NCBI RefSeq assembly: GCF_027942865.1
Contig: NC_134529.1
Coordinates: 16,668,467 to 16,732,466, forward strand
Reading direction: 5' to 3'
Length of the DNA: 64,000 nucleotides
From: Odontesthes bonariensis
Taxonomy: Eukaryota > Chordata > Actinopteri > Atheriniformes > Atherinopsidae
Each line of letters opens with the position of its first letter. Position 1 is the stretch's first letter. Both the position numbers and the translations under genes were made by a program. The notes below the pieces were generated by a model that saw only the letters and a list, made by a program, of their open reading frames with translations, was not told where the DNA came from and ran no database searches. Shown here piece after piece: positions 1-64,000 of the stretch.

Positions 1-529
1 TGAATTTCTTTGCTGCTCCTGTTGTGTTTTTGCAGTCTTCTCACTTCTCACACAAAGACGGGTGTAAAATGAACCTGTTAAAATACAATGCTGTACATTG
101 AGTGCAGCCAGCCTCGGCGCTCCGCTCTGATCTTGGCATCCTTCCCATAAATGTACAGCAGGAGAACTTTCCAATGTAGTTGTTTCTGAGAACCCATGTT
201 CACCGCTCTGCGATGCATAACCGCTCGTAAAAACATGCCCTTAAAAATATCTCCAGCTCCATCAACACATGCATCACATTCACATGCTGACTCAACATCG
301 CTGAAATATGATGCGTGCTTTGTCTCCCTCTTTCTCCCCCCCATCTTTTGCAAGGCTGCAATAGAAAACCTCCTCTGTGTCTATGAGAATACAGGAGCGC
401 TGTGTGTCCTCTACCCTTCCTTCAGCTCACCACGTCCCTCTGCTGTGTGTCGTCGTTCCCCCCCCACCCCCGCCGGCCCAACACACACCCATTCTCTCAA
501 ACGCACTTTCGCTCTGACATAGTCTCTCA
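1..529. other. left-edge non-coding sequence
   Basis: I recognise no gene here. The short open frames on both strands are low-complexity and unlike any family I know. The segment lies far upstream of the ERR coding start and is either intergenic or part of a long 5' non-coding region of that gene. Confidence 0.4.
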
Positions 530-617
530 GGACTCCCTTGCGAGCAAGCCAGGCAGGTAAACTCAGCGGCGAATCTGAGTGAGATGCTGAGGGGAGAGAA
601 AGACGGAGAGAGGGCAA

Positions 618-644
618 TGTGTGTGTGTGTGTGTGTGTGTGTGT
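618..644. repeat. (TG)n microsatellite
   Basis: About 13 uninterrupted TG units. Confidence 0.95.
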
Positions 645-723
645 TTATGAATTTGTGTGTGCGCTGCTGCATCGCTGGGCTACAGAGACCGGAGGCGAAG
701 AGAGCTGGAGCGTTTGTCCTTGA

Positions 724-756
724 GACTGACTGACTGACTGACTGACTGACTGACTG
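724..756. repeat. (GACT)n tetranucleotide repeat
   Basis: About eight perfect GACT units, next to the candidate first exon. Confidence 0.95.
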
Positions 757-859
757 CAGCCGCTGAGCGAAGGACCGACCAGCCAGTGGATGAAACTGAC
801 AGTGAGTACTGAGCGAAAGCGATAAGGCGAGCGAACGGGAAGAAGTAGGTGCAGGCTTC

Positions 860-3800
860 TTTCAGTTGCAGCGAACGGACTGATATGTTTTTACTCCCTT
901 CATCTTAGAAACAGTCCAGTGTGATGTTCTCGAGGTGTGGGTGTGTGTGTAGTTGTGTGTTTCTCCAGGTGAAGGTCTCCTCTGATCCCAGGTGAACTCA
1001 TCTCTCTCTGGCTTTTTATTGGCTCCCATCAATACTTCCTTTAAAGCCCTCATGTAAGACTTTTTGAGCAGTTTAGCAAATTTTAACCTCTCGGGCGATT
1101 CTGCAGCAGCGCCGGCTCTTCCTCTGTGTGTTTGCGCGTGCAGTATCAAGAGAGATGTCAGGAAATATCACTGGACATGCGTCCAGCCCTGTGCCTCCTC
1201 CCCTCTTCTGTTGACAGATCGATAGTTATGCATATATAATTGGAAGTCATCATTTATGGCAACCCTCCAAAGCGAGTCATTATCATGTGTAATCTAGCAG
1301 AAAATTACATTTTGACTGGTGTACCAGGAATTGCGGCCAGGAAACAGTGGTCTGTACTGAGCAGGCAAACTAGGGTGAGGGGATGACCAGAAGGTGGGGT
1401 CATTGGAAGAACACCCCGGAGCCTTGGGAAAGGGTTGGGGATGGAAGGAAGGAGGGAGGGAGGGAGGGAGGAAGGGTGTTACATCTTGCCGGAAAGCTGA
1501 AATGTCCCAGAGGTGCACCTCAAAGCATCTGTGTGATGAAATGATTAGGGACAGGAGGGAGTCATGGAAAGAGAGAAAGGATGGAAACAGATATGGGAAG
1601 AATGTGAAAGAAGAAGAGATGGAGGTGGAGAAGTGTGGGCTGAATACTGTCTTCCGCTCTCTGTGGAGCGAGACACTGCCGTGAGATGAGACTGGCTCAC
1701 CTGTGGAGCTGCTGACAGAAGGTGTTAGGCCGAGTTAGAGGGGTGTCTAGATGGATGGGTAGATAGAGATAAAGCCAGAGGCTGAATACATAACACTGTG
1801 GTAGACTTTATTTCAAGAAAAACATGAAAGGATAGCTCTTTTGTCTCTATGTGTTTTGTGTTGATTTGTTTGGTGTAGACATGCTGACACTGAGCCAGAG
1901 GGCAAAATTTGCCACCTGTGGAGATAAAAGTGATATGATGAGAGAGGCTGCATGCTGTTTCTCTGTGTAACTGTGGGTATGTGAAAGTGTTTCTAATAGT
2001 TCATGACATCAGCATTAGGCATGAGTGGTGCTGACTCCCAGGATTCAGTGTGTGTTGGACCCGCATCAAAGGCTCTTGGGACAAGTCTGGGAACCAGGTG
2101 CTTGTGTGAGGAAGGGGGGGCGGCAGACGTGTGAAAAAGCAATATGTTACTGTAGTGTGCTAAGATTAAAGCGATTTAAACTTACATAGCCAAAAAATTA
2201 AAAATTAAAAATCAGATGATGCAACAAAATGGAGAACATGACAGCATTTCACAGAATTGCTCTAAAGAAAGCCCAACAAAGCTAAAAAGCCTCAAGAAGG
2301 TGGAGAAGAAAAAACAAAACTGAAATCTGCCATTTTCACGCATGTGAAAACACACACCAGAAAACATAAACCCAAAACACTTATCAAAGATCACAACAAA
2401 ACGGACAGTGACATTTAAGGAGAGCAAACAAAATGCTCTCTGATTAGTTGCTGCATTTTGTACTTGATACACACCATATATGAACAATTAAGGGAGGAAA
2501 TGAGTTTTCGGTAGAACTACTGATGAGATGTTAGGCTACACGGCCAAAGGTTCACATTCAAGAAGTCGTTTCATTGTAAACTGCAACGTAATGTGGTACG
2601 AGAGCTGTCAGGTATTTAGTAGGCTGACAAGCGCAACCTGCAAATCTGATGTTTTTTAGGCATTAGAAGATATCATGTCTCAAAAAGGGAAAGTCAAACA
2701 ATTTGTCCGCGCTACTTTTTTGACCCTTCCTCTTTTCTTTAAAAACAGTTTTGACAAAGGCTCTGAGCGCTCGGTGTAAGTAAAACTGTATTGAAAAATG
2801 TACATTCCCCTTTGTACAACATTTGATCAAATATTTGCCCCAATAGGCTACGAAAAAAGCTTCGGAAAGTGCAGGTTTGCTGTGTACACAAGTCAAGAAA
2901 TAGTGACTAATAGTTTGTCAGTTTTTGATACAGAAGGGACCACTGCGATTGGGACCAATTTATTTTGCCCCCTTTGGTCCTGTTTGTGTATGTGTAGCTG
3001 AGGCATCCCATTTCTTTTTGTCACTGAGGGGCAGGGGTCATGTAACCCCTAGCCCTTCTAGCTCCCTCCTGTAGGACCACCGTCAAGTCCACAGCTCTCG
3101 AAAAACAGGGTCAGAGGGACAAATTTGGATTGGCCCTTTAAGTAGATTTTTCCTTTGCCCCGTGAGTGTTAAGGAGATAAGTCCATTATTAAGGTAAATG
3201 TACTTACACATCCCTCCAAGAGCTTTGCAATCTGCACTATCTGCAGCTCTATCTTTAGAGTCCCAAGTCGGATAAAGAGAACTCCTGGGAAAACGGCAGA
3301 AATCGCAGTTGGAGGAGAATTACTGCATCTTTTTTTTATTTTTTTTATTAAATCCAAACATACACAATGCAATGAATATATGCAGAAAACATGTCAAGCA
3401 GCTGCTATACTTGGAGTTTCTTGTTTGCCACAAAGATATCAAAAGACTACACATGCAGTGGGAAAGAGAAAAGAGAGATGCCCCCGTTTTCTTTTCCTAC
3501 CACAATGCAGCCCACAACATGCAGAAACAGAGGAGGATGACCAGCAGATGACCAGTTAATCCAATAGTTCTTGCTGAGAATATGAAGGGTATTTGCTTTG
3601 TTAATCCATATTATGTTGTTAGGAGAGGCTTGGTTAAATAGACTAATCACCCTAAGGCTCTCCAGATGGGCACCTGCCAGAAGACAATATGGCCTGATGA
3701 CGAGGGAGAACAATGGCACATATCCGGGTAAACTTCTCCAACAGTATCTCCACAGGAGTCCTGTTGTTTCAAAGCATTATTGTGGGACATATGTAAATGT

Positions 3801-6526
3801 CAAAAGAAATTCTTCCACTAGGGGGCATTCCACTCAAGTTATTAGGACGTGCAAAACAATCTGTGAAGCTGCAACTGAGCTGGTTCTCTCAGTCCGTTTA
3901 GTCTCAGGTATTCATAAAAAGGGGTAAAATTAGTCCCAATGAAATCCTGCCTGCCTGAAAGCCTTCCTGTGCATATACGTTTCCCCGCAGTGACTCACTT
4001 CCTCCGCAGTGGGACTGTAGAATCTCCTGATAAGTGAAAAGCATTTGAAAAGCATTGAACCCCCTCCCCACCCCAAGGAGGAGCAGCAGCAGGTCCCAGT
4101 GGCTGTAAGTGACATTTCTATGGTTATGTCACTTTAAGCTTCTCCCAGCGGGTTTCTAAGATTTCTGCCGTGGATGTGTGGGTTTGTGTGTGTGTGTGAC
4201 CTCTGATCCCTATACTGTGCACCGCAGATCAATACGAAACTGATCCTATTCCAAGTGCTCATCTGTCACTTATTTTATGCACCATTTCCCTCCCATTCAT
4301 CTATTTAAAGTCATCAGACGGCAAATATAAGATATAAGATATCCCTCTTAAATTCTACAATGCAGTTTGGATTCGTCTTCCTGCTACCTTGATGTGTCTG
4401 CCCCGTTTTGTGAAAGCATTCGAGCGTCTGAGAGGCCACGTGTTGGTGCAGCAGGACGAGAGTGTTTGCACACAGTGTCAGTGGTGTTTCCCTCTGTCTC
4501 AGTAATTGACGGATGGCTAAGGGTCAGATATAAACTAAGCAGATTACCACTTGCTGGTTCTGAGGCTAATTCTAATGTGTGTGATGGGGGGTTGGACTTG
4601 ATGAGTGACTGTCCGATTTTGGAAGTCGATGCGACAGATGTCGCTCGAAGCTGAGAATTGGTGGCTGTAAGTTTAGGGATGAGGAGAAAAGATGGAACTC
4701 ACACACATGCAGCCTGTTTTATCTGTCCATTTCCTGTTCTTCAGATAGAAACATATCCATCTCTGATGTGTGGGGTCAATAGCTGGCAGTGTGGGGCTCT
4801 ATTACGGGCAGCATCCCTCCAGAGCTGCTATTGAGCTTCTGTCTTTCAGTCAGGCTCAGCGCTGGAAAAATATTTTTGATGTTTAAATGCAGCCACGCGC
4901 GTTTGGTTTCATTTGCTGCACTCAGCTTGTTTCGATGTTTCAAAGAGCCGTCGGTTCTGGATTTAGCTTCTTTTCAAGTTGGTGTTTTCAAATTGTTTCT
5001 TCTGCTGGTGTTGTGTTTCAGCCTCTGTGTTTGTTCTCTTGTTTGGAAATGACGTATTTCCCCTTTTTTTGCAATTGATAAGTTAAAAGTAAATTTATGT
5101 CATCCAAAAGAAGGAGATTTTTTTTTTTCCAAAGACAAATCATGACGGAGAAATTCAAATGTACGATGGGGTCATTGTTTATTGACTTTCCAGAAATTAA
5201 ATTTGTAAACCAGTCAGCAAATTTCTGTGAAAACAGCACAGTCTGTGCACCACAAACTGTATTTCACTTTGCAGACAGAGCTGAGGCTAATGTAAACAGG
5301 GAAGTAGCGCCACTCTTCTGGGAAACTTAGGCGATAATACTATTTGCAAACTGCCTCAAGCATCTTCTTCTGCGATAAGTTCTGGGAAAAAAAAAAGGTC
5401 TCATATGGGTTGCATTTCAGGCAGCATTTACGCAGATACTAATATACCAGTGATTTTCCAGTATCAGCAGATAATATAAGTGCAACAATATATCAGTGGA
5501 CTTTTATACAGGCTAAAAGTTGGACTGGACAATATCATAATACGTGACTCAATAATTGTGCAACTTTATATCAAAGATACCTGAAAATGTATGATGTGTA
5601 ATGAACTGGGAGCTTAATTTCTGAATCCACTGACAGGAAATGAATTGACAGCAATCACAGGGAAGGATTAAAAGTTTCCAGACACACCAGCAGTTCTGCT
5701 ACATCTGTGATTCTCAAATATGGGTTTGGAAAAACAAACAAGCAGGTGTTTGCCGACTCTTGACACCAGCTTGGATCTTTCCGTGTAAGTTGCTTTTCTG
5801 GTTTGTCTTAATGATTGCTAAATTCAGTCTGATTTGACCTAGAGGTCTTCTTACGTGGATGGAAAATAAAATTTACTCACAAATTTTGCATGAAAGTTGC
5901 ATTTGCTGACATTGTGTTGAATTTAGTCATTTTATTTAGATCACTTTTAACTGTATGCTCTGAGGAGGCAATAATCAAGTGATGGCAGCAGCCAGTGTAA
6001 AGCCACTTAGGGGATAGGAACCGTTCCGTTTTAATGACAACATAAAGTTTGCTACATGGTTTCTACATAATTATCTCACTATGGAGATGGTTTTGTGCAA
6101 AGCCTGAAGTGTATTACATTTGTTATGACCACACTCTGGTGGTGTCTGACTTTTTCTGTTTGTTTCTTTGTACTTTTATTGTTCAAATGAAAAGTTCTGC
6201 CATCAGAAATCACTCTCATCCTTTGTGGTCCTTATGTTCTTCCTCCTTTGGGTTTGAAGGAGCTTGCACTAATGGGGTGGTTAGTATGTGTGCGCGTGCG
6301 GCAACCATAATGACTGTTTCAGTTGGTTGGGAGTTTTCTTGTGGTGCATAATGAGATAAAGTTCACTCCATGCAGTCTGCTGTCTGGCCTTTATCTCAGC
6401 AACAGATTAGCGCAGGTGATTTCATTCCTGTGGAGATAGGTTCAACGGGGTTAATCTCAGAGCACGACATTGTGAGAAACAGAGAATCGAGCAATGTGAG
6501 CAGGAGAAAGACATTCTGACGCTTGT
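860..6526. other. no gene recognised (upstream region of the ERR gene)
   Basis: About 5.7 kb with only short unrelated open frames and simple sequence such as the (GGGA)n run near 1450-1470. I see no recognisable exon. It is probably intronic or intergenic upstream sequence of the ERR gene. Confidence 0.4.
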
Positions 6527-7390
6527 AGAGGTGTTCGAAAGTTTGTCAACCCTTCAGAGTTTTTTTTATATTGCTGCGTAGATCTGAGCGATAAATCTCG
6601 AGATGTTAACACAAGTACTTCAAGCAGACAAAGAAAACAAACCTGGTCATTTATTCACTAAGATTGTACATTTAAAAAATGGAAAAGATTACAAAACCAC
6701 ATTTAAAAGTTTAAAGATGAATTGCCAATTACAGACAGATTGAGTATAACTGGACAGAATTTGAGAGCATTGTTATGCTCCTCAAGGGGTGGTCAAAAAC
6801 CAAACTTCAGTTCAAAGACGAGGCATGAAATAGTTTAGCCTGGCTGAGGTCACTAAGGAATCAAAGATAACTTCCAAGTTATTAAAACTTGTTAACAAAA
6901 ACAAAAGAAAGCAATTTGGGTTTAAATTGTTATGTCTGGAAAAGAAAATGACCTTGTCCCATCAGTGAGACACGGTGGTGGTAGTTTCAAGGTCTGCGTC
7001 AAGTTTGCTGCCTCTATTCCTTCACAGAGACACACAAGCATGCATGCCCACACTGGCTTCCCAGCATTAACTCCACATTAAGCCACGGATTTATTGATTT
7101 ATAAAGAGGAAATTTCAAGCCACAAGAAATCTCTGTGAACTGAGTCTCAAGAAAAAATGGATTATGCATCTCAATGGCAACTCTAACGCAGATCACTCTG
7201 CCAACAGACGATAGAAGATGTAAATATTTTGGTCAGGCCAAGTCAAAGTCCTGACCTTAATCCAACAGAAATGTTGTGGAGGGAGTATGCAGTTCACGTG
7301 AGATATATCCTCATTTGTTCAGTTAAGTCCTTTTGATCTACTTTAAGGATGTGTCTCATATTTACGCAAGTAGTTAAGTGTTGAGCACCC
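6527..7390 (+). mobile_element. degenerate Tc1-like DNA transposon
   Basis: The left end resembles the terminal repeat of a very common teleost Tc1-like element (the stretch around 6534-6552 reads like its 'GAAAGTTTGTGAACCC' end). The plus strand then holds two scraps of a Tc1 transposase. One is a histidine/glycine-rich piece (KHGGGS-like) near 6968-7014. The other is an SPDLNPTEMLW-type motif at 7243-7280, the signature around the third catalytic acidic residue of Tc1/mariner transposases. Frames between the scraps are broken and much of the transposase is missing. The right end, near 7390, is eroded. It is a non-functional fossil. Confidence 0.6.
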
Positions 7391-7904
7391 TTAGAAAATA
7401 AGAATGACCTTTTTGAAATCTCCGGTTGGGATTTTGCAGTTCTGAAAATGTGTCGAGCGTGTTTCACACCTGTGCGCTGCACTCTGCTCATGTACCCCTG
7501 CAGATCCCAGTGGAAACTTGTCCGAGTCTGATAGAACTGGAACAATGTGGTTATCCACTGTTCAGTATTCTGCAACATTACATTGACATTTACTCAGCAG
7601 GATGATTTGATACAAAGACCTAGTTCGGATTTTGACGTATTCATTTGGACTTTGGGGTGAAGCATCGTGATTTGAATTCAATCCACAGCTGTTCAGCAAG
7701 GCTCAAGAGTTCCTCAACATTTCCAAACATGCCGCAAGGTTGTATATGTGAGTTTGCAGTGAGGGAAACTCTGACAAGCCACGTGTGTTATTTTCTTTCA
7801 CGAGTTAAGATGTAGTTGCCACTGGTTGCATAAGAATCACCTGAGCTTCTCTCTTTGGAGAAATTATACTATTGATCTTTGGATTGATTTGTGTAATTAA
7901 GGTT

Positions 7905-8290
7905 CAATTAAGGTGTAAAATGTACGTAAAAACAAAGTGCAGTGATTTGCAGATTTCATAACCAAATTGTTTGTTCACAATCAAACATTAAAAATAAATA
8001 AATAAAAAAAAGCAAATGCTGAACGTGAGACAAACTATTTCATGAAAAATATTCACTAATCCTGAATTTGATGGTAGTCTCAAAAATGTTGGGAGACAGG
8101 CAACTCTGGGCTGAAAATGTTAGAGGCACTGGAAAGAAACACCAGGCGGAACATGTTGACAACATGTGGAGCAAATTCGGATTACTGTCGGTCAAGAAAA
8201 AAATGACTAAGGCTTTAAATGGTCCATCATCTACACTGCATTATATCATTAAAATATTTCCGAGAATCTGAATTCTGAGAATCCGCACAT
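7905..8290 (+). mobile_element. Tc1-like transposon fragment (5' end and helix-turn-helix remnant)
   Basis: The AT-rich opening, around 7910-8060, resembles the 5' region of another abundant teleost repeat as I remember it. Near 8218-8270 the plus-strand frame gives a decayed PSSTLHYIIKIF-like peptide. This resembles the helix-turn-helix DNA-binding segment of Tc1-like transposases. The frame stops straight afterwards and no catalytic domain follows. Classification is from remembered similarity only. Confidence 0.4.
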
Positions 8291-8399
8291 ATAGATTTAT
8301 GTTAAATTGAACCTGTTCTTCCTGGACTGTCTTGTTTCTGTCAATCACACCATATTGCACCTGGTCACCTTTTTTTTTTTTTACCCCCGAGGTGGACAC

Positions 8400-9040
8400 T
8401 ACATTCCCTGCTCCTCATTTCGTTTGCACGTGTTCTTTGTGAGTGAAAACGTCAAATTAGGCACGCAACCAAGGCTGATTATCTCAGATAACAGCACTGC
8501 ACACGCAGATAAGTCAGTTAAGCCTTAAGTAGAATGTGAATTGATGTCTCAGTGGGTGGATGTCCATGTATTTGTTCATACAGTGCCTGTGGAAAGCTGT
8601 TTATTTCATTTTGCAGAGTAGATATGGGACGACAATTTTCAGCTCAGGATTTGGACATGAATTTTTCTTACTCGATCAAGGAATGATTTTTTTTTCTCAG
8701 TTTGATCTACAGCTAATCAATACAATGCGAGAGAAAATCCCTTCAAACTGAATAAAAAATTGACATATTTTTTTTATCTTCCTCTGCAGAGACTGTCCAA
8801 ACGCCAGCAAAGTGATTCTAAAATAGATTTCTTGGAAGTTTACGATAGCTGGATTTTAATTAATTTTTTTTACTTTCACACTCTTCCCCCTTAACAGTAC
8901 ATATTTAGAGGGTAGGTAGTATATCTTGTTTTTTTTTTATAAGGTTAGCATCCACACTCCCACATAGAGCTTTTCCTGACTGCTTCAACCCCTCTAAATA
9001 TCCCACATCCTTTTGTCATTTCCACCTGCCCCAGCGGCTC
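8400..9040. other. no gene recognised
   Basis: AT-rich sequence with several T-runs; no exon or repeat family identified. Confidence 0.4.
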
Positions 9041-9080
9041 TGGCTCTGATTGGCTCAGAGGACAGCCAATCAGCTGGCAG
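9041..9080 (+). promoter_or_regulatory. paired opposed CCAAT boxes, putative ERR promoter
   Basis: An inverted CCAAT box (ATTGG, 9049-9053) and a direct one (CCAAT, 9066-9070) lie 12 bp apart in a GC-richer patch about 420 bp upstream of the ERR start codon. NF-Y sites in such pairs are typical of vertebrate promoters. A TATAAAA string at 9379-9385 lies closer to the start codon and could be a TATA box or simply part of the 5'UTR. Confidence 0.35.
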
Positions 9081-9276
9081 CGCAGTGTAGCGCGCAGGGG
9101 GTAGTGGGAGGCCATTCAGATAGTGCGGTTGGGTGTTCGCTAAAGCCCGGCTGTCTCGCTTGGAGACCCTTGTCACACGCAGCTTGTAGTCACAACAGTG
9201 CTGACTTCAAAGGCACCCGGGGGCTGTTGGTGAGAGGTGTGAGTGACAGGAAGACGCACACGCGCACACAGGGACA

Positions 9277-9321
9277 ATGAGCGGAGCCGAGAGTGTGATA
9301 CAGCAGAGGAGAGGGCAGTAG
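9277..9321 (+). other. upstream ORF 1 of the ERR gene (14 codons)
   Basis: An ATG with adequate context (A at -3, A at +4) opens a 14-codon frame ending at TAG, upstream of the receptor start. It is a regulatory uORF only if transcription starts upstream of it. Confidence 0.3.
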
Positions 9322-9464
9322 ATGGACACATAAAGTTTGGAGGCACAATTAGGAGAAAGCTCTGAGAGAGGTGCAGTTTATAAAAGCTACTGAGAAGGAG
9401 GACAGAATATATCGAGTGAAGGAGGCGGACGGGAACGAACGGAACCTTTTCTCCTCTACGGGGC

Positions 9465-9491
9465 ATGGTGGCAGAGCCCATATGGATTTAG
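9465..9491 (+). promoter_or_regulatory. upstream ORF 2 overlapping the ERR start codon
   Basis: The ATG at 9465 has G at -3 and G at +4, a strong initiation context. It opens an 8-codon frame that ends at TAG (9489-9491), past the receptor ATG at 9482 and in a different frame. The receptor ATG itself has C at -3, a weak context. Ribosomes using this uORF would bypass the first receptor start and could reinitiate at the in-frame ATG at 14832. Confidence 0.5.
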
Positions 9492-9537
9492 TCGACCTTT
9501 ACCTCCCAGAGTGTTTCAGCTTCCACTCTGACACAGA
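9482..9537 (+). CDS. esrrg: ERR coding exon 1 (gamma-type N-terminus)
   Basis: Eighteen codons plus two bases, beginning [15 protein letters not shown], ending at donor GA|GTAAGT. It joins exon 2 to read ...[13 protein letters not shown], collinear with the long ERR-gamma isoform. Confidence 0.8.
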
Positions 9538-12500
9538 GTAAGTACCCTCTAAAACGCAGCAAGCCTTAAAAACTTTGTTTTAGTTCCACGTGAAGCAGCC
9601 ACGGGGCTAACATTGATAAACCAGTGAGGTTGCCTAACAGATATAAGACACTGTGGGAAGTGAATGGCTAATGTTAACCACAAAATACCATTTTCAATGA
9701 CAAAGAGAGGTTTCATTCACATCAGTGCAACGGTGTTAAAACCATTTGTTGTGCATTTATTTGATACCATATTATTTGTTGCCTGTTTTGAAGCATCCTC
9801 CCTAACATGATCACTTTTCAGGATAAGGGAACCGGCTCTTTTATACAGTGTTTTTCTCATTTTAGGTTTCTCTGGTGCTTGCTGCACACTGTTTCAGTAC
9901 GTTACCACTCAATTAAATGCTTTGTTAAACAGTAAGTAATCATGAAATCTGTTAAATGTCAGCAACTTTGCAAAAAGAGTATTTTAAAAAAAAAAACTAA
10001 AAATAGATAAATAAAACTTTCTTTCTACCTGCACAAAACAGCGCCACTTTCAAGTAGTGTGGGAAAAATAGGGATCAAAACAACACGTTCTCAGTTTAGA
10101 GGAGTAAAAGGTGAATAATGTATAGAAAATGATCAAAAATAACTAGCTGTGCTGCCAAGTCAATACATGAATAAAGTCACACTCCAATGTGGTGTTGCAC
10201 CACCTTCGCCACGACCTTCATTTCCACCCAGAGATGCCTTTTCGCCAAGATCTAGCATCGATGACTGGAGGGTCAGACCACTGCATGAAGTTATCTCCAG
10301 CAAATTCTAGAGATTCTCATCAGCTTAGTGGGGGCCAGTCCATGTGTGAAAGTGGTGTCTCATGCTCCCTGAGTCACTCTTTGACAATTTGAGTCTTATG
10401 AATCCTGGCATTGTCTTCTTGGAATATGACCTTGCCATTGGGGGGGTCTGTTGATAGAAAGACCTGACCATTTTATATATCAGTATTTAATCTAATTTTA
10501 TATTTGTTTTGTGAGCTGAGGGTCACTGACTAACTAGTCTCAGTTTGGGTTGACTGGCTGGGGAAAATCTTCCCCAAACAAGGCTTATCTGAAATCCCGG
10601 GGAAAGATGTGCGAAGCAGCTGTTTGATTGCCTCCGGAGTGGCTCTTTGATTGCCTGCTTTTTGCTGTAATCGCGCAAAGAAAAGAAAGAGATCATCTTC
10701 ATTATCATCACTGTTGTGCCACTCTCAGCTGCGGCATAATCAGACTACATTGAGAACACGACAAATCTCATTGAGCATTTTAGGATTTCGGGGATTGAAA
10801 TTAACTTTCCGCCAGCAGCGAAAGATAACGACAATTAGGAGACAGACAGAGGGAGACATGCAGACATGTGGACGCACAGGTTGGCTGATTACTTGTGACA
10901 CGGGCTGACTGATAAAGAATTGGATAGAGGACGACGAAGGCTGCAGATGATCCCCATGTGTGGCACGCTATCCAAGTCCGCAGAGCCTGTTGGTCTGAAC
11001 TCCAACCTCAAGCACCTCATTTTCCGGTTACAAAGCCTGTCTAAGGCTCTTAGCTGGCTGTGGGTGTCACTGATCCCTGATCATCTCTGGCTCATTTGTG
11101 GGGGGAAAAACAAAAAGGCCAAAAACCGAGACACCCTATGACGTAAATGAAGTTGGGGTTGTTGCTGAAAGGTTGGTCAGCAGGCCTTGTGAGGTATTTG
11201 TGGCAAGATGAAGAGAATCTCTGTCGCCTTGCATTTTATTTTCACTTCCTGAAATTTGGTAGATTTGCTTGATTTTGTTTTCCTTCTTCTTTTTCCACTT
11301 GTTTTTAGCAACTTGATCGCTTACCCCTTATTTCCGGCGTTTCTTCCCTTTCTCTCTACCTCCTTCCCAGCCTTTGGGTCATTGTCTGCATTATGACTCT
11401 GCTTGTTGGAAAGAAAGTGTTGCCCTCTCTCCTTTCTTTCAGCCCCCCCTGGGTTAATGAGCCACAGGATTGCCCCTTTTCTTTCTGTCCCTCCCCAGCT
11501 TTTTCACACTCCCTCTATCTGTCTGCCTCGCTTGTGATTCCCTCCTGCCTCCCTTTTCCCTCCTCTCTTTTTGTCCTCTCCTCGTTTCACACTGCATTTT
11601 CTCCTTTGTTGCCAAGGCGCGGTGAGAGTTGTTTTAGCTACTGGGACACAAAAGGTACAATAACTTTGGAACTGCACTCAAACACACACACACATACTGT
11701 ATGATTTAGCCATTTTACTCCAGACTGCAGAAGCCGCACTGACCATCCTTTGATGGGTGATTTTTGTTGAATGACACTTCCCGTATGATCACCGCACGCT
11801 AACGCCATTTAATTATGAAAGCAAAGCGGCAGCATCTAAGACCCTCCTCCGCCTCCTCCTCTCTGTGATGCATTACAGTGTGAGAGTGCAAAGTATATCT
11901 CACTCTGTACCTGTCAGAGACTTGACACAGCAATATGGACACATGTGATGGATAGCCCATAAGGCTACTGGTGTGTCACTTTAAAAGGAAACCGGAGTCT
12001 ATTCACAGGGCTGTTTTTATAGTCTTCAAAGTGGATTGAAGAGTTTATAGATGCAGGGGAGTGACAGAGAAAATGGGATCAGAGTCTGAGCGCAGGTTAA
12101 TGACAGACCATTGGAAGACTGGATAGGTAAATGTATTTTGACATGTCTTTAAATAGAAAAAATGTCATTTCTTTTGTTAAAGTTACAAAAAAAAAAGTCT
12201 TTAAAGTCCTTTAGCACCTTAAAGCCAACTGGTTTGATTTTATGGCTGTCAGTCACTCTCGCCATACTTATCGATGTTGCTTTGGGTGGCGCAGAGCTGT
12301 TAAACGTGCTAGTGGAGTTGGTGGAGACCAAAGCGGAGCTGAATTGAAATACATTGTTTATTTAGTGCAGCCACCCGAAAGCAGACAACAAATCTACCGG
12401 TTGATTACTGAGACTACAGAAATCCGAAAGCCTCGAAGGAGCAAAGATCATCTCTCTTGCTTAGAGGTTTGAAATATTCATATGCAGATATCTGCTTTAA

Positions 12501-15500
12501 AGAAGAGATAAAAGGTGAATATGACATGTATACTTGCCAGGTGACCAGAAATGGAATCAGAAACTAGAGTTAAGTAATGCTCTTTGTCTGCTGGGTGAGT
12601 AAAAACGCAACTCTGTTTCTTTTGCCTTCAGCTGGATGAAAAGTCAGCAATAGAGTTTGAGCAAGCACCGACTTAGTCGACTCAAAAAAAACTTATTAGA
12701 TATTCTGCCTTCTTCGATGCCCACCGTTAAAAAAAAAAAAAAGCAGCTGCAGTGATTGCCTCCCAGCAGTTGTTTGGTCTTCCTGATGCCTCCCCCTCGT
12801 ACCTTCACAGGCCTGTTCCTTACTGTGCCTCTCTGTGTTTGTGGCTTCGTAGAGGGGTCAGCAGCGCGTGGCCATGGTTTACTCAGTGGGTGGTTAAAAG
12901 CAGCCAGTGTTTTTGCCTACCAAATAACTTATGATGGGAAAGACTGATTTACATGGCAGGAAATCAGGGCAATTTGAACATCCACCTCACTGAGCCACGA
13001 GTGGAGCGGGAGAGACGCACAGCTGGGTGGATATCGTGTGTGCGAGTGTCTGTGCGTGCGGAAGAGAAGAGTGTGACAGAATGGGGAAACTGATAGACGT
13101 TTTTTTAAAAAAATTTTTATCTTAGAAGTCGGCCTGGCGACACACAGTTGCTCGCAAGTACGTGTTGGGGTGTTTATGAAGACACATGCTGTAAAATGTG
13201 TCTGTAAGCGTGTGCGCAGGGAGCTGTAGCGTGCTCCTGATCACAGGAATCTGAAGTGTTCTGTGTGTCGGGAAGTGGGAGACTGTCCAAGCTTCTTATT
13301 TTTACATCCACGCATCAAAGACTGACGCCACAATGGGAGTATGTGTGCGTTTTCAGGATGTGTTACCGTGTGTGTGTGTGTGTGTGTGTGTATAAGTGCA
13401 GATCACATGCCTAAGAGCCTACTGTGGACTTCAGCTGGTTTCAGATGGTTTTTTTTTTCTCCTCAGCATGGTGACAGAGAGTCTGCTGTGGTCACTTCTT
13501 TCTCTAATAATAGAGCCATGACACAATCTTTACCACGCAGGCCCATATTTAATTTATTATTTCATACGTGTATCTATAGATATACAACATTTATTACAGA
13601 AGGAATAGAAATGGTAGCTCTATATCTGTGTTTTTGTTCGTAGCATATTAACATAATGAGCAAAGTATGTAGTGCTTGAAACCACTTGTTGCTTTTTTAG
13701 TGCCTTAAGTAACAAATTAACCTGCAAAAGAATTAAAAAAAAAAAAAAGGAAAACGGGCAAAGAGGAATAGATAAAGGAACGAACACGGTGCTATTTCCA
13801 AAAGAAGAGCATTTGAATGTTTTCAGATAATTTAAATCAACATTCCAATGTTTATTAGAAATAGTAGCATGATATCTGATGGCTTGATCAAGAACTTCTA
13901 TTGCTTTTGAGGAAAAAAAGGTGTACCAACTTTCTGACGAGGGTCACGAAAGATTGGGGAAAGTTGTTCGAAACCCATTTTTTATGGCGAACATCTTAGA
14001 AGAATTTTGGTTGGATGGCAACATGTCAGTATCCTGACTGGGAAGATACAGAAACAAATCAGACTCTCCTTTCCCAACTGTTTTTAGAACAAATTCTTGG
14101 CTTTTCATTTCATATACAAAGCCTGCCTTCTCACATTTTGCATGTTGTTTTGGACATCCGCCCAACAAACTGGTTTGAAACGGGCAGCCTTTGATCCGAG
14201 AGGATTTACATAAGATTACGAAAGACGCCGTTTATTTGTGAAGTAACACCAATTTTTTTCTTTGTATCTCCACACTTTCAAGCCTAATTTATCACCTGGC
14301 TAACTTGTAAGTAGCTCTTAACTGCTGTAGGCTGCTAGGAGTGTTTGGCCAGTGAGGAGCGACGGCCTGAGAGACACGGGGAGAGAAGACAAAGGCAACA
14401 AAAAAAAAAAAAAAACAAGAGAAAGGAAAAACAAGCCAATCATGTTTATTATTGCTGGCCTGGATATTTTCCTAAGTTTGCTTAAGCAGTCACCTCCCTT
14501 GAAAACAAAGTAGTGTAATGGAGAGCGGCTTTGCATTTGTGGGAGATTTCAAACGGCTGGTCTTGACAACACTGGGATGGATGGTTGGACTGAGGAATGA
14601 AAGGATGTGGAGACTTGTTGGGGGAGTTTTTTTTTTTTTTAACCCTTTTTGGTCGCCTTAAAGATTATTAATTCATTAGTGAGTCTTTGTTGTTGTGTTT
14701 GCAGGTGAAATTATGCGTCTGCACTAAAATAGAGAAAATGTGGCGTAACTAATGTGCTTGCAAACCCTTCTTAAATATAAACTATTCTCATCTTCCCTCT
14801 GGCCTCCCTTTTCTGCAGGCATCTGGACAGGATGTCAGTGAGGGGTTTGGACCCCACCTGTCCCCCCTCTATAAAGCGTGAGCCCTCCAGCCCCAGCCCC
14901 AGCTCTCAGGGTGACGTCAGCCCAGCCCAGCCCAGTCCGGGAAGCTCCTCCTCGGACACAAACTCCAGCTTTGGTCCCCTCGCCAAGGGCCTTCATCATA
15001 GCAATGGGCTGGACTCGATAGGCCTTCATGGCCACACTGCAGGGCTGGCCAACAATGGGGGAACAAACAGGTTGATATTAATCACACTGAATTTCTTTGT
15101 TTGATCTTATTTCAAATGGTGAATGTTGCCAGTGATATACGAGCCCATTCTTCCTCTTCTCTCCGCTTCTATCCAGGAGGTTTGAGGAGGAAGAAAGCCA
15201 GGTGAAGTGTGAATTCATGTTGGGCTCCGTGGCCAAACGGGTGTGTCTGGTGTGCGGTGATGTGGCCTCAGGCTACCACTACGGTGTGGCCTCCTGTGAG
15301 GCCTGCAAAGCCTTCTTCAAGAGGACCATCCAGGGTAAGAGAGAGAGGAAAAACACACAAAAAGGTCACACACAGGAAGACGCTCAGTTTGATAGTTTAT
15401 TGTGCATGACTGATAATGAATTCCTGCATCATATAAACCTGTTTTACAAGCAGCATGGTGCAGATGGAGTTGTACCCCAAGCGTTTGTTTAGGTATAAAC

Positions 15501-18500
15501 AAGCCCTGATCATCTATCTCACAGCCTTGGCATCCTGCCTTCAAAACTGCAGAAGGGCTTTAAATAAAGATCTGTTTGCAAACAGCTGGTTTAAAGCGCA
15601 TTGTGTATACAGTCAACACGTCGGAGTTCAGGCTTTAAAGCGACGGATAGCTATAATGGTTTTTGCTGAATGTGTTCTGTATGACTTTTTGCCTTTAAAG
15701 CTGAGCATCAAAAGCATGCAGTGGGTGTCTTTTAAAGGGATTGTACTCCACTTTGGCCCAGGTCAAGTACCTGGTGGGCTTCGTCTTGTTAGGATCTGGA
15801 GAAGTTGGCTGCTGTAAGTAGGTTCAAAGGGCAGGTTTGAGCGGCTTTCACATCGGGAGAACTGACGTCTCAGTTCATGAGATACTTCCTGTTTCTAATT
15901 GAGGGTGGCAGCAGCTGAGAGTGCCTGCAGCAGGCTGAATGTCATCGGGCTTAACCGGCAACTTTGGCAAATGAGATCTGGCAAACTGGAGGAATTTTTT
16001 TTTTCCTCGCTTTGCATGAATTATGAGAACCTCTTTCAGTATATGTCTCCCATTTAATATCCACTTGTCCAATTGTTACTGTTCAAGTCATATTTAGATT
16101 GTTTCTGAAGATTTGTGACAGGAAAAAAAAGACCATTAGATATTAGGTCTATTTTAGTGCTGATATGAGCCAAAAAGTCAGGATTGCTTAGTTAGTTGAG
16201 AATCTTATCACAATTGTAGACAATAACCATCCATTGTTGCTTTATTGTTTCCCATGGAATTACATAGAATTGTTTTCTCTTCTTTCCTCTTCCCCTCCAG
16301 GTAACATTGAATACAGCTGCCCAGCGTCCAGTGAATGTGAGATCACCAAGAGGAGGAGGAAATCTTGCCAGGCCTGTCGATTTGTGAAATGTCTGGCAGT
16401 GGGCATGTTGAGAGAAGGTCAGCTGTACACTGAAAATCCCTCTTAGACTTTGGTCCAAACCCTGTTTGCGTTGCTCTTTTTGGGATTGATCAGATGGTAA
16501 ACCTGGCAGAAGTTAGAATCCCATCCTTTGGACTGTTGACACAGAGAGTGAAGGGCAACACAGGCCCGGCTGCTTTTTCTCTGTTGTTCATTCCAGGAAT
16601 CGGTAGCATAATTACGATCAACACTTCTCTTAATAGGCCTTTTCACACAGTGGTCGTGCCTCATCAGTGCAAAAAAGATACCCTCATTTAGCCCCTGCTG
16701 GCCCCGTTGGGCAATTGACACAGAGAAAAAAAAGACATACCGCAGAGAAGGGGATCAGCGCCCAATCATTGTGGGTTTACACAGAGCGAGCTGGCACTGT
16801 AGAATCACCTGAGTGACAACAGCATTGTTGGAAAGAGATTGTGTTCCATTGTGCCAGCTTGCCCTCAGACTTTCGGCCGGTTCTGGTCTTTGGCTACCTC
16901 GATAGCGCGCTCAGAGGCACATTAGTTGTTCACCATCATTGACCCCCACTGCTTCTTCTGTACTTACACACAGGACAGTGATGTGCAACAAAGATGCATC
17001 ACTCCCAGCCTAAAGACTGTGTGAAAAGGGCTATTGTTTCATCTAATAAACCTGTGGCGGCTCAAGCTGTAGTAGTATAAAGTCCAGTGAAATCTAACAC
17101 TTCTGACAGTAAAAAATGAAGCCACTCGTGCCGCTGTGATGTGTCTGTATAGCTCCGTGTGTGTGAGGTAACCACGGGACCGAACAATTCGTAGCGGGGG
17201 TACTAACTATTCAGCTGTGTCAGTCTTTGCTTCATTCTTGTCCCTTCCATTTAGTTTCTGGACGTGTGCCAGTTTGCGGAGGCGTGTTAGGAACACTGCA
17301 GCAGCTTGTGAGTTAACAGAGGCAGCTGTCAGCTGAAGTAAAACTGAGGAGACTTTTGTGAATGATTCTTGTCCAGCAAGTTAAGTTGCCTTCACAGTTC
17401 GTAGAACTCATTTACAGAATTTCCTCGGTTAAACTAAGGTCAAATGAAAAACGGAGTGCAACAAATCATATCAGTGATCAGTTTAGCGCGCATACCTACT
17501 TTCTGCAATGAAAACTTCATCCTACGTTGTCAAATATTTTAAATTACATCTTGCACACGCCGCTGATAGTGTGTGACAGCGGTCAGGTGCTCCTTCAGTC
17601 TGACTGTGTGACTGCTGCCTGGTGACATATTATTGTCCAGATTTAGAAGTGACTCAGAAAGGAAAACATTAGCGGCCTCCTACTGTACAGGCCACTTGTT
17701 GCCTTTTGTGTGCGGCCTAGAAAAGATAATACAGTGGGAAGCAGATAAAACGTGGGAGTGTGTGATAGTGAAAGCAAAGGTTATGCATTCATTTGTTTTC
17801 AGAATTAAATCCCATTTTACTAAGAAAGAGTTAATGAAGAGAGGCTTATGGCCAGTTTAGTTTATTCAAGTAGTCGACAATAATTCAGTGGCTGTCACAT
17901 CAATGTCTACAAAGCAGACAGTAAAGCAGTAAACCAGACAGAAAGTAAGTTATGAAAACGGCAATGTGCCAACTGAAAAGGGCCATTACTCATTCAGTCT
18001 GTCAGGGATAAACATTTCTGTTTATAGGGCTGACTCTGTTGTTGCAGTCCAGCCAAAAAGAAAGTTGTCATTTTAATGGGTCTCAGAAAGAAGCAGAACC
18101 TGTCCTTTCACAGCATCATAAGGCTGATACCTGTTCTACTGTTCACGTTGTGGTGCTTGATCAGGAGCTGTTAGTGCTCCAGTGACCGTTTCCAGCGGTC
18201 ACAGGTCTCCATTTGCAACTTTCCAGTTGAGGGATTTTAATGACTAACGGCTTCCAAGTATGGAGGCAGGAGGGCTGGTGGAGGAAGAAGAAGTCACAAG
18301 ACTTTGTAACGGCATAGATAAAATCTGTTGTTACACCTTTATTTAACTCTTGCCTGTTTGATTAGGTTTTTAAATGCATATTTTTACAATGTTAGGTGGC
18401 ATACTTTATTCTTCCACAGGAAGCTTATATTCCATTTTCTTGGTTACCATAGTAATATATCCTATGACACTTAAGTCATCAGCTGAGAATGTTTGGCTAA

Positions 18501-21500
18501 GGTCTCATGACCTCAAATTTGAACATTGAGGGCCCTCCTATGACCTCTATTGGACCATTTGCTCTGATTTTAAAACCCTATGCTAAAGAGGTGCCCTGTG
18601 CTTTAAAAGTGATCCTGACCATTGGTACATGTGTTAATTAGAGAAGGAGGTTGCTCTAAGCTGACCACGACCCCTTCACTTGTTCGTGAACTCGCCGTCT
18701 CTAGCTTCCACATGTTGAGGGATTACAGGATGTGGAAATTATTCATTAAATAAGATATGATTGCAATAAATTTGAAAAAAAAAGTCACTTTTTAGTATGC
18801 ACTGCAACACAAGTGCATAAGCTTGTATTTTTTTGTCACATGCGTAGTGACATTTCATATGAATTATGGAAGCCCAGATGTTCGTGGCTTTACTCATTTT
18901 GCCACAAAACCTTTTCAATTTCAAATCAGGCGTGACTCGGCTTTTAAAACTGACTCGTGTCAACCAGAGTGTTCAGCTAAAACTGTCAGAGTGTCAGTTG
19001 TAAAAAAGTAATATGGACCAACACTGAACACATACTGTTGTCTTTACTTTGAGGGACTATCATCTTTTCAGGAATTTTTCTTTTCGCCTCCAGATAACGC
19101 GTTTACACTTTCTTTGATTGTTTGACTTGATTGTCACCCTCTCACATTTTGTGGGGTCAAATCTCTCAGCCCGTACCAATCCAATGGATTCGATCTCATG
19201 GAAATGGCGGCCAAAACTATGAAAATACGATCCCGGGTTGTAGTAAAGTTGAATGATGTTTTAATGCCACCTACTCATCTCTAAATGCACGGCAGCATTT
19301 TGTCACCGCATACAGTAAGTTATGGAGACACAGAATTATAACATGTTTACATGCGTTTGCGTAAAAGAGTGCGTTTAAACATGTCAGTCAGCAGTCGCAT
19401 TGGTGCTCACACCTCTGCGTGTTTTCCCGAGTGTGTGTCCTTTTTCTAAATTAGCTGCGTTTAATAGGGCAGGGGCATCAACAGCATCCCAGTCTGCCTC
19501 TCAGCCGCCCTCCTCTCTCGACCCCCTTTGCTTTCCCTCCTTCCTCGTAAATTCCTCCAGATGCCTTGTGGGATTCCTGGACCTCCGTGAAATGCGAACT
19601 GCCCCTCGTAACTCCTGTCGTAAGCGCCCTCGTAACGCGCTTCATCGTGTCTCGTAACGCCCCTCTTCCCTGGAGAGGCCGCAGTAAACTGAGGCATAGG
19701 GAGCTGTGAGGTTTAATGGGGAGAGTCAGAGCCACATTAAATACAGAGCTAAAAGACATATAGACCCCGGCCAGGATTTGATTAAGCCCTGTTTAGTGGC
19801 TTTTTCCAAAGTTGTATGTTGCCTCTTAGGGCAGCGAAGACATGCATGTTCACAAAGTGTGAGCATGATTTTTTTAAAAATACAGTTTGTGAAGCAGATA
19901 AAAATGTGCTTTGGCATTTGTATGGTTTAATTTCCGAAGAAATGTGGGCAGTGATGTACCAATACTATTTTCAAGCACCTCCCTATGATGTCTTAAACTG
20001 TGCTCTCATATACTGTAAGCATCACCACCAGGTACTGTGTACGGCTGATGATGATCGGTATTTGTCGACAACAAACCGTTTCCTGGGAGTGTAATGCTGC
20101 AACAGTGATGTTGGTGGAGGCAGCCATAAGTACTTTTATCGCAACATCCGAGAATTCTGGGATTGTTTATGGTAAACTCATCGTGGCCTCAGAACTGGTT
20201 GAACTAGATTCTGCGTATATCCGCGCCGGGATGCTGTGGAAAGCTTCTCGCGTGAAAGTCCAAACACCCTACAAAGATGGCGAAATATGGCGATACGGTG
20301 AAAGCGGCAAAACAAGAATTGTCCTCTGAGTAGTCCGTGGGCTGTTCAGAAGAACAAGAGGAGGTGTTTGTATCTGTTTTGTTATCCACCAAAGCTATTT
20401 TTGGCCTTTCGGTTGTCAGCACATTCCGCTGTGAAATGTTACCCTGAGTCCGGATGTAGAGGTCTGTCCCATTTTAATACAAACAAATGTGCTTTGCAAA
20501 CAAACCTCAAACCTATCTGTCAATGCAAAATTATATCTAAGAAACAGGAAATCGTTGCCAGTCTTATCCACGCTCGCCCCTAAAGACATAAACTCTGGGC
20601 AAAGGACTGATATTAGACAAAGAACCACCCTCTTCTTTTGTACTACACTCTTTATGTTTTCGCAGCTTTGGTGATTTTTAATATTCTGAAAACAGATTTC
20701 CTCTTTCATCTGGTACACTTTTCAGTTTGGATTTTCCATATATTGTTTTTGACCCCTGAAAAAGAAAGGTGAATTAGTGTGACATTTATTTGATTGTTAT
20801 TCCCCACGTTTTGAATATATTGCAATGATATTGTAATTGTCCATGCTTCTCGCCCCACTAATTGTGTAGTGGAAATCTAATATCAAGATCCTGTTTTTTT
20901 TGCACATTTTGTGGAGGCTGCACAACCACATTTGTGTCCCCGGTTTCACAGTGAAGTCAGCTAACGTGTGGCCGTCATAAAGTCCACATCAGAGCATTTT
21001 TGCATCTGTTGATTTCACAGTGCGACTGCCCCTTAGCCCTCACACAGTTGGTGGGAGCGCGCTTCAAAGTCAGCGAGTCTGCAGGTATGAAGATGGGGAT
21101 TTAACCATAGATAAACGGAAGGAGACACAGACCTGCAGAAATGGAAAGCAGTTCAAGAAAGAGGAAAAAAAAGATCAACTAACATGCATGACAGTGACAC
21201 TTTGTCATTTAGTTCGATCAATCCATCATCTCTTCCATTTAATCTATCTCCGTTCATGGGACATTATGTTAAAAAGCAAAGATTCTATAAGATTATATTG
21301 AATTATATGTTATGGTAATTGCATACCTATAAAATGAGACAAAATAGCTTTACAAACCAATGGCACGGAACCGATAAAACCTCTCCACACATTTTCCACG
21401 CCTGATTAAGAAGACCCTGTGCCATTTATTGTTCTTAATATTGGTGCGTGCTTTCCATAAATATGGCCACAAGTCAGAATTAGAACAGCAGGCTGCAGGT

Positions 21501-21786
21501 TCAAAGGGATGGAGTTTTAGTAGGAGGTGTCAAGAGGAGAAATAATACCCTCCGCGTGTTTACCGCAGATGCCATTATAGAGCTATTCTGGGCCACTATG
21601 GCTATTTACACTATACTGGCCAAGTAACCCAACACCACTACTGCAGGCTTCCTGAGTCACATACTCACCACCTGAATAAAGCATTTTCTGTGCAGATGGT
21701 GGTTGACATTCATGATATGTTTCTCCTCCGTGACTGCTATCAGCCCCTCCTCATCTAACGGTCCACTTTGCACACACACACGCACG

Positions 21787-21833
<47 letters not shown>

Positions 21834-22136
21834 CTATATCCCCATTGTCATGGTGACAAGGTTGCACCGTTGCTTGTTAAGTTGAGCATTTGTCACTGGC
21901 TGCTCTAAAGTCGTTGGGTGTCGTGTTTCAGAATGCGTGCTGCCCAGCCAGCATTGGACTTTCCCTGTCCAGTCTCCTTGGGGTCGACAGTACATATGTG
22001 CTGAGGACTGGCCGGCGTGCCGATAGTTTACTGGGTTTAACACGGTGCTTTTTCTGATGGCGGACTTGTTTGAAAGTCTAGTCAATGTCAATTACTTATA
22101 AGAAACATCATTGTAATAAACTGACTCCAGAACGGA

Positions 22137-22206
<70 letters not shown>

Positions 22207-25200
22207 AAGTTGTTTGAGGTCTGTTATTTCATTTCCAAAATCCAATGTTCTTTAACCTTTAATTAGAATAACTTTGATTTAATTCTTACTTTATAATCTC
22301 ACAATCTAAAAAACCCTTTCCTAAAATCATTACATCAGGCAAGGCTGTTTTTGCTTGCTTCTGTTCATTCAAGTCGCTGTGATATATGACGCCTTCGTTA
22401 ATACTTAATCCTGTGATTTGGTGTACGCAGGTGTGCGTCTGGACCGGGTTCGAGGTGGCAGACAAAAGTACAAGAGGAGAATAGACGCAGAGAACAGCCC
22501 GTATCTGCACCCGCAGAACACCTTGCCACAGAAAAAAACATGTACGTACAAATCACAGAGAGGTACTCGTTCTCGATGGATTTCTTTATTTTGAGTGTGA
22601 GCGGGTTGTAGTCTGAGAGTTTACAAGTTACTCTTTTCCATTCAAAACGAGCCAATATCACAGGACAAGTGCTGTCTCGAACTTAAGTGCATGGCAATTT
22701 TGTCAAATGATGAAAAATGTTGAGGGGAGAAAAATGAATCATAACTTTAGCAGTGGAGAAAAACAGCTTTGAAATGGCTCAAAGTGACACATAGACATGG
22801 AAAATCAATAGGATGAGAGTAAGAGCAGATGTAAGCTAGACAGATGTAAAGAGCTAACACCAGGTAACACAATTTCACAAATATGCTATCAAGCCCATTT
22901 TAGCCCATGCTATCAAGACATTTTTCAGTGTTCGGTTCCAAGTGGCTTTAAGTAGCTGGCAACACTGGCTTTAACCGATCAGAGCAGCAAAACATGGAAT
23001 GTAGTGCTGGGAGGTTGAAGAAGCAGTTCATATCGTAATGACCATTCTAAATCAATGGCAGCCATCTTAGTTACTTTTACTGAAGTGCCTAAATGGTGCT
23101 TCTCTGTACAATCAGGTGTCAAACCCACCTCATTTAGACAAACTGTTGTGACTCAGCTGAGCCTAACTCTCCTATAACCACTGATGTCAGCGGGTCTACC
23201 GTGGTGAAAACACCTCTGACCTCTCACTGCTCAGACATAATCTTTCTGCAGGTGTCCTGGGGTCTCATGCAATGGATTCATTGGGCTCTGTGGCTCGCAG
23301 AGGGAGGCCTCTGTAGATCGAGCTGGTTTCAGTACATCTTACGGATGTTGGTCAGGTTGACGTCTGCAGAGTTTTGAATCCAGTTCAGTGCCTTCAGCTC
23401 TTTGCTGCAGCTTTTTTGTAGTGTGTCACAGTTGAGGAGAGCCTTTGTCATAATTAATGATGTCTGTGACTGTTTCTTATTTTAGTTATTGGTTGTGTTT
23501 GATGTGTGTCTTTGCTTTGTCTTTTCTTTCCGCCTCTTGTGACTTTTTCAAAGGAGTCCGTAATCTCGCCGAGATTAGCTGATTGGTTAAACGGCTGTAA
23601 TAATACCGGAGTAAACTGCAGTAATGATAATCTCTCTCTTAGTCTCTCTAGGTGGTGCTGTTGAGAACAAGGTGGTATCTCTGCTGCTCGTTGCCGAGCC
23701 GGAGGGCATCTTCGCCATGCCGGACCCCACAGTGCCCGAGAGCGACATCAAGGCTCTGACCACGCTGTGCGACCTGGCTGACAGAGAGTTGGTGGTTAAC
23801 ATCGGCTGGGCCAAACACATCCCCGGTATGATTCAGGCTGAGCCCCCCTGTCTAAATCACTCAGTTGTTCACTCACACAAGCCACCACACACATTAGGCC
23901 CACTAAGTCTTTAATCAGATAAGAGGAGGGATTGTTCTGACTTGTGGATGCCAAGACACTCACTGGCAGCCCAGAGGAGGGAGGGAGTGTTGGCTTGGCT
24001 GTGTGTTTTCTGTCAGTCATCCTCTATATATGTCTGTCTGTGTGTGTGTGTGTGAGTGTGTGTGTGTATTTATATATATATAAATATATATATATATGCT
24101 CTAAATTGCATACATGCCCTCGCTGAACAAAGTGCGTTTCCACTCCAACAAGATGACCAGTGGCTACATGAAGTTTTAATTTATTTCCAGCTGTCAGAGT
24201 TACAGAAATCCTCCTGGCCCTTGGAACACATTGAGCTTGTCCTCTGACAAAGATAACTCTAGGGTTGTCCATAAGGTTTGAATGAAAAATGGCAGGGAAG
24301 TGCACTTTTGACGGCAAAGTTTAAAATGTTGTACGCAGTTGCCATCACGTGCAAGAGAGGTTTTCGGTGTGAATAAACTTAGTCGCCAAACTCAGAAAGG
24401 ACACAGATGAGCTCCAGGCTCTTTGGGAGCGTGTTCGGGACCTTTGTTTGTTTTTTTGTTTAAAGCATTCCAAAATAACAAGACAAAATGTTCTGAATTC
24501 TCTGAAACTGCTAAAGAAAGGGCCGATTAATACCAGCAGTTTCTTTTCTCGGCGTGTAAATGATCCAGGATGGAAATTTTTATTGTTTTGGAAAAGGAGG
24601 TACGGGTGCCTGTTAGTCCAACCATCAGGCCAAAACCCAAACATATATTCACAGTCACATTCATGGCAAATCTTCACTCTGGAAGCATTTTTACTTAAAA
24701 GAAAAAAAAAAAGGGATTCTGATTTTATCTTCTAATGCCTGCCAGTCCAATTTCTATTGATTTAGTAACATCCCTGCGGAGGTTGTTGGCCAGACTTACT
24801 CCCAAAAAATGGTAGAAGACTTTATTTTGATGTGAAGCGGAGAGCCACATATCTCAGGTTGGCTTCCTGAAGAAAAACTTTGAATAATTCACAGTAGTTG
24901 GCGCAACCTTACGAGAGGCATCTGGAACAAAGGGTTATTTTTACTGCCTCCGCTAAATTCCCCTCCGTCCGTTCTTCATATCTCTTTTCCTGCGACTGCT
25001 TTATCAGCCGTGTTATCCGCACCCAAAACATCAGCAGGGACACACCTGGGTCTTTTTGTTGATGTCTTGTCTCTGAAACGCTTACAAAACAAACAAAGCA
25101 GGTGTGCGTGGGCTTGTATCTCATCTCTGTATTTCTACCAACAAAGTGGACAGGAGGCAACACATTTGTGTGCCCTGCTGTCCCTCATCAGCATTTCCAT

Positions 25201-28200
25201 AGTTCTGCTTTGTAAGAAAACCACCTCCCCATCCTCCCACCCCACCCCCGGGCTGCTACTGTCTTTCTCTTTCCCCCCTCATTTTTGACTCTTTACTGTC
25301 AGCGCTCGAGACAGATGGAGTCCGTGATGGGTGTATATTTCTAGCCCTTTGCCAGTGGAGGGTTTTGTTCGGGGAGCAGAGCGGCGGTGAGAGGCGCCCG
25401 CACACACAGCAGATACCCACCTGAGGGAAATGGGAGAGGAGGAAAGAAAGGGACTTTTTTTTTTTTTTTTTTATGCAGACGTCAAAAACATTTGACTCAA
25501 ACTCCCGAAATGTCACCAAAAATACATAAAATGTAACAAAACACGTTGCGGCGAACAAAAGGTATTCTTGACTGGAAAAATTAACATCGTGGAAAGCGTT
25601 CAAATTGGCCGCCCTGTTGTTCCTCATCGGTGTCGGATAAGGCTCAGTGCTTTTACTTAGGAATTATACGGCAGTTAATGATCAGACAGCTGTCAGAAAA
25701 GCTCTCAATGAAATTAAACTAACTTTAGGCTGCTGAGGGCTGAACTGGAATAACTTGTGACACCAGCCACTCCAAACCAGTATTTCTCAAGCAACTCTTC
25801 AATAACGCAGAGATGTGCATCAACCTTTCTCATCCCTGTCATGACCCATATATACAGATGGAGGAGGCTGCATAGCTTCCAAAACACCAATCCACCTTAA
25901 CTACTCGGACGTTTTCAACAAAAAAATAAAAAATCACCATTACAGATATAGAAACTAATCTCTCATCGGGATAAGACTTTCTGAAGTCTTATAGACAACT
26001 GGACATCTGGTCTGAATACCCAGTGGTCAGTTTGCAGTTTTATACCCTCTGGCTGTGAATATCAGTGTTGCTCTTTTGGTCTAGGGTTGCGGAGCAACTG
26101 TCCTGGATGCTCAACCTCAGCTTCCCGTAATCTCCAACTGTAGCACTCGTACAGTGGGTGTCCACAATAACAATATTAATTATTAAACCTTTTATTACAA
26201 CGGCGTTAATTGTGGCCAAGAAAATGACTTCTCCAGTGAGGGGATGAAACAAAACCACCAATGAATCAATTGCTTCATCTGCGCAAATTTAGGGCGGCTC
26301 AGAACAATCCAACAGGAACATTGCGACTCATATCACTCTTCTCCTTCATTCCCCAGCCTATGTGAGATGTCTCTGTGCTTATGTAATTGTGTCTCTGTTT
26401 TGCTTCCTTATTAAGAAAGTTTTCTGTCTTGGAAACCGGCTCAATCACTTTGTTTCCTAGAGATTTGAAATGGTAGACCCAAACCAGTTTCACCCGCTGA
26501 GGCTGGAGAGGTTTGCTTTGCTCAGCATAAAGACTGGAAACACTGGAAAAGAGTTAGCCAAGCCCAGTTTTAACAAAACCCATTAGCTACCAACTCTAAT
26601 TATTACCCCATCTTTTAAAAAATGTAATTATTATTCTAAAATTAATTGAAAAAAATAAAAAGTGAAGTAATTGTACAGAGATAGAGCTAGGCTAACTGTC
26701 TCCCATCTTTTTGCTAGCTGACTTAGCTTCTGTAGCATGTACCACAAAAGAAATAAATATATTTGTCAAATATGGGGTCTTGTTCTTAAAGTTCGCAACC
26801 ATGAGACAGTTGGCAGTAAAATCAGTTGATGAAAAGAAACACGTAGGCTCAAAAATATTTGTCTAATCAAATTTAAGCAAAGATTCTCAGATGCAGTAGA
26901 AAAATTCCCATTAAAAAATCAGATCCAGAGTCCTGCATGTTTTACCTCCCTACCTGTTGCTTTATTCCAAAAAGGATCCTTTCAGTTACTGAGAAGTTTT
27001 GGAATTTTTGCAGATCAACCTTCTTCTTTTTTATTATTAAAAGAAATAAGAAGAAGAGGACATGTGCAGAGAAAAAGGAAATATTGTTAATTATAATCGG
27101 AATCCCCTAAATGAGATGACGGTCATCGCAAGACTGAAGACAAAAAGTAAATTCTGGACTGTGGCATTGCTAAAGCTATAGGTTGACATGGTGGGAGAGA
27201 CTGTAACAGGAGACAAAGAAAAAAAAATGGTAGCGAAGAGATGCGTTCTCCAATTAAAATGGCTATTTAAAAAAGAAAAAAAGACTGTCCCTTCCTAGCA
27301 GCGTAATGGCCGTGTCACATCAGCTCTGCGTGAGTGGCAGGACACGCAGTCCCCATCGCTGGGAGAACCGGGGTCCTGGGCAAAGTGTCCCAGGCCATCT
27401 GAGTTCTTTGCCTTGGGGGAGGTGAGTGTGACGGGGCAAGTGTCCTGCCTGCTCCCCCTTCTCTGCGTCTGCTCTTATCAGGCAGATTGACAGTGATGTG
27501 GTCTGAAGTCTGAAGGCCAGACTGGCAGATGAGCTGGCTAAAGACCAACTGCCCTCTTTGTTTTGGCCTTTTTTTTTTTTTTTTTTGAGTCCATGATGCA
27601 AGTTGGCTGTCGAATACGAGTGCGTTTTAGTCGACTGTGGTGTTACTGCCAAGTTGACATGATATGAAGTGTAGCTGAGGAAACTCGGCTATGAATGTGG
27701 AGAATCCCGTTGGCATAATAGGCCGGGTTATCTGTTTCTAGAATTAACGCCAATAGACAGAGAGGAGGACCAAAGTTTTCAAAGAAAAGGGAATATGTAG
27801 AGCTGTGGCAGACTCATTTTTTTGTGTTTGAACCACAGCCAATTGTTCCCCATAGAACTGTCCTCGCATACGGGAAACAATCTGTGATGAAGCTCTGCAT
27901 TAACAGGTAGAAATGGCAATGACGAAAGAGCTTGACGTTGGCCTCTCAAAACCCAAAGAAAACGCATAGAGAAACCAAGTGACAGTGAAGCTCATTATCA
28001 CTCTTCTCCCCAATCTCCATAGGGCTCAGTACAAAGCTTCCCGATCCTTGTATTCTAACCAGTTGAGGCTACCAATTAATTATCCTGCTCATCCTACCTT
28101 TAGACGAACTGCTCCGGAGCTTCCCGAGCAAGAGCACATAATCAGCCTACTTTACATTGTAGAGGAGTGGATTAGAGCAATTCAAAGTCCATGTCCTTTT

Positions 28201-30192
28201 GCTCCTCCTCGTCTTTGTCAAATATGTCGTTTTTCTGAACTGTGACTGATCGAGGTGCATGCGCAGTTGTAGCTGACTTATAGATATTTTTTTTTTAGGC
28301 TGCACGCAGAGGGACCTGCTGGACCCTTGGGGACTTTTGCTCATGAGGAAATTCACATCACACAGTCTTCGGGCATTGAGGAAACCCTAAAATACCTCTA
28401 AAAGTTCTAAAAGACTCAAACTGTCTGGTCTGAACATGTCCGTTAATGTCAGCTACAACTGGCCACGATTGGTTTCCAAAGGCAGAAATAGTTGATTGTT
28501 TAAAGGTGGTTTTGTTTAGTATGTTAGAACTCACTTTTCAAATGTGTTTCCATCTCCCTTCATGGCCATAATTTATTTTTTCTTCAAAAAAGCCAAAAAA
28601 CATATTTTTTTTCCTTTTGTCTAATTTTATTTTTGCTGTTTCCATCTCTCTTTTCTCATGTAATACTTCAAAATACACGTAATTAAAAAAAATTTAAAAA
28701 ACGAAAACGATGATAGAGCTTCTGGAAACTGTCCTCCCTGTTGTATTCATTTCTGTTTTATGTTGGTTTAACGAATATTGGTCCCTGAAATCTATCAGTA
28801 AATTGCTCGAGGTTTCATCAAACACTGACTCACACAGGTCTTTCTTCCTGGTCGATGGCTCTGCACTAGAATACTGATCCCTATTGAGCAATTAAATTGT
28901 GCACTGACAGCACTTCCAATCAATCAAGGGGGGATAGCGGAGAAATGGGTGCCAGTGGCGTCGCCGCGGTGATTGTAAAGAGCGGTGGCTCCTGATAACA
29001 ATCGCCAATACTGTCAAAAATACAAACACCTCCTCCTCCTCCTCCCCCAGCTCTGTAAAATCACCCGTTTAATTACAGTAAACGTGTGTGTGAGAGTGTG
29101 TGTGCAGGTTTATGCGGGGGCAGTTAGTGGGTTTAATCATACTCCAGTGGGGTGTAATTGTCAATCAAAGTAGGTGTGTCCTACAGAGAGCAATTCATTT
29201 TACCACCAATTCACTCCTCCTGTCCTTTATTATGCCCTTTGCTGTGTGGCCGTTTCGTAAAAGTAAAATCCTTCTTCTACCGGCACATTCTCCATTACAG
29301 CTATTAATATAAAGTCCACCCCAAATCTCTGCCAGACTGCCAGGCAAAATGTCCGATTTCAAATTCTTTAACCCTCATGATATGAGCTAATGGGATCTGT
29401 GATTACTCCCTCTCTAACAAATGCTTTCAAAGTCAACGTTCAGCCCCTAAGCTTGCAGTAATCCATCCATCCATCCATTGTAACCGTTATTTTGAAAAAC
29501 CTTCTTTTGTTTCTATGTTACTCAAGCTAGCGACCACCTTCCCTTCATGCCTTCTTATCCGCTTCCCTCTCCAGGCTTCCCCTCGCTGTCTCTCGCAGAC
29601 CAGATGAGTCTGTTGCAAAGCGGCTGGATGGAGATCTTGATCCTCCGCGTGGTGTTCCGCTCGCTGGCCTTGGAGGACAAGCTGGTTTACGCAGAAGACT
29701 ACATCATGGACGAGGAGCAGTCGAAACTGGCTGGTCTGCTCGACCTCAACAACGCCATCCTGCAGCTGGTGAAAAAATACAAAAGCATGGGACTGGAGAA
29801 GGAGGAGTTTGTGGTCCTGAAAGCCATCGCACTCGCCAATTCAGGTGCTGAGCTGGTTATTACAGAGACTTGGCTTTGTCGCTGCACATTAGGCTTTGTT
29901 GGAAGAATTGACCTTAGATTCACGATTTCATTTTTTTTTTCTTTCAGACTCCATGCAAATTGAGGACTCGGAGGCGGTTCAGAGACTCCAGGACGTCCTT
30001 CACGGGGCCCTGCAGGACTACGAGGCCGTGCACCACCCAGAGGATCCTCGGCGTGCAGGCAAGATGATCATGACCCTCCCCCTTCTCCGTCAGACGGCCG
30101 CTCGCGCCGTCCAGCACTTCTGCAGCATCAAACAGGACGGCCGTGTGCCCATGCACAAATTATTCCTCGAACTGCTGGAGGCCAAGGTCTGA
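9482..30192 (+). CDS. esrrg: estrogen-related receptor, gamma type (8 coding exons)
   Basis: An orphan nuclear receptor that binds single extended half-sites (TNAAGGTCA) and activates transcription constitutively. Exons: 9482-9537, 14819-15070, 15177-15334, 16301-16417, 22431-22541, 23643-23825, 29575-29844, 29948-30192. All join in frame to about 460 aa; human ERR-gamma has 458. The N-terminus [15 protein letters not shown] matches the gamma-specific start. The DNA-binding domain has both zinc fingers, the P-box EACKA and the C-terminal extension [16 protein letters not shown]. The ligand-binding domain ends in the AF-2 helix [10 protein letters not shown]. The adjacent usherin tail repeats the human ESRRG-USH2A neighbourhood. 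The DNA- and ligand-binding domains carry more substitutions than I expect for a plain ERR-gamma orthologue, so it could be a diverged teleost duplicate (esrrga/esrrgb) or the fish-specific esrrd. The family call is secure; the paralogue letter is not. Confidence 0.9.
10160..10445 (-). mobile_element. Tc1-like transposase C-terminal fragment
   Basis: The minus strand, read in shifting frames, gives remnants of a Tc1-like transposase C-terminus: an [13 protein letters not shown] block near 10400-10430, then a VKE...EHE segment with a stop where the family has tryptophan, then an HMDWPP-like motif near 10335. Frameshifts and stops show it is dead. It lies antisense to the ERR gene in intron 1. 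Confidence 0.6.
13368..13391. repeat. (TG)n microsatellite
   Basis: About 12 TG units in ERR intron 1. Confidence 0.9.
14819..15070 (+). CDS. esrrg: ERR coding exon 2 (N-terminal AF-1 region)
   Basis: Acceptor TTCTGCAG|GC. Encodes a Ser/Pro-rich segment with IKREPSSP, the phospho-sumoyl motif (psi-K-x-E-x-x-S-P) conserved in ERR N-termini. It contains the second in-frame ATG at 14832 (A at -3), which matches the start of the short ERR-gamma isoform. Donor AACAG|GTTGAT. Confidence 0.88.
15177..15334 (+). CDS. esrrg: ERR coding exon 3 (first zinc finger)
   Basis: Encodes (R)[16 protein letters not shown], then [20 protein letters not shown] with the four zinc-binding cysteines of finger one and the P-box EACKA. 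The acceptor CCAG|GAG|G gives two AGs three bases apart (exon start 15177 or 15180), which adds or omits one arginine. Donor CAGG|GTAAGA. Confidence 0.95.
16301..16417 (+). CDS. esrrg: ERR coding exon 4 (second zinc finger)
   Basis: Encodes [20 protein letters not shown] and then [19 protein letters not shown], with all four cysteines of finger two. The acceptor has a clean pyrimidine tract, CCCCTCCAG|GT. Positions around [13 protein letters not shown] differ from the usual FMKCLKVGMLKEG of ERR-beta/gamma. Confidence 0.95.
21770..21831. repeat. (CA)n/(GCAC)n microsatellite
   Basis: About 60 bp of nearly pure CA with interspersed CG units at the left end. Confidence 0.95.
22141..22203. repeat. 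(TA)31 microsatellite
   Basis: Sixty-three bases of uninterrupted TA, ending about 230 bp before an ERR splice acceptor. It is self-complementary and can form cruciforms or hairpins. Confidence 0.98.
22431..22541 (+). CDS. esrrg: ERR coding exon 5 (C-terminal extension and hinge)
   Basis: Encodes [19 protein letters not shown], the extension that reads the 5' flank of the half-site, and then a hinge [17 protein letters not shown]. Acceptor TACGCAG|GT, donor ACAT|GTACGT. Confidence 0.93.
23643..23825 (+). CDS. esrrg: ERR coding exon 6 (start of ligand-binding domain)
   Basis: Encodes [20 protein letters not shown] and [20 protein letters not shown], i.e. helices 1-3. Two in-frame acceptors, TCTTAG at 23641-23642 and TCTCTAG at 23650-23651, give alternative starts nine bases apart (23643 or 23652). 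Donor CCCCG|GTATGA. ERR-gamma usually has VVIIGW where this gene has VVNIGW. Confidence 0.92.
23826..29574 (+). other. ERR intron 6
   Basis: A 5.7 kb intron splitting the ligand-binding domain. It holds a mixed (TG)n/(TA)n run at about 24038-24098, T- and A-runs near 25456 and 27570, and a short (CATC)n patch near 29461. No gene is recognised. Confidence 0.6.
29458..29492 (-). repeat. (ATCC)n patch, possible tail of a LINE fragment
   Basis: Four CATC units followed by TGTAACCGTTAT. On the minus strand this resembles the GGATG-type tail and pre-tail of teleost non-LTR elements. It is too short to classify. Confidence 0.3.
29575..29844 (+). CDS. esrrg: ERR coding exon 7 (ligand-binding domain helices 4-9)
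   Basis: Encodes [50 protein letters not shown] and [15 protein letters not shown]. Pocket residues of ERR-gamma such as the Arg of FRSL, the Tyr of LVYAED and the Asn of LNNA are kept. An Arg replaces the usual Gly in LILGVV. Acceptor CCTCTCCAG|GC, donor TTCAG|GTGCTG. Confidence 0.95.
29948..30192 (+). CDS. esrrg: ERR coding exon 8 (ligand-binding domain C-terminus, AF-2)
   Basis: Encodes [20 protein letters not shown] through [20 protein letters not shown] to [13 protein letters not shown] and TGA. The AF-2 coactivator helix is intact. Confidence 0.96.
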
Positions 30193-31640
30193 TCAGAACA
30201 CGGACAGACGTGATCTTTTGTCCCGATCCAAGAGGTTAGGACGACAGGGAACGAAGGACAACGGGTAACGGGTAACGGGGGGGTGGGGGGTGGGGGGGGT
30301 TGGACTGGTTAGTCAAACCTGCGTAAGCATGCTGACCCGCTTTGAAGGATGAAGAAAGATGGACGGACGGTGTAAAAGCAGAAGAGTCGCCTTCTACAGA
30401 TATTTCCAGTTACATGCCAAACATAGTTTCTTTTCTGAAAAGACCACCTGATACTTGAAGATCCTCGTGGATTATTTTGTTCATCTCGAAAGCCTGTAAA
30501 ATCTGCATTCTTGTGCGTTTAGAGAACTTTTTTTCTGATTTGGTGTAAGTTATCCTTTTTGTATAGGGAAAGGTCAGCGTGTCCTAAGAGGCGTCCGGTT
30601 TAGTCTTGCCAAAGAGTAACGGCTCGTGCGATTGAATAATACCAGCAAATGTCCACAGTAAAGTGACGTGGCCTGTGAGACGTTCACAAAAAAAAAAAAA
30701 CCTGCTTCCTTGCCCGGTTGTGCATCGAACAACTATATCCGTCTCCTCACTGCATTCGTGCACATGGGATTAAAGGGAAGCGAGGAGGTGACACCACAAT
30801 AAGCGGCCTCCTGGTTCAAGCAAACAATTTCAGGGAATGAGTACTTAATGTCATGATGCAACTGAATGACAGAAAAGTAATATTTATTAAAAAGTGACTG
30901 TTCTTTTTGGTTTCTTTTGCTTATAAACGAGCAACTGCAGTGGACGATGTGTTTTTTTTCTTCTTCTTTTTAAAGATTTTTATCTGATATCGTTGTGAGA
31001 CGTTTTCTTTTTACTAGCTTCTCTGCTACAGCACTGAAACCTACATCATATCATGACATTAGAGACAACCTGATTATAAGTGGAATCTGTGCTTGTGGAA
31101 TCTGTACTGAGGATCATAATGTTGTAGAATTGTGTAGAAGACTCATATGACTTTATGTAAAAAAAAAAAAGGCTGCCATACTGTATATCCTGGATTTAGG
31201 GAGACGCTTGATGTCTTTTCTATGGTAGAAGTCTGTGTGTAGGATAAAATTTGTGCACTACTTTTCCTTTTAGCCATAACGTTTTGGGGGAACCTGGCTC
31301 TGTTAATCTGTTAGCGTGTGTTGTGTGAAGAGTCTCTGAAATGTGTCTTTTGCCGCCCGTGTTGAACGAAGGGATTAAACGTGGGAGGAGTCTCGGCTGT
31401 GACGCTGCTTGTCTGACTCGAGGCACCGTGAGGCGGGCTTATTTTTGTGAAAGATGATCAGACGTGGCAGCGATGCGGATGTTTAAATATTTGTCCGGTG
31501 AGATTTTGCTGTATATACATCTTGTCTTATGCCAACGGATGTGTTTTAAAAATGCAAATAAGCTTTGTCTGGATGAGCTGTGCCGTTGCTGTTTCATTCT
31601 CAGGTGGATTTTTTGGCAATAAAAACGATCCCCTCAATGC
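30193..31640 (+). other. ERR 3'UTR
   Basis: A 1.4 kb stretch from the stop to the best polyadenylation signal. It contains a G-rich run at about 30278-30299 and A-runs at 30688 and 31160. The reading frame at 31447-31896 has no family resemblance and is taken as chance. Confidence 0.55.
31618..31623 (+). terminator. AATAAA polyadenylation signal, ERR gene
   Basis: A canonical hexamer about 1.43 kb after the stop codon, the most convincing one downstream of the gene. Confidence 0.5.
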
Positions 31641-33645
31641 AAAAGCTCATAATCTCCCAGTGTCATCTTCTTCACTAAAGCGAAGAGGGGGGTCTGGAGC
31701 AAATTCATTAAGAGCTGGTAAGTGGGTGCAGTCTATTCTGCACAGTCTGACAATGGACTGTTATTTCCAAGTATGGCCCATTATGGCCCATCAAAGCCAT
31801 CCGAGCCCAGTTGGATGGAGATTTATAATTAACAGCCATAATGTAATGAAGTCTAACAGTGGCCTCAGAGAGAGCTGGTCATCAGTTGCCTGTTGAGGCT
31901 AATGGAAGCAGAGGCAAACAAACTCCTTCTCTAATTTACTGTTCATTGCCGTATTTCAGTAATGCTTTAATGCAATCCCTTTCATTTACAAGTTGTAGAG
32001 AAAAGCAGCATTTGATAATGTAGCGGTGGGCATTTTGTGAGTGTTCATCAATTAATTTGTCAACCGTTCTTCATGCGAAGCATCTGTAATGGCTTTGGGA
32101 TCTGCTCATGAACGATAGTGTTTTAAACTTCTTCAATCAGCGCCCACTTTAGACTCAGAGGCAACAAGGCCGCACCTTGTAGCCTTTTGTTCAAGCCGAT
32201 AACGTGGACACATTTCATATGATTAACATTTCATATGATTTGTGCACCGAGCCACGCTTTCTCAGTTACTTAGTAATAGATACTTCTTGGGATAAGTAGC
32301 TGATGCCAACAAATGCATTATTAAGCATCTACTAGAATCTGCTTTCATCAAATGCCTCAAAAACGAGCTGTTATGTATTCTAAATTGAGAGGAAGAATTG
32401 ATTTTTAAAAGAAACATATATAATAGAATTTCATCAGCTCCAATAACATTTAACAAGTACAACCCACTCCAGTTTGAAGGTATTTAGGTATAAGGGGAAA
32501 ACATGAGTAATATCTCAGATTCCACAGGCCTCAGGCAGCATGTTAAATGCAGGTAAGTTTGAAAAAGACTGAACAAGTATGGCTTGTTCGGAAGAATGGC
32601 CAGGAGAAAGCACGTGGCAGCACAGTGTGGGATTGCAAGGGTGGAATTCTGGATCGATGCGATGATCATACTGCACATCACTATGGCCATTATGTGGTGA
32701 AAATAACACACAAACGGCTCATACCAGCTGAGTCTGACAGTTGGGGTGGTGGAGGGGCTGGTTACTTTGGCCCGTCTGGCAGCCACGGAACCTGTGCACC
32801 GTGAGGTCATCGAGTTGACGAGCAACTCATGTGTTTACCAGAAAAACGTCAGCTGTGAGGCCCGTCTGTCTGACAGCTATAAAGCTTCTTTGAAACCCGA
32901 GTCAAGCCGCGGGCCGGTGAGCCCGAGCACAGCGGCAATATCTGCAACAGAGAGACGGGAAGAAAAGTAAAGAACCGAGGTGTTGCGGTGGTCCAGCCCT
33001 AAAGCTGTCTGATGTACCGCGGTGGGGCCTCAAAAGAGCTGCAAAACCTCAATGGACTGAAGCGGGGCACTGATGACGTCATGCCAAAACGCTGCTTCTG
33101 CGTTGTGCCTTTAGTTTGTGATGGATAAATAACCACCTGGTGGGATATGTCACGTGTTGATGCTTTTTTCATTCATTTCTGTATAATTCACCATTCTGAA
33201 TGGAAACCCCACAAATGAGCAACTCTCTGCTTTTGCAAGAAGATTAAAGGAGAAGCTTAACCTGACACAGTGAGGGTGGCTGAATCGATAGGAAGGCAAA
33301 TCAGAATCCAAGTGAACACATTTGTGCCGTATCCCTCCCCATCTGTCAGCAGAAGCCAAATAATCTCCTTCTTTATCTGTGCTCAAAACTCCTGGAGCGC
33401 ACCGAGGGATTTGGAGCAAGCTGGAGAAATTTTCACCACATCAGCCGTCAGTAAGTGAGTTAGCGATCCTGAGTGATACATCCCCGTATGTTCCTCTCCT
33501 TAAATGAGTTAGTATGTGTCTGGTGGCCGTGTTGCCCAGACACCCTGGTGATGGATGGGGCCCAGAGGAGATGGGCTGTAAAAAGAAAAAGAAAAAAAAA
33601 AAAAAGGCTGATTCTGGCACTCAAGGGTGAGATCACTTCCTCAAT

Positions 33646-33669
33646 AAAAAAAAAAAAAAAAAAAAAAAA
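33646..33669. repeat. poly(A) run
   Basis: About 24 consecutive A. Confidence 0.95.
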
Positions 33670-34387
33670 GCATTGTCCCGAATCACCACAGCAAGGTATG
33701 CATGCTGATTAGGGTATTAGATGGAGGATAGCTCCTCTGTAAAAATAAATCAAATGAGCTGAGAGTTGATATTGGGGGGGGGGGGGGCTATGATACAGAG
33801 CAGTGATGACAGAGACTGAGGACCAGCGGTTACAGATTACAAGGCAGCTAAATAATCCCTTTAATTTTCAAGGTTGTCTTTGATGTGTTACAGGCAGTGA
33901 CATTGCACTCAACTAACCTTAAAGTTTCTCCTTCAAAAGGCTCCCGAAATTGTCACGCGGCTGCCAGATTGTTTTGCATGATGTTTGTCCCTATGAAGAC
34001 ATATTCACAGATGTGGTACACGCGGATCGCCTCATGTGAAAATGTAAATTTGGATCTTGCAAACATGTCTATGTGGCGTTTTATTTTTTTTAACCTTCAC
34101 TCTAGAACTGTTAAGACTCGTGCGTAACAAACCTAAAAAATCCCACATAGTTTTTAAATACGACCGGATTCCATCACGATTCACATTAACGTTTCATATT
34201 GACCGAGCTTAAACTCCGAGAAGTCACGTGCCATTAAAAGGGGGGATTGTGATTCAGCGTGCTGGATCAGGGCAGAGCTTTTTGTATGCATCACTCTGTG
34301 ATATGAAGGTCAAGTTGCCTTTGACAAGTAAGTTGGAAAATAGGCCACATTGAGAGTTTGTTCGGGGGCCCCATTGTTCTGCCCAGA

Positions 34388-34410
34388 GTGTGTGTGTGTG
34401 TGTGTGTGTG
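34388..34410. repeat. (TG)n microsatellite
   Basis: About 11 TG units. Confidence 0.95.
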
Positions 34411-35489
34411 GCTTAAATTAGTCAACTTAAGGTAGAAGAACGAAACAAGACGGCAGAGCAGTAAAACATATTTAAAGGTCCAGATGCAAGTCCCAAAGTT
34501 TCACCCAGGGCAAGCTCATGTCTGTAATTTGTCCCGCTGCAGATGGGCAGACGCACGTTGGTGGGAAGTTGAGGATGAGACGGAGGAAGCGGACATCGTG
34601 CAACTGGTTTCAGTGCTGCAGTGAGGCTTTTAGCTGCGGACTGAGGATAAGGGGTACTGCAGCTTGGCTTGCATAACGACTTTCCTCTCTGCTGTCTTTG
34701 ACTCATTCAACCGGACATTTCCGTGCGGCGCCACTTCCACAAGACGCTTGGCGCCATCGTGTGGTTATGGAGCATATTGCCAGGGCACCACGCCGAACAT
34801 TTAGGTCATGTTGTTTTCAGATATATTTCAAGCTCATATTCGGTGGGGATGTTTCTCTTTTCCCTTCCACCCTCTTGCTTTTAAACACACGAATCCACCT
34901 GTGCACTTCCACCAATATAACAACTGCAAACTATTTTCCTACTGTCTATGTAGGCTCGTTAAGCCAACGTCGTAAAGCATACGCACACTGTGGTAAATAG
35001 TTTGAGATATTTTCTTTATGTTTTTTTTCACTTTATATTAGAAACCCGTTCAGCACTGGGCTACTTTTTGGAACACAATGAAATGAAAAGCCCAAACTGA
35101 ACAGCCTCGGGCGCATTGGATCGGAGACACTTTGGAGAGTTCAGTAGGCTATCCTGACATGAAAGGACAAACAGCTCTTCAGGTAAAGGGAAACCAGACA
35201 CCCGACTGTTACCATGGCACTGCTTAGGAAAAGCAAAGGTTGGTGGGAGTTTTTAGAGGCACCGAGGAACAGCCACGCAGTTTCTTAAGTTCTGACGCGA
35301 GATGCGTATTTTCTTCTTTGTTCTCCCTGGGAAATGTCAGCTGCGAGACTGGATAATCTAACTTTTTTTTTTTTTTTTTCCCCCACATCTCGTCTCTTCA
35401 GAGTGTAACGTCGAAGGAAGCCGGTCAGCAAGTAAAAGTATCAGGTGTGAAATATTGATGGGGCGACAGGTGTGATCCTAAACACTTGG

Positions 35490-35576
35490 CAGGTCTTTGG
35501 CCTTTTGATCGATGCGTCACTCGGCGCGGGGCTGCCAGCACCGCAGCCGCAGGCCGAACCACGGACCCCAGCACTG
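35490..35576 (+). other. CpG-rich patch with a splice donor, candidate first exon of the usherin-tail gene
   Basis: A short CG-rich stretch (several CGCG/GCCGC words) ending in a consensus donor, CACTG|GTGAGT, about 1 kb upstream of the usherin-tail exons. It is the only promoter-like patch between the ERR gene and those exons. The frame of its ATG at 35512 does not fit the two acceptors I considered downstream, so if used it is probably non-coding. Confidence 0.2.
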
Positions 35577-36559
35577 GTGAGTCCCCTCTGTCCCCCCTCC
35601 ACTCATTTACAATAAGAACTTTGGAATCAACTCTGTGGATATACACAAAAGTGACTTAGTGTGGAGGCTTGCGCCATTTCTGATGCCTAAAACTAGGCCA
35701 CACGGGCCACTATGTCTCCCGTTACTATGTTATCAGTTCCACAGCGCGCACGTGATCGTCTTTCGTTCTCACTGTATTAATTCGTGACATCTGTCAAATA
35801 TAAATCCTCCAGGGTGCGAGCTGTTTTAACTGAAGAACACATTTTCATGTAACTGTTTAGTGATAGGAGGGCTGTGTGTGTGTGAGACTGATCATCGATT
35901 CACTCCATTTGGACCATCTGAGGTACATTCACAAGAGGACACGAATTCATTCTGCTGTAAGGTGGTAAATCCTGGACATATGGGCTGATAATTGTGTTTT
36001 TACATGTAATATGTGACAAAATGCCGGTTAATCATTATTCTTTTAAAAAAAAATGTATATGAATAAAATCAATAAGATGTAGCCTGTGTGTTAGACTTGT
36101 AAAAGCCCTCAAACCCCTCTTACACAGAAGCAGGACAAATTAATATAAATAGGTTTTGAGCCTCTTTGTGTTGTCATTAGTGGATTCTTTCCTCTGGTTC
36201 TATGATTGTTTCGGTCTCATTTCAGTCATGTTGGGCCTGCTTGTGTTAATCCACCGTTCATTCATCCATTTTTCTGTTCCTGTGTCATCTTGTTCGGGGG
36301 TTGTAGGTTTGTGTTCATGTTGAATTCACTTTGCTGGCCTTTCATCTTCCGTCTACTCAGTCTTGAACTCGTTTTAGGAAACTTAGCGATTTGCATAATT
36401 TTCTATCTGTTTAAAGACATCTCTGTCCCACTTTGTGGTTGTTCAGAACTTTTTTTTCCATCACATTGTGATGGTCTGAATTTAGACTTGAGCCTTATCG
36501 GTCTGCTCCGTCATCCTTCCGTGACTAATCAAACCCTAAACAATTTGTATTTAATGCAG

Positions 36560-36763
36560 CATTTAAATACAAAGTTTGGGATTCCAGATTCACCGAGCCC
36601 CTCTCCTCCTGGAGGAGGAGCAGGGGGTGGAGGGGGTGGTGGTGATCGGGCAGAGGGAGGCCTGAAAAACCAGCAAGTCGTACAGGAACTGTGGTTCATT
36701 GTGGTGATGGCAGGCATCGCCCTGCTGCTGCTCGCCGTCGTGTTAGGCGTCACGCTTCATAAG
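36560..36763 (+). CDS. ush2a: usherin-tail exon A (Gly-rich linker and transmembrane helix)
   Basis: Pro/Ser-rich then poly-Gly, then a hydrophobic helix, ending LHK at donor AAG|GTAAGA. Acceptor TTAATGCAG at 36551-36559 is preceded by a good branch-site match (TGACTAAT). A second AG at 36586-36587 would start the exon at 36588. If the exon is instead a first exon, the ATG at 36554 is the nearest in-frame start. Confidence 0.65.
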
Positions 36764-38044
36764 GTAAGAGACGGCGCTCCGTTTGTGCTGCCGCATGTCA
36801 GGGTGAAAAACTTACCTGGTGAGAAAACCGTGCGGCAGTTCTCAGGTAAGGTAAGGTTGAACCGATTCTTCTGTTCGTGTTGCACCAGGCCCTGAACACA
36901 CCCCACGTCACCAGGGAGAGACCTCCTCTGGTGGCCCTCCCCATGCAGAAGAGGAGCCCCATGGCTGTCTACCCAGCCAGCAACTCTGTCTTGGTGAGGG
37001 GTGCTTTAGCTTTGGTGCCTAATTTTTCAGATTGGCAACAGAAATGTACAAACTAGGTCATCGTCGCAGCAGATATTTTCCTTTTAGTTGCAGAAACTTC
37101 AATAGATCTGTTCCACTTATATGTCCCAGAAAGCCACGAAAGGGCCAGCATTAATAATACCGGCTCCAGCTGACATTTGATTTGTTTTTGGTGTTTTTTT
37201 TCATTTTCATTAGAGTTTTTAAGAAGCTTTTGCAATACATCATGTCTTGACCCGTTTCCCCTGAGAGCGCATCTTCATCTCACTGACCTTCCCTCAGTTA
37301 TTTTCGGGTCAACCTTTTGACAGTTTCCACTAATTTGGCATGTTGTAGAAAGTTTCCTCATATACTTTTATGCGCTTGTGGCCCAAATACGGCAGTCTCG
37401 CCCGCTCTTGTCTTGCAGTTTGATACGGTACCCGACACCACGAGCTTCTCCAACAGTGTGACCCTCAAGGGTTTCACCATGAAGCTAGAGGTAAATTTTC
37501 TCATCAACACATGCAAACAACCTTTTTGCTTGATTTGTAAGTAAAACGTTGTTTTTTTTTTTGGTCTCTGCAGGAAGTGCTGGAAGCCAAATGTGAGCCC
37601 GCTGATGAAGTTCCTCCGCAGGGCGAACTGGGCGTCCTCCGCATGAATTCTTTGAGACGTAGCGTCAGCCAGATGATGGATGGCAAGTCGCTCACGGGGG
37701 ATGACGATGTGTGGGACCCAAACATTTCAGGCCATGACAGCGGGATGGTAAGAGACCCCCAAAAAACGTATGCTGAACTTGTTCAAACTGCAAGCACAGT
37801 CACACTGATGATGAACTATATGCTGAGAAAAGGTTTCACAACCTTTTCTCGTTACCTCTTTATGCCCCAACATGACAGTATATTGTCCACTCAACAAGCA
37901 AAAACGTATCCAGGCTGTAGTCTGCGTTTCACAAGCCGTTTCCCCTCCCTCTAGTTCATGGATGACGAGGAATTTGTCGACACCGTCAAAGGCTTCAGCA
38001 CCGTGAGGAAGGAGCACACAATGTTCACGGACACCAACCTGTGA
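36560..38044 (+). CDS. ush2a: usherin (USH2A) C-terminal fragment: TM segment, cytoplasmic tail, PDZ ligand
   Basis: Usherin is a very large single-pass protein of hair-cell ankle links and the photoreceptor periciliary membrane; its tail binds PDZ proteins such as whirlin and harmonin. Five exons are visible: 36560(?)-36763, 36889-36993, 37419-37490, 37574-37747, 37955-38044. All introns are phase 0 with good GT-AG sites. They encode a Gly-rich linker, ELWFIVVMAGIALLLLAVVL (transmembrane), TRERPPLVALPMQKRSPM, LRRSVSQMMDG, and a C-terminus HTMFTDTNL, a class I PDZ ligand (human ends TDTHL). The fibronectin and laminin repeats, over 95% of the protein, are absent between here and the ERR gene 5 kb upstream. 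The start is undetermined: ATG 36554 would give about 216 aa. It is either an expressed mini-gene or a decaying duplicate; the intact frame favours expression. Confidence 0.8.
36889..36993 (+). CDS. ush2a: usherin-tail exon B (juxtamembrane)
   Basis: Thirty-five codons, including TRERPPLVALPMQKRSPM and VYPASNSVL, the most conserved part of the usherin tail. Acceptor TGCACCAG|GC, donor TTG|GTGAGG. Confidence 0.85.
37419..37490 (+). CDS. ush2a: usherin-tail exon C
   Basis: Twenty-four codons, FDTVPDTTSFSNSVTLKGFT to KLE. Acceptor CTTGCAG|TT, donor GAG|GTAAAT. Confidence 0.8.
37574..37747 (+). CDS. ush2a: usherin-tail exon D
   Basis: Fifty-eight codons containing LRRSVSQMMDGKSL and VWDPNISGHDSGM, conserved blocks of the usherin cytoplasmic tail. 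Acceptor CTCTGCAG|GA, donor ATG|GTAAGA. Confidence 0.85.
37955..38044 (+). CDS. ush2a: usherin-tail exon E (C-terminus with PDZ ligand)
   Basis: Twenty-nine codons, FMDDEEFVDTVKGFSTV to TMFTDTNL, and TGA. Acceptor CCCTCTAG|TT. Thr at -2 and Leu at 0 satisfy a class I PDZ ligand. Confidence 0.88.
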   Translation, partial: FMDDEEFVDTVKGFSTVRKEHTMFTDTNL

Positions 38045-38885
38045 CCCTGCGGGACACCCTGGATGTTTGACACTCTGAAAGTTCTGGCCTGCCGCGGCTG
38101 AGGGGGAGAGGAAACATGGAGGAGCCCAGCACGATTCACGAATAACTGGGACAACGAGAGGGAAGAGAAAAATGTGACGTATCTGACATTTAAACAAAGC
38201 TTGATGAGCAGGCGGATGCAGCTGCTTTTTTTCCTTTCTTTAAGTGTCTAAACGGGCACGGCTGAGTCAAACATCAAACCTTTCCCGTCCGGTATTTTAG
38301 AGTCTCTTCTACTTTTTTCTAACCAATCTTCTCTGGAAAATGTATCCCATCATTATTTAAATGTGTTTGGATGATCTTTGGCGATGGAAATCAGAAACTC
38401 GTGTGAGCTTGCACTTGTCTGGTGAACACACGAAGGCGTACGTCAGCGTGGCAAACGCAGCTTGCAAGTGCCATTAGGTTCATCTGCGGTAGCCGAGAAA
38501 CCCCACCCCCCCTTTTTTTTTTGTCATACTGAATAGAAAAGATTACATTTGTTACGGGATAAGGATTATCATAGGTTGAGAAAGAGCCAATTGATGTCAT
38601 TCTGATTGGTCGGTCAAACTAAGCCACAATGTAACTAAATCGTTTGAAAAGGAACCTCAAACGAAGCTAAAACTCTGCTTCTTTCTAACTGATGAAAGCA
38701 AAGATCTGATAAAACTATAAAAACAACACGCATCTTTACATATCTTTTTTTTTCTCATTATTTTTATTTGAAATGAGTTGCAATGCAATGTGGCCACAAG
38801 AACACTTGTACCAGTACAGTCAGGAATATTGTAACAAAAACAAACATTTACAGAATAATTTAATAAAACCGCAGTACCACATGAG
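38045..38885 (+). other. 3'UTR of the usherin-tail gene
   Basis: About 0.84 kb from the stop to a canonical polyadenylation signal. No other reading frame of interest. Confidence 0.45.
38862..38867 (+). terminator. AATAAA polyadenylation signal, usherin-tail gene
   Basis: Hexamer on the plus strand, 86 bp from the opposing fez2 signal. Confidence 0.45.
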
Positions 38886-38952
38886 ACCACATGAGACAGT
38901 AAACATGAAACCCCCACACTGGGGAATTCTATTGCATTAAGAACAAAATGAG

Positions 38953-38958
38953 TTTATT
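38953..38958 (-). terminator. AATAAA polyadenylation signal, fez2
   Basis: TTTATT on the plus strand reads AATAAA on the minus strand, 2.4 kb after the fez2 stop. Another candidate lies at 39822-39827. Confidence 0.4.
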
Positions 38959-41333
38959 AAAATGTACAAATATTTTCAGGCATTTACAAAGGCAGCCTCT
39001 TTTTTTCGTTGTTGTTGTTGTTGTGCGCTTATAAATATAATTCTCTAACCCGGAGACACACAGATATGTTTGCTGAGCGAGATCTGCCATTTCATTCTAT
39101 AACCATCAGAGCCGATGGTGTTTCTTTTTATCATAAACTGAGGCTTTCTGATACCTTTTAACAGGTAAAATCTTAAATCCGCTTCCGTGCACTTGTGTCC
39201 CTTTAGTGTAATATTAACATGTAGAAATGAAAACTAAATCAGTAATCATTAGAGATGCGTTTGCAGCGGTATAGTGCATGCAGCACATGCCGGGTTGTAA
39301 ATGTTTTCAAAGCTGTCGATGATGATATGATATGATATGGAACTAGGAGCTTGTTTTCCCTTGAAAGCCCTCTTACATCTCAGCAACGCTAAGTGCAATC
39401 TTGCCCCGACATTCATGGCAGCCCTTTCCCTCCTCGTTCCCTGACACCACAATCACCACCGCGTCGTATAATCTGTACTTAAAATGCCTCCGTTAATCAA
39501 GTGGCTACCATGCTTGACAAAAAAATAAAAATAAAATGAAAGGTTAAAAAGTGCAGCGAGGCCATCCGTAGCTTTGTTGGAGACAAAACAAAGAGTTGAA
39601 TATGTTGGCAACGATCACGACAAGATCTTTGAGTGCCAACGCCGATGAGAGACCTGACCGGGTGTTAGTGTAGCGACCTGCTGATGAGCACGCTGTAAAG
39701 GGGCACTCCAGTGATTTACCATGTACTAAAATAATACAATTCTAACCTCAGCGGATGGACACAAAATTTCTGTCCAAATTGGTACAGTTTCGGAAAAAAA
39801 ACCTATTTAATCCATAATTTCTTTATTGCTGGTGTATATTTTTAAGTAAATCATATGGACCCCTCTGTGGGGAGGCCTGCCTCCCACTATGAAAACACGC
39901 TGATATATCCCCAACTCCCTTTCTAGTTTGGATCCTGTATTTACCATAAACCAATGCAGGCTTTTCCTTCTACATTTCTTAAGTCCAGAGGGAAGAAATG
40001 GCATCACATCAACATCCTTATGGTCAATTCATCAACTGAGACAAAAGTCCTTCTGAACCAAAGTTCTATTGGCTGATTAGTTGTCCCTTAAAAATCAATG
40101 AAATGCCCCTTAAGGTGGTTTAAAGTGTCGCGGGCCTTGTAACCGATGTGGGAAACGCGTCAACTCTTCACGCTGACATCGGGCATGTACGAGTACTACG
40201 ATGTATTGTATGGCACACCTTCCACATGAGCCTCTACTATGCGAGACGAGAGGAAAAGGCTACTGTAAGCTAACGCCCACAACTGAAGGTCAAGTACATA
40301 ATAAACAAACCAGACGGAAACTTAACGACACTGTCTAGCCAACAATACAATCAAATGAATTTCTATTAATGCCTAAAGGAAACGTGAGGTATCTGCAGAC
40401 TCTTAATGTGGAAGTCATGAAGTTTTCAGAGGGCGGGGTCACTATTCCAGGGCTCAGAGGTCAATGGACAGCATTTACAAAATGATTACAAAGTCCCTAA
40501 TTTCTTTAACCCCCCCAATTCAAAAATATACTTTACACGTTTGTCCTTCCAGCCATCACTTTTCTGAAGTCATATCGCTTTTGTCCCTTCTTGTAAAATA
40601 GTAAAAAGTTGTGCAATTTCTCTCAGTCGTATACAAAATATGTCCTCTTATAACATTCAGCTCACAGCGGTTACCCAAAGCCAACATGCAGCGATAGAAG
40701 CCGACGACTTTGGAGGTTTCAATGAACGGGTTTCCTCTTTGATCCTTAGCAAGCAAAAGTTTGCAAACTTAAAATGTCATGTGCAATCGAATAAGGTTCG
40801 CCACTTACGACGATACCAAGGAGTCGCCCGGCACTTTGAGACTCACAGATTCTGCCAGGCTTTTGTTTTCCCTGTCGACGACACAGAAACAAAAGAGACA
40901 AAGTGGACTGCATGTCCCTCACTGAGACCAGCTGATGATGATTGGGGGGGGGGGGGGACCCACCTTCTTGTTGCCCTGACGCTTCACTGTTCAGGTGTCC
41001 GGACTAACACTGATTTCTAGCATCCACAGACAAGTCATCATGCAGTCAGAATAAACAGGGATGCACTCAAGAATTAAAAAAAAAATAAGATTCCAAATAC
41101 ACTACACAGACCAAGTCATGTCTAGAGTTAAAAACTTAAGAACAAAAGTGGAGGAGTACAAAATAGCATGAGAGAGAGGGGGGGGGGGTCTCTGATGTCA
41201 CAAATTGAGGAGAAAAAGAAGGAAGGTTTGGATTTCGATTCCCCATGTCTGGGTTTTTCTTCTCCAAATTTCCAGAACCCTCCTCTGCTGGTCCGTCGGA
41301 TGGCTCCGGAAACGCCAGTCTCGCCTTTCGACT
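38959..41333 (-). other. fez2 3'UTR
   Basis: About 2.4 kb from the fez2 stop to the polyadenylation signal, mostly unique AT-rich sequence with G-runs near 40945 and 41178. The stretch around 39700-39830 resembles a dispersed teleost repeat I have seen near 3' ends, but I cannot classify it. Confidence 0.45.
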
Positions 41334-41350
41334 TTACGTGGGACAGAGGA
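41334..41350 (-). CDS. fez2: fez2 exon 10 (last five codons)
   Basis: Acceptor CTTTGCAG|TC. With the G left by exon 9 it reads VLCPT and TAA, the invariant C-terminus of FEZ proteins. The exon was found by looking for that ending; phase and sequence both fit. Confidence 0.85.
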
Positions 41351-42834
41351 CTGCAAAGACAAGGACACAGCAGCTGGAGATAAATGTCGCCTCGGTGCTC
41401 ATGGGGAAGGGGAGCTGGGAATTATGGGAGAGCGACTACCACAGGGATAAAAGAGCGGTGAGAGAGGAGGAAACGCCGGTCACAGGCGAGAAGCGAACAC
41501 GTGAGCGGCGGTTACTACAAGCTGGCAGTACAGGCAGATCACACGCAGGAGTGCGTTTGGGTTGTTTCGGGAGGGGTGCAGCGCAGCAACAAGCACTACA
41601 CAGCACAGGAAGCCACTACAGCAAGAGCGAGTGAAGGAGGGGCCGCTCGTTCTGGTTAAAGATGATGTGATGCAGACAGAGAGGAAGAGGAAGGGCATTT
41701 GACTCAAGAGCTGAAGGTGAATGACCTGCGTTAGCCTCACAAACCTCGGGTTCCACCGCTCTCATACCAGAGCTACCAAAAAGGACAGCGCAGCACGGGT
41801 GAAAGACAAGGAAGGGAGATGTCAACAGTGACACGAAATATTTCATCAAATCAATGATTTTTTTTTCACCAAAACAAAGAATCCTATCTAGTAACTCATT
41901 CATTTTCTTGGAAATAAATGTTTGGCTCCGTCTTGTATGAATTAGGGTCTAGCCAATCGGCCATAACATAATGACCGATCACCCAACATTGAGTATGTCC
42001 TCGGCATGCCGCCCAAAGAGCGCTTTGCTGAGTCTGGAAACTTCACATCGTTCCTCGAGTTCGTTGAGCTCCTCCCAAGCAGTTTTTGCAGGGTCCACTG
42101 TTGACCTGCTGGGGGTACCCGTGTAAACCCGGGTTTACATTGCATTGTAATAAGATGAGAAGTGGAACTCAATTTCCTGGTCAATGCTTGTAGTTTTATG
42201 GCTGATCTGTTTATAGAAATCCTCGTTTGTGTCTCTGTGCTTCCCAACTGGCTGCCGTCCCCAGAGTCTGGTTCTACTGGTGGTCTCTTCCTGTTAAATG
42301 AGAGTTCCTTTTCCCCACTGTCAAAGTGATTGAATCCCTGATATATTTGTTATATTTGTTATAGTCCCAATAGGAAAGCATCTCTATTCATTCCAAATAT
42401 GAGAAAATACAAGTAAAAATTTTTTGGACCAAATACAACTTTCTTCGTACTTTGCAGGAGCTTTAATGCCTAGACCACTGTATGACATTCAGCAACAAGA
42501 GTTTTGTAGGCGCTCAGCTGGAAATTTCAACAACTTCAGTGAGAAAAGAGAAATCGGCAAAGCCTCGGATCGTAAACAGGATTGAAGAAACGTAGCTCAG
42601 ACGTTGACTGAAAAGCGGAGCGTTTACCTTTGAGGATGTAGTCGGTTAGGAGGGCGGGCACCTTCTCACTGTCGTCCCTCATGGCGTGCATGACTGCCGG
42701 GGGAGAGAGAAGCTCGTTACATTTTGCGAATATAGTGCAAATACTGACAACTAACCAGCTGAGCAGATTATCATGTCTGATTCTGTCAGTATGTCTCGGT
42801 GAAAGCTTGTTTGTGTGCTCTTGTGGTGTTGCTG

Positions 42835-42869
<35 letters not shown>

Positions 42870-45524
42870 GAAAGAAAGAAAGTAATAAACTCACTTTTTG
42901 TGAGGATCTGGAGGTCTTCAACAGGAGGGGAGCCTGCTTTCTTTTCATAAGGGATTACCGTGGTGAGATACTGAAAAGAAAAGACATACAATTCGACTGA
43001 AAACTATGCACTATTACTCATTTAACTTTGCATTTAAAAGGTCTTGGAAGAAAATAAAAATAGTGTCGGAATAATGGCAAAGGTCTAAAAATGCTATCGT
43101 CATTGAGAGGAGGTCTGAAACCGCTGCTCAGTGTAAACGCCTCCTGGCAAAGTTAGACAGCAGCAATTGTGCTTGAAATAAACGGAAGATTAAGATGATG
43201 AAACAGTACAAGCTGCAAAATAAATAAGAAAGAAAGAAAGAAAAGAGTTACTGAAGACGAGGAGAAAAAAAAAGGAGAAAAAGTGATGCCACAATAACAG
43301 CAAGTCAAACTGAACAAATGACACCAACAGAGAGTGGTGGTAGCAGTGCTGAAGGAAACAAACATGCCAGTGACAAGTAGGAAATAAATAAAAATAATAA
43401 AATAAAAAATAAAAAAAAGAACGGGTGCACGGAAATGTGTCTGCAGTGGAAAGAAAGAGCAGGGGCACCTGTTTGTCCCCTCCTGTGTTGCCAAAAGTCT
43501 GACGGAGGCCATTTTGAATGACACTGGAGAGTCCCTCCAGAGTGAGGAGCTACAAGGAGCGACAGGAAGGAGGGGGAAAAAAGAGATGAGGAGGTTTCTA
43601 TGTCAAGAGAAAGTGGGAAGAAGGTTTTAAGAAAAGCTTTGGTGCTAGCAAAGAAAATGATTCCGACCATCATCACCAACTATCATCTGTCAGGTCATGC
43701 ATCTCTTTCCATAAGATGAGAATGTGTGTGGCGACGTGTACTTGTGTCCATTTAAGCTGATCTTCAACGTGATCATGCAAACGGCTTATGTGTCTGTTTC
43801 TGTTCGCGTCCTCCTCCGCGTGTCGTCACGTGACTCACCGTGCCCGGGATGTGCGTGCTGGCTGTCCTCTGGCCGTTGGGCCCCGTCGTAGTCGTGCTTC
43901 TGATTTTCTTCTTCTTCCGCAGCAGGTCGCGGTGCTCCTTCTGTCTGTTCTGCACGTCGATCAGCAGCGAGATGAAGCTGTTCTTAACCTGCACACACAC
44001 ACGGAGCTTCGGGTTGGTCTCTGTAGCTCTTTCATTGTGTTCCTTGTGCACGAAACCCTCGAAGAGGAATCCATTTTTAGATTCTGTCAAAACTACTCTG
44101 GTGGAGTCGTGACACTGAGGCAAATGAAAATGTGAACATAAAGCTGCTGGCAATTCGCTGACCTCTCACCGCCTTTCAGAACGCTGTGAGCGCTGCTGTC
44201 TGTTCTCGCCACATCACGAGCCGTTTTTTTTTTTTTTTTTTTTTTTTAAAGCTTTCTGAACATTTACCCGTCGAGATACAGCTGATTTTTCTAACCGATA
44301 GGATTTTAAACCCAAATGTGACCAAGTCAAAGTACCTCCTTTTCATAGTCCAGTTCATCTCGCAGTGCCAGGACCTGGATCAGCTCTTCACTGTAGCGGC
44401 GAATGGCTGCCTCCACTTCCTCCAGAGTCTCAGTCAGCTCCGACACAGACAGCTGACGCAGTCCTGCAGACAATATGTCAACAAGTCAAGTAAACATTCA
44501 TGGGCTGCTGGTTAACAATCTGAATTCTACAGCCCTCAGTTTTCAAGCCAAATGTATTTTGTTGATTACATAACATTTAGTGTAACACACACACTGTCTG
44601 TCCCTATTTGTTACATGTTACATAAGTATGTTATCATGCGCGAGTGTGCGGTTCCATTGTGTCGTGGACAGCGTGCCCCGTTACAATTCATTCCAGGGTT
44701 GTGAAAAATAGCGACTCGCATCGCATGGGAGGATTAGGAGTAGTACTCACGTTCCTCGTAGCTGGTGTTGGAGCCGGAGCGTTTCAAAGCATGTAGGTCC
44801 TGAGAGAGCATAGACAGGTCGGACTGGGAGGGACTCTGGTCATCGTCCGGGTCTGGAGACTCCTGCATCATCTCTTCTATCTCCTCTATCACCTGAGCAA
44901 CACCGCAGTAAATAAGCATGCAGAAAAACATGTTTGCAGCGTCATACTGCAGACATTTACGTCCTGAAATAATCCACTGACTGCTGGCGAGGTACATGCC
45001 AGGGTTAATGTATGCATGTATGTGTGGTGAGGTGCTAATTCTGATCAACTAACACTTTACACTCGTATTACGTTTAAAGTGCTTGAGAGGTTCCAACAGC
45101 AGCTGCCAAGACGCTACGCCGCCGAGTTCGAGCACGTGTGTGAGTGGATCACCTGCTCCGCTGTGAAAAGCGGCTCCTCGTTGATGCACGGAACGATGAT
45201 CGAGTGCATGTCCAACTGTTCCCTCAGCTCGTCGTCGTCGTCCGAAAGATCCAAGGACTGGTTATCCAACTTGTGTCCCGCAGCGAGGGAGGAAAGGGCA
45301 GAGATTCAGAGAAAAACAGGAGGTGAAGCAGACAGAGAGCAGAGGTTCAAAGAAAAAAAAATGTTAAAAAAAACAACATATACACACACACAAAACATTT
45401 TGAAACAGACTGAGATCAAGTATCTGAAGTTTTGTTCATTTTTGAAGTGTTGAGAACATTTCAACATACTCTCTCTTTACAGCTGCTCCTTCCCTCTCAA
45501 TACACACATGCACGCACACAGACG

Positions 45525-45576
<52 letters not shown>

Positions 45577-48500
45577 GAATGAATGCATAATATTTCACAG
45601 GAGGAAAGCTTGTTGGATCACAGTTACAAACTGAATCTGGTAGCAACTTTTCAAAGCTGAATTACTTCCTGTGTAACACAGTCTCTTTCTGCAGAGGCCC
45701 GTTTTAAACACAGTGGTGCATTGCCATAACGATCATGGTGTTGGGCAATAAATCGATTCATCACTTAATAAGAATTTGACACTTAGGATGAATGAGTGTC
45801 TTTAACCACTGAACTGTGGGCTGGGAGTGCAAGACTCCGCACCCAGCCGCCGCTCTGGGTTTCTGTGCAACGTCTTCACAGAGGTATAGGCATTAAAACA
45901 GCAACCGACCTGTTTGTTTGGCAGAGCCGAGACCGACCGTCTTAAAAGATGGTTGAAAGTTTTTAAGTTTTTAATTCCAAAGGGCAGCACTTTGCCACGA
46001 GCAAAAGAGGACTGTGGATCCAGAAGGTCTCTGCAGTGCTCACTCTGTGTCCCGGTAACTTTCCCAATTAGGTTTATAAGGATATGCATTTACTCCCTTC
46101 ATTTACTATCTTTGAGATATGCAGGACTGTGATCTGTTCATTTCCTGCGTGAAATGTCTCCCTACATAACAGGCTGTGGGTGTGTGGTACCTCGTGCTCA
46201 GTGAGGTTGAGGGATGGCAGGTGTAGTGACCGGGTGTAGGAAGTCTTCCAGTCCACAGGCATCACGTGGCCATAGTTATTTGTCAAAGAATTCCACACCC
46301 TGGAAGAACGCAAGAAGAAGACAGAAAAAATGAAAGACTGTGAAATGAGACAGATGAGCAGCAGCCTGCAGTTATAGATAAGACAAACCCTGCTTCTCTT
46401 TTTACCATGACGCAGCATTAGCAGGCAGTTTTATGTCCTGTTCTCTGACCCCCCGTCCTCACCAGTCCGCGATGTTCCTGCAACTTCTTAATCGCACATA
46501 CTACGTGTCAAGTTTGCTGGCAGAATAGTTCTGGTGTAGAAACAGTGTTGCCATTATACCGGCAAATTGTTGAATGTTTACAACATTCTGCCGCACGGAC
46601 ACTGGCAGAGGAAACGTGGAAGCTGAACAGATGGCGGTGCAGAGTCTGTTGCTGTGAAATCCATCTCGATCTTGAAAAACATATTTGTTACAAGATTTTA
46701 AGGGTCCTGTGCAATCATTTACATTTAGTTTCTTAGCAGAAAGGTTCAAACGTCACTCTCTCCCCACGCTGTTTCCTCTCTAGGGAGACGTAACCCTTGC
46801 TGCAGCTCAAAGTTGATGTCCATTTGTAAGAACCCAATCATCTCTATTAAAAATTAGCTGGAGACTTCATTTGGGGCGGTGCGCAAATTCGCTGAAATCG
46901 AGTTACGAACTCATTTTGTGTGGTCGTGAAAGGTGTTAAGTAGGTTTTTAGCACTTTTAAACACGATGACTGAGGGTCTGATTCGAGTGAACTGCAGGCG
47001 GGTCACTTCTTGTTCTCTTGGCTCTTGGTGTGCTAGCAGCGACAGGCTGGATGCTGTGAACCCATGTGTCACAGTGGCTCTGAACTGTCATACCATCTCT
47101 TCCTCCAACACACACGCACACGCGCGCACAAACGTTTATATAACATGCATGTTTCTCCCTGAAGTCTTCACGCACTGCTTGGTGAGCTGTTGGGCCGTTC
47201 TAAATAGGGCAAAAGCTGGCAGGGAGCATTGTTTGTGCCCAAAAACATTGACCGTGTCTCAGGCACGTGTGCGCAAGCCAAAATATGCCATTAGCTTCGG
47301 TTTCAATAGGTGCGTTAAAAAAAAAAAAAAAACGGACATGTCTCAGTGAGTGCATTTATACGTTTCTGCTCCAGCACTGTACCCACTTGTCCGGTTTACT
47401 CGGTTTAACATCCATGCAGACGTGTGCAATAACACTTGACATTTCAGTTGCTTTTCCGCTCGCTCCAACTGAAGCGCACAATAGTTTTCCACCCATGTCG
47501 TCTTGTAGTTCGTCTCAGACATGGTCTTGCTCGATAACTTGTTAAGAGGCTGGGCACGTCGTGCAAAAGTGCAGTCATCCAGAAAAGACTCTCACTGAGC
47601 CCGGTGTCCCCATTTTGGCTTTGCCAGGCTGAAGTCCAATTGTTTCACTCCCTTTTTCCTCCGGTTCTCTCAATAACTTTCACTTTTCCCCTCTGTTTGA
47701 CCAACCATCTCACTGTAGATTTTCCCTACTATTAACTGAGAAATACATTCCCCACCGCACCTTTCCACACCTCCCTTGAAACAAACCCTTCTTTTTAATG
47801 TGCACATCTATGAAGAGATTCTGTGTCCACGCTACAAGGATCTTATTAGGTCTGCTCACATTTCTTCAACGCCAATGTCCAACAAACCAGCTGACCCTTG
47901 TGACATAACCTTCCTCGATATTCCTCTAATAATAGCCTCAACTTTTATGAGAGACACACACACACAAACAGTGGTTGAGTTTGACAATTAATTACTTGCC
48001 GAGAATCCAAACGATGGAAAACCCTGAAACTAAACGTTCCATCCAAAACACAAAACAGGCCAATCCCAAGTTCTTCTGGGAATGGACACTTCTGGAAATG
48101 TCTCCGACATTCCTCTTTGTCGCTTTGGACACCTTAATGATCAAACGAAGGAGTTATTTTTGGAAAATAACTGGCCTAAAAGAGAATAATGACATAACGC
48201 TTCTCTGCTATTACGCTTCATAAATCGCACACTGGACACTTCAAACTAAAAGGGCTGCATTAGCTGGGAACTCATGCTAGTTATAAATCATGGTTTATGG
48301 ATCTATAATATCTATGTCAGCTCATTTCCACCACAGCCATGTTCACACGGGTCTGTGATGTAAAAGAAAATCTAAACACAGATGGATCCGCAGTCCAGAC
48401 AAGCTTGTCACGCATCTGTGAATAATTTCTACGACAACTGTGGACCTTTATTTGGCTGCCACGTGTCTGCTTGCAGTAATATGTGCACTGCAGACAAATG

Positions 48501-49792
48501 CAGATGTTACACTATTATTATGCACGCTGGCAAACAGAACCTACAAATGATACGACGCTGGACAAAAATCATGCACGCCCTTGTTTAGTATGCAAGTTTA
48601 TGTGATTGTTTCAGTCCAAGACTGAAGTGAGGTGGTCAGTGTGTGTGTGGATATGCAGCAGCACCTTGCACACACCATGTGATCAGATCAAACAAACCGG
48701 CCTACCAAAGTTAGACGCAAAGGGCAAGAGGAGGGCGAATCACGCTGCCCCCTCTGTGGTCAAAGTGTCACGTATGCTCGCTGTGGGAGTGAAGTGAAGA
48801 GCTGCTGTGCAGTAATGGCACGTTGTCATGCGAATAAGTAGCTGTCACGTTTGAAAGCCCTTGAGATACAACTGGGAAGGGCCTCCAACTGAGATAACAA
48901 GGGCTGTTAATGCAGAGACAAAAAGATGCCAACAGTGCACCCTTTAAATCACAAGTTCATAAATGAAAGATGATATACTGTGTTAGCAGTAAGCGGAAAA
49001 CAGCGTGATAACCTTATTTGGTTTCATACGATTAAGGCCATTAAAAACAAACAAAAAAAACTCGTGAAAAAAAATATACGTGATTGGTGATCTAATAGCT
49101 TCAATCAATCTATCAACCAAGATCTTGTAACGTGGCATAACTCCTCCTCCGTCTGAAACACACACACTAAAGAAAACGACTCTTTCCTTCCATCCAACCA
49201 GACAGCTTAAATAAGTTGTTACATTTCATACTAATACCATGGTAATTATTCCTGATTCACCACAAAATGAAACGGTAGGGAACACAATTTGTTGTCACAA
49301 AACAGAAGATGTAGCGGAGTGCTGGAAATATGCAGCCAGCCAAAGTTTGCACGGCACTGATTGAAGCTAGCTACTCTCAGAGGAGTCCCGCAGCGGATAA
49401 TGTCAATGCCAGGTTAGCCTGCGAGGCTAACAGTGGCTAACGAGCAAAGAGATTAAAAGTGAGCACAATTAAAACTGGCAGAAAATTCACACTTACTCGT
49501 CATCTTTCAGGAAGTTATCCTCCGTGATAGGCTTGACGGGCGCTATGTTTTCCGTCGCGGTGTTGTAGTTTTGGAAGCACACTGTCAGCTTCTCATCGAA
49601 GTCGTGGACGAGGTCCTCCATCGACTTGAAGCTGCAGATCTCACCGGAGAAACTGTTGTCCAGGTCGGACAACTCGTTTAGGCCCGACGCGTCGCCCACA
49701 TTTGAGTTCAGCTGGTCAGCCGCCTCAGAGGACGGCTTGAATTCGTTAAAGTCCTGCCAGTCCTCATCGAAGTGGGCCAACGGCGCCGCCAT
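41334..49792 (-). CDS. fez2: FEZ2, fasciculation and elongation protein zeta-2 (10 coding exons)
   Basis: FEZ proteins are cytosolic adaptors that link cargo to kinesin-1 and act in axon growth and autophagy. Exons in transcript order: 49792-49497, 46299-46191, 45269-45153, 44892-44751, 44463-44336, 43988-43839, 43549-43469, 42970-42895, 42693-42628, 41350-41334. They join in frame to about 393 aa. Diagnostic stretches are WQDFNEF near the start, NNYGHVMPVDWK, VIEEIEEMMQESPDP, the coiled-coil block SVSELTETLEEVEAAIRRYS to LALRDELDYEKE, VKNSFISLLIDVQNRQKEH followed by a basic KKKK patch, TTVIPYEKK and the C-terminus TDYILKVLCPT. WQDF, the MPVDWK block and QESPDP favour FEZ2 over FEZ1. The promoter is GC-rich. 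The gene ends tail-to-tail with the usherin-tail gene. Confidence 0.92.
41351..42627 (-). other. fez2 last intron
   Basis: About 1.3 kb. The part near 41940-42250 looks like a dispersed repeat, with a TIR-like sequence around 41950-41985, but I cannot assign it to a family. Confidence 0.4.
42628..42693 (-). CDS. fez2: fez2 exon 9
   Basis: Encodes HAMRDDSEKVPALLTDYILK; acceptor CCCGGCAG|TC, donor AAAG|GTAAAC. Confidence 0.93.
42838..42867. repeat. poly(A) run in fez2 intron
   Basis: About 30 A on the plus strand, less than 30 bp downstream of the exon 8 donor in the direction of fez2 transcription. Confidence 0.95.
42895..42970 (-). CDS. fez2: fez2 exon 8
   Basis: Encodes YLTTVIPYEKKAGSPPVEDL and QILTK; acceptor CTTTTCAG|TA, donor AAAA|GTGAGT. 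Confidence 0.92.
43469..43549 (-). CDS. fez2: fez2 exon 7
   Basis: Encodes LLTLEGLSSVIQNGLRQTFG and NTGGDKQ, matching the SMEGISNVIQNGLRHTFG region of FEZ2; acceptor TTGTAG|CT, donor CAG|GTGCCC. Confidence 0.88.
43839..43988 (-). CDS. fez2: fez2 exon 6
   Basis: Encodes VKNSFISLLIDVQNRQKEHR, a basic run RKKKKIR and a Thr-rich linker ending HIPGT; donor ACG|GTGAGT. Confidence 0.93.
44224..44247. repeat. poly(T) run
   Basis: Twenty-four T on the plus strand in a fez2 intron. Confidence 0.95.
44336..44463 (-). CDS. fez2: fez2 exon 5 (coiled coil)
   Basis: Encodes LRQLSVSELTETLEEVEAAI and RRYSEELIQVLALRDELDYE, a heptad-rich region used for dimerisation and partner binding in FEZ proteins. Acceptor TCTGCAG|GA, donor GAG|GTACTT. 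Confidence 0.93.
44751..44892 (-). CDS. fez2: fez2 exon 4
   Basis: Encodes VIEEIEEMMQESPDPDDD and SMLSQDLHALKRSGSNTSYE; acceptor GCTCAG|GT, donor AAC|GTGAGT. Confidence 0.93.
45153..45269 (-). CDS. fez2: fez2 exon 3
   Basis: Encodes an acidic stretch SLDLSDDDDELREQLDMHSI followed by INEEPLFTAEQ; donor CAG|GTGATC. The start shown uses the AG before TTG. A second AG 12 bases downstream would shorten the exon in frame by four residues. Confidence 0.85.
45531..45575. repeat. (CA)n microsatellite
   Basis: About 22 CA units in fez2 intron 2. Confidence 0.95.
46191..46299 (-). CDS. fez2: fez2 exon 2
   Basis: Encodes EVWNSLTNNYGHVMPVDWKT and SLHLPSLNLTEHE; acceptor CTTCCAG|GG, donor GAG|GTACCA. 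Confidence 0.92.
46300..49496 (-). other. fez2 intron 1
   Basis: A 3.2 kb intron with no recognisable gene or transposon; open frames here are short and unrelated to known families. Confidence 0.5.
49497..49792 (-). CDS. fez2: fez2 exon 1
   Basis: Starts MAAPLAHFDEDWQDFNEF in a good initiation context. Includes FKSMEDLVHDFDEKLTVCFQ, then ITEDNFLKDD and donor GA|GTAAGT. The acidic SFKSMEDL...DEKL stretch is shared with FEZ1. Confidence 0.93.
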
Positions 49793-49935
49793 GACTGCCG
49801 TGGGAACTCGGTTGGCGGTCGGGTAAGCTTCCTCAACGGGGCTCTGTTTTTCGGCTTTGAGAGACGACGAGACACAGCGGGTCGTTTGAGTCAGACTGAA
49901 GCTGAATGGGGGCGGGGCAACGTGACGTATGTTTG
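49793..49935 (-). promoter_or_regulatory. fez2 promoter and 5'UTR
   Basis: A GC-rich stretch just upstream of the fez2 ATG. It has a GC box (GGGGGCGGGGC, 49908-49918) and a CRE-like TGACGTA (49923-49929), as in TATA-less housekeeping-type promoters. Confidence 0.5.
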
Positions 49936-51113
49936 AATGCCCCTCCCCTTTCCGATGAAGCTAAATAAACAAGTAACGTTACTGTGTGGCTAACAAAAAC
50001 CAACAAGAAACTATTTTTAAACCATTTTTGTTGAAGTAGTTTGAGTTTTTGATTAAAAAACAGTCAACCATTCAAGTGACTGCATTAGTTGTATCTGCTC
50101 GAGTTTTATTGTTGTTGTGGATGATAGATGGAGAAGCCCAAACCATTAGACTAATGGTGAAATTATAAAGCAAGACACATCCACATCCACTTTTACGTTT
50201 TTGTTTTTAATCCTCTGGGTACATGCACCATGCTTTCGTTAATTTGACAAATTATATCTCCGGAGTGTTAAAAGTGTTAAATGATCCAGCTAATGTTTGT
50301 TTCCCTGTTTTACTGCGATATTTTGTGGCTCCAAAGAGTTCAATCTGGCAGAAATTGTCCCATAAAATATGGACCCTTTGACTTACCCGAAAGGAAATTG
50401 GAAATTTAGCTTGTTTTCATCCTTTAAAAAGTGTGGAGATGGTGGATCGATATAAAAATGGTAGTATTTAAAAAGAAAGTAAAAATCATGGTTTAAAAAG
50501 CGTTCTTTTACTCAGTTTTGCTCATTAGATATTTGCGCATACCCAATTAAAAAGGACTTATTTGCATATCTAGACATGACCTATCAAAACATCTGCAATC
50601 AAAGAAAAATAAATAATTGTTTTCATTTAAGTACTAAACTGGGGAAGTTTTGTGCCAACATTTATAGATTAGACATACCTTTTTTAAGACTAAAGGTGTT
50701 GATTGCAATATATCTTCAGAAACTAAGTTCATGACTAAAAACATATACCATGATAATTAACATAAAGCAACTAACAATACCCACGCATGTTATCTCACAA
50801 GCTGTTGCTTTGATTTCATGACATGACCTTTTTAGTCTTTTTATTTCCAACTGGCACTTTCCACCACACAACCTTTATCTGTCATAAAAGATGAACAAGG
50901 TAAAACAAAAAGAGGAAGCCCCTGTTATACGGTTTGCAAACAACCATTTCGATAGTATTAAGCAAAGCATACGATCTGCCGGCTTCCGGGCTTTTTTAAT
51001 ATTGAAAAGTACATGACCGCACAGAAACACTCTCACATTTGTCACTTTTCTATCCAAAATGGCAACCCTTGTATCAAAATGGCCAACAATATGACTTATT
51101 CAAATAGCTGGAC
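49936..51113. other. intergenic between fez2 and wdr26
   Basis: About 1.2 kb of AT-rich sequence between the fez2 5' end and the wdr26 3' end. No gene seen. Confidence 0.5.
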
Positions 51114-51119
51114 TTTATT
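51114..51119 (-). terminator. AATAAA polyadenylation signal, candidate distal wdr26
   Basis: TTTATT on the plus strand, 3.4 kb after the wdr26 stop. Confidence 0.3.
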
Positions 51120-51277
51120 GGCAGCTGGCATCAAAACAAGCCCCCTCTCAGACATAAATGAGGTTGGTTTTCAGGGTACCTGACGGGTGTCCAAAACTTG
51201 GGCCTGCACAGTCTCCTGTCCCATCAAACTCCCATGGGCCATTTGTGTTTTTTTTTTTTTTTCAAAACCCTGAATGC

Positions 51278-51283
51278 TTTATT
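51278..51283 (-). terminator. AATAAA polyadenylation signal, candidate wdr26
   Basis: On the minus strand AATAAA is followed about 15 nt later by a genomic run of about 15 A (plus strand 51248-51262). It is a plausible 3' end of the wdr26 UTR. Confidence 0.4.
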
Positions 51284-52336
51284 GAAAATATGCATACATA
51301 ACACTTTTCCTACACAACAATACAAAACAGTACAATCACTTTTGTAAATAAGACATTGAACGCAAAACCACACATCATCCCTGCCCGCCCGAGCCCAAGG
51401 AACTTAGAGATGCTACAGTAAGCCCTTCGTATTCCCCACCCAGTCCCTACCACCACCTCAGAGAAATAAGACATAGTTAAATCAGAAACAACTCCCTTGG
51501 TAAACTCAGACAGAAGAATAGAGAAGACACCAGGTTGCATACAGACATAGCATTTGCCACCAGCAGTGGAGTGATGTTTTTTTACTGAAATGCTTTTCTG
51601 CTTTTTTTTTTTTACACTGTCTGCACGATTTGCCTCGGCTCTTCTGAAATGGTGAATGGCATGAAAGGGGAGTCCATTCCGTGGTTCAGGAGTTGAGAAA
51701 GGTTTCCAAAGTGTGAATATAGGACCATGACATGCACAACCTACAGAAAACACCACTGTGTGCCTCAAGTGATTCGGCTTTGATACGGGCCAGAGGAGTA
51801 GCAAACTGCCAACCTACAACAGCACACCAAGCAGGAGATATCGGTTAATTACACAGACATGAAGGGAACTTTTTAAAGGCGAGGGGTGGACAGTTAGAAC
51901 CTGATTCGATTGTAGGTAACACACTTTCTAAAACTCTTCCCACTCCTACTGGCATGGGTGTTACTGTGCATATTCATTGTGATAATGGTGGTAGAATAAA
52001 ATATAACAGAATACAAACAAAAGATAATATATATATATATTTAAAAGAAAAAATAAGAGGGGTTATTAAATGCTTACAAAAAAAGAGGACTCCAAAAGTC
52101 TGGTTATATTTTAATATGATCATACAGGGATAGAGATCAACCAAAAAATGATATAATGTGAACAAAAATTTAAGTAACAAAAAAGCTCAATAAAAACAGA
52201 CAGAAAACCAGTTTTTAAACATTTTACTGTGTATCAGTCTGTAGCAAATTGTCATTACATACCCTGAAAAAGGGAGGAAGAAAGCTTTGAATGGTGCAAA
52301 GACCACTGAATAACTTGGCTGGAGAGCAAAGGGTGT

Positions 52337-52355
52337 GGGGGGGGGGGGGGGGGGG
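52337..52355. repeat. poly(G) run
   Basis: Nineteen consecutive G (C on the wdr26 sense strand), an unusual homopolymer inside a 3'UTR. Confidence 0.9.
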
Positions 52356-53244
52356 TTGTTAACTCTGAATCCTCTCTAAGCTCCAAGAGTGGTACTCTCA
52401 TGATGAGGCTGCTATGCCTTAAAATTGCGCGGGTGAGTTTTCGTATTGTCTAAGGTCAGTCACTTCCCGTGGGTGCATAGAGGCTCGATTCCTTTAGCAT
52501 TCTCCGGTTAGGTTTTAAGTCTTTGCCAATGCGACCTTGTCAGCCATAAGAATGGTGGCAAATGTGGCGACCGTAAGGTTATGGACTTCGTGGATGGGTG
52601 CCACTGCTGTATGTGCAAGAGAGCAGAGAGACCACTCAAAGTGCAGTGAGGGTATCATACATACTGAGGGTTTGTGTGCAAGTGTATGAAAAGGAAGGCA
52701 GTTTGTGTGTGTTTTCTTTTTTAAAGATTTCAACACACACTCCCCAACTGTGCGCTCAAGAGCGTGGTTCTGGTTATTGGTGCCTCTTCTCTGTAGGGCC
52801 ATAACAACAACCTGTCCAATAATTACAATCATTGACTTCTCTTATGAAATGACCCTTTTCTAGTAACACAACACCATACATATTATCTTTTTTCTTCATT
52901 TTTTTTTCTTTTTTTAAACATGCCTCACTCAAATAGCCTTTTTCTTACATTTCCTTCTGTTTTCCCCAAGAAATCTGATGTCAATAACTCAGTGCTGTTT
53001 GAATGCCACATGGTAAAGGACCCAAAACATTCTAAGGTAAAAATTAAAGCCCCCCAGATTAAAAAAAATGTCATCTTTTACAAAATGGCTCTCAAGTATT
53101 TCTTTGTTCCACAGACAGAGGTCCCTATGGGGCTTTGGATAACTCAGAATTGGTTTAAAATCCTCTTTACAATTTTATTATGGGAATATGAGAATAAGGA
53201 GAGGGCGGGAATCTTCTGCTGGTGCAAATTGAACACACACGTTA

Positions 53245-53245
<1 letters not shown>

Positions 53246-53282
<37 letters not shown>
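53246..53282. repeat. poly(A) run
   Basis: Thirty-seven consecutive A on the plus strand (U-run in the wdr26 transcript). Confidence 0.95.
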
Positions 53283-53283
<1 letters not shown>

Positions 53284-54560
53284 ACACGCCAATTAAATCT
53301 GCACCCAATAATGTCAACTCTCTCACTATTGTGTGCATGCATAATTGTGCTCAGTCACTCACAACCGCGCTCGCACACAGAGGAGGGGGCGGCAGTCTTC
53401 GGTGTGCAGTTGAGGTTGCACTTGAACTTTTTTTTTTCGCATCTGAAAGCGTCTCTTGTGAGAAAGGTCATGTATATGTCTTGATGGTGGAAACCACAAC
53501 TCACTGACAATAAGTGACCCCCCCCTCCTCTCCCCTCACAGTTGATATGCGACCTGTGAGTCCCTCTGTCCTCCCCTATGGGGCAGATGTGATGGCATTG
53601 TGCGGCGGCTAGCTCGATGAAGGTTGCTGAGCGTGGGGAGAGGCTGTCAGTTGGAAATATTACAGCAACTGTCCTTGTTAGAAGTTAAATTAAGGAATAA
53701 AAAGGTTGTTTTTTTTTCTCCTAATGTTGAAAAACAGAAAGTGGAATCTTCACGCTAAAGCTTTCCATGGGCACTAGTTGAGCTAAGATTCACTTCTTAA
53801 ATGACAATAAACGCTATGACTATCATTAAAAAAAAAAATTAAAAAAAAATTCAAACATTTAGCATAGCCTTTTTTTCTGTTCTTTGTCAGCTGGTTGGCT
53901 AATGTCACGGAGGATTTTCAGCCTTTGTCCAAATGATCTGATGAGGAATATAGCAAGAAAGAGGAGCAGAAGAAAACATACACACAGAAGAGTTGCTATA
54001 TCCCCCTATGCACTATCCTCCCCCATCAACACCCCACCCACGTCCATGGAGACATTGGACCGGTAACGTGAGAGACAAACAGCCGGGCAGATGTAGTCCA
54101 ATGAGACGGCTATCTGTCTGGAGACATCACGGGGGACTTCATGTGCTCCAGGCTCAAGGTGGAAGCCAGTTTCCGCGCAAACTTGCGAGGACCTAACGTC
54201 GCTGGTGACCATGCAGCGAAATGGAGGAGGAAAGGTTGGTTGAAAGAGGAGAACAGCCATTACAGCTCACCAGTGGATGACCCCGCTGGGCTTCCAGGCC
54301 TCCGTCTTGGGATCAGATTTTTGGATGAGGACTTAAATTTCCAGGGTGTCCATCATCGTGTCCAACATTTGTCTAAGCCAGTCAGGAGACAAATTTTTTT
54401 TCTCTTGTGTTTTCTCTTTTATGTCGGTGTCATTTGTTTTTTTTATTCTTCACTTGCTCTCTGATGGTATTCAATTTTGTTTGCACATTTACATTTTGTT
54501 TTACTGTGGGGTTCGTGGATTGTTGTCAAAGAGAGAAGTCATCTGCTCCATAAGTGACCA

Positions 54561-63214
<8,654 letters not shown>

Positions 63215-64000
63215 CTGAGTGGAAGAAGCAAGACACAGGCAGAGAGAAAATAGCTTATCAAAATGAAAAGAGCATCAGAGAACGAAGGAACAGATTCCTG
63301 AATGAGCCTGATCATACATAAGATCTCTATTACTGATCCAACAATGGATAACCTGCACAGCTGTACTGCACTACATGTTTTCATCCGTACCCCTGTGAGT
63401 TTATATTTAATCTCATAAAAAATGAAGTAACTAAACAATATTTGTGACATTGTTTGATATCCACTTTAAATAAAAAAAAAAAATATGGTGCCGTCATCTT
63501 GTAAAGCTGCCTGTCCTCAAAGATTATTAGAGATGTTCACAAAGCGCATAGTAATGTCAACATCACCAGTCTTCTTTGAAGCTGGTGGCTAAATGCAAGT
63601 GTTTTACTAATCGCTGCCCGTCAGCAGTGACATTTGTAGCATGAAGCGTCTTTGTCTTATCTCAGCTATGCAGCACAGCTCTGACGATTGATGCAAACGC
63701 AGTTAGAACTACCACACACAGATTTGAGAGAACGCTCGCCCACGTATGCCTGCAGAGACCTCTCTAAATTCTTAAACTTTATATGACCTGAGTAAACTGT
63801 GATTATGACTATATCTACGACCAACCAGAACTGCGGTCAAGCTATCTTAAAGGCGATAAAACCAACTTCCACTCTCGGCGCGAAATGAATACCACAGTTG
63901 CAGTGACGGCTTAAAATATTCAGGTACATGCATTTTCACATTAACTGACCTGTGATAATGACAACAGAGCGGCAGGCACTTGACTCAAATATCAGGGAGC
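63215..64000 (-). other. wdr26 intron running off the window
   Basis: I looked on the minus strand for the preceding CTLH exon (NHVMEGDWDKAE-type) and did not find it, so the remaining 5' exons lie beyond the right edge. Confidence 0.5.

Follow-up and report, generated by a model that had tools for sequence, protein, structure and literature searches.

A small gene on the plus strand of Odontesthes bonariensis, 5 kb downstream of an estrogen-related receptor (ERR) gene in the same orientation, encodes the transmembrane (TM) helix, the cytoplasmic tail and the C-terminal PDZ ligand of usherin. It lies in a 64 kb window, the whole stretch of DNA analysed here (NC_134529.1, 16,668,467-16,732,466, forward strand), which contains no N. 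From sequence comparisons, this free-tail gene appears to be the teleost genome-duplication (Ts3R) ohnolog of ush2a, having lost its ectodomain before the living teleosts split. We consider it probable that the gene is a teleost-wide ohnolog beside esrrgb whose product, a single-pass usherin tail of ~210-240 aa, acts as a membrane-tethered ligand of PDZ scaffolds, with the hair cell as its likeliest site.

A protein search with the 214-aa tail returned 167 short proteins (best E 4.2e-112), and the best 120 of these were used for counts, lengths and trees. Since the search admitted lengths of 0.55-1.75x the query (about 118-374 aa; the short records seen measure 120-307 aa), all matches are short by construction; the case for a distinct gene is made by the tree and by linkage. 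Among the best 120 of the 167, short tails come from percomorphs, cod, pike, salmonids, smelt, otophysans, herring relatives, eels, Arapaima and mormyrids, and most short records among the matches listed bear the automatic name usherin. A full-length set was obtained by padding the tail of query P0117 with X so that long proteins would qualify; its 71 long usherins range from those of sharks to those of mammals and teleosts.

The first-pass annotation of this DNA had described five consecutive exons encoding the TM helix, the cytoplasmic tail and a terminal TDTNL, about 5 kb after the ERR gene. The product is as described when read from the window exons, and the spacing is 5 kb from the ERR stop to the first exon that we propose (Table 1). 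The five exons are indeed consecutive, with GT-AG sites and no stops, and exons B-E, all in phase 0, had been placed exactly. Exon A had been over-extended to 36206, which is the mere edge of an open frame; its acceptor, AG|ATTCACCG, is set by the N-termini of orthologues and the junction ..ST|DSPSPTPP. Two probable 5' coding exons had also been missed, a first exon (exon a) and a cassette exon. Reading continues in frame from exon a into exon A whether the cassette is included or skipped, which gives a complete frame of 241 or 213 aa. Repeats at the locus are mostly A/T-rich or short two-copy matches.

Table 1. Features of the 64 kb window, in positions counted from its first nucleotide.
Feature	Position	Strand	Description
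Estrogen-related receptor gamma b	14832-30192	+	Upstream syntenic neighbour; outer coding limits approximate
Exon a, proposed first coding exon	35214-35238	+	Putative start; MALLRKSK, donor gttggt, ATG in ACCATGG context
Proposed cassette exon	35493-35576	+	84 nt, symmetric, skippable in frame; GLWPFDRCVTRRGAASTAAAGRTTDPST, ending in RGAASTAAAGRTTDPST
Exon A	36588-36763	+	Gly-rich juxtamembrane segment and TM helix ELWFIVVMAGIALLLLAVVLGVTLHK
Exon B	36889-36993	+	Juxtamembrane tail TRERPPLVALPMQKR; usherin match by tblastn
Exon C	37419-37490	+	72 nt, FDTVPDTTSFSNSVTLKGFTMKLE; matches optional 24-aa block of full-length usherins
Exon D	37574-37747	+	Tail NSLRRSVSQMMDGKSL..DSGM; usherin match by tblastn
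Exon E	37955-38044	+	FMDDEEFVDTVKGFSTVRKEHTMFTDTNL and stop; class I PDZ ligand TDTNL
FEZ-family gene	44737-49960	-	Pfam FEZ on two exons; strand opposite to tail gene
WD40 gene	54731-63274	-	One WD40 Pfam match at 61.1-61.4 kb
LINE-type retrotransposon remnant	55113-58031		GC-rich; reverse-transcriptase frame (RVT_1 in 55987-57567); apparently within WD40 gene

The start codon is the least certain part of this gene model. Starts resembling exon a occur in 3 of the best 120 short records (Menidia P0003, Umbra P0063 and Knipowitschia P0050), and the cassette is aligned by the N-termini of P0006, P0007, P0011 and P0017; a few models (P0004, P0009) read the cassette region in another frame upstream. 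In P0006, the cassette and exons A-E lie together in a record with a longest contig of 1277 nt, whereas they span ~2.5 kb of genomic DNA here. A whole spliced frame within 1277 nt implies an mRNA, and the record is very probably a cDNA, on which its source tag, lgn, presumably also bears. Translation could instead begin at a methionine inside the TM helix, yielding ~165 aa that would be cytosolic or loosely membrane-bound, a soluble PDZ competitor and not an anchor. The ATG in the window has a good context (GTGATGG), and 59 of the best 120 short models begin at this methionine or later. However, among the 61 models of this set that reach upstream of the TM helix, 24 carry a TTD-type motif (loose pattern) in their upstream coding sequence, and these range from Arapaima to percomorphs, so we regard the internal start as unlikely. 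The CpG profile around the 5' exons was uninformative.

We compared nine full-length usherins with the window by tblastn, with the reversed window as a control. Exons B-E gave strong matches and exon A a weak one (best E 0.35), and no laminin-type or fibronectin type (FN3) ectodomain match stood out within the 64 kb. The best match outside the tail (E 0.005) fell on the ERR zinc-finger exon and the next reached E 0.061, compared with a best of E 0.084 in the reversed window. The window thus holds the order of usherin from the TM helix through the tail to a class I PDZ ligand, and lacks the laminin/FN3 ectodomain. Only the tail exons stand out, which bears out the earlier statement that the ectodomain coding sequence is missing. 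In searches with the tail itself, no Pfam family was matched, and the 23 weak PDB matches (best E 0.04) included no usherin.

USH2A is huge, some of the records are partial or of low quality, and a search that admitted only proteins of about 118-374 aa was bound to return short models; ectodomain exons might thus be present in the genome and missing from assembly or annotation. We consider such an artefact very improbable. The 5 kb between the ERR stop and the first proposed exon are free of N and of usherin matches, the short form is found repeatedly on contigs with ERR gamma b, and the 120 short records (best of 167) occupy one side of the tree, unscattered among the full-length tails. Moreover, full-length ush2a sits elsewhere in the same species: short and full-length records lie on contigs of unequal length in all five species compared (Arapaima, Umbra, Silurus, Trichomycterus and Astyanax), although some of these pairs may mix assemblies. 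In medaka, a full-length ush2a is reported as the single ortholog, on chromosome 3, in the available part of one study (PMC3781144), and USH2A is termed single-copy in the accessible text of a study on ERR genes (PMC7617844).

A rooted tree was built from 52 rows and 186 columns, comprising the window and, picked by hand from the 120 and the 71, 21 short records and 30 full-length ones; Trichomycterus P0108 was left out, its TM start being unrecognised. The short tails formed one clade (22 rows, support 100/99), sister to a single clade of full-length teleost tails (16 rows, 95/87). The two were joined at 100/98 to the exclusion of bowfin, gar and paddlefish, and the inner forks, some of them weak, broadly track fish phylogeny. 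In a quick tree with a midpoint root, one branch (SH-aLRT 99) split all 121 short rows (the window and the best 120 of 167) from the 71 full-length tails. Forcing the ray-fin full-length usherins together against the short tails was rejected by an AU test (p 0.003). From the duplication node, the path is 0.72 for short and 0.59 for full-length tails, which makes the short tail the slightly faster of the two as a whole. The short tail is therefore placed as a Ts3R ohnolog would be, sister to teleost ush2a above the holosteans. As osteoglossomorphs and eels own the short form, the ectodomain would have been lost before the extant teleosts split.

The first-pass annotation had left two dates open for the duplication, the teleost one and an older one. 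According to the latter, the tail would descend from the 2R vertebrate duplications together with ERR delta, a receptor that exists in jawed vertebrates (PMC7617844, in the part available). This would put the short tail outside the bony-vertebrate usherins. Forcing the bony-vertebrate full-length usherins together, as a 2R origin predicts, was however rejected (AU p 0.008), and the tail tree contradicts it as well. The ERR neighbour nests within ray-fin ERR gamma, above gar and bowfin, in a tree sampled without delta sequences. We therefore treat the 2R/ERR delta origin as ruled out by the tail tree, the AU tests and the ERR tree, leaving it a negligible probability; the teleost date stands.

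The neighbour, which had been suggested to be a possible esrrd, is ERR gamma b by the names of its nearest relatives (gamma, gamma-like, gamma b or gamma type 2; 95% identity to Menidia) and by its place in the ERR tree. In that tree, the tail-linked ERR genes sampled, that of Brienomyrus included, form one clade with moderate support (84/93) inside ray-fin ERR gamma. Tail and ERR gamma b records lie on contigs identical in length in 23 of 25 comparable species (tallied by eye), which makes the mis-assembly envisaged earlier unlikely; the exceptions, Poecilia latipinna and Oryzias latipes, possibly involve different scaffolds or assemblies. Locus tags for the two genes are consecutive in Gambusia and Channa striata. 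Full-length usherin and ERR gamma a, in turn, have records on contigs equal in length in Alosa, Pygocentrus and Polyodon (by eye). Such two-way linkage, to ERR gamma a and b, is the double-conserved synteny expected of the teleost genome duplication. Together with the tree and with the conservation described below, it supports the view that the gene is an ush2a duplicate that lost its ectodomain. The stem branch of euteleost ERR gamma b is long (0.42), so that rapid evolution after the duplication affected the neighbouring receptor as well.

Mean pairwise identities were compared between the 22 short rows and the 16 teleost full-length rows. Short tails are the more alike in exon E (94% vs 67%), exon B (75% vs 62%) and exon C (76% vs 34%, the latter depressed by rows without the block), and the less alike in the TM helix (67% vs 75%) and in exon D (38% vs 55% in its first half, 62% vs 68% in its second). 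Constraint has therefore moved to exons B, C and above all E, and the selection on the tail proposed earlier finds support at the protein level, chiefly in these three exons. A decaying pseudogene whose tail survived by chance might be read from the variable N-terminal exons and from the 38% identity of short rows in the first half of exon D. Yet the C-terminal exon hardly varies among the sampled teleosts, and the window has an open frame and intact splice sites; we find this explanation the least credible of those weighed.

The PDZ ligand is nearly fixed. Among the best 120 of 167 short records, 113 end in TDTNL and four in NDTNL, the others being YLLSS, IDTNV and IVYGR. Full-length usherins end mostly in TDTHL (54/71) and rarely in TDTNL (2/71). 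With N in place of H at the penultimate residue, the choice of partner may differ from that of usherin.

Exon C (24 aa) aligns with an optional 24-aa block of full-length usherins. The block was found by pattern in 15 of the 71 full-length records, and others lack it at that place; the Apodemus usherin has it, and the mouse and rat records do not. It is present in 118 of the best 120 short records (110 by pattern, 8 by eye) and absent in P0062 and P0082. In mammals, a 24-aa usherin exon is reported to be restricted to the inner ear (available text of PMC8417766 and PMC2873905); the latter, from 2010, describes a unique cytoplasmic exon in hair cells that is missing in photoreceptors. By length and place, exon C is presumably this exon. 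In some full-length usherins (P0122, P0133), a further optional tail segment lies at the place of exon C, and Megalops and Alosa have both the block and this segment; it was not found in the short records examined.

These features suggest how the free tail may act. The predicted protein has a short Gly-rich segment outside, followed by the TM helix and the tail of usherin and then the PDZ ligand. The charges flanking the TM helix are -1 outside and +2 inside, and no signal peptide was recognised by eye. These features suggest that the helix would insert as a reverse signal anchor, with the N-terminus outside and the tail inside. The tail may then bind the PDZ scaffolds of usherin, namely whirlin, PDZD7 and perhaps harmonin; in the accessible text of PMC2873905, the usherin tail pulls down whirlin and requires its PDZ motif. 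No extracellular link would be needed to keep scaffolds bound in this way at the plasma membrane. In hair cells of the ear and the lateral line, the protein might thus anchor or stabilise scaffolds beside full-length usherin, or limit it. From the near-constant inner-ear block we take the hair cell to be the likeliest site, a step that draws on one exon, exon C, and we think such a role likelier than generic PDZ competition.

Zebrafish mutants bear on this proposal, as far as the available parts of the reports go. In ush2a u507 fish, an antibody to the usherin C-terminus gave no retinal signal (PMC7372554), and b1245 mutants lose whirlin from the periciliary region (PMC9944904); the short gene is therefore no substitute for usherin there. 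Hair cells in the u507 study were stained with an N-terminal antibody (PMC7372554), to which a free tail is invisible. Larvae of u507 had slightly thinner and fewer hair bundles, without a significant loss of startle; the hzu6 line showed reduced startle, and hearing was not examined in the rmc1 and b1245 lines (all PMC7372554). Fish models are described as mainly without auditory defects (PMC9944904). It is conceivable, though on balance we doubt it, that the free tail is dedicated to hair cells and has the inner-ear exon fixed. It would then organise or buffer the scaffold of the ankle links and could make the ear phenotype of zebrafish ush2a mutants milder.

The closest known protein is usherin isoform b (USH2A), which shares with the free tail the TM helix, the tail with its optional 24-aa block, a class I PDZ ligand and linkage to ERR gamma. 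Unlike it, the free tail has no LamGL, LamNT, EGF-Lam, LamG or FN3 domains and ends in TDTNL rather than TDTHL. Human USH2A isoform a is likewise a short product of the usherin family, but it is the opposite half, a secreted N-terminal part of 1546 aa without TM helix and tail (PMC8417766, in the part available). If our reading is right, the giant extracellular link persisted in one duplicate, whereas the other was reduced to a membrane-tethered PDZ ligand. The pair would form a natural experiment in which the inside of usherin was split from its outside and, together with an inner-ear-type exon, retained by living teleosts. USH2A is modelled in zebrafish and medaka, and a second, conserved gene that shares the anchor and the PDZ tail could offset its loss in mutants, mislead work with C-terminal antibodies and hide ear phenotypes.

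No paper on the free-tail gene was found among those listed for the literature searched, whose coverage left out most subscription papers. As far as we found, the gene is thus already annotated in databases, as usherin, yet apparently undescribed. The name ush2ab in the literature probably denotes the b1245 allele. A Seriola record (P0070) with the zebrafish-style clone name si:ch211-57i17.5 is a short protein of the usherin-tail kind, with 71% identity across 77% of the query; its likeness to a zebrafish gene is by name only, and the name was not found in the literature searched.

Elsewhere in the window lie a FEZ-family gene and a WD40 gene (Table 1). The latter resembles WDR26; besides its one WD40 match, three further minus-strand frames examined there gave none. 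The LINE-type retrotransposon remnant occupies part of the same interval.
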